From: Lotus japonicus
Lineage: Eukaryota > Streptophyta > Magnoliopsida > Fabales > Fabaceae
Length of the DNA: 64,000 nt
Direction: 5' to 3'
Assembly (NCBI RefSeq): GCF_012489685.1
Contig: NC_080044.1
Location: 48,360,964-48,424,963, forward strand
In this document: in pieces, positions 1 through 64,000 of the stretch
Layout: each line of letters opens with the position of its first letter
Position numbering within the stretch: position 1 is the stretch's first letter
Made by a program: the position numbers and the translations under genes
Notes under the pieces: generated by a model
What the model was told of the DNA's origin: nothing
Seen by the model: the letters and a program-made list of their open reading frames with translations, nothing else
Database searches by the model: none

Positions 1-102
1 GACAATCCCCGTGGTCGGTACTCGATCGAGACCATCACCGGAGTTCAGTCATTTCTCCTCAATTTTACTAGAATAGTCTGATCAATCATTAATACATACT
101 AA

Positions 103-325
103 GGGTCCACCTAATATGCACCACTTTTTAGTGGTGTAACTTTGCACCACTATGTTAATTGACCATTTTACCCCTGTTCAAAAAATTAATCCCATCAAAA
201 TCCACCCGGTAATACCAATATTTTTTTCTTTTTATAAAATAATTTTTTTAACAGGGGTAAAATGAACAATTGGTATAGTGGTGCAAGGTTGCACTACTAA
301 AAAGTGGTGCATATTAGGTGGCACC
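103..325. mobile_element. MITE with long terminal inverted repeats (Mutator-like)
   Basis: A 223-bp element whose two ends are inverted copies of each other over about 85 bp, with only scattered mismatches. The shared outer block reads CCACCTAATATGCACCACTT. The flanking 9-mers ACATACTAA (94-102) and TAATACTAA (326-334) agree at 7 of 9 positions and look like a decayed 9-bp target duplication. Long TIRs with a 9-bp duplication fit the Mutator superfamily. There is no coding capacity. Positions 1-102 and 326-567 around it show nothing recognisable. Confidence 0.7.
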
Positions 326-570
326 TAATACTAAACCCGAGCCTATATTTGAAAACTCTAAACCCGAACGCGATCCAAACCCAATCAATGCAGGTTCCCA
401 CAAGCTTGTGTTAAATTGTCATGTGGACGTTTTCACATATATACTGCAGGCAGCACCGTAAGTTACATACAGAACAATAGCAGCATAAACAACTTGAATT
501 TGAATTTGCCTTGTCCAATGAGTTTCTCTTTCCCTAATTAAGAAAAATTGTTGTTTCATTACTTTCATAA

Positions 571-2022
571 GAGCAACTCCAACGCTGGTTTCTTAACCCA
601 GCTGGAGTTGCTAAAAAACCGTTTCTTATTTTTTGCAGCATTGGAGCATGTCTAGTTGGCAGTTTTGGTTTCTTAGCAACAGTGCAGAGTTCCTTGTGGA
701 AGAAACTCTGCTTTTTGGTTTCTTAGATTAAAAAAATGATATTTTCTCTCACTTGCTTCAACTGAATTCAGAGGGAAAGAAACAGAATGAAGGAACATCA
801 ACACATCAACACAGTTCTTGTTCTTAAACCAGAATTTCAGAAATTTTATTCAACAATAAAATAATTAAAAAATTATAATGAAATGTTCAGAAGAAAGAAG
901 ATGAACAAATTTATTTACAAAAGATGAGTTTTTTTACATGGAAAAAAGATAAAAAAAAATATGATCTTGACTGTGTGGAAGAACAAGAGCTCCGATCCGA
1001 TCGTTTTTGCTCCGATCTGGAAGGGAAATGAGAGAAATTCAATAGAAGAGTAAAGAAACTGATGAAAATCTACAAAATCAACATAAACTTACCTCAAATC
1101 GGCTTGCATGTGTCAAGAGGGGCGGTGGAGGCTGCATCGTGGCCGGAGCGTGGCGTGGCAGGAAGAGACCGTGGTGGGTGAGCGAGAAAGGAGGAAGAGA
1201 GCGATCGGAAGAGGAGGAAGACAGTGAGTGGGTGAGCGAGAAATCAAATCTACTCCTTTGCAAGCTTCAAGGCTTTGAAGCTATGAAACATGGGCTGTGG
1301 GGGGCGGATCAACGCTCTATGGTGGCGGTGGTGGTTGTTTGGTGGCCGGTGGCGAGTGTGTGTGGTTGTTTGGTGGCCGGTGGTGGTGGTTTTGTGGCCG
1401 GCTGGGGACTTAGAGACGTGGACCAGAGGTGAGGGAGATGAAAAATGGAATTCAAGCAGAGAGAGGGGGAGAGAGGAAGGAGACGGCTGATCAGAGGTGA
1501 GGGAGAACTAGGGTTTCAAGTGGAAGAAGAGAGAAAAGGGAAATTTATACCCAGGTGACCGGTTCACCCGGTTTTTTGCCCGTTTGAGCCCTGGTTAACC
1601 GGCTGGAACCCGTTTTTTTACCATTTATGCATATTTTGACCGGATGGGCCGGTTTTTGTCCATATGGGCTCATCTGATCAGCCCAATTTATTTTTTTAAT
1701 TTTAGCCCAATTATTACTATTTAATTATAATATTAGAAAATTAAAAGAAAATCATTTAATTTAATTATATTATTAATTTAGTATTAAATTATAAATCTAA
1801 ATTGGGTGAAAATAAATATTATAAATTAATGTGATATGGTGGGACACATGTGGGACACTTGTAATAGTAATTTAAGAAACCATGGGTTGGAGCAAAATCT
1901 GCTTCAGTTTTTTAGGAGTTTCTTAAGTTTGATGTGGCAGTACGGACCCACAAGAATAGTGCTAAATAGTGCTGAATAGTGTGTTAAAAAACCAAATAAG
2001 AATTTTGGGGTTGGAGTTGCTC
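571..2022. mobile_element. Non-autonomous PIF/Harbinger-type element with G-rich cargo
   Basis: The element begins GAGCAACTCCAAC and ends with its exact inverse GTTGGAGTTGCTC. It is flanked by a TAA trinucleotide on both sides (568-570 and 2023-2025), the target preference of PIF/Harbinger elements. Further copies of the GGAGTTGC and GGTTTCTTA motifs lie just inside the left end. The 1.45 kb interior encodes no transposase. It holds a GC-rich, GGTGGTGG-repeated stretch at about 1120-1430 and an AT-rich right half. The interior may be captured host sequence, but I cannot identify it. Confidence 0.75.
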
Positions 2023-2272
2023 TAAGTACCATGAAAACTTCTGAAAGACCGAGACAGATTCCACGTGGAAATCTTCACAAAAGCAGAACCCCATAAGATT
2101 TCGTAACGCCTACGGAGTAAAGCGAGTAGTAACGAATAAAAAAGAAAGAAACGAAAAAGAGAGAATCCCATTTATTATGGCGCACTCGCCACATGTCTCT
2201 TCCCCTACACACTCTCTCCTTCTCTATTCATAGCAACAACAACAACAACAGCAGAAACAAGAACACGAAACA

Positions 2273-3151
2273 ATGGCTAGTGCGTGGGTGAAATCGCTAC
2301 ACTGCAAGTCAAGAGCATTTGAAGACGTGTTCCACCCCAACCCAAAATTCTCAGCTAGTTGCAGAAAAAGTGTTCAAAGCATCAAAGACATGGTCGACAT
2401 ACCCAAGCCCAAGCCCAGGCCCAAACCCAAGCCCAGAAAATCAAAGCCTACATTGGAAAAACACCCAAGTTCAAAATACCCATCAACAACAATCACAAAC
2501 CCCGATTTCCAAACAGAAACCCCCACCATAAACCGCTCACGCAGCACCACCACCACCACCGCCACCGCAACGACCTCTTCTTCCCGTGCCGTCACTGAGC
2601 TTCCCGAGGGGCATCCTTCCCGCAACGTGGTCGATATCATCTTTCACAGTAGTTGGGGCCCGAAGCAGTTCCCGGGTCGGGTCGAGATGGTGTTCAAGGT
2701 CCAGAATAGTGCGCGGACAGTTTCACGGTTTGACGAGTTTCGCGAGGCGGTGCAGGCGCGCGCGGCCGCTGAGCTCGACGGAGGGAACAATTTCGAGGAG
2801 AACGCGCGGTGTGTCGCTGACGGGAATGAAGTGATGCGGTTTCACTGTTTGGGTGCCTACGGCGGCGTTGATGGTGGATGTTCGTGGTCGTTTCCGGAGC
2901 GTAACGGGTCGGCGATCTGCACGTTTGCTGGTAGCGGCGACGCGCATGAGAGTACTGGCGGTGGAAGGGGGAGGAGGGCGATGCTGGTGTGTCGGGTCAT
3001 AGCGGGTCGGGTCTCGAAGCAGATCGGGTTTCTGGACTCGCTGTTGGATAAGCGAGTCGGGTTTGACTCAGTGAGTGGTGACAACGGCGAGTTGTTTGTT
3101 TTTGACCCGCGTGCGGTATTGCCCTGTTTTCTTATTGTTTACAGGTTGTAA
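2273..3151 (+). CDS. Plant-specific protein with PARP-like fold, 292 aa
   Basis: An intact, intronless 292-codon ORF. Residues 1-45 are a conserved-looking N-terminus (MASAWVKSLHCKSRAFEDVF). Residues 46-110 are low-complexity Pro/Lys repeats followed by Thr/Ser-rich sequence. From about residue 112 comes a globular domain with LPEGHPSRNVVDIIFHSSW, MRFHCLGAYG and the end motif FDPRAVLPCFLIVYRL. This pattern matches, from memory, a plant family related to PARP catalytic-fold proteins and to the C-terminal half of some C2H2 zinc-finger proteins. I see no classical H-Y-E catalytic triad, so ADP-ribosyltransferase activity is doubtful. The start follows a CAA-repeat leader, and no better upstream ATG is in frame. 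A CACGTGG box lies near 2062. GC content rises sharply within the ORF. Function is unknown. Confidence 0.72.
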   Translation: MASAWVKSLHCKSRAFEDVFHPNPKFSASCRKSVQSIKDMVDIPKPKPRPKPKPRKSKPTLEKHPSSKYPSTTITNPDFQTETPTINRSRSTTTTTATATTSSSRAVTELPEGHPSRNVVDIIFHSSWGPKQFPGRVEMVFKVQNSARTVSRFDEFREAVQARAAAELDGGNNFEENARCVADGNEVMRFHCLGAYGGVDGGCSWSFPERNGSAICTFAGSGDAHESTGGGRGRRAMLVCRVIAGRVSKQIGFLDSLLDKRVGFDSVSGDNGELFVFDPRAVLPCFLIVYRL

Positions 3152-3425
3152 AAAAATGGAAAGTGTTTTTTTTTTTAATATTTTTTTTTACGTTTCTCTA
3201 ATTTTTTTGAAACTTCTGATTTATTTTTCGTTGGAGTTTTTTGTGGCACATATGAGCATGCATTTATCTACGCAATTTTTTCAGCTTTTGTTAACACTTA
3301 AAATGTCTTATGTAATGTAATTATGATGAAAATTGAGTTGATAAATGCTCGCTTGAAATTCTCTATTTTTCATTAGTTTGCTTGGTTGCCTGTTTCATTT
3401 TCAGAGCAGTTGAGGATGTAATATA

Positions 3426-4531
3426 TATTAGAAATCGGGAGGCCTATATATTAGAAATTGGGAGGCCTATACACAACCACAAAAGCTAGCTCAAGAGTTG
3501 AGGTTTACACAACCCTTATAAAGGCTATCTATGCTCTATCTCTAGTCAATGTGGGACTTCTAACACACCCCCTCACGTCCAGGACTGAACAACCTGGAAC
3601 GTGGGATCAACAACAACGGGTGCCCCATATACGGGAGGCCTCCACAACAAACAACAAATGGATCTGGGATAGGCTCTGATACCATATTAGAAATTGGGAG
3701 GCCTATACTCAACTACAAAAGCTAGCTCAAGAGTTAAGGTTTGCACTACCCTTATAAAGGCTATCTATGCTCTATCTCTAGCCAATGTCCCTTACGTCCA
3801 GGATTGAACAGACTGGAACGTGGGATCAACAACGGGTGGCCCAAATATGGGTGGTCTCCACAACAAATGGATCTAGGATAGACTCTGATACCATATTAGA
3901 AATCGGGAGGCCTATACTCAACCCCAAAAGCTAGCTCAAGAGTTGAGGTTTGCACGAGAGCATATTAGAAATTGGGAGGCCTATACTCAACCACAAATGC
4001 TAGCTCAAGAGTTGAGGTTTGCACTACCCTTATAAAGCTTATCTTGGCTCTATCTCTAGCCAATGTGGGACTTCTAACACACCCCCTCACGTCCAGGATT
4101 GAACAGACTGGAACGTGGGATCAACAACGGGTGGCCCAAATATGGGTGGTCTCCACAACAAATGGATCTAGGATAGTCTCTGATACCATATTAGAAATCG
4201 GGAGGCCTATACTCAACCCCAAAAGCTAGCTCAAGAGTTGAGGTTTGCACTACCCTTATAAAGCTTATCTTGGCTCTATCTCTAGCCAATGTGGGACTTC
4301 TAACACACCCCCTTACGTCCAGGATTGAACAGACTGGAACGTGGGATCAACAACGGGTGGCCCAAATATGGGTGGTCTCCACAACAAATGGATCTAGGAT
4401 AGGCTCTGATACCATATTAGAAATCGGGAGGCCTATACTCAACCCCAAAAGCTAGCTCAAGAGTTGAGGTTTGCACTACCCTTATAAAGCTTATCTTGGC
4501 TCTATCTCTAGCCAATGTGGGACTTCTAACA
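3426..4531 (-). mobile_element. Multimeric TRIM retrotransposon (tandem LTR-internal units)
   Basis: On the minus strand the unit is a 117-bp LTR starting TGTTAGAAGTCCCACATTGG and ending TTCTAATA. A primer-binding site, TGGTATCAGAGCC (initiator tRNA-Met type), follows directly, then about 108 bp of non-coding interior and a purine tract, GAGGGGGTG, before the next LTR. Full LTRs lie at 3449-3565, 3963-4079, 4189-4305 and 4415-4531. Partial ones lie at 3426-3448, 3685-3788 and 3894-3956. The whole array is bounded by ATATA duplications at 3421-3425 and 4532-4536, so it behaves as one insertion. It has no coding capacity, as expected for a TRIM. The two truncated LTRs record internal deletions. 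Confidence 0.88.
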
Positions 4532-5412
4532 ATATAGAGTGTAAATCAAATGTCTCCTTTTGTCTCTCACAAGTCACATAAACAGTAACATTATTGTTTA
4601 AGTATCCACATCAATGATACCAATCTCTCTCAAAAGATTTTGAGATCACATTTAATTGATAAACCTATTTTAATAAATTATTTTCCATATATACCGCTTA
4701 ATGATCAAAATCTGTATGAATATTTTTCTTTGAGACGTTGTTGTTGACTATTATTTAATATGATGAAATAGATTAAAATTTTCGTATTGAGTCTTCCTCT
4801 ATTTTTTAAAACTACAGTTCAAAATCATTATGATGTCTCTTTCGTGCAAAATGATACAAAAGAGGATCAGTGAAAAGGAGGATTTATTGAAAGTTAGGAT
4901 TAATAGGGAGAAAAGGTCACGCTCTCTACCACTAGAAGGTGAAAATTTGGGTACACCATTAAGGGAAGTATAGCGCAAGTCACGCAATCTTTTCAAAACA
5001 TGTCTTAACCTTTGCTTGCCTGATAATGAAATACATGATGTTGAAAAATTAACTAACTACAACAAAGAGCTTTTGTCTCTCTGGCTAAGCTAGCTAGCAC
5101 TGCTATTTGTAAGTAGTTTGCGACGTTTCTTTTACTCATGTTCTATCTTTTTTTTGTTGTCCATTTGCATTGATGCAAACTTTAATCACACACGGCCTAA
5201 GCTGCAAGACTACATTAGTTCTAGTTTTTTTTGGTCAATGCATTAGTTCTAGTTTAAACAGCCAAAAAATGTGTCGCAAGCCCAACTTCACCAATTTTAT
5301 TATTGTTAGAGAATAAAAGTTATGAAGTTTTTTTTGTGAAACTAAATTCAATTCATGCCATATTTTACGAGGATTAAAATCGGGAATATAGGTTGAAAAA
5401 AAAATCAGGAAT
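4532..5412. other. AT-rich intergenic DNA, nothing recognised
   Basis: About 880 bp of AT-rich sequence between the TRIM array and the next transposon. Only short chance ORFs occur. I see no repeats, exons or RNA genes. Confidence 0.6.
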
Positions 5413-5421
5413 ATATAATAA

Positions 5422-6264
5422 GGGGTTGTCTAAATGACCCTTGATAAAAATTGGGTTAAATCACCCTTGATGAGTTGTCCCAATAATATGATAACATGTG
5501 TTTTTATAAATTCCAACTCATTTCATTATTCTTTTTATTTTATATTTTCATAACATTCATTTAATTAAATAATCTATTTGCAAAATAAACCAATGAATTA
5601 ACATAATAACACATAACTCCTTCTAAAAAAACCCTCAGAACCCTTACGACATTTTGGAAGCTATCCAAGCTCTGTCATTTTTTTCCGACCTGCCATAGCC
5701 GCAACACTAAATGGTTTAAGAATTAAGAATATAAGAATAATTGTCATGGATGGAACATTGGAACAACAATTAAATCAATTTTTTTAAGTTTGATAAAATA
5801 ATAAACTTCAATTTGGTTATTCCTGCGAATTGTCATCTGATCATGATCACAGCCTTGCAATTGTTCAGGCAGTACTCCATCAATAATTGAATCTGGTATC
5901 AATCCTTGTTGCTTAAGTTTTGCATACGAGATTAATCCCAACAAGACCTCATTGATTGTCTTCGCCAGATCTCGCGAATGCTTCACCAAGAGGCCAAGAA
6001 CAAGAACTAATAAAATAGGTTGAGAAAACGTGGAAGAATGGGGTATTGGGGTTCTCAATTGATTCTTTTGGGAAAAGGAGTTATGTGTTATTATTCTAAT
6101 TGATTGGTTTATTATGTAAATAAGTTATTTAATAAAATGAATATTATGATAATATAAAATAAAAAATGAGCAGGAATTTAAAAAACACATGTTACAATAT
6201 TAGTGGAACACCTCATCAAAGGGTGATTTAAACCAATTTTTATCAAGGTCATTTAGACAACCCC
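5422..6264. mobile_element. Mutator-type element with ~190-bp TIRs and 9-bp TSD
   Basis: An 843-bp element whose first ~190 bp (from GGGGTTGTCTAAATGACC) reappear inverted at its right end (about 6075-6264). It is bounded by a perfect 9-bp duplication, ATATAATAA, at 5413-5421 and 6265-6273. Long TIRs plus a 9-bp duplication define a Mutator-superfamily element. It carries no transposase. The unique ~430-bp centre differs in composition from the AT-rich arms and contains a minus-strand ORF described separately, so this could be a small Pack-MULE. Confidence 0.88.
5744..6058 (-). CDS. Unidentified 104-aa ORF inside Mutator-type element
   Basis: A minus-strand ORF confined to the unique centre of the 5422-6264 element. 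The middle (about residues 40-75, around SYAKLKQQGLIPDSIID) looks like real protein sequence rather than random translation. I do not recognise the family. Its position between long TIRs suggests a host gene fragment picked up by a Pack-MULE-like element. Expression or function cannot be judged, and it may be a chance ORF. Confidence 0.3.
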   Translation of the reverse strand: MRTPIPHSSTFSQPILLVLVLGLLVKHSRDLAKTINEVLLGLISYAKLKQQGLIPDSIIDGVLPEQLQGCDHDQMTIRRNNQIEVYYFIKLKKIDLIVVPMFHP

Positions 6265-6573
6265 ATATAATAAAGGGATTCCTAAGTTGATAGGCTTGAG
6301 ACATTCTAGAAAAACTAGCACCCTTAAAGAATAAAAGACCATAAAGTAGCTCGTTTTCTCACAGCTAGATACTTGTATTGAACCCTGCTGATAAAAACAT
6401 GTAACTTGGTATAATAAAGAGCTCAATAAGGCTCACAGTGGGTGATCCAACTATAAAAGACCTATGTGGGCCTCTGAGATTAAGGGGGAGCATAAGGCTA
6501 AACAATAGTGAACTATGAGGCTCATCAAGAACAAACAACTAATAGGAAAAAAATCATAACATACATATATTTT

Positions 6574-6615
6574 GGGAATTAGATTTCCCACCCCATCATT
6601 TAGAATTGTCACCCC
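6574..6615. repeat. Left terminal inverted repeat of the giant MULE
   Basis: A 42-bp TIR beginning GGGAATTAGATTT and containing CACCCCATCATTTAGAATTG. The target duplication ATATATTTT abuts it at 6565-6573. A TTCGGAT motif follows about 100 bp further in, at 6712-6718. Confidence 0.93.
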
Positions 6616-6938
6616 AGCCTTTTTAAAAAAATGCCGGGACTACCCTCCGGGACTTAAACCTCTACACCAGTCCAGTTGTTGATGTTTTGGACTCCATCCG
6701 AGAGTTATACGTTCGGATGCGTTAATTACAGTTAAAATAACATGACTTTAGTCCAATTGCAGTAAAAATAACATGACTTTAAAATTGAAAAGTTACATAA
6801 TCCAATTTAAACAAAATTACAATACATAATCCAAGTAAGCATTTGAAAAGTGAAGCAAAATAACAATACATAATCGAAGTTAAGCATTTCAAAAGTTACA
6901 CAAATAGTCCTTAATATAGAATTAGTAAAGAACTAATA

Positions 6939-7787
6939 TTAATCTTTTGTTATGTTTGTGAAGCTTCCAGGGGGAGGTGCACTGCCCTTTGGAAATACCT
7001 GTATATTAACATAAATGAATAATTGATATTGAGAACACATGTGTGAAAATATTCAAATGCTTTATTGTAGATGTGGAAAATGATTCTCATACCTTGACTA
7101 CGTTGGACAATGTTATATTCAGATAATAAGTAGACTTTCTAGGAGAGAACACAGCGACCTGAAAGCAAAGTGAAGAAACGATGTGATGTCCAAGTTGTCC
7201 AAATTAAGAAGCATAAAAATGTTAAAGTTGCCTATAGATTAACCTTTTGGAGAAGCAGAACAGATCCAACAATTATGTCTTTCACAAATACGCTTTCAGT
7301 GAAGACCTTGTGATGGATACTAGCACCAACAGTACCCGTAGGGTCCTTAATCTCAATCTCAGATGTCATGAGAGAAACATGAAGATAACATTTCATTAAA
7401 ATATAAGGAGGAAGAAGGAAATACCTTGAGGGTAGCTGTTGCATCTCCAAACCCATTGGGAGTGCAGGATTTGATAACAGCGAGGACGTGATCTACTCTT
7501 TCATGATGGTAAGTGATTGCGCCCAGTGGAGTGGCAGATCCGCCTGATTGCAGGGTTGAAAGCCAAGAATTGGATTGGAAATCGGGATCGGTGTCGTGGT
7601 CGTCTTGGAGGACTTGCCTGACGAATTGTTGGGTTGAAATGTTGGGTTTGTCGTCGTTGGATCTGCGGTGAATCATGGCGGCCTGGACGGCGCCAGCGGG
7701 GCCGGGAATGAGAGGACGAGAGCTGGAGGAAAGGTTGTCTTGGCGTTTGCAAGGGAGGATGAAGGTTGATGGTGGATCTTGTTCCAT
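6939..7787 (-). CDS. HROB-like OB-fold protein, four exons, captured in the MULE (196 aa)
   Basis: Exons on the minus strand are 7787-7425, 7345-7244, 7158-7093 and 6998-6939. All introns are phase 0 with GT/AG ends. The product is 196 residues with no stop or frameshift. Landmarks are LIPGPAGAVQAAM near residue 26, a Gly/Thr-rich OB-fold core with KDPTGTVGASIHHKVF at the exon 1/2 junction, SVLLLQK, then VAVFSPRKSTYYLNITLSN and a Pro-rich tail. I recognise this as the conserved region of HROB (C17orf53/MCM8IP, DUF4539), which recruits the MCM8-MCM9 helicase during homologous recombination. The protein is shorter than full-length family members, and an in-frame stop precedes the chosen ATG. 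It lies about 320 bp inside the left TIR. Retained introns mean DNA-level capture. Confidence 0.8.
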
Positions 7788-8353
7788 TTCTTATGGTTAT
7801 TTCCTGCAACAAGGGAATAAGGAAAGTAATGTAATGGTGTAGGATGTCTTTGGTGCATAGGGGACTAATATAGGAAGTAAAGGGATTTATGGTGTAGGAT
7901 GGATGAGTAATGGGGCTGGTGGTGGGGTTGGCGGTGAAGAGCAATGGTGGTCAGAGTTGGTTGTGTGATAGGCAGTGATGGTGGTTGAGAGTGTAATTGG
8001 GAAATATGCCTTTGGTTTGGTCTTAACTTACTGCATTCTGCTGCATCTGGTAAGAGTGATCCAGGACTATAAGTTTCGGATCTCTCCAGGACTAGAAGGT
8101 TCGGACTGGTTGATAATTAAATTTGCCACCCCCTTTTTAAGATGTCCGAGAGTTGTTGAACTGGATTAATATGAAACTTCAAGATTCGGATCTCTCAAAC
8201 CAGATACTGTCACAAAGACAGAAACACGAAAATGCAGAGACAATAATATGGGACAAACAGACATGGTTACAATACTGGAGCATTGCTTTAATACATGTAG
8301 GAAAATATTCAAATGTCAAATCTAATACAACATTACAAACATGAATCATAATA
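7788..8353. other. MULE internal spacer with TTCGGAT motifs
   Basis: A non-coding stretch between the HROB-like gene and the 3' end of the transposase gene. TTCGGAT occurs at 8075-8081 and 8185-8191, each followed by CTCTC. A GCCACCCCCTTTTTAAGA stretch near 8127 faintly resembles the inner TIR sequence, possibly an old internal terminus. Confidence 0.45.
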
Positions 8354-9899
8354 TCAATCTTTTGTTATGTCTATGTAATCATTCTTGCTAGGAACATGAC
8401 GACCAATCCAAACAGTGTGTTCAGCCATAAATCTTTCCAAACGCTCTTCATATGGTCTACACCATTCGGACTCGGGTTCTACAACGTTGAATTCCCATTG
8501 GAGAGCAATTGGCGGCATAGGATGTCCAGACACCAACTTCAGCTACATTTAAGAGTATAACACTAAAATTAGATATAATTCAAACATAAATTGTTTCACG
8601 TGACAAGAGAGTGTATTAATAAAAAAGTAGAGTATTTAATAGAGGATATACCTGTACAAAGTGATTGGTCATATGACCAACAGCCACGACAGGATGTTCT
8701 AACGGTGGAGCGCTTCCTCTCATCGGAAGGTATGTGTAACTAGATTTTAACGAGATGGAGATGAAAACCACCCGAAACCGATTAGCAATAAGGTACCCCA
8801 TCTCCGGTAGATGCATCCATTTGTCTTCAGTGGCTCTACCCTCAGGAGGGAGAGTGAGACGAAGGTGCATGGCCTGTACCACATCATAACCCCACATGCA
8901 TGTATAATGTTTCTCATAGAATGTGAGTTCTGCAATCAGCTCTTCCCTAACCCAAGGCAAACCGTCCTGACCGTTCTCAAGGCCCAGCAATGTAGCGACG
9001 GCTCTGTATCCACAATTACCATCCCCGACAACATCTATCACTTCATGTATATATTGCCATAAAAAAGATGGCAACTCCGGTAAGTAGATTTTGGTGGTGG
9101 CCCCGGTGGTCTTCATAGCCTTCTTGTTCTTTGACTTAGGAGCTTGTGATTTTGGAGTTGAGGACTGAATAGTTGTTATAGGAGTTTTGGTGAGCCTAGG
9201 TTTCCTCTTGCTAGCTTTCGCTTCTTGTTCTTTGGTTTGATTGTCAACATGTTCCCAATGTGAAAGGTCACGCTGGGTGGATCCTATTGATTGACCTCTA
9301 GGAGGTTTGGTTTTCCTCTCCTTGGACGATTGATTGTGCTTTATCTTCTTCACTTCAGGAGGACACAATGAACTGATTTGAGGACAATAAAGCTCTTTAA
9401 GCTTCCTTCTCAGCATACTTTGGCCTGCATCATCCAAGGTATTGAAATGAGTAATCAAGGCCTCAATCTCTGGCGGCATGCATCCACTGTTTGAGGTTTG
9501 ACTCTCCACAACAGGTACTTGTTCCCAAGAAAGTATCTTCCAGAATGGATCCACTGTTGCATACGGAATTGAAGATAAACTCTGAAGTGCACAAGCGCAA
9601 GGTAGTCCATGAGTGACTTTCATCAAGCAACCGCGTTTCTCACCATGACCCCAAAATCTGTTTTGTTCATCGTACATTAGCTGAAGGGCATGTTTAGCAA
9701 CGAATCCTCTCATATTCTTATACATTGGAGACTTGAAGCGGTGTTCTACAATGTTAATACTGCGCTCAAACGATGCTTGTATTGCATTGTGGCGTACAAT
9801 GGTCAACCTATCCACTGCTTCCCATGAATCGCACAAGTCTGTTCCCAAGCATCTTCTTCAAGCTTCCATGTGCACTTTCAGCCCTGCACACAAACATGA

Positions 9900-10060
9900 A
9901 GCTAGTCTATCAAGCCTATCAAATGAAACAAGTCTATCAAATGCATACAAAAATGAAACAAGCCTATCAAATGAAACAAGTCTATCAAATGCATACAAAA
10001 ATGAAACAAGCCTATCAAATGCATACAAAAATGAATCAATTCTATCAAATAAAGGAAGTC
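9900..10060. repeat. Minisatellite in transposase intron 3
   Basis: Tandem copies built from CTATCAAATGAAACAAG and CTATCAAATGCATACAAAA modules. They lie within the intron between exons 10514-10086 and 9883-8652 of the transposase. Repetitive ORFs here are artefacts of the repeat. Confidence 0.8.
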
Positions 10061-10514
10061 TATCAAGATTGCATGTGCGTTGTACCTGTTACTTGTTTTC
10101 GTTCCAAAAATGCTTCACTCTGGATGAACTAACCAAGTGTCATAAATGTACGATGTGAACTTTGGATGATCCTTACACATATCACACATCTCTCTCCATT
10201 CCTCCTCAAATTGTGTAGCTGTTTCCGCATACCACTTCATTCCACTTTTGCATCACTAAGGCTTTAAAATCTGTTGTGTCAACCCACAATTTGCACTTTG
10301 CCTCAACATTATTGTTTATGTGGAATAGGCATAATAAATGGATAGCCCCAGGAAAAATATTCCGAACCGCACTGAGTAAAGCCAATTCCCTATCAGTCAC
10401 AATCACTCCAGGTAATCGGGCAGGGTCAGCAAGCAGAGACTTCATGCACTCCAAGGCCCAAACATAGTCAGGTGTGCGCTCACGAGTCATGTAGCAAAAT
10501 GCAATGGAGTAAGT

Positions 10515-11721
10515 TGTAAGATCAAGTTTTGATCTAGTAGTACAACTCTATGTTTTGATGATTACAAGTTAACCTTTTGATATGAACAATTGTGGTACTC
10601 TAACGTGTTTTTCTGAGTGTGCTATTTACAGGCTCTGACCTCAACTCAATCTCACACAAATCAGAAGCACTGTGTATAAAGAGCGACCCAAGCAACGCTT
10701 TCGCATTCACCATGTTCAGTATGAACAGTGGAAAAGCTTCAGAAGTTCTGAAGTTATACAAACTCTGATGTGGACTCAGTCACTAGAAGTTCTGAAGATC
10801 CAGAAAGTCTGATAACCAAGAAACACTGAAGGCTCAGATATTCTGATGGTGTAGAAGACTCTGAAGATCCAGTAGCTGATTAGTGAAATTCTGATGTCCA
10901 GAAGCAAGATACTCTGAAGACCATGTACTTCCCTCTGAGTTCAGAATCAGAAGAAACAATGGTCATAGGATCTGGGCTTTCCCTCTGACTCTGATCAACC
11001 GGCTTCACAAGTTCCAACATGAAGCTTTCTCCTGATCAGAAGTCTCCTAGGTTTAAACGTCAAGTCGCTATCCAAGTACAAAAGCAACTGTACCTTCCTG
11101 ACGACCTACCTAACAGTCTCAGACACAGCAGAAGCTGGATTTTCCAGAACTGCCCTCCAACGGTAGCATTTCCCATGCAACGCTCAACCCTAATCCTTGG
11201 AGTATATAAAGAGGCTGAAGACTGAAAGAAGCGGCTAGAAGCATTCACATACGCGCAAGACAAATTCAAATTCTTCTAAGCTTTCTTATATCTGAAATTC
11301 ATTGAGTTTACTATTAGCTTTTTAGAAGCAAATCTCTTGTAAACAATTCTTTGATAAACAGTTTGTTTAGTTCCTTTAGGAGATCAAGGTTGATCGGATC
11401 CTAGAGAAGACTAAGAGAGTGAATCTTAGTGTGAGCTAAGTCAGTGTAATTGTTAGTCACTTGTAGGTTTCAAGTGCAGTTGTAACTCTTACCTGATTAG
11501 TGGATTGCCTTCATTCTAAGAAGGAAGAAATCACCTTAACGGGTGGACTGAAGTAGCTTGAGTGATTTATCAAGTGAACCAGGATAAAATCCTTGTGTGC
11601 TTTTCTATCTCTTATCTTTAGCACTTAAGTTCTCGAAAGATTTGTTAAAATCTTTAAGGTGGAAGCTTTATCTTGAAAACGTTATTCAAACCCCCCCTTT
11701 CTACCGTTTTTCATACCTTCA
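10515..11721 (+). repeat. Sirevirus 5' LTR
   Basis: Starts TGTAAGATCAAG and ends CATACCTTCA, just before the PBS. The probable core promoter is TATATAAA at 11203-11210, leaving a U3 of about 700 bp. Many TCTGA/CAGA motifs recur in U3. Confidence 0.92.
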
Positions 11722-11736
11722 ATTGGTATCAGAGCG
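11722..11736 (+). promoter_or_regulatory. Sirevirus primer-binding site
   Basis: TTGGTATCAGAGC begins one base after the LTR. It is complementary to the 3' end of plant initiator tRNA-Met, the usual primer for Ty1/copia reverse transcription. Confidence 0.85.
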
Positions 11737-11793
11737 CAAGTTCTGATTACCACACCTAACAGTGTTCAGTGATCCGGGCCGGTGTGAAAAACA

Positions 11794-13637
11794 ATGGCTG
11801 CCACCACCAGTGAAACTCAAAGAGATGGTTACAATGCAAAGCCTCCTATGTTCGACGGTCAAAGGTTCGAATATTGGAAAGATAGACTGGAAAGTTTCTT
11901 TCTGGTTTCGATGCATATCTCTGGGATATTATTGTGGATGGCTACGAGCGTCCAGTTGATGCAGATGGCAAGAATATCCCAAGGTCAGAGATGACTGCAG
12001 ATCAAAAGAAGCTGTACTCACAACATCACAAAGCAAGAGCAATTCTTCTAAGTGCTATTTCCTATGAAGAGTACCAGAAGATTACAGATCGTGAGTTTGC
12101 GAAAGGCATTTTCGAATCTCTGAAGATGTCTCATGAAGGAAACAAGAAAGTCAAAGAATCAAAGGCATTGTCTTTAATCCAAAAGTATGAATCCTTCATC
12201 ATGGAGCCAAATGAGTCCATTGAAGAAATGTTCTCCAGATTTCAGTTGCTTGTAGCTGGCATACGACCTCTCAACAAGAGCTACACAACAAAAGATCATG
12301 TCATAAGGGTCATCAGGTGTCTTCCTGAAAGTTGGATGCCTTTAGTGACTTCAATAGAGCTCACGAGAGATGTTGAGAATATGAGTTTAGAAGAACTCAT
12401 CAGCATTTTGAAATGCCATGAGCTGAAGCGCTCAGAGATGCAAGATCTGAGGAAAAAGTCCATAGCCTTGAAATCTAAATCTGAAAAGGCTAAGGCTGAG
12501 AAGTCAAAAGCTCTTCAAGCTGAAGAAGAGGAATCTGAAGAAGCATCAGAAGATTCTGATGAAGATGAGCTGACTCTGATCTCCAAGAGACTCAATCGCA
12601 TCTGGAAGCACAGGCAGAGCAAATACAAAGGCTCTGGAAAGGCAAAAGGAAAGTCTGAATCCTCAGGTCAGAAGAAGTCCTCACTTAAGGAAGTCACATG
12701 CTTTGAGTGCAAAGAATCAGGGCACTACAAAAGTGACTGTCCAAAGTTGAAGAAGGACAAGAAGCCAAAGAAGCACTTCAAGACAAAGAAGAGTCTGATG
12801 GTGACATTTGATGAATCAGAGTCAGAGGATGTTGACTCTGATGGTGAAGTCCAAGGACTCATGGCTATTGTCAAAGACAAAGAAGCAGAGTCAAAGGGAG
12901 CTGTTGACTCTGACTCAGAATCAGAAGGAGATCCTAACTCAGACGATGAAAATGAGGTATTCGCTTCTTTCTCTACCTCTGAACTGAAACATGCATTTTC
13001 TGATATCATGGATAAGTATAACTCCTTATTGTCTAAGCATAAGAAGCTGAAAAAGGACTTATCTGCTGTTTCCAAGACTCCTTCTGAACATGAGAAAATT
13101 ATTTCTGATTTGAAAAATGATAATCATGCTTTGATCAATTCTAACTCTGTGCTTAAGAACCAGATTGCTAAGTTAGAAGAAATTGTTGCTTGTGATGCCT
13201 CTGATTGTAGAAATGAGTCTAAGTATGAAAAGTCTTTTCAAAGATTCCTAGCTAAAAGCGTGGATAGAAGCTTAATGGCTTCAATGATCTATGGCGTAAG
13301 CAGAAATGGAATGCATGACATTGGCTATTCTAAACCAATTAGAAATGAGCCCTCTGTGTCTAAAGCTAAATCCTTGTATGAATGCTTTGTTCCCTCTGGT
13401 ACCATATTGCCTGATCCTTTACCTGCTAAAATTGTTAAAAACCCTCTTAAAAAGGGATCTTTCTCTATGTCTAAATATCATGCAAATATTCCTTTAAAAT
13501 ATTATGTTGAGACACCCAAGGTGATCAGAACCTCTGGGGTAACTAACAAGAAAGGACCCAGAAAGTGGGTACCTAAGGACAAGATTATCTATGTTGCAGA
13601 TATCCTTGATAGCTCCACTGAAACACCAATCACATGA
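11794..13637 (+). pseudogene. Sirevirus gag, frameshifted near its start
   Basis: Translation begins at ATG 11794, giving a typical copia gag start with MFDGQRFEYWKDRLE. The frame is lost near 11900, and the body continues in the next frame to 13637. The body has the UBN2-type gag core (residues around LPESWMPLVTSIELT) and a CCHC zinc knuckle (CFECKESGHYKSDC) that binds RNA. A long acidic Ser/Glu/Asp region and a Lys-rich coiled-coil C-terminus, both characteristic of Sirevirus gag, follow. The last codons overlap the pol start by four bases (ATGA). The single-base shift should prevent full-length gag from this copy. Confidence 0.8.
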
Positions 13638-16600
13638 CGGGAGAAAGGCGTATGTTCCAAGAGCTAAAACTTAAGCCTGGAGGCGAAGTTGGCTTTGGAG
13701 GAAATGAAAAGGGTAAAATTGTTGGTACTGGTACTATTTGTGTAGATAGTAGTCCATGCATTGATAATGTGTTATTGGTAGACGGCTTAACACATAACTT
13801 ATTGTCTATAAGTCAATTAGCTGACAAGGGTTATGATGTTATATTCAATCAAAAGTCCTGCCGGGCTGTAAGTCAAATCGATGGCTCTGTTCTGTTTAAC
13901 AGCAAGAGGAAGAACAACATTTATAAGATCAGATTATCTGAGTTGGAGGCTCAGAATGTGAAGTGCCTTCTGTCTGTTAATGAAGAGCAGTGGGTATGGC
14001 ATAGACGGTTAGGGCATGCCAGTATGAGAAAGATTTCTCAGCTGAGCAAGCTAAACCTTGTCAGGGGCTTACCCAATCTGAAGTTCGCTTCAGACGCTCT
14101 TTGTGAAGCATGTCAGAAAGGCAAATTCACAAAAGTCCCTTTTAAGACAAAGAATGTTGTCTCAACCTCAAGGCCGTTGGAACTTCTGCATATCGACCTT
14201 TTTGGACCAGTGAAAACTGAGTCTATAGGTGGCAAGAGATATGGGATGGTTATCGTTGATGACTATAGCCGCTGGACATGGGTAAAGTTTCTAACCCGCA
14301 AGGATGAGTCTCATGCTGTGTTCTCTACCTTCATTGCCCAAGTGCAAAACGAGAAGGCTTGTAGGATTGTGCGTGTCAGAAGTGACCATGGTGGAGAGTT
14401 TGAGAATGACAAGTTTGAGAGTCTGTTTGATTCCTATGGAATTGCACATGATTTCTCTTGTCCCAGAACTCCTCAACAAAATGGTGTTGTTGAGAGGAAG
14501 AACAGAACTCTTCAGGAGATGGCTAGAACCATGCTCCAAGAAACTAGCATGGCTAAGCACTTTTGGGCAGAGGCAGTAAATACAGCATGTTACATTCATA
14601 ACAGAATCTCTGTGAGACCAATTCTGAATAAGAATCCCTATGAATTGTGGAAGAACATAAAACCCAACATTTCTTATTTTCATCCTTTTGGTTGTGTTTG
14701 TTATGTTCTCAATACTAAGGATAGATTGCATAAATTTGATGCTAAATCTTCTAAATGTCTATTACTTGGTTATTCTGAGAGATCTAAAGGTTTTAGATTT
14801 TATAATACTGATGCTAAGACTATTGAAGAATCTATTCATGTTAGATTTGACGATAAGCTTGACTCTGACCAGTCAAAGCTAGTTGAGAAGTTTGCAGATT
14901 TAAGCATTAATGTTTCTGACAAAGGCAAAGCTCCAGAGGAAGCTGAGCCAGAGGAAGATGAGCCAGAGGAAGAAGCTGGTCCCTCTGACTCACAAACTCT
15001 GAAGAAGAGCAGAATCACTGCAGCTCACCCTAAGGAATTGATTCTGGGCAACAAAGACGAACCAGTCAGAACCAGATCAGCCTTCAGACCCTCTAAAGAG
15101 ACCTTGCTCAGTCTGAAAGGATTGGTGTCCTTAATTGAACCCAAGTCCATAGATGAAGCTCTTCAGGACAAGGATTGGATTCTGGTCATGGAAGAAGAAT
15201 TGAATCAATTCTCCAAGAACGATGTTTGGAGCTTAGTGAAGAAGCCTGAGAGTGTCCATGTAATTGGAACAAAATGGGTATTCAGAAACAAGCTGAATGA
15301 GAAAGGAGATGTAGTCAGAAACAAGGCAAGGCTAGTTGCTCAAGGCTACAGCCAGCAGGAAGGAATAGACTACACTGAAACATTTGCTCCAGTAGCAAGA
15401 CTAGAGGCAATCAGACTGTTGATCTCTTTCTCAGTGAATCACAACATAGTTCTACATCAGATGGACGTGAAGAGTGCCTTCCTAAATGGTTATATTTCAG
15501 AGGAAGTCTATGTTCATCAACCCCCAGGTTTTGAAGATGAGAAGAAGCCAGACCATGTGTTCAAATTGAAGAAGTCACTCTATGGTCTGAAGCAAGCTCC
15601 CAGAGCATGGTATGAGAGACTCAACTCATTCCTTCTGGAGAATGAGTTTGTAAGGGGTAAAGTAGATACAACTCTTTTTTGCAAGACTTATAAAGATGAT
15701 ATCTTAATTGTGCAAATTTATGTTGATGATATTATATTTGGTTCTGCTAATCAATCTCTATGCAAAGAATTTTCTGAGATGATGCAGGCTGAATTTGAGA
15801 TGAGTATGATGGGAGAATTAAAGTACTTTCTGGGAATACAAGTTGATCAAACACCAGAAGGAACATATATCCATCAGAGCAAGTACACTAAAGAACTACT
15901 GAAGAAGTTCAATATGCTGGAATCTACAGTGGCCAAGACTCCAATGCATCCTACATGCATTCTGGAGAAAGAAGATAAAAGTGGTAAAGTATGTCAGAAG
16001 CTCTATCGTGGCATGATAGGTTCACTTCTATACTTAACTGCATCTAGGCCAGACATACTATTTAGTGTTCATTTATGTGCTCGTTTCCAATTAGATCCAA
16101 GGGAAACCCACTTAACTGCTGTTAAGAGGATCCTAAGGTATCTGAAAGGCACCACTAACCTTGGCTTGATGTATAAGAAAACATCAGAGTATAAGCTTTC
16201 AGGTTATTGTGATGCTGATTATGCTGGAGATAGAACAGAGAGAAAAAGTACTTCTGGAAATTGTCAATTTCTGGGAAGCAATCTAGTCTCATGGGCAAGC
16301 AAGAGGCAATCAACCATTGCACTATCAACTGCAGAGGCAGAATATATCTCAGCAGCAATATGCAGCACTCAGATGCTCTGGATGAAACATCAGCTGGAGG
16401 ATTATCAGATCCTTGAGAGCAATATCCCAATCTATTGTGATAACACTGCTGCAATCTCATTGAGTAAGAATCCTATCTTGCATTCAAGGGCAAAGCACAT
16501 TGAGGTAAAGTATCACTTTATTAGAGATTATGTACAGAAGGGCGTACTTCTTCTGAAGTTTGTTGATACTGACCATCAATGGGCAGATATCTTTACAAAG

Positions 16601-16666
16601 CCCTTAGCAGAGGATAGATTTAATTTTATTCTGAAAAATCTGAACATGGACTTTTGTCCAGAGTGA
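13634..16666 (+). CDS. Sirevirus pol: integrase, reverse transcriptase, RNase H
   Basis: A 1010-codon ORF. It opens just after the protease active site, with the residual motif MTGERRMF, so the catalytic Asp-Ser-Gly of the aspartic protease is absent. Next come the integrase HHCC finger ([18 protein letters not shown]) and integrase core Asp and Glu positions ([16 protein letters not shown]). Copia-type reverse transcriptase follows with the YVDD box ([11 protein letters not shown]), then RNase H ([19 protein letters not shown], a final [11 protein letters not shown] stretch). Ty1/copia domain order, integrase before RT, is clear. No internal stops are present. Lacking protease and in a different frame from gag, it is unlikely to yield working enzymes itself. 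Confidence 0.92.
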
Positions 16667-17111
16667 AGATGGATCAGAACCTCTGACTATGATACTTCTT
16701 GATCAGAAGATGTCTAGTCCAGAAGGTAACTCAATCAGAGTGTGTGTACCCATTGGTACTGACTCTGAAGCTGAGACAGCAACACGTGTGTCAGTATTTC
16801 TGATGCATAGTTCCTTGTGCCCGTGTGACAGTCTGTCATGTTGCGTGTAGATGTGCTTCTCTCCTGTGTGTGATATGTGTATTTACTGTTACTATCTATC
16901 TTTAATTTTCAACCGTTGATTTTAAATTGCTTTTTGAATCAACAACGGTTATTTGTCAAAACCCACTATACACACACGATCTCCTTCACTTTCGGTTTTT
17001 ACTCTCTCTCTCTCTTCTGCAATTTCAAAACCGCTTACCCTCGATTTCTCTCTCGATCTCTCTTCATCTTTCAACCTTCATCTTCTACCTAAACCTTCAA
17101 CCGCTCCAAAA

Positions 17112-20100
17112 ATGGTGAGTCAAACCAGAAAAGCTACTGCAGATGCAACCCAGTTCCCTCATATGGTAGTTGGTCTAGCAACAGGTCAAAGGGGTCCTGA
17201 GAATCCGAATCAAGATCAAGGTCAAGCTCAAGAGCAGATTATTCCGATTGCAGAACGGGGCTGTGCCGATCACTGCGTATATGCTCCTGAGGAACTTCAA
17301 GTACTGGCAGAATGGAGATTCGACCTCGACAACCTTGCTACAAATGGGTATGATCTTCGTCCTGAAGTCCAAGCTCAAGGTTGGAAAAATTACTTCAACA
17401 GGCTTCGAGGACCGGTGTATGACAAACTGATCAAGGAATTCTGGAAGCACGCCGACTGCGATGATACTCAGGTGGTATCTCACATTCTTGGAAGGAAGAT
17501 CATCATTACAGAGAAGTCTTTCGTGAATCTGCTGGGTGCAGAAACTGCTCTTGGGTATCGTTTCCAATTCACTGAATCGAAGCTGAAACCCAAGACGAAG
17601 GATGAGACCAACAAGGCCCTATACACCAATTACAAACCGGGCAAGACTAATTACAAAGTGATGGACCTTCATCCCAAGCTCAGAATCTGGCACAAGATTC
17701 TGCTCAACTGCATAAACCAGAGACCAAAGGGCAGTTCCCCAGACTACATCAACTTCAACCAGAAGGCGATGTTGTTCTTCATCCAAGACAAGAAGAAGAT
17801 CTGCCTTCCCTACTTCCTGTTCTCCTACTTGAAGGAGTGTATCCGGAAGTCTAGGACTACTGCCTCCATCAAGTCAGCAATCAAGTATATCCCCTTTGGG
17901 AGACTGTTGTCTGATCTCTTCATTGAGAGTGGCCTCATTCAAGATCTGGTAAATGCTGGATGCACAGAGGATCTGACCACCATTGTCAGTGATGTCTTCA
18001 CTGCGAATTCTCTAAAGAAAATGGGCCTAGTCAAGAAGAAGATTGCTCCTGCCCATGAAGACACATCTTCTGAAATCAGAAGTAGAAGGGTGCCTCTGAA
18101 TGACTACCCTCTGTGGACACAGACAGACAATCCTGAAGCTAGGGGTGTTCGCGGATTGGATTGGATCGGTTTTGAGGAGAAAAATCATCCGATCCGATCT
18201 CATCGGTTTTATGATTTTGTCATCCAATGGATTTTTTACTAAATTCAAATCCGAACCAATCCGATCCAATCTATAGCGGTTTGGATTGGATTGGATTATT
18301 CGGTTTTTGTTTCACTTTTTTATATTTTGAAATTGTGTTGTATAAATTTTAAAAATATATGATATATGATACATAATTTATAACATTAATATAACATTCA
18401 TAAATTATAACATAGTAACAAATTTTTAAATTATGATTATAATTGTTTACTTTGATGCATGTATATAGTTCAAATAATTACTTGAACTTTTTTTATTAAA
18501 ACGTAATTTTATAAATAAGCATGTGTGATATAATCAATATATAAACAATAAATATGTACTATGTAAGTGTAAATTGAATGATATATGTATAACTAAAAGT
18601 ATACATATTTGTGAATGTTCGGTTTGGATTGGATTGGTTCGGTTTTGGAAATCAAATCCGAAATCCGATCCGATCCAATAAATAATTTCTTTTTTTTTCA
18701 ATTTTCAGTCCGTTCGGTTTTCGGTTTGATTGGATTTCGGTTTTTTTGGATCGGTTTATCGGTTTTGTTTGGATTGGTTTGGTTATGAACACCCCTACCT
18801 GAAGCCATTAGGTGCTATGTTGAAGACCTAAGGGCTCAAGGCTATGAAATTGATCTCGATGAATTCTTCAGCAGACTGCCGCCAGCTCCAGAGTTTCCTT
18901 CTCCTATCAAGAAGAAAGTTCAGCGGAAGATGATCCTAGAAGAATCTTCTGAGGAATCAGATGTCCCTCTGACCAAAGGGAAGAAGGCTGGTCAATCCAA
19001 GAGAAAACATGATGAAACCAGCAAGCCAGATGATGGTGATGATGGTGATAATGAGGATGGTCCTCCTTCTCCTAAGAAGAAGAAGAAGCAGGTCAGAATT
19101 GTGATGAAGCCTACTCGGGTGGAACCAGCTGCTGAACTGATCAGAAGGATTGAAACTCCTGCCAGAGTGACAAGATCATCAGCACAATCAAGTAAGTCTG
19201 CAGTTGCTTCTGATGATGATTTGAATTTATTTGATGCACTCCCCATATCAGCCATGCTCAAACAATCTTCAAATCCACTCACTCCCATTCCTGAGTCCCA
19301 ACCAGCTGCACAAACCACCTCTCCACCACATTCCCCAAGGTCTTCATTTTTCCAACCTTCTCCTACTGAAGCACCTCTCTGGAATTTGCTCCAGAACCAA
19401 CCCTCTAGGCCAGATGAACCAACCTCTCTCATTACCATCCAGTACAACCCATTAACTTCTGAACCCATCATCCCTGAGAAACCAGAGCCTAACCAAATAG
19501 AACCTGGACCCAGAACCTCTGATCACTCTGTCCCAAGAGCATCAGAACGTCTGGCTCCCAGAACCACGGATACAGACTCTTCCACAGCCCTTACACCTGT
19601 ATCCTTCCCAACAAATGTTGCTGACTCTTCTCCTTCCAACAACTCTGAATCCCTTCGAAAATTCATGGAAGTTAGAAAAGAAAAGGTGTCTACCTTAGAA
19701 GAATATTATCTCACTTGTCCAAGCCCTAGGAGATATCCTGGCCCTAGACCTGAACGTCTAGTTGACCCAGATGAACCTATCTTGGCCAATCCTTTACATG
19801 AGGCAGACCCTTTGGCTCAACAAGCTCACCCTGCCCCTGACCAACAAGAGCCTGTTCAACCAGAACCTGAACCAGAACAATCTGTGTCTAACCACTCCTC
19901 AGTTAGATCACCCCATCCTCTGGTTGAAACTTCAGAACCTCACCTTGGAACCTCTGAACCAAATGCTCAAATGTTTAACATTGGCTCTCCACAAGGTGCC
20001 TCTGAAGCTCACAGCAGCAATCACCCAGCCTCTCCTGAAACCAACCTCTCTATCATTCCTTACACTCACCTCCGACCCACATCTCTCTCTGAGTGCATCA

Positions 20101-20675
20101 ATATTTTCCATCATGAAGCCTCATTGATGCTACGCAATGTGCAAGGTCAGACTGACCTAAGCGAGAATGCTGAACATGTGGCTGAAGAGTGGAACAATCT
20201 GAGCACTTGGCTAGTGGCTCAAGTTCCCGTTATGATGCAGCTACTGAATGCAGAGGGAAGTCAGAGGATCGAGGCTGCAAAGCAAAGGTTTGCTAGAAGG
20301 GTGGCTCTTCATGAACAAGAACAGAGACATAAGCTACTTGAAGCTATTGAAGAAGCCAAAAGAAAGAAAGAACAAGCAGAAGAAGCTGCACGTTAAGCAG
20401 CAGCTCAAGCTGAACAAGCCAGATTAGAGACAGAACGACTGGAAGCTGAGGCTGAAGCTCTTAGATGCCAAGCACTTGCACCCGTAGTTTTTACTCCTGC
20501 TGCTTCTGCTTCCACTCCAGCTCCTCACGCTGCTCAGAATGTTCCTTCTAGTTCTACACAGCCAAACTCGTCCAGACTCGACATTGTGGAACAACGTCTT
20601 GACACTCATGAGTCTCTGCTGATTGAAATGAAGCAAATGATGATGGAACTTCTGCGTCGATCTGATAAACCCTAG
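17112..20675 (+). pseudogene. Sirevirus envelope-like ORF, interrupted by a hAT MITE and a stop
   Basis: The ORF starts at ATG 17112 (MVSQTRKATADATQF). It runs through a globular region resembling the conserved envelope-like domain of legume Sireviruses (IIITEKSFVNLLG, LPYFLFSYLKECIRKS). It is cut at 18139 by a 658-bp hAT MITE and resumes in the same frame after the 8-bp duplication. The second half is low-complexity and rich in Pro, Ser and Glu, with a Glu/Lys/Ala coiled coil at the end. A TAA at 20394-20396 interrupts it. The same frame stays open beyond it to TAG at 20673-20675, with similar composition, so the stop looks secondary. Sirevirus proteins of this class have no proven envelope role. 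Confidence 0.78.
18140..18797. mobile_element. hAT-type MITE inside the Sirevirus
   Basis: A 658-bp insertion with TAGGGGTGTTC at the left end and its inverse GAACACCCCTA at the right. It is flanked by a perfect 8-bp duplication, CCTGAAGC (18132-18139 and 18798-18805), as expected for hAT elements. Subterminal regions are packed with GGATTGGATTGG and ATCCGATCCGATCC repeats in opposite orientations. The centre is AT-rich and non-coding. Confidence 0.9.
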
Positions 20676-20783
20676 CTTTAGGATCTCTTCGTTTTGATTT
20701 CTTTTTCTTTACCTGTGTTTTATTTCGTTAACCTCTGGCTCTTTCTTGTTAATCTTTACTTTGCTCGTTTGTGATTATCTATG

Positions 20784-20810
20784 CATATATATATATATAT
20801 ATATATATAT
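20784..20810. repeat. AT microsatellite
   Basis: An uninterrupted run of AT dinucleotides between the envelope-like ORF and the antisense gene of the Sirevirus. Confidence 0.9.
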
Positions 20811-20893
20811 CTGACATTATGTTTGCAAATTTTTTTTTTATTATTCATCATAACCGCTTTTACATCATACATTTTTTTCTTTTTCCTAAAATC

Positions 20894-21286
20894 CTAGAAT
20901 GGAGGATCCCTCCTCATTCTTCTGCACTCCTGGCGCTGCTCTGACCTCTCCTTCTCCAGACGCTCCAGTGCATACTGGATGTTGTTGAGCCTGCCTTTTA
21001 GCTCATCCCTCTCCAGAATCTCTTCTGCAGTCTTGAGCTTCTTTTCCAAGATCTCTTTTTCTTCCAGCAGCTTTAGTTCAAGCTGGCTGAGTTCTTGCAC
21101 CTCCTCCACGAAGGCAAGAAATTCCCTCAAGTCTCTCTTCAACTCTGGACGCAGGTCCTCCTCCAACAGTGTCCGTGTTAGCTCTGAGATGGTTGTTGTA
21201 CCCTCTGGATGCCTAATGTTGAGAAACAAGTCCTCCTCAAAGGCTCTCTTTCTCAGCTCCTCTAATGCGATCATGTATGATGCCAT
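20894..21286 (-). CDS. Antisense coiled-coil protein of the Sirevirus (130 aa), homologous to 37753-38142
   Basis: An intact ORF opposite to gag-pol, between the envelope-like ORF and the 3' LTR. I start it at the MASY methionine (21286), not the upstream in-frame ATG at 21328. The second homologous copy starts at MASY, and the TATA box lies only about 50 bp upstream of it. The protein begins MASY..LEELRK.AF, contains RHPE and FVEEVQEL, then long Glu/Lys/Leu-rich heptads typical of a coiled coil, and ends RMRRDPPF. No catalytic motif, membrane segment or signal peptide is visible. About 57% of residues match the Tat-element copy by eye. I do not recognise a named family. Its conservation in two unrelated elements implies selection or independent capture of one host gene. 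Confidence 0.72.
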   Translation of the reverse strand: MASYMIALEELRKRAFEEDLFLNIRHPEGTTTISELTRTLLEEDLRPELKRDLREFLAFVEEVQELSQLELKLLEEKEILEKKLKTAEEILERDELKGRLNNIQYALERLEKERSEQRQECRRMRRDPPF

Positions 21287-21331
21287 TTTTCTCTGGTATG
21301 ATGTTGTGAAGCTTACCCCTCTCTCCAACGC

Positions 21332-21383
21332 TTTATATAGGCTTCACTTTCTCTCTAAAAGTTAATGCTCCTACAGTTTCTCG
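21332..21383 (-). promoter_or_regulatory. Predicted promoter of the antisense gene
   Basis: On the minus strand TATATAAA (21339-21332) lies about 46 bp upstream of the MASY start. A block at 21359-21383 (CGAGAAACTG... to TTAACTT on minus) matches the equivalent block of the second cassette (38225-38249) at 20 of 25 positions. Confidence 0.6.
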
Positions 21384-22065
21384 AGGTTAAGTTCTTGGTA
21401 ACTGACCCTCCTCTTTACTCCCTTGGCCGGTGGTAAACGTTCTTCTCTTGCATTAACTCTTCTATTTATTTCGCCTAACTCTGATTCATGCATCGTTTTA
21501 ATTTTCTTTAAACTTAGACCTTCTCTAAGGGGGAGTACCTTGTACTTCAAGCTAAGTTTTTCACACCCCAAGCTTTTTGCTTATGACAAAAAGGGGGAGT
21601 AAACCCAGTTTTTGATGTGTAAGATGTGTTAGTGTGATTTATTTTTCTTTTGGAGAATTTAAGAGTTCCACCTTTATGACCATAGATGTGTCACTGGGCA
21701 AATACAAGGAATACATTTCACTTCCTCTGAAGTGATTCTAATTTGACTCTGATACCCAAGACTCTGATACCTTGTCCGTGACTCTGATTACTTATGCGCT
21801 CTGATTACTCTATTTTCATCTATGTCATAAGTTTTTCACTCTGAACTCTTATATCATTTAGCTCAGAATCTAGACTTTACTAATGTTTTCATCAAGTATT
21901 AGATTCAGGGGGAGCTAAGCTCAGAATCAAGCAGTGACTTGAATTCAGAATGAGCAAGATAAACTATTCACATCAGGATAAGTTCTATTCTATATCTCTA
22001 AACTCTGAGTGAATTCAGTTTAATGTTTAAGAATTGTTCATCAAAAATCTTAGTTTTGTCATCAT

Positions 22066-22080
22066 CAAAAAGGGGGAGAT
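22066..22080 (+). other. Sirevirus polypurine tract
   Basis: AAAAAGGGGGAGA directly before the 3' LTR, the expected primer for plus-strand DNA synthesis. Similar GGGGGAG tracts occur upstream near 21530, 21594 and 21907. Confidence 0.85.
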
Positions 22081-23290
22081 TGTAAGATCAAGTTTTGATC
22101 TAGTAGTACAACTCTATGTTTTGATGATTACAAGTTAACCTTTTGATATGAACAATTGTGGTACTCTAACGTGTTTTTCCTGAGTGTGCTATTTACAGGC
22201 TCTGACCTCAACTCAATCTCACACAAATCAGAAGCACTGTGTATGAAGAGCGACCCAAGCAACGCTTTCGCATTCACCATGTTCAGTATGAACAGTGGAA
22301 AAGCTTCAGAAGTTCTGAAGTTATACAAACTCTGATGTGGACTCAGTCACTAGAAGTTCTGAAGATCCAGAAAGTCTGATAACCAAGAAACACTGAAGGC
22401 TCAGATATTCTAATGGTGTAGAAGACTCTGAAGATCCAGAAGCTGATTAGTGAAATTCTGATGTCCAGAAGCAAGATACTCTGAAGACCATGTACTTCCC
22501 TCTGAGTTCAGAATCAGAAGAAACAATGGTCAGAGGATCTGGGCTTTCCCTCTGACTCTGATCAACCGGCTTCCCAAGTTCCAACATGAAGCTTTCTCCT
22601 GATCAGAAGTCTCCTAGGTTTAAAGGTCAAGTCGCTATCCAAGTACAAAAGCAACTGTACCTTCCTGACGACCTACCTAACAGTCTCAGACACAGCAGAA
22701 GCTGGATTTTCCAGAACTGCCCTCCAACGGTAGCATTTCCCATGCAACGCTCAACCCTAATCCTTGGAGTATATAAAGAGGCTGAAGACTGAAAGAAGCG
22801 GCTAGAAGCATTCACATACGCGCAAGACAAATTCAAATTCTTCTAAGCTTTCTTATATCTGAAATTCATTGAGTTTACTATTAGCTTTTTAGAAGCAAAT
22901 CTCTTGTAAACAATTCTTTGATAAACAGTTTGTTTAGTTCCTTTAGGAGATCAAGGTTGATCGAATCCTAGAGAAGACTAAGAGAGTGAATCTTAGTGTG
23001 AGCTAAGTCAGTGTAATTGTTAGTCACTTGTAGGTTTCAAGTGCAGTTGTAACTCTTACCTGATTAGTGGATTGCCTTCATTCTAAGAAGGAAGAAATCA
23101 CCTTAACGAGTGGACTGGAGTAGCTTGAGTGATTTATCAAGTGAACCAGGATAAAATCCTTGTGTGCTTTTCTATCTCTTATCTTTAGCACTTAAGTTCT
23201 CGAAAGATTTGTTAAAATCTTTAAGGTGGAAGCTTTATCTTGAAAACGTTATTCAAACCCCCCCCCTTTCTACCGTTTTTCATACCTTCA
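22081..23290 (+). repeat. Sirevirus 3' LTR
   Basis: Almost identical to 10515-11721, with about ten substitutions and small homopolymer length changes. TATA box at 22770-22777. Followed by the target duplication TAAGT. Confidence 0.92.
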
Positions 23291-24261
23291 TAAGTCAGAC
23301 CAGTAGAAGTGAGGCCAACCATTTCAAGCAAGGGAATTTGGAATTTGTTTGTCTTGTATGTGCAATCCATGATTACCACATGAGGGAATGTGTTGAAGAG
23401 TTTAATAGCATTAGGATAAGCCCAGAAAAGTTCCATAATGACACCCGAATCTTCTTCATGTCTTTCGAAGTGAACATAGTTGGCTTCTGCCAACTTCTTC
23501 AACAAATATTGCATCTCTGTAAGTGGCCCGCGGTCTAATTCTTTAACCTTTTTGATGCGACTATAAACTTGAGTGATTGTAGACAAGTTACTTGGATTAT
23601 TTTCCTTCAAAGTGGCCAACATGTGTCTCGGTGGAACCCAATTATTATTCATGCTGTCGACTTGAACCTTCTCTTCTTCTGCTAGTCGACCAGCGTAGGA
23701 ATGGCCAACCAATGATCTAGCTGGTTCATGGTTGTGTTCCCCGTCCAACACTTTCAGCCACCAATTTCTATCACCCTCCGTAGGCCGTCCTTTAAGTTTA
23801 AAAGGACAACTACATTTTTGTGATCTGGTGGATTTGTACTTGAAGGACTTAGGGTCCTTGTACGGGATGTACACACCATGCTTCGAGCACCGCATAACAA
23901 TATACATATTTCCACCTTCTTTTGTATAATCAGACCTTCCAGTCACAATCGCATATCCATTGTTCTTCCCAACCTTCTTAACCCATTGTTTAAGGTCATC
24001 AACAGTATCAAATATCTGTTCAAGGATAACATATCACTTTAAAATTAATAATCAATTCAAGCATCACTAAACAATGGGTCTCCTAAACAATAATGTCATT
24101 ATGGTCTATGTAATGAATACCTGATCGGTCGACCATAAATGTGTGGTATCCACACTTATTGGTGGAACATTATCTTGTTGTTGAAGCAGCATTCCTTCAT
24201 TTTCATCATTACCTTGTTGTAGAAGCAGCATTCCTTCGTCATAGATGAATGTGCTCGTCAT

Positions 24262-24636
24262 TCTGCCTGCATAAACCAATCTGCCACTGGTTAACAGTCC
24301 GTATAATTAACATTCGGATCCCTCCGTACATATAACCTTCATATTAATCTGAATGTTCAACATTCGGATTTATATCGAGGCAGAAAGCATGCAGTGATGG
24401 TGGTGGCAAAAAATGGTGAGAAATTTAAACATAACATGGTGTAGAAAATTTAAACAAACGTATATATGTATATGAATATGGATGAAATGATACATATCAA
24501 GAGCAAAATGGAAGTTGGTGCTGGTTGATGAAGGTTGTTGGTGGTGGTGCAATGATGGTGGTGGGGGGTTGAGAGGTAGTAAGAAAAGAGGAGAGGTGAA
24601 GGATGAAGAAGAGGGTTGAGAGGGAGTGAGGGTGAT
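24262..24636. other. 5' flank of the MULE transposase gene
   Basis: Non-coding sequence upstream of transposase exon 1. TTCGGAT occurs at 24313-24319 and 24363-24369, the second in a GTTCAACATTCGGAT context that also occurs near the right TIR. These are candidate transposase or promoter sites. Confidence 0.45.
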
Positions 24637-26277
24637 TGATAAGTGCCAATTTTATGTGTTTTAAATATCATTTTAAGCACTTATTTGACATATATGCTTG
24701 CATTGTTGATTATTTTATCCCCATAAGTAGTTGATTTAGTAAATACTTAATTTTAGTATAGAAATAGAGTAAATATTAAATTTTTCACATTTAATCTTTT
24801 GTTTTCAATGATAGGTGAAAATCTATGAAGATCTATGCCACAAGATGTCAAAAGGCCAAGAAATGAAGAATTTCACTTAAGCCAAATGTTTACTCCCTTA
24901 AGCGAAATTATATGGTAGAGGGTATCAATTCTGGAAGACAATCTCGCTTAAGCCAAATTCTTTCTCGCTTAAGCAAACCATTCAGTGGCATAGAAGGAGA
25001 GTGAACCCTCGCTTAAGCGAAACTTATGCTTGCTTAAGCGAATCTGAGGCTCGCTTTAGCGAGACAAACCGCCTTGGACCCATATAAAAGGCCAGAACAC
25101 GATTTTTCTCGGGATCTCTTCCATTCTTCACCATTTCTCCTCCCTAAAACATTCGAGGAGACTGGGCTTCATGGAGGAAGGGTCCCTGGGCTAGGAGTTG
25201 ATGGAGTTGAGCTTTGGAGCATGGTGAGAACCATTTGGAGGCTATGGAAAGCTTGAGAAAGTTTCCGTCGCCGTGGATTCGTCTCCGTTCTTTGGGTTTC
25301 ATCTCTTCCTTTCTTATCTCTTGTATATGTTCTTTTCTATTTTTGTATCTAGAATGTTATAGCTTAGTTCTTTGATTGTTGTAAACTCAATTATTGATGT
25401 AAATGGAAATATTTCATGTATGGTGTTTCTCTTTGTACTTCATGCTTCTAACCAATCAATTGATAATCAAAAGAGCTTCACTAATTTATAAATAGATCGA
25501 GAGGTTGATATGAGTTGGTGTATGCTTAGATCAATGAAAGTAGAATGTCTATGTCTTAGGTCACGCCGTGTGTTAAAGTTTTGCTTTCTACACTTCAAGT
25601 ATCATTTATCTATGTTAGATTTCTATGGACTAGCATGAGATCGGGAGATAATTGCGGGTCCGGTTCAAGAGAGAAACCACTCAATGAAATAGTTGTCTTA
25701 TGGTGAGATGGTCTTAGGTAGGAACAATAGTGGGCTTCCACGTGACAGGTGGGGTTTTGAGTTCTAACAGAGTTTTCGGGGTGACAACGGAGATTCGCAA
25801 GCCTAGTGTACCATGTCTTAGGCTAAATTTGTTATTGGGAATGTCTATGATAGAGAATTTGAGTTTTAATGTTCCCTTTGGTTTTCTAGATGGTAAGGGA
25901 TTACGTCTAGGAATTCCAACTGATAGATTTACCTAGGCTAGAGATAGTTAGGTTGATAGCTCTCGACATCGTAAGTGAAATGAACCTCTACATAAATGTT
26001 TGTGTTCAAAGCAATCAGAGGATAAGGTGAATGCATTTCTGAATACGTGTTCTTCTTTGTTATCTCTGTAAACCTTCTATTACCGCTTTCCTTATATTGA
26101 AAATCACAAAAACAATTTATCAAACATCTTCTTATCCGCTCAGATCAATGTTTAACTGATGGAACTAATTTTCACATAATCTCTGAGGACGATAAACCCG
26201 TATCTACTTTACTACGTTTGAATCATAAGAGTTTGGTTCCAAAGCAGTACAAATAACAAGGAAAAAGCCCTTTATCA
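24637..26277 (+). mobile_element. Solo LTR (1641 bp) in the MULE
   Basis: Begins TGATAAGTGCCAATTTTATG and ends AAAAAGCCCTTTATCA, with a perfect GTGAT duplication at 24632-24636 and 26278-26282. Only one LTR is present, with no PBS or coding sequence, so it is the product of LTR-LTR recombination. The probable TATA box TATAAAA is at 25083-25089, just downstream of an array of palindromes. Superfamily is uncertain; size and ends suggest Ty3. Some short ORFs inside are not genes. Confidence 0.85.
24866..25064. repeat. Array of CTTAAG-centred palindromes in the solo LTR
   Basis: At least six variants of the 14-bp palindrome TTCGCTTAAGCGAA, plus a TCGCTTTAGCGA variant, spaced 20-70 bp apart. The array ends about 20 bp before the TATA box. 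A U3 enhancer or hairpin role is inference. Confidence 0.75.
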
Positions 26278-26743
26278 GTGATCAGAAGTGAGATGTAATG
26301 GGGGGGGGGGTGTTTGGTGGTTGAGGAGTTTCCTAGGAGGCCATAATGGTGGTGAGGTAGGTGAAGTTATGGAGTAATGGTGCTGAAAAAGGTGGTAGAA
26401 TCCGTCAGAGGGGTTCGAAACTTGAAGATCCATATGAATCTGAATGATGAAGTTACGGATCATGTCTTAAAGATCAATATGCAGTTAAAAATAATTTAGT
26501 TTTTCTTCCATTACAAGGGTTGATAAGTATAAAAGTAATAGATTTTACAATTATTAGGGTTGATTATAAAAGTGAAAAAGCAAATTACGAAATAGTTAAA
26601 GTGAACATAAAACTAATAACAATGAACATAACACTCACAAATTATGAAATAGTAGTGCGAAATAGTAGTGCAAAATACAGAGTCCCCTAATAAAGTAATA
26701 GTAAATACTAATGTCAATAAAAAGCTCATACAACTAATGTCCC
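26278..26743. other. MULE spacer downstream of the PMD gene
   Basis: Non-coding, with a run of G residues near 26300 and otherwise AT-rich sequence. No exon or repeat recognised. Confidence 0.5.
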
Positions 26744-27162
26744 CTACTGTCCCCTACCCCGACGACCTCCCCTACCCCTACGGCCTCCCCTAGCTCCTGC
26801 CCTGCCTCCCTCCCTAACTCCTGCTCCACCACCTGCTCGGCCTCCTGCTCCCACACCTCCTCTCTCAACAGCGTAAGCAATGCCCTGTGTCCCAGCCAAG
26901 TCCTGGAAGATGCGGAGTGCTCTCTCAGTTAGAGCGCGGGCCTGTGTGCCTGGAGGCAAAGCATCATCCACCTCAAGTGACAGGTCAAGGACTTCTAAAC
27001 CCCTACGCAAAGCAGCCTGAAAGTAAATCAAAAAACGATGTTAGTAAATCACATACAGAAAACCACAAGTGCATAAAAAAAATAGAATTAAAATTTACCA
27101 CGGCACTGAGATCAATCCTCCTCTCATCCGGTATGATGAAACAATGAGACACTCTGCCGTAC

Positions 27163-28578
27163 TGATAGCAATTCCGCAAGTGTACGGATTGATCGAAGTA
27201 ATACAAAAGATTGTCGAACCACAAGGATAGTTGTTCATCAATTGCTTCTAAGAGTTTTGTGTTCAGAATGTGAAAAAGAAAGCAATATAAGTTTGAGGGT
27301 TTGTTGTGTTTAACACACTTGTGATGAAGAGCAAGAATTATAATTCAGATAAAGAAGTACCCTGGACAAAGCTCCACTTAGTCCAATTATGGTTCTCAAA
27401 TCAAATTCTTATATGAAGTTCAGAATCCTTATCCATGATGTTATAGCCTCTACCTCTACTTGTTAATTCCTTAGTCAAGTAAATCATTCAATTTCATTTG
27501 CCAAACCTAATGCCTTAGTGCCTAGTCAATTCAATTGAAGAATGAAGTTTATAAGTTCAGGCCAACACAATAAGTTTCTACCCTTATTCCTAAGTGATAG
27601 CAAACAAATCAATCTAATCCCAAGTCCCTTAATCCTCACCAACTTCCGTTGTGCAAGAAGAAAGCAAAACACTTGTGTGCACTCAAGTGAATATTGATTC
27701 AGAGAAAAGATACATGGAAAAGAAGCTTTATTCATATAAGAAAATAAGAAGTTTAAACCATAATCAGAACTAAGGTTCACCTCACCCAAAGTACAAAGAG
27801 AAACTAGCCAAGCATGGCTAGGGAATTCATAATGCAAACTAAAGGAATAAAAACCTGAAAGAAGAGGGCCAAGAAGCCTCCCACAAGCTCCAAGAACCTA
27901 AACCTCTAAGTTTTGTTCAAAACGTTACAAGATACCTAAAAGAAATAACAAAATCCCTATTTATAGAGTTTCCAGCGGTAATCCACGCTCAAAATCGCAC
28001 AGTTCGCAACATCAGATTTTGCCACCACGCATGTGCGTGGATCCGACGGCGCACATGCGTGGGCATCAGGTTTTTCTAACAGGAGCTCCACGCATGTGCG
28101 TGGGATACATGGCGCACATGGGTGGCTCATCTGGTTTTTCTTCAATTTTGTAACTCCCACTTCTCCTATCATCATGGCTCTTAACTTAGCTTTCAACCAT
28201 CATCATTAGCCATCAAAAACCTATCAAACCTGAAAAGAATCTCAAGAAACCATCAAAACAACAATTTAACTCATTGGAACATGTCATTAATCATGATAAT
28301 TCACCATCCTTTCCTTCAATTCAGCAAATAAAACCCCCAATGTGCAATCAACACTCATGAACTCAAAGGACTTCAGCTCAAAACTGACCATAGGAATTAC
28401 TCTCTAACAAAACTAATATAAAGACTAAATAAATTGATTAAAAACACCTAAACTAATGCAGATGCAATTATGAAATAAAAATGGACTCAACTTGACTTAA
28501 AACTCAATAAATGACTCAAAAAGGAAAAGATAGAAACAAGAAGGACTCGATAAACATAGAATAAACCTCGGGTCATCA
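27163..28578 (-). repeat. LARD 3' LTR
   Basis: Minus-strand LTR with TG...CA ends. TATA box (CTATAAATAG on minus) near 27956-27967. Contains inverted CACGCATGTGCGTGG motifs at about 28020-28120 and lacks a 41-bp hairpin found in the other LTR. Confidence 0.88.
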
Positions 28579-29867
28579 CACCACTATACTCAACGGCAGC
28601 TTGTCCTCAAGCGTAAACTCAAGGTAGCTTGTCCTCAAGCACAGAATAAATCACCCCTTCTTCAGTTGCTTAAGATTTTCAAAACAAGATACTTCACAAA
28701 ACAAAAGAAATGTCAAATGCACACAACTAAAGATGAGAGGTCAGCAAGAGTAAGCAAGACTTCCAAGCAAGAGCTCATCAACTTCCTGACATATCAAGCA
28801 CTCTCCTCACATTTTGGGTGCTCTAACATCAAACACAATACTTCAGCCCTGATAATCAATCAATTCAAAGTTAGTTGCAACAATAACAAGAACAAGAGAG
28901 ACTTAGAAAGGTTATAACTTTGGCTAAGGTAAAGTGTAGGTAGGGATGCCAAGAAAAAGGGAACACAAGGGCTCAAAACAGATTTTGGGGTGAGTGATTC
29001 TTCTATTCAACAAGACCTGAGCAGAATTTTTAAGACTTTGTGACTCCTTCCTTCTTCTTTTTTCTTTTCAACTTTTTTCATTTCTCTTTTTCAATTGTCA
29101 AGGCACTTGCCTTTCTTTTGACAATTAAGCATGCTCTTTTTTTTTTTTTTTACTTTTAGGAATGAAGTCCTTTTGATATTTTCCGTGCTCAATAACAACC
29201 ACAAATCACTCACCAAATCTCAATTCACCATAATTCAGGGACAAAGAAAAATATTTATTCTTAAGGCTCAACTTGGGCAACTAAGGGAATATGATAACAA
29301 TCCAAAGTCTGAGGCCAACAAAGAACTACTACCAAGTCTCTTCAAAGAACAAGTATTGTGCAACAACCAATATGCATTTCAAAGCAGAGCTAAGCATGTA
29401 TAAGCATGTTAGGAATAAACATTGAGACTCTCAGCACTCAACAAAAACAATGGGGTGTTGAAGTGAAACACCCTTTCTTATGAACTGAAGCAAGTAAGAT
29501 CAAGCTACCTCACATTCCAATCACAATAGCATGTACAAAGACCACAAGATAAAAACATGGAAGTATCATCAACTATCAATAAGAAGCAGCTAAATCAAGG
29601 GTGAAACCACTTAAGCAAGTTTAGCATAACAGCAAGAAACCCAAGGATATTCATACCGACTCAAACGTAAAAAGAAGATAGAAAAAAAAAACATGCAAAA
29701 GCCTCGATGCACTAACTACCTAAAAAGAAAAAGAAAATGTTTTTTTTTTAATAGAAAACACTAAATTAAAGCAAACTCAAATTAAATAAAAAGCAAACCA
29801 AGACTCTGGTTGTCTCCCAAGAAGCTCAACTTTTAAGTCTTTGATAGACTTCCCCGGACTCAAAGTT

Positions 29868-30716
29868 CTAGTCGGGGTTTATAGCAAATTGCATTAGATC
29901 CTTTAGATCATGCAAATTTTGACACAACTGCATCATCATATTACCTGCATTTCCATATATCATGGCAACATAAATCAAATTAAGAGTAGAGGGTTTAAGA
30001 AAATTCTCACTAATTTGCTTCCATGGTGTGTTGTGAAGATTCCATCCTCTTGTTTGTTCATTGCCATGCTTTCCATTGATCCACATGTCCTTGAGATTGA
30101 TGCTAAGATTTGGAGTTTCCTCCTCATCTTTCTGCATTTTGTCTCCAAAGACAAAATCCTCTATGGATAAATCATGAACATCATCACATTCAATCACATT
30201 TTTCATTTGTTCACCCATTGTATTTTCACTTTCTGTCTCAAGAACATTGGTGAAGTCTCCTTTTGAGGATTCTTCACTCCGTGGCTCATCCACAATGTCA
30301 CTTTCATGGATAATATGTGATTGCTCTCCCTCCTCCAAAGCTTGAGGGCAGAAATATTCTGGTATCCCTTCAGCTATGGTTTTGGCTATATGTTCCAACT
30401 GAGTCTCCAAATTCTTGATGGAGGCTTCTTGATTCCTTAAGCTGGCCCTGGTTTCATTCATGAAACTTTGATTGGTAAGTACCAAATCAGCCACCATCTC
30501 TTCTAAGCTCTTCTTTCCACTCCCATGATATTGATGAGGTTGTTCTTGATCAAATGGTTGATGTTCAAAATCTCCATAATATTGATGACTTGGTAGATCC
30601 CATGGATTGAAATTATCATCACATTCCCAAAAGATATCGGGTTGTCCTTCCCATCCTTGGTCATAGTAATGATGTGGGTCATATCCATGGAATCCACTCA
30701 AATCAAAAGCATCCAT
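29868..30716 (-). CDS. Gag-related protein of the LARD (282 aa)
   Basis: The sole long ORF of the element, starting 114 bp after the PBS-side LTR. The N-terminal third is rich in His, Tyr, Asp and Gln. The centre (residues about 75-125, SLEEMVADLVLTNQSF through ASIKNLETQLEHIAKTI) resembles the C-terminal linker of Athila-like Ty3 gag. The rest is acidic and without known motifs. No zinc knuckle is visible. Probably a remnant gag of a derivative mobilised in trans; coding function is uncertain. Confidence 0.5.
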   Translation of the reverse strand: MDAFDLSGFHGYDPHHYYDQGWEGQPDIFWECDDNFNPWDLPSHQYYGDFEHQPFDQEQPHQYHGSGKKSLEEMVADLVLTNQSFMNETRASLRNQEASIKNLETQLEHIAKTIAEGIPEYFCPQALEEGEQSHIIHESDIVDEPRSEESSKGDFTNVLETESENTMGEQMKNVIECDDVHDLSIEDFVFGDKMQKDEEETPNLSINLKDMWINGKHGNEQTRGWNLHNTPWKQISENFLKPSTLNLIYVAMIYGNAGNMMMQLCQNLHDLKDLMQFAINPD

Positions 30717-30830
30717 TGAACCTTGTAAAAATCACTTTCACACACAGGTTAGTAGCACCGATTCAATGAAGCAATGGTAATAAAATTTCCAAACAATAAA
30801 AGTCAAGAATCAATCAACAAAATAAAACTA

Positions 30831-30848
30831 TCCCCGGCAACAGCGCCA
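30831..30848 (-). promoter_or_regulatory. LARD primer-binding site
   Basis: TGGCGCCGTTGCCGGGGA on the minus strand, six bases from the LTR end; a common PBS type of plant Ty3 elements. Confidence 0.85.
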
Positions 30849-30854
30849 AAAACT

Positions 30855-32311
30855 TGATAGCAATTCCGCAAGTGTACGGATTGATCGAAGTAATACAAAA
30901 GATTGTTGAACCACAAGGATAGTTGTTCATCAATTGCTTCTAAGAGTTTTGTGTTAAGAATGTGAAAAAGAAAGCAATATAAGTTTGAGGATTTGTTGTG
31001 TTTAACACACTTGTGATGAAGAGCAAGAATTATAATTCAGATAAAGAAGTACCCTGGACAAAGCTCCACTTAGTCCAATTATGGTTCTCAAATCAAATTC
31101 TTATATGAAGTTCAGAATCCTTATCCATGATGTTATAGCCTCTACCTCTACTTGTTAATTCCTTAATCAAGTAAATCATTCAATTTCATTTGCCAAACCT
31201 AATGCCTTAGTGCCTAGTCAATTCAATTGAAGAATGAAGTTTATAAGTTCAGGCCAACACAATAAGTTTCTACCCTTATTCCTAAGTGATAGCAAACAAA
31301 TCAATCTAATCCCAAGTCCCTTAATCCTCACCAACTTCCGTTGTGCAAGAAGAAAGCAAAACACTTGTGTGCACTCAAGTGAATATTGATTCAGAGAAAA
31401 GGTACATGGAAAAGAAGCTTTATTCATATAAGAAAATAAGAAGTTTAAACCATAATCAGAACTAAGGTTCACCTCACCCAAAGTACAAAGAGAAACTAGC
31501 CAAGCATGGCTAGGGAATTCATAATGCAAACTAAAGGAATAAAAACCTGAAAGAAGAGGGCCAAGAAGCCTCCCACAAGCTCCAAGAACCTAAACCTCTA
31601 AGTTTTGTTCAAAAAGTTACAAGATACCTAAAAGAAATAACAAAATCCCTATTTATAGAGTTTCCAGCGGTAATCCACGCATGTGCGTGGCCTCCTCCAC
31701 GCACATGCGTGGACAAAACGCTCAAAATCGCACAGTTCGCAGCATCAGATTTTGCCACCACGCATGTGCGTGGATCAGACGGCGCACATGCGTGGGCATC
31801 AGGTTTTTCTAACAGGAGCTCCACGCATGTGCATGGGATACATGGCGCACATGCGTGGCTCATCTGATTTTTCTTCAATTTTGTAACTCCCACTTCTCCT
31901 ATCATCATGGCTCTTAACTTAGCTTTCAACCATCATCATTAGCCATCAAAAACCTATCAAACCTGAAAAGAATCTCAAGAAACCATCAAAACAACAATGT
32001 AACTCATTGGAACATGTCATTAATCATGATAATTCACCATCCTTTCCTTCAATTCAGCAAATAAAACCCCCAATGTGCAATCAACACTCATGAACTCAAA
32101 GGACTTCAGCTCAAAACTGACCATAGGAATTACTCTCTAACAAAACTAATATAAAGACTAAATAAATTGATTAAAAACACCTAAACTAATGTAGATGCAA
32201 TTATGAAATAAAAATGGACTCAACTTGACTTAAAACTCAATAAATGACTCAAAAAGGAAAAGATAGAAACAAGAAGGACTCGATAAACATAGAATAAACC
32301 TCGGGTCATCA
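30855..32311 (-). repeat. LARD 5' LTR with palindrome array
   Basis: Starts TGATGACCCGAGG on the minus strand and ends GCTATCA. At 31675-31860 six CACGCATGTGCGTGG-like units occur in alternating orientation, just upstream of the TATA box (minus, near 31650-31660). The same arrangement is seen in the solo LTR at 24637, with a different palindrome. Confidence 0.88.
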
Positions 32312-34003
32312 CGTACCAATCCATGTAACCCCCCACTGACTCTCCCTCCTCTATAGCAGGTACGCCCTCAGGGAACAAGTACTGCACATAGTCTGTGAAT
32401 GCCACATCAACAACCTCAGCTACGGGAGATCTATCCATCTCACTAGGGTGGCGCGGGATCATCTGTATATACCCAAACTGTGGCATGACCCGCTCCGGAA
32501 GATGAGGTCGCACATCAGGGGGATAGGGACACCGAATGTAGCCTGAGAACAAAGCCCTCTCATCCCGCTGTCGCCATTCCCTGTGAGCCTCGTATGGAGT
32601 CCAAATGACGTCGTCTGTTGTCAACTCATCAAGTAGTACTCGCCTCTCGGCCAGCCTAGCATGCCCTCGTCCGTGACTCCGTCCACCTACAAGCTCTGGG
32701 TTGGTCCTCTGTGTAAGCCGGGTTCGCATATCGCGAACAAGCCTATCTGGGAAGTGCTCGAAGATCCAGGCCAACAACAGGGACGTGTAACCGTCCATCT
32801 GTTTGACCCCTCTGCGCGAGGACTGTCCAAGCTGGTCGTACAACGTGGCAAGGGCCATGGCGCCCCACACGAACTCGGACACCCCCTCAAGATTCTGTAG
32901 CATGCCGATCCAACGGGCGGAGAATGAGTGCCCCCCACTCTTGTCGGCGAACAAGGTCGCGCCAACAAGATGCATTAGGTACATCCTGGCTGCATGCTCG
33001 TACCGCCCCTCTACATTACAATGTAATAACCAGTTTTCATTAAGTAAACATAAATAATAGTTGGAAAAAGTTTAGATAATGAATGAAACAAACCCGTAAC
33101 AGCTGTCGGGTAAAGGTCCCGCAAGAAGCTGAACCTCATAGTCGGACCCCTCTTGTCATTAAACTCAGCCAGGTACAAATCTGCCTCCCCCCCAACAGCA
33201 AAGCGCAGGTCTCTGCCACATCATATCTCGAGGCCACTCCTGGAGTGTAAAATCTCCCACCAAACGGGATGTGAAGAAGAGCGGAGACGTCGTCGAGGGT
33301 GACATTCATCTCCCTGAATGGCATGTGGAAACTACTAGTCTCCTCATGCCACCTCTCCACAAGGGCCGATATAAGCTCTAGGTCCGTCTCTGCATAGCTG
33401 CACCTGGCCAGAGGATACAGTCCGCTCCTTTCCACAATCAAACGGACCTCCCTGTATTCGTCCCCCACGCACGTCATCAATCCGAGCTTCGTACCAGCAG
33501 TGGCAAGCCTCAAATGACCTCGGTCCACATAACGATGGTCAGTGGTGCCTAGTAGGGCATGCCACATCCACGACGCTATGTGATCTGGGTAATGCCGCAG
33601 AAGTGACAACTCAACCGGCCCACCAGGAAATGGTGGATCTCTCTGGAGCGGCGGCCTCCTCAGATCCTCTACCTCTACAGCGAACCCTCAAGCTCAGGCT
33701 TAGACTCCGACTCCAATGGCTCCTCGACTGCAGCACGATCAGGTCGAGAGGTGGAAGGCTCAGCAGTATCGTGGTCAGGAACCTCGGGGAGCGGCTGAGC
33801 AGGAACCTCAGGAATAGGCTGAGGAGTCGGTTGAGTAGGCTGCACAGGAACCTCAGGAGAAGGCACCTCAGAAGTCGCCTGAGCAGGAACCTCAGGAATA
33901 GGCTGAGGTGTCGGCTGAGCAGGCTTCGCAGGAACCTCAGGAGTCGCCTGAGCAGGAACCTCAAGCGTCGCCAGAGCAGGAACTTCAGGCATCGATACAG
34001 CAG

Positions 34004-34323
34004 TGGACAGGGCGACACCCCAGGGTCCCTCGCCCAGGAGACCCGACCTTGGGCGTGGGACGCGTCATGGCCTTGGGCCTCCCTTCCCGAGGCCCAATTG
34101 ACCCATTTAGACAGACTAAGAGCGCCAAAGCCCAACTCCACCTCTATAAATAGGAGGGAAATACCAATTGTAAGGGACTCTTAGCTCATTTGAGAAATAA
34201 TAGCATTGAAATTCAGTTATATTTTCTCTCTCTAAGCGGTTAGAGTTTCACTCTCTAAGCATTCACATCACTTTCCTCACACTTTGGGTACCACCTTCCC
34301 TCTCTATGTTCTAGCACGGAACA
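34004..34323 (+). repeat. Tat element 5' LTR
   Basis: 320 bp, TATA box TATAAATA at 34145-34152. Matches 41164-41483 with a handful of changes and is clearly related to 58146-58456. Confidence 0.9.
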
Positions 34324-34754
34324 TTTGGCGCCGTCTGTGGGGATCAAAAGATTTATTCCCAGACTATGTGGATTGTGATTCAGTGGAGTGAAGCTTGCTT
34401 TTCTGTACGATTTTCCTCATCCGGACTTGGTTCTCGGGTTATTGCGATTTGATTTCGAAAAGTTTGATCCTCTAAGAGATTCTCTGTAATTCGAAGGTTT
34501 TTGGCGGAGTTTTCGTTTTCATTAGCGAAGTTTGATGAAGACGCCTCGCCAACGACGTCTCTTCCCCGCGCACCGCAAGGAGCGATAGAAATCGCTGTGC
34601 AGAAGCACGTCGAGCGCTAAGTGACGACTTGAAGATGCAAAATGAGTGTTTACAGGAGCAGTTGAGGTACTATCACCTCCGGTAGTGGAATCAAGAGGAG
34701 GAGGAAGCTGCGGCTACGACCGGAACCAAGCCTTTCTCGGCGGCAGTACGAGAG

Positions 34755-35438
34755 GTGACTGTACCGGACGGCATGACGAACCTCGTGTTGGAGGCGTACG
34801 ACGGACAAACCAGTCCAAAGGATCATCTGTCTCGTTTTGATGCGAATATGGCGAAGTACGCGGTTTCCGACGCTGTGAAATGCAGGATGCTTCCATCAAC
34901 GTTTCGAGGCGCGACAAAGGAATGGTTCACGAATATGCCTCGAGGATCCATAACTAAGTTCCGCGATTTCTCATCAAAATTCCTTGACCATTTCTCTGTG
35001 AGAACGATCGAGGATCTTTTTGATATTCGGCAGGAGGAACGTGAAACCTTGAAACAATATGTGAAACGATACAGTGCCATATCCGCGAGGTTCGAGGAAT
35101 TGCAGCCACGCGTGTGCGTGTGCGCTTTCAAAGGCGGTCTGTCCCGGGGAGAATTTTATTGCGAGCTGAGTAGGGAGCTGGCATGCTCAATGGTGGAAGT
35201 CCGCGCCCGAGCGCAGTACTACATCTTAAAAGAGGAAATTGAAGCGCACGAGAGGAAGGGCGAGCGAGCGGCAAAGGTGTCACTGGCAAGGAAAATGATA
35301 CAAGACAAGAAAGCAAGTCGCGAGCAGAGGTTTGGGGAAGCTGGCCGGTTCATAAAGAAGAATAAAGGACAACTACTCCGCCCGAAAATGAGGGATAGAA
35401 AGCACTGGTGCCCTCGCCGAGAAGCAAAGGTAAGTTAG
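34755..35438 (+). CDS. Tat element gag fragment
   Basis: A 227-codon open frame with the retrotransposon gag core: MTNLVLEAYDGQTSPKDHL, FRGATKEWFTNMPRGSI, then FDIRQEERETLKQYVKRY. It forms capsid-like particles in family members. The true start is probably upstream (near 34532), in a different frame here, so the N-terminus is broken. A gag tail with a degenerate zinc-knuckle-like stretch (WCEYPNLEGHNTTDC) continues at 35508-35825 in another frame. Several frame shifts make functional gag unlikely. Confidence 0.7.
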   Translation: MTVPDGMTNLVLEAYDGQTSPKDHLSRFDANMAKYAVSDAVKCRMLPSTFRGATKEWFTNMPRGSITKFRDFSSKFLDHFSVRTIEDLFDIRQEERETLKQYVKRYSAISARFEELQPRVCVCAFKGGLSRGEFYCELSRELACSMVEVRARAQYYILKEEIEAHERKGERAAKVSLARKMIQDKKASREQRFGEAGRFIKKNKGQLLRPKMRDRKHWCPRREAKVS

Positions 35439-35852
35439 CGAATGAGGTCGTAGGGATGCTCAAACAAGGAGTTAGCAAAATTACTTCTCGAGGCGGAAAT
35501 TGAGAACATGAACAGAGTCGGCGAGCGCAGAAAGGACCCCAGAAGCGAGGCGAGGAATCCGCTGAGGTGGTGTGAGTACCCCAACTTAGAGGGCCATAAC
35601 ACCACCGACTGTTTCATGCTGAAGGGTCGAATCAGGCAGCTGATCAGGGCGAAACGGCCGCAAGAGGCGAAGTGGAAGGAATTTGAAGAAGCTGATAGCG
35701 GCGAGGGCGGAGGAACGGTTGAAGCAACGAACACAATCGCTGGAGGTTTCGAAGTTTGCAATGACGTATCGGCGGCGGGCCGGGAAACAGTGGGGGCGAC
35801 AACATCGGTACAGGTGTATCCATGACCATTTGGGTGCCCACATCCAGACATA

Positions 35853-36926
35853 GTGGTGTCGACCGCGGATTTCAAGGGAGTCAAGGCCCATACGAACGAT
35901 CCGTTAGTAGTAATGGTAAGAATAAAAGGTTTCAATGTACAGAGGGTGATTTTAGACCAGGACAGCTCGTCGGATATAATCTATGAGGACGCATTCAGGC
36001 AGATGGGGCTGACAGACAAGGTTTTAAAGCCATACACGGGAAGTTTGGTAGGTTTCTCCGGGAAGCAAGTTCAGGTACGTGGCTACGTAGAGTTGGATAC
36101 AGTTTTCGGTGTGGGCGAGGACGTCAAGCTCTTGAGGATAAAATATCTGGTCCTACAAGTCGAGGCAGCTTATAACGTCATCATAGGGCGAGGTACCTTA
36201 AATCGCCTCCATACAGTCATATCTACGGCCCACCTTGCGGTAAGGTATCCCCTACTTTGCGGAAGGATAGGAAAACTGGCAGTAGAACAAAAGGGGGCGA
36301 GGAAGTGCCATAGCCATTGCCTTAACCTGTATGGCAGAAAAGGAGCTGGCGACGGGCACAAGTGCCACGAGATTGGGACGTTTGAAGGCGGTGAAGGTGA
36401 ACAAGAGCGTTTGGGAGCACAGAGCCAAAGCGACAGCGACGAAAGAAAGGGGAGGAATCAGGGCAAAGAATCCCGTAGGATAGGGGAAGGCAAGCTCTAC
36501 GCTCAAAAAGATAATGAGTGGTATGACGAGAACTGGGACATGAACGCTACCAGTAGAGAAATACTAGCAATCGAGCCCAGACTCGCCAAGGAACAAGAAC
36601 AACGCTTGAGTGAACGAGTAGAGGATAATGTTGACCTCTTCAATTGGGGGAAAAGAGGAACTGTTTGTGGGGAGCCGCCTGCATTTGCTTTGCCCCCTCG
36701 GAAGGCAGGAAAGGGAGAAACTCATCGTCAGACCGGGAATGAAGGAAAGAAAAGAGCAGAAGGAAGGGGTAACAAGAGGGAGGGCGAGCAACAAAGGGAT
36801 GGGGGCAGAAGACCAACGAAGTCAGCTCGGCCCGCCAATCGCGAGGTAGGACAGGGGCAGATCCCTCGCCACGGCAGAGAAGGCAAAGAAGGCGAGGAAG
36901 ACAGGATGCTGGGAGTAATACTCTGA
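35853..36926 (+). CDS. Tat element aspartic protease, then out-of-family tail
   Basis: Residues 1-130 form a Ty3-type retropepsin region: RVILDQDSSSDIIYEDAF at the active site, YNVIIGRGTLNRL near the second motif. The equivalent active site in the element at 58146 reads LDQGSSADIIY, so Gly is replaced by Asp here. From about residue 225 a segment homologous to the pre-RT linker (EPRLAKEQEQRLSERVEDN) ends abruptly. A Lys/Glu/Gly/Arg-rich tail without RT motifs follows, consistent with a large pol deletion. Confidence 0.65.
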   Translation: MVSTADFKGVKAHTNDPLVVMVRIKGFNVQRVILDQDSSSDIIYEDAFRQMGLTDKVLKPYTGSLVGFSGKQVQVRGYVELDTVFGVGEDVKLLRIKYLVLQVEAAYNVIIGRGTLNRLHTVISTAHLAVRYPLLCGRIGKLAVEQKGARKCHSHCLNLYGRKGAGDGHKCHEIGTFEGGEGEQERLGAQSQSDSDERKGRNQGKESRRIGEGKLYAQKDNEWYDENWDMNATSREILAIEPRLAKEQEQRLSERVEDNVDLFNWGKRGTVCGEPPAFALPPRKAGKGETHRQTGNEGKKRAEGRGNKREGEQQRDGGRRPTKSARPANREVGQGQIPRHGREGKEGEEDRMLGVIL

Positions 36927-37752
36927 TTGAAAAGGAGACAAAAAAGCAAGGACCAAAATAAAGATGCACTTTTTTTCTCCGACACGGGAGTTTTTTAACG
37001 AGGCATCCCTCGATGTAAAAATTTAAACAAATCAAATACAAAAGGATATTCTTAGCAATACTCCTAACTCTCGAACTGAGACGGCAACCTGGTGGGAAAA
37101 ATGCCCTGAAGGTGGCGATCCCAACACGACCTTGATGTCTGGGGATCGCTCCGGAAATTCCGGCGCTGACCGTAGCCCCTGCAAGCGACATGTGCGGATG
37201 AGCTTCCCATCGCCCCCTGTTGGCGGCGTGCGCGAATAAAGCTCCTTATCCAAAGAACCTCCCCGAAATTTGGGCGAGTCGAGTCTTCCTGAAACGCGGG
37301 AAGCATTTTTTAACTAGGCCAAAAGTCTCGGGTAAACTCATATGGCAATTGGGCCCCGAGCAACTGTAAGTCCCCACCTAATAAGGCTGGAGGGGCTGCA
37401 CCTGCTCTTACGAGAAATATTGGTGCGAACAAAAGCCTCAGTAAAATACCGAGCGAAAGTCCTAGTTATACGTAGCACACTCTTGAAAATTACTCACGCA
37501 AAACTGGGAGACTAGCACTGAAAACACGTGCTAAGCGGCGATCAACGAAAGGCGAAGATAAGTAGCGGGCCATCCGCCTCGCCCGCTTAACTATCCTTCG
37601 CTCATTTAATTATTCATTTATTCCTTCATTTATCTGTTTGTGTCGTGACGATTTACTAACTCGGTTATTTGTTTGCTCGTATGATTCATAATGATGCACG
37701 TCAAAACAATTCAGGAAACAAAACTTTTATTCAAATATTTGACTTTATACAT
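36927..37752. other. Conserved non-coding block of Tat elements
   Basis: A region between pol remnant and antisense genes. 37066-37500 is closely similar to 63196-63545 of the other Tat element (shared GATGTCTGGGGAT, CCTAATAAGGCTGGAGGGG and ATATTGGTGCGAACAAAAG). No ORF is conserved, so it is probably regulatory or structural RNA sequence. Confidence 0.6.
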
Positions 37753-38142
37753 TCAAAAAGGAGGATCTCTTCTCATTTTCCTACATTCTTTGCGTTGCTC
37801 TGTCCTCTCATGCTCCAAACGATATTGCCTGTACTCTAGGTTGCAGAGTCTTCGGCTCAGCTCTTGCTTCTCAAGACCTTCTTCCACCGTCTCCAGAGCT
37901 GTTTTCACTGCTCCTATCTCCTCCAGCAGATCCAGCTCCCGCCGACAGAGCTCTTGAATCTCTTCCACGAAGCAGAGGAAATTTCTGAGGATAGCGTCCA
38001 TCTTTGGACTCAAATCCATTCCCAGCAGCTTGTTGGTCAGGTCGTAAACGTTGGGATCCTCCGGATGCCTAACGTTGATGAAGAGATCTTTATCAAAAGC
38101 TTTCTTTCTGAGCTCTTCCAAACAGGCAATGTAGGATGCCAT
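37753..38142 (-). CDS. Antisense coiled-coil protein of the Tat element (129 aa), homologous to 20894-21286
   Basis: An intact ORF opposite to gag, starting MASY and ending RKMRRDPPF. Shared landmarks with the Sirevirus copy are LEELRK.AF, DLF.N.RHPE, FL.FVEE.QEL, LLEE, and a Glu/Arg/Gln-rich heptad region with EQR.EC. Length differs by one residue. The body is predicted coiled coil, with no enzyme motif or targeting signal. The start matches the other copy and lies about 57 bp after a TATA box. The Tat element at 58146 lacks this gene at the corresponding place, so it was probably gained by this lineage. Family unknown. Confidence 0.72.
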   Translation of the reverse strand: MASYIACLEELRKKAFDKDLFINVRHPEDPNVYDLTNKLLGMDLSPKMDAILRNFLCFVEEIQELCRRELDLLEEIGAVKTALETVEEGLEKQELSRRLCNLEYRQYRLEHERTEQRKECRKMRRDPPF

Positions 38143-38198
38143 TTCCTTGAAGTTTTAGAAAGCAGATGAGATGTGAAGTTTGTTGCCTTTTGGTTCTT

Positions 38199-38249
38199 AT
38201 TTATAAGCCCGGTTCAGTCTCCGAAAGTTATTGCTGGAGCAGTTTCTCG
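38199..38249 (-). promoter_or_regulatory. Predicted promoter of the antisense gene
   Basis: TTATAAATA on the minus strand at 38207-38199, with the block 38225-38249 matching 21359-21383 of the Sirevirus cassette at 20 of 25 positions in the same order and spacing. Confidence 0.6.
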
Positions 38250-38510
38250 CGGAGTTTTTCATAGAAAAGGAGCGACTTGCAATAAAGGCTTGAGCGTTCG
38301 TGGCTGGTGGTCAACAGTAAACCGTTGGAATGTGGAAAAGAAGCACTTGGGCAGACGTTTGAAATTCCCTAAGAGGAACGTCCCGCATAGTTTATCTCCC
38401 GGCAGGAGGCGTACAATTAAGACTCATAGCAAAAGCAGTAAAAACTTGGGGTTCTCATTAAAAAGAAGAAAAAAAAAGGAGACCCTTGGTACAAAGATAA
38501 CAAAGATAAT

Positions 38511-40491
38511 CTAAGGACTCCTAACATTTTGAGTTGGCTCTACGTGTTCTTCCGTCAGGAAACGCTCAGCGACAAAGCCTGAAGGATCGTCGGGCCTGAC
38601 CAATCCTGTGGGTGTAACCCTCTTAAATGCCCCCATCTAGCTGAGATCAATCAGAGGATGGAGATGTTTGACTTGGGCTTTGGCGAGGAAGAAGCCTCGG
38701 CCGCGTTCAGAAACGGCAGCAACAGCAGCCTCTGGCATCAATCTTTCTTCTAAGGCCTTCGCGTCAAGATGGCCTTGAGTCTCCGCTGAGGATAGAAGAT
38801 CATCTTTCTTCGCCAGGTCAGATCGAAGGTTTTCAACGTCGGCCTCCGTCAAATCTATTTGGTCTGCTTTCGCGCTCGATTCTAGCAGCGCCTCCTGCCG
38901 CAGCTCTGCAAGAGTTTTCTCCAATTCAGAAATCCTCCTATCTCGAAACTCTAAGCTAACTTCAGCACGAGCGGACTGCTCGGCTAGCTCATTGGAAGAG
39001 GAGTTTTCCTTGGCGATCAGTTGAGGGGCGAGCACTTCGCGATCCTAAGCAAGTTGAGAATTGAGAGCGCGGAGGCGCGCCACTTCGGATCGTAATTCGT
39101 CAGCATCCTGGGCGGAGCGTCTATAGTAGTGGAACGCGTGGAGCACTCCCGCCACAGCCCCTTCAGAGACATTATCCAAACCACGCTGCTTAACAACTTC
39201 ATCCATTCGCGCCATTTGGGCTGATGTCAAAGTTAAAGAATACGGGAATCCCCGACTCACAGACCCTGAGGAGGGGGTGGAAGTATGAGCAGGTGGAGGA
39301 GGGGCGTTGGCGGAAGACGTCAGGTTTGGACCAAGCGGCAACGAGATAACTGTTGGACGGAAAAGTGAGTCGTCGACAAGACCGTGTTGGGCTGGAATCG
39401 TCCCTGAAGGCTCGCTGGAATTCAACCTTTTCGGGGAAGGGCGAGGATCCTCCTCGCCAAGGGGTCGTTTTCCGCTCGCCTGGATTCTCAACAGAGACGC
39501 CTTGTCTCCTTTCAAATTTATTCGAGGTGGAAAGGAGACGTTATTTTTCTTCTCAAAGGCCGCCAGAAGCTCCTCATCGGCACGGTGAGTTTGTCCTAAA
39601 AAAAAAAGAACAGGTAAGCTGGTAGAAAATAGAAAGAACGAGAGGGGTAGAAGAGGAAGATTTACCAATCACGCGAGAGCAGTCTGAAACGGCGAGACGG
39701 GCCAGAAAGTCGATGACAGCCTTGTGTTTAGGAGTGAGGGAGTCCTCAGACGGGTCAATTATTTGGCGCGCGCCCTGAGTCCAGTAGAAAGGAAATCGAG
39801 CGGTGATGCTAGGCCAGATAGGGTTGAAGTGCTGACGACCAGGCCTAGCTTCCAGGGAAACCCAGCTACGCTGCGGGGAGGGTTGGACAGATACGCGATA
39901 GAAATAAAAGAAGGTCGAAGGTTCAGGTTCCTGGTGAATCGTGTCGCAGAGAATTTCGAAACACTGGAGGAAGGTCCAACTGTTGGGATGAAGTGGACTA
40001 GGAGCCACATTGATATTGTGAAGAACGGAGCAGATAAAAGGGGAAAAAGGAAATTTAATCTTCAAATTTGTGAACATATACCCATACACGTAAAAGAAGT
40101 GAGTTGCACCCACGAAGTCGTCTTTGGGACGAAGCCAAGGGCGTTCAAGGGGTGAGCAGGCACTGACATACAGAAGCTTGTCAAGAGGTTTCTCATGACA
40201 AAATCCGCCGGATTCTGTGGAAATCTCCCAAATGGACGATTCTTTTTCCAAACTTGACCGTTGGTTAGGCATTGTCCCGGCGGGAGCACTTAAAGATTTC
40301 CAAGTCCTCGTTCGGAAGGCAATGACGTCTTTTTCTTCAAGAGGAACGCCTCCTGGAGGGGGCGAGAGAACAGGAGGAACGCACCGGAGAGGGGTGGCAG
40401 CGACGACATTACGTTTGGAACTTTTAGTCTGGCTCTTTGGAGTCATTACAGAGGGATTGCAAGGAATAAAGGTAATTTTGACACTGGACAA
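38511..40491 (-). pseudogene. Antisense gene of the Tat element (putative gypsy-type domain), two exons
   Basis: Exon 1 is 40491-39666 (minus) and exon 2 is 39595-38511, with a GT/AG intron of 70 bp in phase 1. Exon 1 contains FPFSPFICSVLHNINVAPS and LHPNSWTFLQCFEILC, which I match to the plant 'putative gypsy-type transposon' domain (PF04195). Antisense ORFs with this domain are known in Tat-lineage elements. Exon 2 has a Pro/Ser-rich linker and a long coiled coil. In-frame TAG codons at 39047-39045 and 38639-38637 interrupt an otherwise open frame. The C-terminus (KAQVKHLHP.IDL) recurs at 63737-63985 in the other Tat element without the second stop. Function unproven. Confidence 0.7.
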
Positions 40492-41163
40492 GTTCGCGTA
40501 AGGGTGAAGAAGCAGAGGTTCGTAATCGTAAAGGAACGAAAGGGGTTAGTGAGATAATGCTGTTATAAGCGGGGAGTGACGTGCAGAAGGGAGCGTGTAG
40601 GAAGAAGTTGTGGACGGTTACCGAGAGATGTGGAGAAAAAAGAGAGTTTGTGTCCCATGACATCAGGAAATGACATGATTGCAGTTGCGAAATTTTGGGG
40701 AGTGAGAAAGACGCATTAAATGAAAACTGGAACGATTGCTGCCGATTTGTTAAAATTCAAATTGTCAAAGTTGTGACGTGACTGGAAGGGACATGTCAAA
40801 TGTAGCGGTTGAGATTCTGTGGATTCACTGACCCTGGCATCACTTCAAGGCTCGACGCGTGGGATGGACACAACACGCGACAGAGTGTCACGATTCAAGG
40901 CACGTGCATAACTATGCTGAGGCGGGCGGACTAAAAGCCGCCGCCATAAGCCTGCTTGTGGACTGGGGTCGCCCGGAAGAAGAAGGCGCATCTGAAGGTC
41001 CAAAGTGTCGATTGCAAAAGGCTTTATTTATCAGGCCATGTTGGCCATCGTTTTTCACTTCTAGATTTTAAGTTTTTATGTTTTAGTCGGCATCCTTAGG
41101 GCTCTCGCCTTATTTCTTGCTTAAAGACACACTTAGCTCTCATGCTTCGAGCTCGGTGTCTTG
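40492..41163. other. Tat element region before the 3' LTR
   Basis: Non-coding sequence between the start of the long antisense gene and the 3' LTR. It should hold the antisense promoter and the polypurine tract, neither of which I can pin down. Confidence 0.4.
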
Positions 41164-41483
41164 TGGACTGGGCGAGACCCCAGGGTCCCTCGCCCAGGAG
41201 ACCCGACCTTGGGCGTGGGATGCGTCATGGCCTTGGGCCTCCCTTCGCTAGGCCCAACTTGCCAATTTAGACAGACTAAGGGCGCCAAAGCCCAACTCCA
41301 CCTCTATAAATAGGAGGGAAATACCAATTGTAAGGGACTCTTAGCTCATTTGAGCAATAATAGCATTGAAATTCAGTTATATTTTCTCTCTCTAAGCGGT
41401 TGGACTTTCTCTCTCTAAGCATTCACATCACTTTCCTCACACTTCGGGTACTACCTTCCCTCTCTATGTTCTAGCACGGAACA
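41164..41483 (+). repeat. Tat element 3' LTR
   Basis: 320 bp, TATA box at 41305-41312, followed by the AGCAG duplication that rejoins the PMD gene reading frame. Confidence 0.9.
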
Positions 41484-41696
41484 AGCAGGAACATCAGGCG
41501 TCGACTGAGCAGGAACATCAGGCGTCAATTGAGCAGGAACCTCAATGGTCGCCTTCCGAGCCCCCTTCCGAGCTGCCTTCCGAGCACTCGACACATCCTT
41601 ATCATGATCACCTCGCCTATGAGAAGCGTGGAGATAGGCATGACGATCGGCCAGCTCTTGAGACGATACCCTCTTGAGCTTCTTTGTCCTCGCCAT

Positions 41697-43196
41697 AATC
41701 TATCAAGAGAAATAAGGAAAATCAGTAATATGTAAACCATTGTGTCAAATGAGCATGGTTTGGAAAACATAGTTGAAATAGAATAGTAAAACTACTAACT
41801 AACTAAGCATAACAGATTAATAATCAATGAGCAAGGGTAAAGAATAAAAAGCATGAAACAAAGTGTGCAGCAGCAGCATATCATCAATGGACAACATATC
41901 AGGCATACACATTGACAAATCAAATGAATAAAAAGCCAAATGGTGACAAAATCTGAGAGACCGACTCATGAATATGCAATGTAACTTTGTGAAACAATGA
42001 AACGTATAATTAATCCAAATTCAAAGAACTACAAAAACATCAAACACACACTAGCAACAACATATCATCAAAATTATCAGCAAATTCCATCTACAAAATA
42101 AGTACTTACTTTCAATAGAAGGAAAACAATGCAGAAAAGCTCATCCTTGAGTTCAGTGAATCAGTGAACTACTTTCAATAGGACACACACACACACACAC
42201 ATTGATATCTCTGAATCAGTGAATAAGAACTTGTTTTCACATGAATTACCAGGATATCTCACATGAATTAGTCCTTTTTTCTCCTTTACAGAATTGTGTT
42301 TAGAAGTTGTAAAATAATTAAATCTCATACACAGATAAAAGAGCATAACATGTTGCTACAGATGAATTAAAAGCTCATACAAATGAATTAAGAACTTGTT
42401 TTCCTTTTCTCCTAGAAATCTGGACAACTTGCTACAGATCATTCATGACAGAGAACTAAAGAGCATAACATGTTGAACATAATTAGAAACAACTTGTTGA
42501 ACATAATTAGAAAACTAAGAACAAGCAAGCAGAAACAACTTGTTGAACATAATAGTGTGCTAACAGGATACAAAGGCACATAATCACTACTAGGAACAAG
42601 CAAGCAGAAACAACTTGTTGAACATAATTAGAAAACTAACTCTGGCAAAAGCAAAGTGTGCAGATTAACAATTCAAGGCCATTCCGAATCTTGAAGACCT
42701 GAACAATTCCAAATCTTCAATCAGAGTACAAACATACCAAATTCGCACCTCAGAACCCCAAAAACCCCAAAACCCTGAATTCATCAAACTCATACCCTAA
42801 TTTCATGAAACATCAACGGGAATCCCAACATCAACTCATAATTCACCGTATTTCATGAAACATCAACGGTTGAAATACCTAAAATTGAAAATAGTTCGAA
42901 GGAACCCTAATCTCAAAAGGTAATCGAATTACCTCAGTGTCGCGATTCTTGGTCGCTTTTGGTGGTGATTCTTGGTCGCTTTTGGTCGCTTTTGGGTCGC
43001 TTTTGGTCGCTTATGGGTCGCGCGTCTTGAGAGCTCCGAGTGTTGATGTTTTGTTCATAACCGAAAGTGAATCTGAATTGATTGTTCTGTTCTAATATTA
43101 ACACAATCCGAAAGTTGAATATGCGGTTGAATCCGAATGTTCAACCTCTGGAGTAAAACACAGAGGGGCAATTTTGGTTTTTCCCGACTTTTAAAT
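41697..43196. other. MULE region upstream of the PMD gene
   Basis: AT-rich leader/promoter region of the PMD gene. It holds a CA microsatellite at 42181-42200, recurring AACAACTTGTTGAACATAAT units at 42490-42630, and a GGTCGCTTTT minisatellite at 42945-43020. ATCCGAA (inverse of TTCGGAT) lies at 43106-43112 and 43131-43137, the latter inside the hairpin GGTTGAATCCGAATGTTCAA. Confidence 0.5.
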
Positions 43197-43238
43197 GGGG
43201 TGGCAATTCTAAATGATGGGGTGGAAAATCTAATTCCC
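43197..43238. repeat. Right terminal inverted repeat of the giant MULE
   Basis: Inverse of 6574-6615 with two mismatches in 42 bp, directly followed by the 9-bp duplication ATATATTTT. Confidence 0.93.
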
Positions 43239-43247
43239 ATATATTTT

Positions 43248-45322
43248 GTGTCAGAGCCACTAGAGTAGCTTATTTGGCTGGCCTCACACGTGAGGTGTAA
43301 AGACTTATATATTTAGAGGCAGACTAGCTTCCAAATGGATTTAAAAAAATAAAAAAAGACTTGCTTCCAAATGAGCTATGAAGATTGATTCTTATAGGAT
43401 CATTTGATGATTTTAATAACAAACTAGATAATTTCTTTTCAAAAATTTGCATAAAGTTTTAACAGTTAAAGCACATGCATTATTTAATACATTTTATATT
43501 TAACACACCTCTTGACACAAAGCTCTTTGATTTGAAGCATGTTCCATACTAAAGGTCTATCAGATCTAAGAGAATATTCTGACAAACCCTAACAAAGCAC
43601 AAATAAGAAAAGATGATGAAATAAATGCTTACTATGTCATAAATGAGTAAAAAGTTGTCGAGTACAATAGAGGACCCTCCTTTTATAGTGGTTGGATCTG
43701 AAATCCTATGGGATTCGGGGAATTGAGCTTCACATCCAAGGTTCAATTCCCAATACAAGCAAATAAAACAAGCCCAAATCCAAAACCTAGGCGAGCGACT
43801 CTCCCTACCTGGCTAAGATCGTCCTCTGTTGGTGGTCATGTCCTTGTTTGAGAGCCCGCCCATGACTGATCTGGAGTCTTCATCTTCAATCTTGCTTATG
43901 TATGTGGCGGGTCCCCTACTTGTGAGGGACTCGCCCAACCCATAAGTAGGGGAATATAATCAATTAAACTCCAGATCACTTCATCATGGAGATTTCTCTA
44001 ATACAAATTTTCAAATATAATCAATTATTTCAACTATTAAAGTCAAGAAATGATGCACCTTTTGCAACTTGTTAACAATGGCATCCAAGTCAGCTCACAC
44101 AAGCAACCTCTTTTTCAACAAGGGTCATCATTGTCAAGATCTTGTGTTGGGAAGTCATGCAAAGATCAAGGAAGGCTACAAACAACTCCAATTGTATGTA
44201 ACTGATGATCCTCCCCCTATATAAATGATGTGGATCCTAGAGAGAGTTGGATGATTGCATTATTTGTCAAATCTAAAGAATGCAATTTTTTTCTACTTCA
44301 TGGCATGGATGTATTTTGGCCAAACCACAATGTATTTTGGTCACTATTGCACTCCTCATCTCATCTCAAATCTAACTAGCAGTACTGAAAGCTTGGGTAG
44401 TGGTTAGAACCCCAATGTTTTGAAACGGACCAAAAATTAAAGTTGCTCAAATTCATTATGGAGGTAAAAATTGGATTCCTTTTTATGAGATGAGTTTAGA
44501 AATGCTAAAATCAGGTCAAATAGAGGCCTATAGGAACCACACACCCCGCACTGAAGAAGGTGAATTCGCATGTAAATCCACATAAACAATATGATGCAAT
44601 GATAACGTAGTGGATGATGAGGCATTGGGATGGTAAAAAAAAAACGATGGATAATATGACATATGAGGTGTAAACATGACAATGATGACGTGGACTGTTT
44701 TTTGTCTGTTTTAGGCCCAACAAGACACGTAGTCAAGGTTTTAGACCATTTTGGACAATAGAGTGTTTTCTATTTGTTGAAATTCAATTAATAATCTTGA
44801 GAAATCAAAATAAATTTTATCCATTTTTTGTGTCAGACATTAGTTGTCCACAAATTTTAAGATTGTTCTGGATGCAATAGTGGGTTCAATTTGTTGAAAC
44901 TCAACTGTGAAGTGTAGATCAAGGATGAATAAATGGAGGATACAAGATCCAGAGCGATGCTCAAGTTGACAAAATATTAATTAAGTACTAGGCTGAAAGG
45001 TCTATTGAATTGTGAGGATATGATTAATACAACAAAAGAGAAAGACAAGAGGTTGACAATGTAAATAGATGGAGAGTGGTAGAAGTTGCACAAAAGTTAA
45101 TTCAAAAGCTCCCTGAATCAATATGGTAGATATATGATATATACATCACAACCATGCAACTCGAAAATATTAACAATGCAAAAATTTCAAAACAAAATAA
45201 AAATCCACAATATCTAAAAATTTTCATTCATAATAACTTATTGGTATTAAAACAAAATGCTGATCTAATCACATTTTAAATCAAAACCTAATATGTACTA
45301 AATTATATATATGTATACAGGT
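43248..45322. other. Intergenic host DNA
   Basis: About 2 kb between the MULE and the 3' end of the TPP gene. AT-rich with scattered short ORFs. A small inverted pair, CCCCTACTTGTGAGG / CCATAAGTAGGGG, lies at 43913-43952. No exons or transposon termini recognised. Confidence 0.5.
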
Positions 45323-48236
<2,914 letters not shown>

Positions 48237-49552
48237 TAAACCTAGCTAGCTAGACTATTTGAGAGGCAAGTTTCAATAAAGGTAATAAATGATAGGTCTG
48301 ATATTATGAGTGACTATGTCATGAGAAGAGGGATTATTTATGTGCAACTTATCCTAGATTTTAGCTTAACCTACTCTCTTATCTATAAAAAACCACCGCT
48401 TTAATGTTTTCTTGTCACTGCTACTGTGTGAGCAGTCCATCAAGCACGGGTTTCCCTGCAATAGGAAGCAAATTGGGATTTTCCATGACATGCAAAACAA
48501 AATGTAAGGCATATGAAACAAATGAAAACCAACAAATACCTTCTTATATACAACATTGCATTTGCAACTAGGAATGTATTAACGATCAAGGTCTTCTGAT
48601 TTGAGAGTGATTATTGCAGGATCTGCAATATAGGCATTAAATCTTTGTTTTTCTCAAGACGGTAAAATCACAAAAAAAATTACATTCACAAGACTCCCAG
48701 CAGAGTGTATTGTTGTATTGTCATTCACAGGACTCGAAACCAATACATTGCTTAAGGATAATCGCAAGTACCACCTCAACCAATAAGCTAATAATGGGAA
48801 ATGTCCAGTCTATAACCAAACATTGTGCAAGAAAACCTCTTTCGCAGTAAGTAAATCCTTTTATTTCACTGTGTCATTGAAAACCTTCAATTTCTTAATA
48901 AAATATAAAATATAGGGTTGCAGGGTATAAAAAGCTATCCTAGGAAAAGGGAATTCATGGCAGAACAAATCAATACAAGGAAAGAATCAAATATTTGAGC
49001 TGAATCCATCAAAAGTCTGAAATGATTTCATGTCCCTTGGCTGATAAATGTTTACTTTTTTATATTAGGACTTCCAGTTGCACATATAAGGCAACTACAA
49101 TCTAGATTTAGATCTAATAAGATTGTTGAAAGAATTTGGTGAAAGAAAGATAAAAAGAAAGCTCACAAAATAGATCATGCTCAGGATGATGATTCATGCA
49201 TGGCCACGATTACCAAAAATATATAATATATCAGATGAAAACGATTTTAGATTGGTACATGAGCATTTTACACATGATGGGTTTTGTATTTGATTGCTCA
49301 AGAACACATCTTAAACAATGAAATCATAAATTCGGATCCTTTCACGGTAAGCATAAAGGTAAGATCGAGATCATACCAGAATTATAAGTTACGATTGTTT
49401 TCAGCGGCGTAGAGAGCAATCGCGTTCAAAAGTCCTAAAACAAAATCACATCAATAACCCAAAAAGGAAAGAGAAGGGGGAGTTTTTTTTACTGAAACGT
49501 ATTTAGAGATCTGAATGGCTGGAAAGTATAAAAGAGATGAATAATTAATCAC
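48237..49552 (-). other. Probable 5'-UTR intron and leader of the TPP gene
   Basis: Non-coding. A plausible donor, CAAG/GTGATT on minus, lies at 49553/49552 just downstream of the predicted transcription start, so most of this interval is probably a leader intron. I cannot fix the acceptor. Confidence 0.5.
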
Positions 49553-49614
49553 CTTGAACAAAGATGAGGAATAGACGGGATGAAGGGGATGAACAAACAA
49601 AGGGAGGCTTCCGC

Positions 49615-49622
49615 TATTTATA
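49615..49622 (-). promoter_or_regulatory. Predicted TATA box of the TPP gene
   Basis: TATAAATA on the minus strand. It puts transcription start near 49590, followed within 40 bp by the leader-intron donor. Confidence 0.55.
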
Positions 49623-49652
49623 TGTTTGAGGGGATAAGTACTATTTCCTATC

Positions 49653-51566
49653 AAGTTAGTTTGATTCACGTTACAATGTTGTCATGATTCTCGTTTAATA
49701 TTTAATCATCCATTACTCTTTTTTAATCTAGAAAAATTGATCTTTAATTATCAATCACTCCAAATTGATTTTTTTTTTGAAAGAACTCCGAATTGAAAGT
49801 TGATCAAATATTTTTATCTTTAATTAAATTTATAGCTTTAAATTTTTATATTAAGACAAATACATTCTTTATAAACTTAAAATTAATCCTTGCGTGCATT
49901 TCTTCTTTTAATGAAATTATAATTATAGTTATACAACTATAATCCACCAAACAAGTATTTTTATAAAGCAAAATATTTATTGAATTATAAAAGTGTCGAG
50001 ATACAAATCCTTTCGACAAAGGAAAAGCCCACCAACATAGTTTAGCCCAAAAGTAGGCTCTACACAAAATAAAAACTCTTAAAAACAAACGAACCTAAAA
50101 CTTTCCCATCAAAAGGCCAAAAATAAAAAACCGCTAAGACTGGATCAGAATTGTTGCCTCGAAAGCAAACAACCCATAAGCGACCACCAAACAAAAACAG
50201 ATCAAAAGGAAAAAAACCCAAATCTAAACAACTTATCGATGAGGTTGGATAACAATCCTTGCCTCAACCTACCCAGCTTCCAATTCCAAGCATCAACATA
50301 GCTAAAGAAAAGACTAATCGTCGTAGACATGATAAAAAAATTATCATTAAGGTAAACGATGTTGGATGCGAGAACACCAAGCACTAGCAAGGAAACAACA
50401 ACGACCAAAGACATGACACCACCAACAATCAAAGAGAAACCCTCTCATCAGAGCCCCACAAACCAGCTCAAAAACCAAAAGTCATCGCACCATGACCTAT
50501 TTGGATAACTAGCAATGACGTAGACGAGATAACTAACATAGATCTGAAGCCCTCAAACTCGATCTGACATGCATGGGAGGCTCCATTGCTAGAAACAACC
50601 ACGACGACGACGCACCACTGCCAAAGGCTCCAGGATGCTCCAAACACACTCTGAAACCTTGTAGAAACATAAAGCTGTCGCCGAAGAGTGTGGAGAAGAA
50701 AACGAGAATGAATAACGCAACCATACTTAGAGAAAGGCATGATCGCCTTTGCATATCCACACTGCCGCGCATCGACAACCACACATAGCCACCACAAAAA
50801 GTCCCTTGCCAGTATCAATTGTCGCTGCCCTAGTAGAAACCATGAGAAAGAAGGACACGGGCTCTAGGCCCGAGCTTGCACGAACCAGCCTATCATCCTC
50901 TTCCTCATGGACCTCATTGTCGCCCTCCCCAAGCGTAGGACCTCCAAACACGCACCAACCTCTAAGAGATGTAGCCGTCATACTTCGTGTGAGGGAGCAA
51001 GAAACCCTAGAAGGTAATAGGTACACAATCTTATTGACTCGTGATCTTTTTTTTCTACATAAGTTGCCTATAGAATTTGTGGATCTCTCGTGGTGGTAAA
51101 ATAAGATTACTCTTTTACATAAGATTAATTTTTGTTTTTTTTTCTTTCAAAAGCAAAAAGATTTATTCATAAAAATTGAGAGGTTTGAGAAAAAATCTTT
51201 CTAAATACATGGTTACCTCACAAAAAGTAATTTCACCTCAAAACGACATAAAGAAAACACTCCTACCCCTTTGCATTATACATAAAACCTCCCTCAAATT
51301 AGACCGTAAAAGTACACCCGACAAACACTCTAATACCATGATTTTACCAAATGAAAGACCCCCACCACCATAACGTCTATACCTCTCACCCCACCCGATA
51401 CACAAAATTCATAGATGCAGTTTAACAAATTTTTCTGCATATTTTGCTTCAGCCCTTCAATTTGCTTTACATCAGAATCATTGAAAACCAATCCTAAACT
51501 ACCTTACTTCCAAACTCACAAATGTACAAGAATTATTTACCAATTCCTCATTTCTTATATTTATGC
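49653..51566. other. Intergenic DNA with degenerate repeat-like sequence
   Basis: AT-rich flanks around a more GC-balanced 50100-51050 stretch that has overlapping ORFs on both strands but no recognisable domain. It could be an eroded element; I see no termini. Confidence 0.4.
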
Positions 51567-52393
51567 CACTACAAGAAAATAATAATTACCAACAAATTTT
51601 GAACGACAATCCCAAAACCGTCGTAAAATCTCGCTATTATAAACGGTCGAACTTAGCGATGGAAAATGTCATTAGTGATTAAGCGGTAATATTTTTTGTG
51701 GTTGGATTCTTACCAAATTTGAAATTGTTTCTCACCAATAATTTGGTGGACTTAAAAAATTCAAAAATTATAACCGACGGAAAAAACCATTGGTTATTTC
51801 AAAATTTGAAAATGTCGAATATCGAATAACACGGTGAACTTTAAAATATTTGAAAAATTATTACCGACCAAAAATGCCGTCTTCAAATTACCACACACCA
51901 AAAACTTGGCGAAATTTTAAAAAATCAAAAATTAGTTATCGACGGTTTATAAATACGAGTATGCATACCATGTTATTCACTCCTCCTCTTCTTCTTCTTT
52001 CGAATAGATTATAAATAATGATAATTTTAAAGACCACAAAATTGTCTATTTGTTGCATATAAGAATGTCACCTCGATATTTTTATTCACAACAAATGGAG
52101 TATTTTTGTGCATACCAAATCAATTACTGACGGAAAAAGTCATCGGTTATTTAGCGACGAAAAAAACTGACAATAAGTAGTGATAAGAAAAATCGTCGGT
52201 AATTAGCGACAAAAAAATCATTATTAAGTTGGCGACAGATTACCGACAAAATTTTGGAAGACCTTGGAAAAAAATACCGACGAGCCATATAGCAACGACT
52301 TTTTGACCGTCAGTAATTGAGCATTACAGACAATTTTTTTTTGGCTTAGCAACGATTTTGGACATCGATAAAATGCATTTTTCCGGTAGCGTG
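51567..52393. mobile_element. CACTA-like non-autonomous element
   Basis: Begins CACTACAAGAAAA, a typical plant CACTA terminus, and ends TTTTTCCGGTAGCGTG, a degenerate inverse of a CACTACCGGAAAA-type end. The interior is dense in ACCGACGG, TTAGCGACGG and their inverses, like CACTA subterminal repeats. I cannot find a clear 3-bp duplication, so the boundaries are tentative. No transposase. Confidence 0.55.
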
Positions 52394-52789
52394 CATTCTT
52401 CATTGCTTTAAGAAATCACCCACTATTTTTATCCACCTACTTTAGGGAAAATTAATAACGATTTGATGAAGGTTTCATACATCAGAATCATCAAACATTT
52501 ATTTAGGAAATCCAAGGGACAGGTAAGTAAGCCCTTAGTTGAGACCCGAAAAATAATTTTGCTTGCTAATAACATTTATTAGAAAAATAAAAAATTTAAA
52601 TAATTATATAAAGCAACTACAATTCAAAAAACATTGTTTTAGTCTTAAGGGTGAGAACACAGGTTCAATCTCCGGAAAAAAAAAATTGTTGGGAGAGAGA
52701 ACTACAATTTTATGAAAGAGAATTAGAGTCAGAGATAAAAGAACACTCAATTTTGTATTATTAAACTATTGTGATAAATTTATAGTATC

Positions 52790-53152
52790 TTTTGCTAGTC
52801 TTAGTTTTTGTTTATGTTTTCTTTTAGTTTTTGGTGTCTCAACTCTATGGCGTTCTGGTCGGTTTTGATTGTTGGGTCTTTTGTTTTGCTAGCTGGGCTA
52901 GGCCCCTGTTATGCAGGTGTCGTGCGGTTGGTGAGATTTAATCTTGTCACTATTTTTTCGACTTCAAATGGGGATCCATTTCGGTCGTGCAGGCGCAAGG
53001 GTTTTAGTTTCACTTTAAAGCATTTTGTGGGGTTTCTTTAGAGGTCTTTTGGAGGGTTTTGGTTGTGGCAGCATTTTGTTGGCTTGGTAACTGTACCCAT
53101 GTTGAGAGAGGTTGTTTTTCAACTTTATATATATATATCTTTCGTTTTCGAA
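52790..53152 (+). mobile_element. Truncated 3' end of a plant LINE
   Basis: A T/G-rich segment ending in TTTCGTTTTCGAAAAAAAA, typical of plant L1-like 3' ends with a short A tail. No ORF2 sequence is present, as in 5'-truncated copies. Family assignment rests on composition and tail only. Confidence 0.4.
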
Positions 53153-53600
53153 AAAAAATAATATGATTCTTGAATATAATATATTTTTACAATATATTAT
53201 TTGGTATATATATTATATTATAATATTATTTTTATTCAACTCACTACTTTTTTTATTGTTATTGTCTTATTATATTACATCATAAAAATATAAATATTAA
53301 AATTATATTTGAATTTCTCAATTAAAATATGATATAATATATTATCGATTCAATATATAATATAATTTTTTATTTTTTATAATTTTATAATAATATATAA
53401 AAATATTAATATTATTATAATACAATATAAAAATATATTATATAATATAAATATATAAAAGATATTATAAAATATAAATATATAAAATATATTTATATAA
53501 TATAAATATATAAAAATATAATATATAATATAATATAATTATAATAGTATAATCTTTTTCATTTTATAATGTGATATAATATAATTATATAACATTCTAG
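53153..53600. repeat. Extreme AT-rich tract
   Basis: Nearly pure A/T, made of ATATAATATAAAT-type imperfect repeats. It directly precedes the katanin-like retrocopy and may have served as a target for AT-preferring insertion. Confidence 0.8.
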
Positions 53601-53687
53601 AGACGCGAAAAGAGTGAGCTGGCTTCCTCATCGTTCCTCCATTCTAGAGAGAGAAGCACTTTCTCAACCCCCCTCTCTCTCTCTAAA

Positions 53688-54902
53688 ATGGCTGATGAAG
53701 AACCAATGCCTACTCGCTGGTCTTTCCAGGACTTCAAATTGTATTATGATTCAAAGTTTGGGAGGAAGAAGGTTGTGCAGAATGGCGAGACTAATGATAA
53801 AGTTGTCGGTAATGGAAGTTCGTTGAGCATAATATCGAATGGTAATGGGCATTCCAAAAGGTCATCAGATATGGCCATTTACGAGCAGCTTCGGAGCCAG
53901 GGGCATAATGGGATCCACACTAATGATGTTTCACCGAACAATATGTATGAAAGGCCGCATAAGTGTTTGCTTCCACCTTTTGAATCTGCAGAAATGCGTA
54001 CTTTAGCAGAGAGCTTAAGTAGGGATATCATTTGTGGGAGTCTAGATGTGAAGTGGGAAAGCATAAAGGGGCTAGAGAATGCAAAATGCTTACTTAAAGA
54101 AGCTGTTGTAATGCCAATTAAATATCCCAAGTACTTTACTGGTTTGTTATCACCATGGAAGGGAATTCTCCTTTTTGGCCCCCCAGGGACGGGAAAGACA
54201 ATGCTTGCAAAGGCAGTTGCAACAGAGTGCAAGACTACATTTTTTAATATTTCAACATCATCTGTTGTCAGTAAATGGCGAGGAGATTCAGAGAAATTAG
54301 TGAAGGTGTTATTTCAGCTTGCCAGGCATCATGCACCCTCAACAATATTTCTTGATGAAATTGATGCAATCATTAGTCAACGTGGTGAAGCACGCAGTGA
54401 ACATGGAGCAAGTAGACGATTGAAAACTGAGCTACTCATTCAAATGGACGGTTTAACACAGACAGATGAACTTGTTTTTGTTTTGGCTGCAACAAATCTT
54501 CCCTGGGAATTGGATGCAGCCATGCTTCGACGTCTTGAGAAGCGAATCCTTGTACCACTTCCTGAACCAGAGGCGAGAATAGCAATGTTTGAGGAACTCC
54601 TTCCCCCGCAGCCTGATGAGGAATCAATCCCCTATGATTTGCTGGTCAACCAGACCGAGGGGTATTCTGGCTCGGATATTCGATTACTTTGTAAAGAGGT
54701 AGCAATGCAGCCTTTGAGACGTTTGATGTCACAACTTGAATAGAGACAAGATTTGGTGCCTGAAGAAGAGCTACCAAAAGTTGGGCCAATCAGACCTGAG
54801 GATATACTGGCAGCTTTGAGGAACACAAGGCCATCTGCACATCTCCATGCCCACAAATATGACAAGTTTAATGCTGATTATGGTAGTCAAATACTTCAAT
54901 GA
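53688..54902 (+). pseudogene. Intronless katanin-p60-like (KATNAL2/CCP1-type) AAA ATPase retrocopy
   Basis: A 351-codon ORF from ATG 53688 ending at TAG 54741-54743. The same frame remains open past that TAG to TGA 54900-54902 with family-like C-terminal sequence (LRNTRPSAHLHAHKYDKFN), so the stop is premature. The AAA module has Walker [14 protein letters not shown], Walker [11 protein letters not shown], sensor [10 protein letters not shown] and an arginine-finger region LRRLEKR. The N-terminus ([21 protein letters not shown]) is that of the plant katanin A-like 2 group. Genes of this group normally have many introns, and none are present, so this is a processed copy. Truncation removes the C-terminal Vps4-like segment. 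A cDNA-like leader (from about 53600) and an A-rich stretch near 55205 fit retroposition. Confidence 0.82.
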
Positions 54903-57900
54903 AAAGATATTGTTGTTATTGTTAGCTTGTCCAAGATTAAGTTGTCATAAAATTGTTGTTGTACCACTAGGAAAATATAAAACATGTTATTTACATATTT
55001 TCTTGAGATGCTTCATATTATTCTAAGTGAGTGACTATATCAATTGAACGCTTTCTGAATGGTTGTGATTTTTTACAATCCCCAGATTGTGCTTGTGTAA
55101 CAGTCATTTCTTACAAAATTTCTCTGCAACTTGGTATACGTTTTTTTCCCATTATGAGTACCAAGAATTTGTACTTCATTAACAATCGATTGTCATTATT
55201 TTTTCAAAAAAAATATTATAATATCAATATAATAATATAATATTTTTTATTTATAGAAACCCTATCGCGCCTCTTCTTGACCCAGATCGTGCCTCCATCA
55301 ACCCATTTCGCGCCTCCCTCAACCTAGATTCGCGGTGGTTAAGCATGCTTGGGAATCAATGAGATGATGGCAAGCTGGCTTCCTCGTTCTCGATCTTTCT
55401 CATCCCTGTTTCCTTTCCTTCAAGTCCTCATCTCGATCTTTCTACTCAATAATGGCAGATATCTGGATGAGAACCAACAGACTATGGCCAGCTGGCTTCC
55501 ATGGCAACAAGTGGGAATCATTTTCCCATCATCTCGGTCAGATTCGCTTAAGCAAAGGAGAAGATAAAGATGAGCTGTCTTCGACCGCGAACGAGATCCA
55601 ACCAAGATGCCCAGATCCAACACCAATACCCACAACCTTTTGACCCAATCAGGGCCAGAGAGAAAGCTGCACAAGAGTGGAGCCATTGAAGAAGAATGAA
55701 GCAGACTTGTATTTCTAAGTCTGAAGAAGATGAGTTGGGGGATCAGGGAGGAAGATGATTTGGGGAAGAATAAGGGTTTGTGTTTCTGGGTTATTGATTG
55801 GGAATTTTGTGCGATTTGGGGAACTTGTGTGATTTGGGGGGAAGGGGGTTAATTTGGGTTTGTTAATTAGATTAGAGTTAGTTTTGTTAATTTGTTTTAT
55901 TTTTGTTAATTTAATTTAATTTTCTGATGTGTTAATTTTTTTAAATCCACGTAAGTCTCATTAACTCAGACAGCAGGCCATGTCATCATTCACTGGAGCT
56001 CTGGGCTCCGGTGAGGATTCAGCCCAAATATTCTGCAAAATAAGACCTCTTGCTAAAAAACTTCCGACAATAGACCTAGTTCAAATGACAAGACAAAGAC
56101 AGAAATTAATTTGAGGAATAAGCCTAAATGATCGGGGAAAACCGATCAAGACTACCTGGAAAGGGATAGGGAGAGAGGAGAGTGGCGAAACTCCGGTGAG
56201 GGGGTGGTGAGATGATGATCTTGACGGTGCTCCATTGTTCGTCGTGCCCGGGAGGGGTCCCTGCGATGACACTTCGACGCTCAAATTAGAATGTAGGTCT
56301 AAGGGACTAAGAAATAAGGATAGAATAATGTGTACCTTAAGTTCTTCCATGCCTTGACTTTTATAGAGTTTAGGATTGCGCGGTTTGAGACGGTCATGAG
56401 TGCCTAGTTCATCCTCGAGCTCCGTGCCTTTGCCTTGATTGCTGGTCCATAATTACTTAGTTGGCCGGTCAGGGTAGATCGTATCTAGTCTTGTTCGGGT
56501 AAGGAGACAGCGCGGTCGACCCAAGGGGTGATCAGTTGGAGCGTCTCCCAGAACACTAAACTATATTAACTTGTATATTATATTTTTCTTAGTCACGATA
56601 GATAAAATAGTTTTCAATTTTATACAACAATATCCTTATCTTGTAACCCAGAAAACTGAACCATAGGAAAAATGTTAAGGTGTCCATCGGACATCTCGAG
56701 GTGATCAAAAAGAACTTCTAGACATACAACTTAGGAAATGTCAAAAAAATCACTTTTTTTAATGTGAAAACGGCCATGCCATCTCCTTAATTTTTGGGTA
56801 TAAATTATGTAAAAAATACATATTAACTATCAATAAAGAGATGGATCCATCAATCGGTTAATACCTAAGGTATTTTATGACATTAATAAATTTAATAAGT
56901 GAATTATTTCATAAAATAAAATAAGAGGGATCGATTAAACATATAGTGATAAGCAAAAACTCATTGGAAAACACCTGTTGTTTTTTTTAAAAAGCAAAAA
57001 ATTGAAGATAGAACAAAGTATGCACTTGCTATCGTTTCCTGTTGTGCACCAATGTTCCACATCTTGCAATGAAGAGACTAATTCCCTCGTGTAAGACCCG
57101 GTTTTAGGCCATATTATTTTGATAATAATATTGAATAATATTCTGTGAATTATTTGTGTTATATGTGATACTATGCCTCTAGAAAGGGAAATTATTTTAT
57201 TAGGGACATTATTAGACCTTAATAATATCTAGATGACGATGTACTCCTCATTACGATCGTTTTGACTGTGAAATCGCTAGAGTTATTTTGCGACGACTTT
57301 TAGGTTAAAATCGGCCCGACAACGGCGATGAGTTGGCGAATCGAGTAGGCGAGGAAATTTTGTGGGTCACACCTAATGGGGAGGTTCTGGACATATTTAT
57401 AAAAATATTCTATGAGGGGATATTCCTTCCTTCTACAACAGCAACAACAACAGCAAATAGCCAACAGTTACAGCCCAATAAAATGGGTTTTTATTTAATT
57501 GGTTTTTGAATTTCAAATTGGGGATTTGGAGAGAGGAAAGAGAAATGGTTTTTGAATTTCAAATTGGGGATTTTATGGTGCATTAAGAAGGGATTTTTGT
57601 GATTAATGTACCTATTCACCTAAAAACAACCTTGTTTTGTGTTTGATGGTTTTTTGAGTGAAAATATGACCATAACATTATATGGTGGGTGGCCAAGCTT
57701 GGAGAAGGAGGAGGAAATGTGGTTTTCTTTCTTTTCCACTTAATGACTAGTCTTTATGAAGGAGCAAATCAAGGGCTTGATTCCTTTGACTTTCTTTGAA
57801 TGGGGGACTTGAGTAAGAGATTTTAAAACCTTAAAGGGCCATGACAAATCTGATTTAAAGAATTAAGGATTGGATTTTGAACTTTCAAAAAGATGAAGGC

Positions 57901-58073
57901 CTTATTTATTTTATTTCAAATATGGGTGATAGAGCGAATTTTTGCAAAACCCTAGTTGTTGGGTTGTTTGGGGAGATTTCACTCTTCTTTTCAATATCAC
58001 TAGAACTGAATTATAAAGGCACAACCATACTCCTATTTAACGTAAAACATTCAACAAGAGAAGAAATAGTTTT
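54903..58073. other. Intergenic host DNA with unclassified remnants
   Basis: 54903-55240 is the 3' untranslated part of the retrocopy. 55250-55700 is a moderately GC-rich stretch with short ORFs and no domains. 56040-56560 is GC-richer and may be an eroded retroelement. Near 57091 a TGTAAGACCCGGTTTTAGG start resembles some plant LTR ends, but no partner is present. A 40-bp direct repeat (GGTTTTTGAATTTCAAATTG) occurs at 57500 and 57547. Confidence 0.4.
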
Positions 58074-58145
58074 GTGAGAAAGAAAGGGAGAGAAAGAGAG
58101 CCGTCGAGAGAGAGAGTGAGAGAGGGACGTGCGCGAGAGAGAGGG
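58074..58145. repeat. GA-rich purine tract
   Basis: Dense GAGAGA-type sequence immediately left of the Tat element LTR, so this was the likely insertion target. Confidence 0.6.
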
Positions 58146-58456
58146 TGGACTAGGCGAGACCCCTGGGTCCCTCGCCCAGGGGACTTGTCCTTGGGCGGGG
58201 AACGCACCATGACCTTGGGCCTCCCTTCCCGAGGCCCAACTGGAAGAGAAGGAGACGCCGAAGCCCAACTCCACCTCTATAAATAGGAGGGAAATACCAA
58301 TTGTAAAGGACTCTTGGCTCATTTGAGTAATAATAGCATTGAAATTCAGTTACATTTTCTCTCTCTAAGTGGTTAGAGCTTCTCTCTCTAAGCATTCTCA
58401 TCACCTTCTTCATACTTTGGGTACTACCTTCCCTCTCTATGTTCTAGCACGGAACA
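58146..58456 (+). repeat. Tat element 5' LTR (second element)
   Basis: 311 bp, TGGAC...GGAACA, TATA box TATAAATA at 58278-58285. Related to 34004-34323 with moderate divergence, including a shortened stretch after GAGGCCCAACTGG. Confidence 0.88.
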
Positions 58457-58649
58457 TTTGGCGCCGTCTGTGGGGATCGGTAGATTTCTATTCCCGGACT
58501 ACGTGGATCGTGATTCAGAGGAGTGAAACTGATTTTTCCGAGCGATTTTCTGAAATTTTGTTCGTAGATAGTGATTGAGAGGAGAGATTCCTTGATTCTG
58601 AGTTTCGAAGAATTTCCGTTGGAGCATCTAGGAAAACCAGTGGAGCTCA

Positions 58650-59036
58650 ATGGTGAGGCATCGATTGTCAGATGGAGAGAGGTTCGAGCGAGCACGCGAG
58701 CCGCCACAACGACACGATGAGCAAGCATGGTCTTTAGCTTCTTTCTTGAGAAATGAGGGAGGTGTGCATCTTCAACCTCAAGAACCGAGTGATGGAGCGG
58801 GTTGGCGAGGGATGATTCACAACGTCATAAATCGCCTGGAACGACATGATACGGAAACGAGCGCCACAAACACAGCGCCGAGCTTGATGCTTCATACAAA
58901 CAACATTACCGGGATTCCGTACAACGACTGGAGTTTCCTTTTTCTCAAGGAAAGAAGGAAGCGGAGTGGTGTGCTTATCACCGAATCCCAGGACACGATA
59001 CTGGAAAATGTCGGGCTCTACAGCGCGCGGTGGTAA
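58650..59036 (+). pseudogene. gag remnant of the second Tat element
   Basis: A 128-codon frame rich in Arg, Glu and His, with a possible gag N-terminus (GMIHNVINRLERHD). The capsid core seen in the first Tat element is absent, so most of gag appears deleted. Assignment rests mainly on position between PBS and protease. Confidence 0.4.
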
Positions 59037-60088
59037 AGCTGATTATAGCAGGGAAGTCAGCCACGACGCGGGGCAATGTGTTTCCGACGGCGAAAGAGGT
59101 TGGCACGATTGCTGGAGGTTTCGGTGGAGGAAGAACCACTAGTGCGGCGCGGAAGCGATACGTTAGAGCGGTGAATGCAGTTACAGAGATTCCTTTTGGT
59201 TTTCAACATCCAAATATCAAGTTTTCGTCTGCTGATTTCTGCGGGATAAAACCGCATTTAGATGATCCGACTGCGATCTCCCTCTGTGTTAATCAGTTCA
59301 CCGTGCAGCAAGTACTTCTAGACCAGGGAAGTTCGGCGGACATCATTTACGGCGGAGCGTTTGCTCAGCTCGGTGTGCGCGAGGGAAGTCTTGCTCCTTA
59401 TGGGGGAACCCTAGTGGGATTCGCGGGCGAGCAAGTATGGGTGAAGGGCGCAATTGACCTTGACACCACGATTGGCGAGGAAGAGAACGCTAGGAAGATC
59501 AGCGTCAAATATCTAATCCTTGAGGCGGAGGGGTCATACAACATGATCATCGGGCGAAACACCTTAAACCGTCTGTGCGCCATGGTCTCAACAACACACC
59601 TGGCAGTGAAGTATCCACTGCCGAGTGGGCATATTGGAAGAATTGTTGTGGATCAAAGGATCGCAAGGGAATGCTACTGTAATGATGTGGATCGGTATGG
59701 GAAGAAAAATGCTTCAGTCGGGCACCGTTGCGGCGAAGTCGAGGCGCCAGAAGAAAATTTGGACCCAAGGGGCGAGGGACGTGTCAGTAGTCCCACACCG
59801 ATAGAAGAAACGAAAGAGCTGAAGTTCGGCGAGAAGATACTCAAGATAGGAACCAAGTTAAGTAAGGACCAAGAACAAAGGTTATCAAAGTTGTTAGGCG
59901 ACAATCTAGACCTTTACGCCTGGAGTCATAGGGACATGCCAGGTATAGACCCAAACTTCATTTGCCACAGGCTTGCATTGAATCCAGGGGCTAAGCCTAT
60001 AGCCCAAACTCGCCGGAGAATGGGAAACGAGAAAGAAAATGCTATCCAGCAAGAGGTAAACAAGTTGCTTGCGGTAGACTTCATATGA
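59030..60088 (+). CDS. Aspartic protease and pre-RT region of the second Tat element
   Basis: A 352-codon frame. TIAGGFGGGRTTSAARKRY and FSSADFCGIKPHLDDP lead into the retropepsin active site QVLLDQGSSADIIY, and YNMIIGRNTLNRL follows. The downstream linker ends with a conserved pre-RT segment (PNFICHRLALNPGAKPIAQ, VNKLLAVDFI). The TGA at 60086-60088 falls where family members read straight into RT, so it is a nonsense mutation. The homologous region of the first Tat element has an Asp in place of the active-site Gly. Confidence 0.8.
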   Translation: MVKLIIAGKSATTRGNVFPTAKEVGTIAGGFGGGRTTSAARKRYVRAVNAVTEIPFGFQHPNIKFSSADFCGIKPHLDDPTAISLCVNQFTVQQVLLDQGSSADIIYGGAFAQLGVREGSLAPYGGTLVGFAGEQVWVKGAIDLDTTIGEEENARKISVKYLILEAEGSYNMIIGRNTLNRLCAMVSTTHLAVKYPLPSGHIGRIVVDQRIARECYCNDVDRYGKKNASVGHRCGEVEAPEENLDPRGEGRVSSPTPIEETKELKFGEKILKIGTKLSKDQEQRLSKLLGDNLDLYAWSHRDMPGIDPNFICHRLALNPGAKPIAQTRRRMGNEKENAIQQEVNKLLAVDFI

Positions 60089-60140
60089 GAAATCAAGTAC
60101 CCTACCTGGTTGGCAAATGTTTTGAAACGGGAAATGGCGA

Positions 60141-61061
60141 ATGTGCATGGATTATACAGACTTGAACAAGGCATGCCCAAAGGATTCCTACCCCTTGCCG
60201 AGCATAGATAAGCTGGTGGACGGAGCTTCAGGGAATGAACTTCTGAGTTTAATGGATGCTTATTCAGGATATCATCAAATCAAGATGCATCCGTCGGGCG
60301 AAGACAAAACAGCTTTTATGACCGCAAGGGTGAACTATTGTTACCAAACTATGCCTTTTGGGTTGAAGAATGCAGGGGCGATGTATCAGCGGTTGATGGA
60401 TAGAGTGTTTGAAGGCCAAGTAGGAAGGAACATGGAGGTATACGTTGACGATATGATCGTCAAATCGGTTCTGGGATCGAATCATCATGAGGATTTGATG
60501 GAGGCCTTCGGTAAGATTCGGAAGCATAACATGAGGCTTTATCTGGAAAAGTGTTCTTTCAGCATACGGGGTGGGAAGTTTTTAGGCTTCATGATTACGC
60601 TCAGAGGAATCAAAATCAATCCAGACAAGTGCAAGGCGATCCAGGAGATGAAAAGCCCAAGCCACGTGAAGGAAGTGCAGAGGCTAACCGGGCGGATCGC
60701 GGCCTTATCCCGTTTTCTCCCTCACTCAGACGACAAGTCAGCCCCGTTCTTCAAATGCCTCAAGAAGAACGTGACATTTGAGTGGAATTCAGAGTGCGAG
60801 GAAGCTTTCACCCGCCTCAAGGAGATGATGTCCGCCCCACCGGTCCTTTCGAAACCTGTCCAAGGCCTACCTTTGCATTTATACCTTTATGTTGGCAATC
60901 ACGCAATAAGCTCGGTGATTCTTCAGGAGGTGGATGGAGAGCAAAAGATAGTCTATTTCGTAAGCCATACACTTCATGGGGCAGAGGTCAGGTATCAGAA
61001 GATAGAAAAAGCGGCGCTCGCCGTCCTCGTCACCGCCAGATGCCTACGACCATATTTTTAA
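60141..61061 (+). CDS. Reverse transcriptase of the second Tat element
   Basis: A 306-codon frame with Ty3 RT landmarks: MDYTDLNKACPKDSYPLPSI, LMDAYSGYHQIKMHP, MPFGLKNAGAMYQRLMD and the catalytic YVDDMIV box. Thumb and connection follow (LGFMITLRGIKINPDKC), and the start of RNase H (LYLYVGNHAISSVI). The protein copies element RNA into DNA in virus-like particles. A frame shift near 60135 separates it from the protease, and another near 61065 from the second RNase H. Confidence 0.88.
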   Translation: MCMDYTDLNKACPKDSYPLPSIDKLVDGASGNELLSLMDAYSGYHQIKMHPSGEDKTAFMTARVNYCYQTMPFGLKNAGAMYQRLMDRVFEGQVGRNMEVYVDDMIVKSVLGSNHHEDLMEAFGKIRKHNMRLYLEKCSFSIRGGKFLGFMITLRGIKINPDKCKAIQEMKSPSHVKEVQRLTGRIAALSRFLPHSDDKSAPFFKCLKKNVTFEWNSECEEAFTRLKEMMSAPPVLSKPVQGLPLHLYLYVGNHAISSVILQEVDGEQKIVYFVSHTLHGAEVRYQKIEKAALAVLVTARCLRPYF

Positions 61062-61220
61062 AGCTTTCAGGTAAAAATAAGAACTGACCTTCCTTTGAGA
61101 CAGGTATTGCAGAAGCCAGATTTGTCGGGAAGGCTTGTCGCGTGGTCTGTGGAGTTTTCGGAATATGGACTGTAATATGACAAAAGGGGAAAGGTCGGCG
61201 CACAGACCTTAGCGGATTTT

Positions 61221-62960
61221 GTGGTGGAGTTGACGCCGGAAGAAGGGGAAAAGGTGAGTACGCAATGGATATTGTTTGTCGATGGGTCGTCGAACGAAAA
61301 CGGAAGCGGGGCTGGGGTCACGCTGCAGGGGCCCGGGGAGTTGGTGTTGGAGCAATCCCTCAAATTCCAGTTCAAAACCAGCAATAACCAAGCAGAATAT
61401 GAGGCTCTTATTGCGGGTTTAAAACTAGCAATTGAGGTGCAAATTGACAGTCTACTGGTAAGAACAGACTCGTTGCTAGTGGCAAGCCAGGTCAATGGGG
61501 AGTTCCAGGTAAAGGAGCCGGCCTTGATAAAGTATGTGGAGCGCGTGCGACAGCTCATGGGTCGTTTGCAACAGGTGGTGGTTGAGTTCGTGTCGAGGAC
61601 ACAAAACCAAAGGGCGGACCCCCTAGGAAAGCTGGCAAGCACTAGGAAGCCTGGCAACAACCGGAGCGTAATTCAAGAGACCCTCGCCAATCCTAGCATA
61701 GAGGGGGATTTGGTGGCTTCGGTCGTTCGCCAAGAAACTTGGATGAATTCCATCATTGACATTCTTGCGGGAGAGCCTAGTGACATAATAAAATACTCAA
61801 AGGCGCAAAGGAGGGAGGCGGGGCACTACACGTTACTCGACGGGATACTCTTCCGGCGAGGATTCAGTTCGCCCCTCCTAAGGTGTCTTCCGCTTGAGAA
61901 GTACGAGGCTGTTATGACGGAGGTCCATGAGGGAGTTTGTGCAAGCCACATTGGAGGAAGGTCAATGGCGAGCAAAGTCCTTAGAGCGGGTTTCTATTGG
62001 CTTTCGATAAGGAAGGACTGTGCAGAGTTTGTGAGGAAATGCGAGAAGTGCCAAGTATTTGCGGACCTACCTAGAGCTTCGCCAGAGCAACTAGCCACAA
62101 TCAGTTCCCCATGGCCCTTCGCCATGTGGGGAGTCGATCTCGTCGGGCCCTTTCCCACCGCTAGGTCGCAAATGAAGTTCATCCTGGTGGCGGTGGACTA
62201 CTTCACAAAATGGGTGGAAGCTGAGCCCCTGGCGAGCATTACGGCGGCCAAAATTATAGGTTTTTACTGGAAGATAATTGTCTGCCGGTTCGGGGTACCA
62301 AGGGCGATCGTCTCGGACAACGGGACGCAGTTTGCAAGTAATCAAACCAAGGAGTTCTGCGAAGAGATGGGCATTCAGAGGAGATTCTCTTCGGTGGAGC
62401 ATCCGCAAACAAATGGACAAGCAGAATCGGCGAACAAAGTCATCCTGCGAGGTTTGAAGCGCAGACTCTCGGAGGCCAAGGGGGCGTGGTTAGATGAACT
62501 CCCAATTGTTATTTGGTCTTACAATACAACACAACACTCAACTACAGGGGAGACTCCGTTCAGAATGACTTATGGGGCGGACGCCATGCTCCGTGTAGAG
62601 ATAGACAACAGTTTGTGGCAAAAGGCACCGAAGTTCGAGGGCGAAAATTCCTCAAACATGGAGATAGAGCTGGACTTGTTGTCGGAGACACACAATGAGA
62701 CCCGCCTCAGGGAAGCCGCGATGAAGCAGCGAGCTGCGGCCAGGTATGACACAAAAGTAAAACCGAGGGAGATGCAGGAAGGGGATTTGGTGCTCAAAAA
62801 GCAAACAGGAGTCACCGGAAACAAATTAAGCCCAATCTGGGAGGGGACCTACAGGATCTTAAAAGCTTTGGGAAGAGGAGCATATCACCTGGAGAGCTTG
62901 GATGGGAAACGGGTGCCACGATCCTGGAACGCAGCAAGGTTGAAGTACTATTACAACTGA
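61221..62960 (+). CDS. Second RNase H and integrase of the second Tat element
   Basis: A 579-codon frame read from about 61200; no ATG is at its start because it is the interior of pol. A second RNase H-type domain (ILFVDGSSNENGSGAGV, NNQAEYEALIAGL) precedes the integrase, and this doubled RNase H is a Tat-lineage character. The integrase has the HHCC finger (HEGVCASHIGG, CEKCQVFAD) and core residues in WGVDLVGPFP, VSDNGTQF and NGQAESANK. The C-terminal GPY-like region (SPIWEGTYRILKALGRGAYHLE) is present. No internal stop. Confidence 0.88.
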   Translation: MVELTPEEGEKVSTQWILFVDGSSNENGSGAGVTLQGPGELVLEQSLKFQFKTSNNQAEYEALIAGLKLAIEVQIDSLLVRTDSLLVASQVNGEFQVKEPALIKYVERVRQLMGRLQQVVVEFVSRTQNQRADPLGKLASTRKPGNNRSVIQETLANPSIEGDLVASVVRQETWMNSIIDILAGEPSDIIKYSKAQRREAGHYTLLDGILFRRGFSSPLLRCLPLEKYEAVMTEVHEGVCASHIGGRSMASKVLRAGFYWLSIRKDCAEFVRKCEKCQVFADLPRASPEQLATISSPWPFAMWGVDLVGPFPTARSQMKFILVAVDYFTKWVEAEPLASITAAKIIGFYWKIIVCRFGVPRAIVSDNGTQFASNQTKEFCEEMGIQRRFSSVEHPQTNGQAESANKVILRGLKRRLSEAKGAWLDELPIVIWSYNTTQHSTTGETPFRMTYGADAMLRVEIDNSLWQKAPKFEGENSSNMEIELDLLSETHNETRLREAAMKQRAAARYDTKVKPREMQEGDLVLKKQTGVTGNKLSPIWEGTYRILKALGRGAYHLESLDGKRVPRSWNAARLKYYYN

Positions 62961-63736
62961 TAAGGCGAGAGCGAGCTGGATCTGAGGCGAAGGAAGGCAG
63001 TGCGCCTCACGTAGGCTGCGAAGTTAAGTGCTAAATGGAAAAACATACTTTTGTACTTATCCCAAGAAGTTATTGGCCAAAAGCGCACAAAAATGGTAAA
63101 AACAAAGACACGTTCTTGTTCTCCATCTCGGGAGTTTGTTGGCTATCACGCCTGATTGAAAATACAAAAATTGTATCCAGCAATTTCAATCACACTGAAT
63201 TGCGGCGAGAGCTCGGTGGGAAAAATTCCCTAAAGGTGGCAATCCCAACACGACCTTGATGTCTGGGGATTGCTCCGGAAAAGCCGACGCAGCTCGCCGT
63301 CACTCGTCGGCGATGTGTGCGGATAAGCTTCTTATCCCAGTAATCTCCCCGAAATATGGGCGAGCATTTTTCAACTAGGCTCGAAAGTCTCGGGTAAACC
63401 CATATGGCCATTGGGCACTGAGAAATTGTAAGTCCTCACCTAATAAGGCTGGAGGGGTCGCACCTGCTCTTACGGGAAATATTGGTGCGAACAAAAGACT
63501 CAGTTCAAAAACCGAGCAACGAGTCCTAGTTGAACCTAGCACACCATCAATGTCGTCAGACGTAATTCAGAAACAGAGAAAATCAAAAAGCGCTAAAACG
63601 TGCGAGAGAAATAATATAATAATGAAAACCGAAAACAGATAGCTTAAACTAAGATACGACGGGTAAAACAAAATAGTACTAACATTACAATAATCCAATA
63701 TAAAAATAGGAAGTAAACATTGTTCTATCTGTCTCT
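62961..63736. other. Conserved non-coding block of the second Tat element
   Basis: Sequence between pol and the antisense gene; 63196-63545 matches 37066-37500. The MASY coiled-coil gene found after this block in the first element is absent here. Confidence 0.6.
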
Positions 63737-64000
63737 TCATTTTTTCTCCACAGCATCTCCAAGGTCAACATTGGCGAATCCCGGTGGATCTTCGACACCC
63801 TCCAGCCCGGCGGGCGTAATCTTCTTAAAAACTCCTAAGGGACCAAGGTCGATGTTCGGATGGAGATGTTTGACTTGAGCCTTGGCGATCAGGAAGCCGC
63901 GAATACGCTCATTGGCCACCGCTTGAGCAGCATCGCCCCTTATCCTCTCCTCCAAGGCGAGGGCCTGGGCGTCTTTCTCGGCCAAGAGTTTGCGTTTTGA
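63737..64000 (-). CDS. C-terminal end of the Tat antisense gene (partial)
   Basis: A minus-strand frame entering from the right edge and ending at 63737. It matches the C-terminus of the 38511-40491 gene through ALEER, RGF.(I/L)AKAQVKHLHP.IDL and a following FK(K/R)(I/V)TP.GL segment. Here the last ~30 codons are uninterrupted, showing that the 38637 stop in the first element is a mutation. The rest lies outside the window. Confidence 0.65.
   Translation of the reverse strand, partial: SKRKLLAEKDAQALALEERIRGDAAQAVANERIRGFLIAKAQVKHLHPNIDLGPLGVFKKITPAGLEGVEDPPGFANVDLGDAVEKK

Follow-up and report, generated by a model that had tools for sequence, protein, structure and literature searches.

An antisense accessory gene in a Ty1/copia Sirevirus and a Ty3 Tat/Retand-type element of Lotus japonicus

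The antisense gene and its carriers

The window, a stretch of 64,000 nucleotides of Lotus japonicus DNA, contains two intact open reading frames on the minus strand, at 20894-21286 (130 aa; P0001) and at 37753-38142 (129 aa; P0002). We call them the Sirevirus and the Tat version of the antisense gene. A preliminary description of this DNA had assigned the two frames to retrotransposons of different superfamilies, in each case in antisense after the internal genes and before the 3' LTR. Both points were confirmed: one carrier is a Ty1/copia Sirevirus, the other a Ty3 Tat/Retand-type element, and the placement is the same in each. An overlapping sense ORF (20979-21365) was rejected as a real gene, its frame being interrupted by three stops in the Tat copy.

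The first carrier, SIRE_A, spans 10515..23290 on the plus strand. Its LTRs (10515-11721 and 22081-23290) are 99.0% identical to each other and are flanked by the target site duplication TAAGT; a PBS is present. Gag and pol domains were found, with the integrase preceding the reverse transcriptase as in Ty1/copia elements; one ORF contains rve at residues 179-280 and RVT_2 at 529-772. Two env-like ORFs (16953-18242 and 18930-20396, plus strand; region 16953..20396) lie upstream of the antisense gene, and this region matches Transposase_32 at 43.5 bits, slightly below the cut-off of 45. Four AGGGGGAG tracts follow env at about 21528, 21592, 21907 and 22071, the last one 10 bp before the 3' LTR (22081). 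According to the excerpted text of PMC2829016, Sireviruses have several AGGGGGAG tracts after env, of which the last lies 10 bp before the 3' LTR. Judged by its domain order and tracts, the first carrier is a Sirevirus. In 27 of 28 retrieved hits of the Sirevirus version, from 25 distinct places, env is followed by the antisense gene and then by the 3' LTR.

The second carrier (34004..41483, plus strand) has LTRs at 34004-34323 and 41164-41483 that are 95.3% identical to each other, and the target site duplication AGCAG. It encodes gag (PF03732) and, in antisense, TRP28 (PF04195). Ty3 reverse transcriptase, RNase H and integrase were not found in its scanned ORFs of at least 120 aa. It is therefore called Tat/Retand-type by relation to a third element (58145..64000, plus strand), which possesses these three domains in Ty3 order and whose LTRs are 86-87% identical to its own. 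The third element overruns the window and continues to L029:3947, with its 3' LTR at L029:3636-3947 (L029 is the next 9 kb beyond the window). The TRP28 ORF of the second carrier lies between pol and the 3' LTR (39574-40488, minus strand; 32.1 bits, cut-off 26.2), within a broken TRP28 region (38511..40491, minus strand) that adjoins the antisense gene. No PF04195 match (E<=0.01) was obtained for the third element's antisense frame at L029:240-1274.

The preliminary description had also noted that the neighbouring Tat element lacks the gene. Indeed, none of the nine proteins of the family matched it at E<=1, over the whole element to its 3' LTR. Where the second carrier has its gene-bearing stretch (37481..38510), the third element has about 190 unrelated bp (63545-63736). 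The left edge of this stretch corresponds to the end of the blastn match (37480/63544), and the right edge was placed by visually matching the C-terminal ends of the adjacent antisense frames. The Tat version is known from one element, in which pol and TRP28 are broken.

Relatedness of the two versions

BLASTP aligned the two proteins over their full length, with 74 of 130 residues identical, one gap and an E-value of 4e-48, in agreement with the identity of about 57% first estimated. E, L, K and R abound in both proteins, as might be expected if two low-complexity coiled coils resembled each other by chance. However, the alignment scores 359, whereas 1000 shuffles that preserve the composition reach 73 at most; this refutes a chance likeness and leaves it a negligible probability. 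Moreover, residues 1-60 alone score 160 (maximum 45 in 1000 shuffles); therefore, the likeness is not only that of a shared coiled coil.

The coding DNA of the two versions is 66% identical across 395 bp, with a pN/pS of 0.37 (0.27-0.50). In a neutral simulation at the same divergence, the open frame and its ATG were kept in 61 of 20000 runs, and protein identity averaged 38% and never exceeded 54% (2000 runs), versus the 57% observed. Synonymous divergence (dS about 2.1) is saturated, and thus any transfer between the superfamilies would be old. Descent from the ancestor shared by copia and gypsy elements would account for the same position in both carriers. However, the copia/gypsy split is too old for 57% protein and 66% DNA identity, and one Tat element is without the gene. 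Such vertical descent is thus very improbable.

The likeness extends upstream of the coding sequence. Before the Sirevirus version (leader and promoter region 21287..21480, minus strand), a TATA box at 21332..21339 starts 53 bp before the ATG, followed outwards by GAGAAACTG at 96 bp and ACCACC at 148 bp. Before the Tat version (38143..38315, minus strand), the corresponding distances are 63, 106 and 169 bp. These candidate signals are read from the sequence only. The distance originally given for the TATA boxes was about 50-60 bp; the 25-bp block described upstream of both versions falls inside a 35-bp block matching at 27 of 35 positions, whose score was reached by 1 of 1000 dinucleotide shuffles, and the GGTGGT motif further out was recovered (as ACCACC/GGTGGT) in both. 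In global alignment, the 300 bp upstream of the two versions scored above all 300 shuffles. TATA, GAGAAACTG and ACCACC occur in the same order and with similar spacing in three elements; since the promoters of SIRE_A and SIRE_B are near copies, effectively two independent cases enter the comparison across superfamilies. The unit common to both superfamilies includes this predicted promoter-like core. Downstream, poly(A)-type signals are found 52 and 22 nt past the stops of the two versions. Over the 300 bp downstream the likeness is no better than chance, its score being attained in 495 of 1000 shuffles; the two versions have no 3' flank in common.

Genome copies, selection and exchange

The Sirevirus version is present in at least 150 copies in the Lotus japonicus genome, and 138 of the 150 among the matches listed are without a stop. 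These 150 are the best-scoring of 4451 first-look candidates and lean towards intact copies. Across 190 pairs of 20 distinct intact Sirevirus copies, the mean pN/pS was 0.19. Another Sirevirus lineage, located immediately beyond the window, carries a 73% version of the gene, and between the two lineages dN/dS is 0.16 at a dS of 0.99. Three outcomes named beforehand as damaging, namely a likeness restricted to a coiled coil, a lack of homologues elsewhere and a dN/dS near 1, did not occur. In Sireviruses, the antisense gene codes for a protein under purifying selection.

This selection bears on the idea that the antisense RNA, rather than the protein, is what matters, by pairing with the genomic RNA and feeding silencing or blocking expression. 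The antisense position and the promoter-like stretch would suit such a role, and dsRNA has been proposed for antisense ORFs of this type (in the part of PMC7264820 retrieved). However, selection acts at the protein level (pN/pS 0.19, dN/dS 0.16) and the open frames are retained against the neutral simulation. RNA as the sole agent is thus quite improbable, but it may act alongside the protein.

Searches for the protein outside its carriers returned little. At E<=1, neither version matched a Pfam family, PF04195 (TRP28) included, save two chance matches below the cut-off for the Sirevirus version. A sequence-profile search of PDB yielded two hits (E 0.6 and 0.81), and Foldseek gave none at E<=0.001 in PDB (191 at E<=10) or BFVD (302 at E<=10). 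None of 80 pattern stretches in viral contigs and none of 109 in genome contigs was confirmed as a related locus, and the Sirevirus version had no tblastn match among plasmids. The virion-associated protein of pararetroviruses, which is of similar length to the gene product, was considered as an identity but drew no support from Pfam. Seven protein relatives were found, of 81 to 130 aa and without other domains.

Could the Sirevirus and the Tat element have separately captured a gene, with its promoter, from the plant or from a third mobile element? With a dS of about 2.1, the distance between the two versions is that expected of old paralogues. Since only the best 150 of the 4451 candidates were scored, a copy in the host would have gone unnoticed, and the protein collection, which returned no plant-named entries, says little on host genes. 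Against two captures stand the identical antisense orientation and position in both carriers, the small relatives devoid of other domains, and the absence of a Pfam family match. We regard this origin as unlikely, though the least so of the alternatives to a single gene exchanged between the superfamilies.

Among Sirevirus lineages, synonymous divergence is higher in the antisense gene (0.55) than in the env ORF (0.28; Fisher p 1e-5); between the LTRs the difference amounts to 4.5%. The divergent block reaches beyond the gene into the non-coding linker (19.2%), and uneven rates may be a partial cause. In a mosaic test of four copies against SIRE_A, each showed a segment more divergent than any produced by 2000 permutations, the copies having been chosen by how their gene differed, the permutation assuming an even rate, and an AT repeat at about 20770-20830 being hypervariable. 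The left edges of the segments differ (19017, 20202, 20677 and 20692) and the right edges fall at 21318-21358. Given these limits of the mosaic test, it is mainly the contrast between gene and env that leads us to infer that the gene region is still exchanged between Sirevirus lineages.

Interpretation and comparison with known systems

The initial proposal of a transferable antisense gene with its own promoter stands in part: one family in two superfamilies, the promoter-like block, selection on the protein and presence or absence in neighbouring Tat elements speak for it, the promoter being predicted and a direct passage between the superfamilies presumed. Altogether, we favour the view that this is a genuine accessory protein gene, equipped with a predicted promoter of its own, that selection has maintained and that was exchanged across superfamilies in the distant past (probability about 0.72). 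A small gene, placed in antisense after the internal genes and before the 3' LTR, would have crossed from a Sirevirus into a Tat element or the reverse; the likeliest route is template switching between packaged RNAs, a process that preserves both orientation and position. Its product would be a protein of helical and probably oligomeric nature that acts in trans and might tune expression, silencing or particle assembly of the element. As its production would be independent of the LTR, the protein might still be made from an element with a silenced LTR. Our first, tentative guess among the functional options is that it relieves or tunes silencing. A bolder version, which we consider possible but doubtful, is that of a gene found only in retroelements and spreading between superfamilies as a cassette of promoter and coding sequence, a counter-silencing or regulatory module driven by an LTR-independent antisense promoter, gained and lost.

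A short antisense gene that occurs in two superfamilies, is selected at the protein level and is carried by only one of two neighbouring Tat elements points to usefulness to the elements as such, and suggests that antisense accessory genes can be exchanged between elements. Moreover, a small single-domain protein is open to direct tests in a model legume.

A partial literature search returned no description of an antisense gene in a Sirevirus, nor of one common to copia and gypsy elements. In the portions of PMC7264820 and PMC11963269 available, antisense accessory genes of plant retrotransposons are described as frequent and conserved, with origin and function open. Maize Grande gene23, rice RIRE2 and Silene Retand ORF4 are Tat/Retand-type examples which, like the gene described here, are antisense between pol and the 3' LTR, conserved and of unknown function. 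Grande gene23 is transcribed from its own promoter, whereas here there is promoter-like sequence only. The ORFs surveyed in PMC11963269 measure at least 600 bp, or less with TRP28; the present gene has 390 bp and no TRP28. It also differs in occurring in a copia Sirevirus.

The Sirevirus linker with its repeated PPTs identifies the carrier type of SIRE_A (PMC2829016); for Lotus2, a Lotus element, 1.22 kb is tabulated for the LTR and 1.68 kb for the linker. The excerpts of that paper treat the linker as non-coding, and the word antisense is absent from the paper. A legume case, as excerpted from PMC4093653, is ORF2 in 15 Ty3-gypsy families of common bean: it is likewise antisense before the 3' LTR, some of these ORFs having an SMC-type match, but it is longer (211-939 aa) and confined to Ty3 elements, the comparison being by description. 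In the two copia families of that study, the extra ORF is env-like.

HTLV HBZ, an antisense retroelement gene with a regulatory role (cited in PMC11963269), offers a working analogy only. ORF3 of bdelloid rotifers belongs to another kingdom and encodes an esterase or exonuclease, antisense placement being unmentioned in the excerpted text of PMC5408684; however, there too the same type of accessory gene occurs in LTR and Penelope-like elements, which has been read as gene sharing.

The antisense gene and its carrier elements

Two minus-strand ORFs of 130 and 129 codons with about 57% identity had been reported in the preliminary description, each placed in antisense within its retrotransposon, after the internal genes and before the 3' LTR. 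Both ORFs (Sirevirus version, 130 aa, 20894-21286; Tat version, 129 aa, 37753-38142) were intact, and their placement was confirmed in both carriers. The proteins are identical at 74 of 130 positions with one gap, and their alignment scored 359, the maximum of 1000 composition-keeping shuffles being 73. This likeness is not confined to the coiled coil, as residues 1-60 alone scored 160 (maximum of 45 in 1000 such shuffles). The coding DNA is 66% identical, and likeness over the 300 bp 3' of the genes was at chance level in a shuffle test.

The Sirevirus carrier, SIRE_A (10515-23290), is a 12.8-kb Ty1/copia element in which integrase precedes RT, with LTRs 99.0% identical and TSD TAAGT. Its linker contains four AGGGGGAG tracts; a rule for such tracts in Sirevirus linkers appears in PMC2829016. 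The gene-bearing Tat element (34004-41483) measures 7.5 kb, with LTRs 95.3% identical and a TSD, AGCAG, that is less telling as it sits inside a tandem repeat. Its gag is of the Ty3 type and a TRP28 region lies in antisense, and no RT was found among the ORFs scanned. In a third Tat element, starting at about 58145, the coding domains for RT, RNase H and integrase are arranged as in Ty3 elements. The gene-bearing element was named Tat/Retand-type on two grounds: the presence of TRP28, and an LTR identity of 86-87% with this third element.

Other features surround these carriers. Minus-strand ORFs adjoining the gene-bearing Tat element (32220-33609) presumably resemble a plant mobile domain protein, and a 241-aa minus-strand ORF overlapping the end of the SIRE_A 3' LTR (23221-23946) presumably resembles a FAR1/MULE-type protein. 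Direct repeats of about 1.4 kb (27163-28579 and 30855-32312), 98.8-99.3% identical and about 2.3 kb apart, are probably the LTRs of a short non-autonomous element. A tandem array of about 226-bp units (3442-4633) has copies up to about 98% identical.

Coding capacity, relatives and predicted structure

The genome was searched with the Sirevirus version, the best 150 of 4451 first-look candidates being scored. All matches listed were 92-100% identical over residues 1-130; 138 contained no stop and 12 contained one, figures biased towards intact copies since the copies listed are the best-scoring ones. Among the 28 rows of loci read (25 distinct places, including the window's own), the gene lacked stops in 27, and the order env region, antisense gene, 3' LTR was also found in 27; at L018, an insertion moves the LTR beyond the stretch read.

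In Sireviruses the gene is under selection: mean pN/pS was 0.19 over 190 pairs from 20 distinct intact coding sequences. SIRE_A was also compared with SIRE_B (L029:4941-9000), a Sirevirus lineage lying in opposite orientation just right of the window, giving dN 0.158, dS 0.99 and a ratio of 0.16, again not near 1. Between Sirevirus and Tat versions, dN was 0.32 with a saturated dS of about 2.1, and pN/pS was 0.37 (bootstrap 0.27-0.50). In neutral simulations at the same nucleotide divergence, the open frame and ATG survived in 61 of 20000 runs, and identity averaged 38% with a maximum of 54% (2000 runs measured), against 57% observed. An overlapping sense frame with coinciding third positions was rejected, having three stops in the Tat copy. 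From these results we conclude that the antisense gene encodes a protein.

Homologues do exist elsewhere. Protein searches, one scoring the best 7997 candidates by common words and another using shortened forms of six of the nine sequences, found seven relatives (P0003-P0009), without context, the longest contigs measuring 483 to 1102 bases. P0003 and P0009, labelled Bradyrhizobium sp. TM233 and differing at two residues across their overlap, are probably plant DNA within that bacterial assembly. In the tree, SIRE_B grouped with the SIRE_A version (P0001), P0003 and P0004; P0006 and P0008, the latter on a long branch, grouped with the Tat version, and P0007 fell between. AlphaFold, run on the nine sequences, predicted helices at 2-15, 20-25, 32-40, 46-85 and 90-125 (mean pLDDT 81, pTM 0.65), with the final two possibly folding into a hairpin. 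No structural match to the predicted fold was detected in PDB or BFVD at E<=0.001.

Promoter-like sequence, possible exchange and absence

The promoter-like core and the coding sequence form one unit common to both superfamilies. The TATA box described about 50-60 bp before each ATG was located at 53 bp (SIRE_A) and 63 bp (Tat), and the similar upstream block matched at 27 of 35 bp between Sirevirus and Tat, a score reached in 1 of 1000 shuffles. With SIRE_B included, distances to the ATG in SIRE_A, SIRE_B and Tat respectively were 96, 105 and 106 bp for GAGAAACTG and 148, 157 and 169 bp for ACCACC, SIRE_B having its TATA at 62 bp and all three elements carrying CTTCACA after it. The SIRE_A and SIRE_B promoter regions are near copies (7.4% different), which effectively leaves a single comparison between superfamilies. 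AATAAA occurs 52 and 22 nt past the stop codons of the Sirevirus and Tat versions. Judged by these motifs, the arrangement resembles a full transcription unit in antisense.

The SIRE_B gene (L029:7027-7416), antisense to the env ORF, is 73% identical to the SIRE_A version and 58% to the Tat version. Divergence between the two Sireviruses was uneven: 22.9% of sites differed in the gene, 19.2% in the non-coding linker before it and 13.0% in the env ORF, against 4.2% in the linker on the LTR side and 4.5% in the LTR. The divergent block thus takes in non-coding linker and extends beyond the gene. Synonymous differences amounted to 0.55 for the gene compared with 0.28 for the env ORF (Fisher p 1e-5). 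Therefore, parts of these elements seem to differ in age, with an abrupt change in the antisense gene's leader, although uneven rates may explain some of this pattern.

Several other Sirevirus copies (such as L019, L020, L022 and L025) differed from SIRE_A mainly around the antisense gene (20651-21480), and the right edges of the differing segments fell at 21318-21358, close to the TATA box.

The third Tat element was followed to its 3' LTR, found past the window end in L029 (98.4% identical to its 5' LTR). No match to the nine family proteins was obtained in it at E<=1, in agreement with the earlier statement that the neighbour at 58146 lacks the gene. Homology between the two Tat elements stops at 37480/63544 and restarts at about 38511 and 63737, matched by eye in the C-termini of neighbouring antisense frames (38656/63858 by blastn). 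Thus, about 1030 bp with the gene in one element face about 190 unrelated bp in the other, which may be the result of either gain by the former or loss by the latter.

Possible mechanism and known systems

The gene probably moved between elements by template switching, which would take it along with its orientation kept. Fusion of two LTR retrotransposons by template switching was proposed in Triticeae (PMC1950507). The product would be a trans-acting, probably oligomeric protein produced independently of the LTR. Our guess is that it counters or tunes silencing, which fits an LTR-independent promoter.

In the literature searched, we found no report of a Sirevirus carrying a short antisense gene that a Tat-type element also has. 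An analogy for the candidate gene is gene23 of Grande, whose own promoter drives transcription and whose product is nuclear, according to PMC7264820. Antisense accessory ORFs at the same place are already known in Ty3 Tat-type elements, as is gene sharing between retroelement classes in rotifers.
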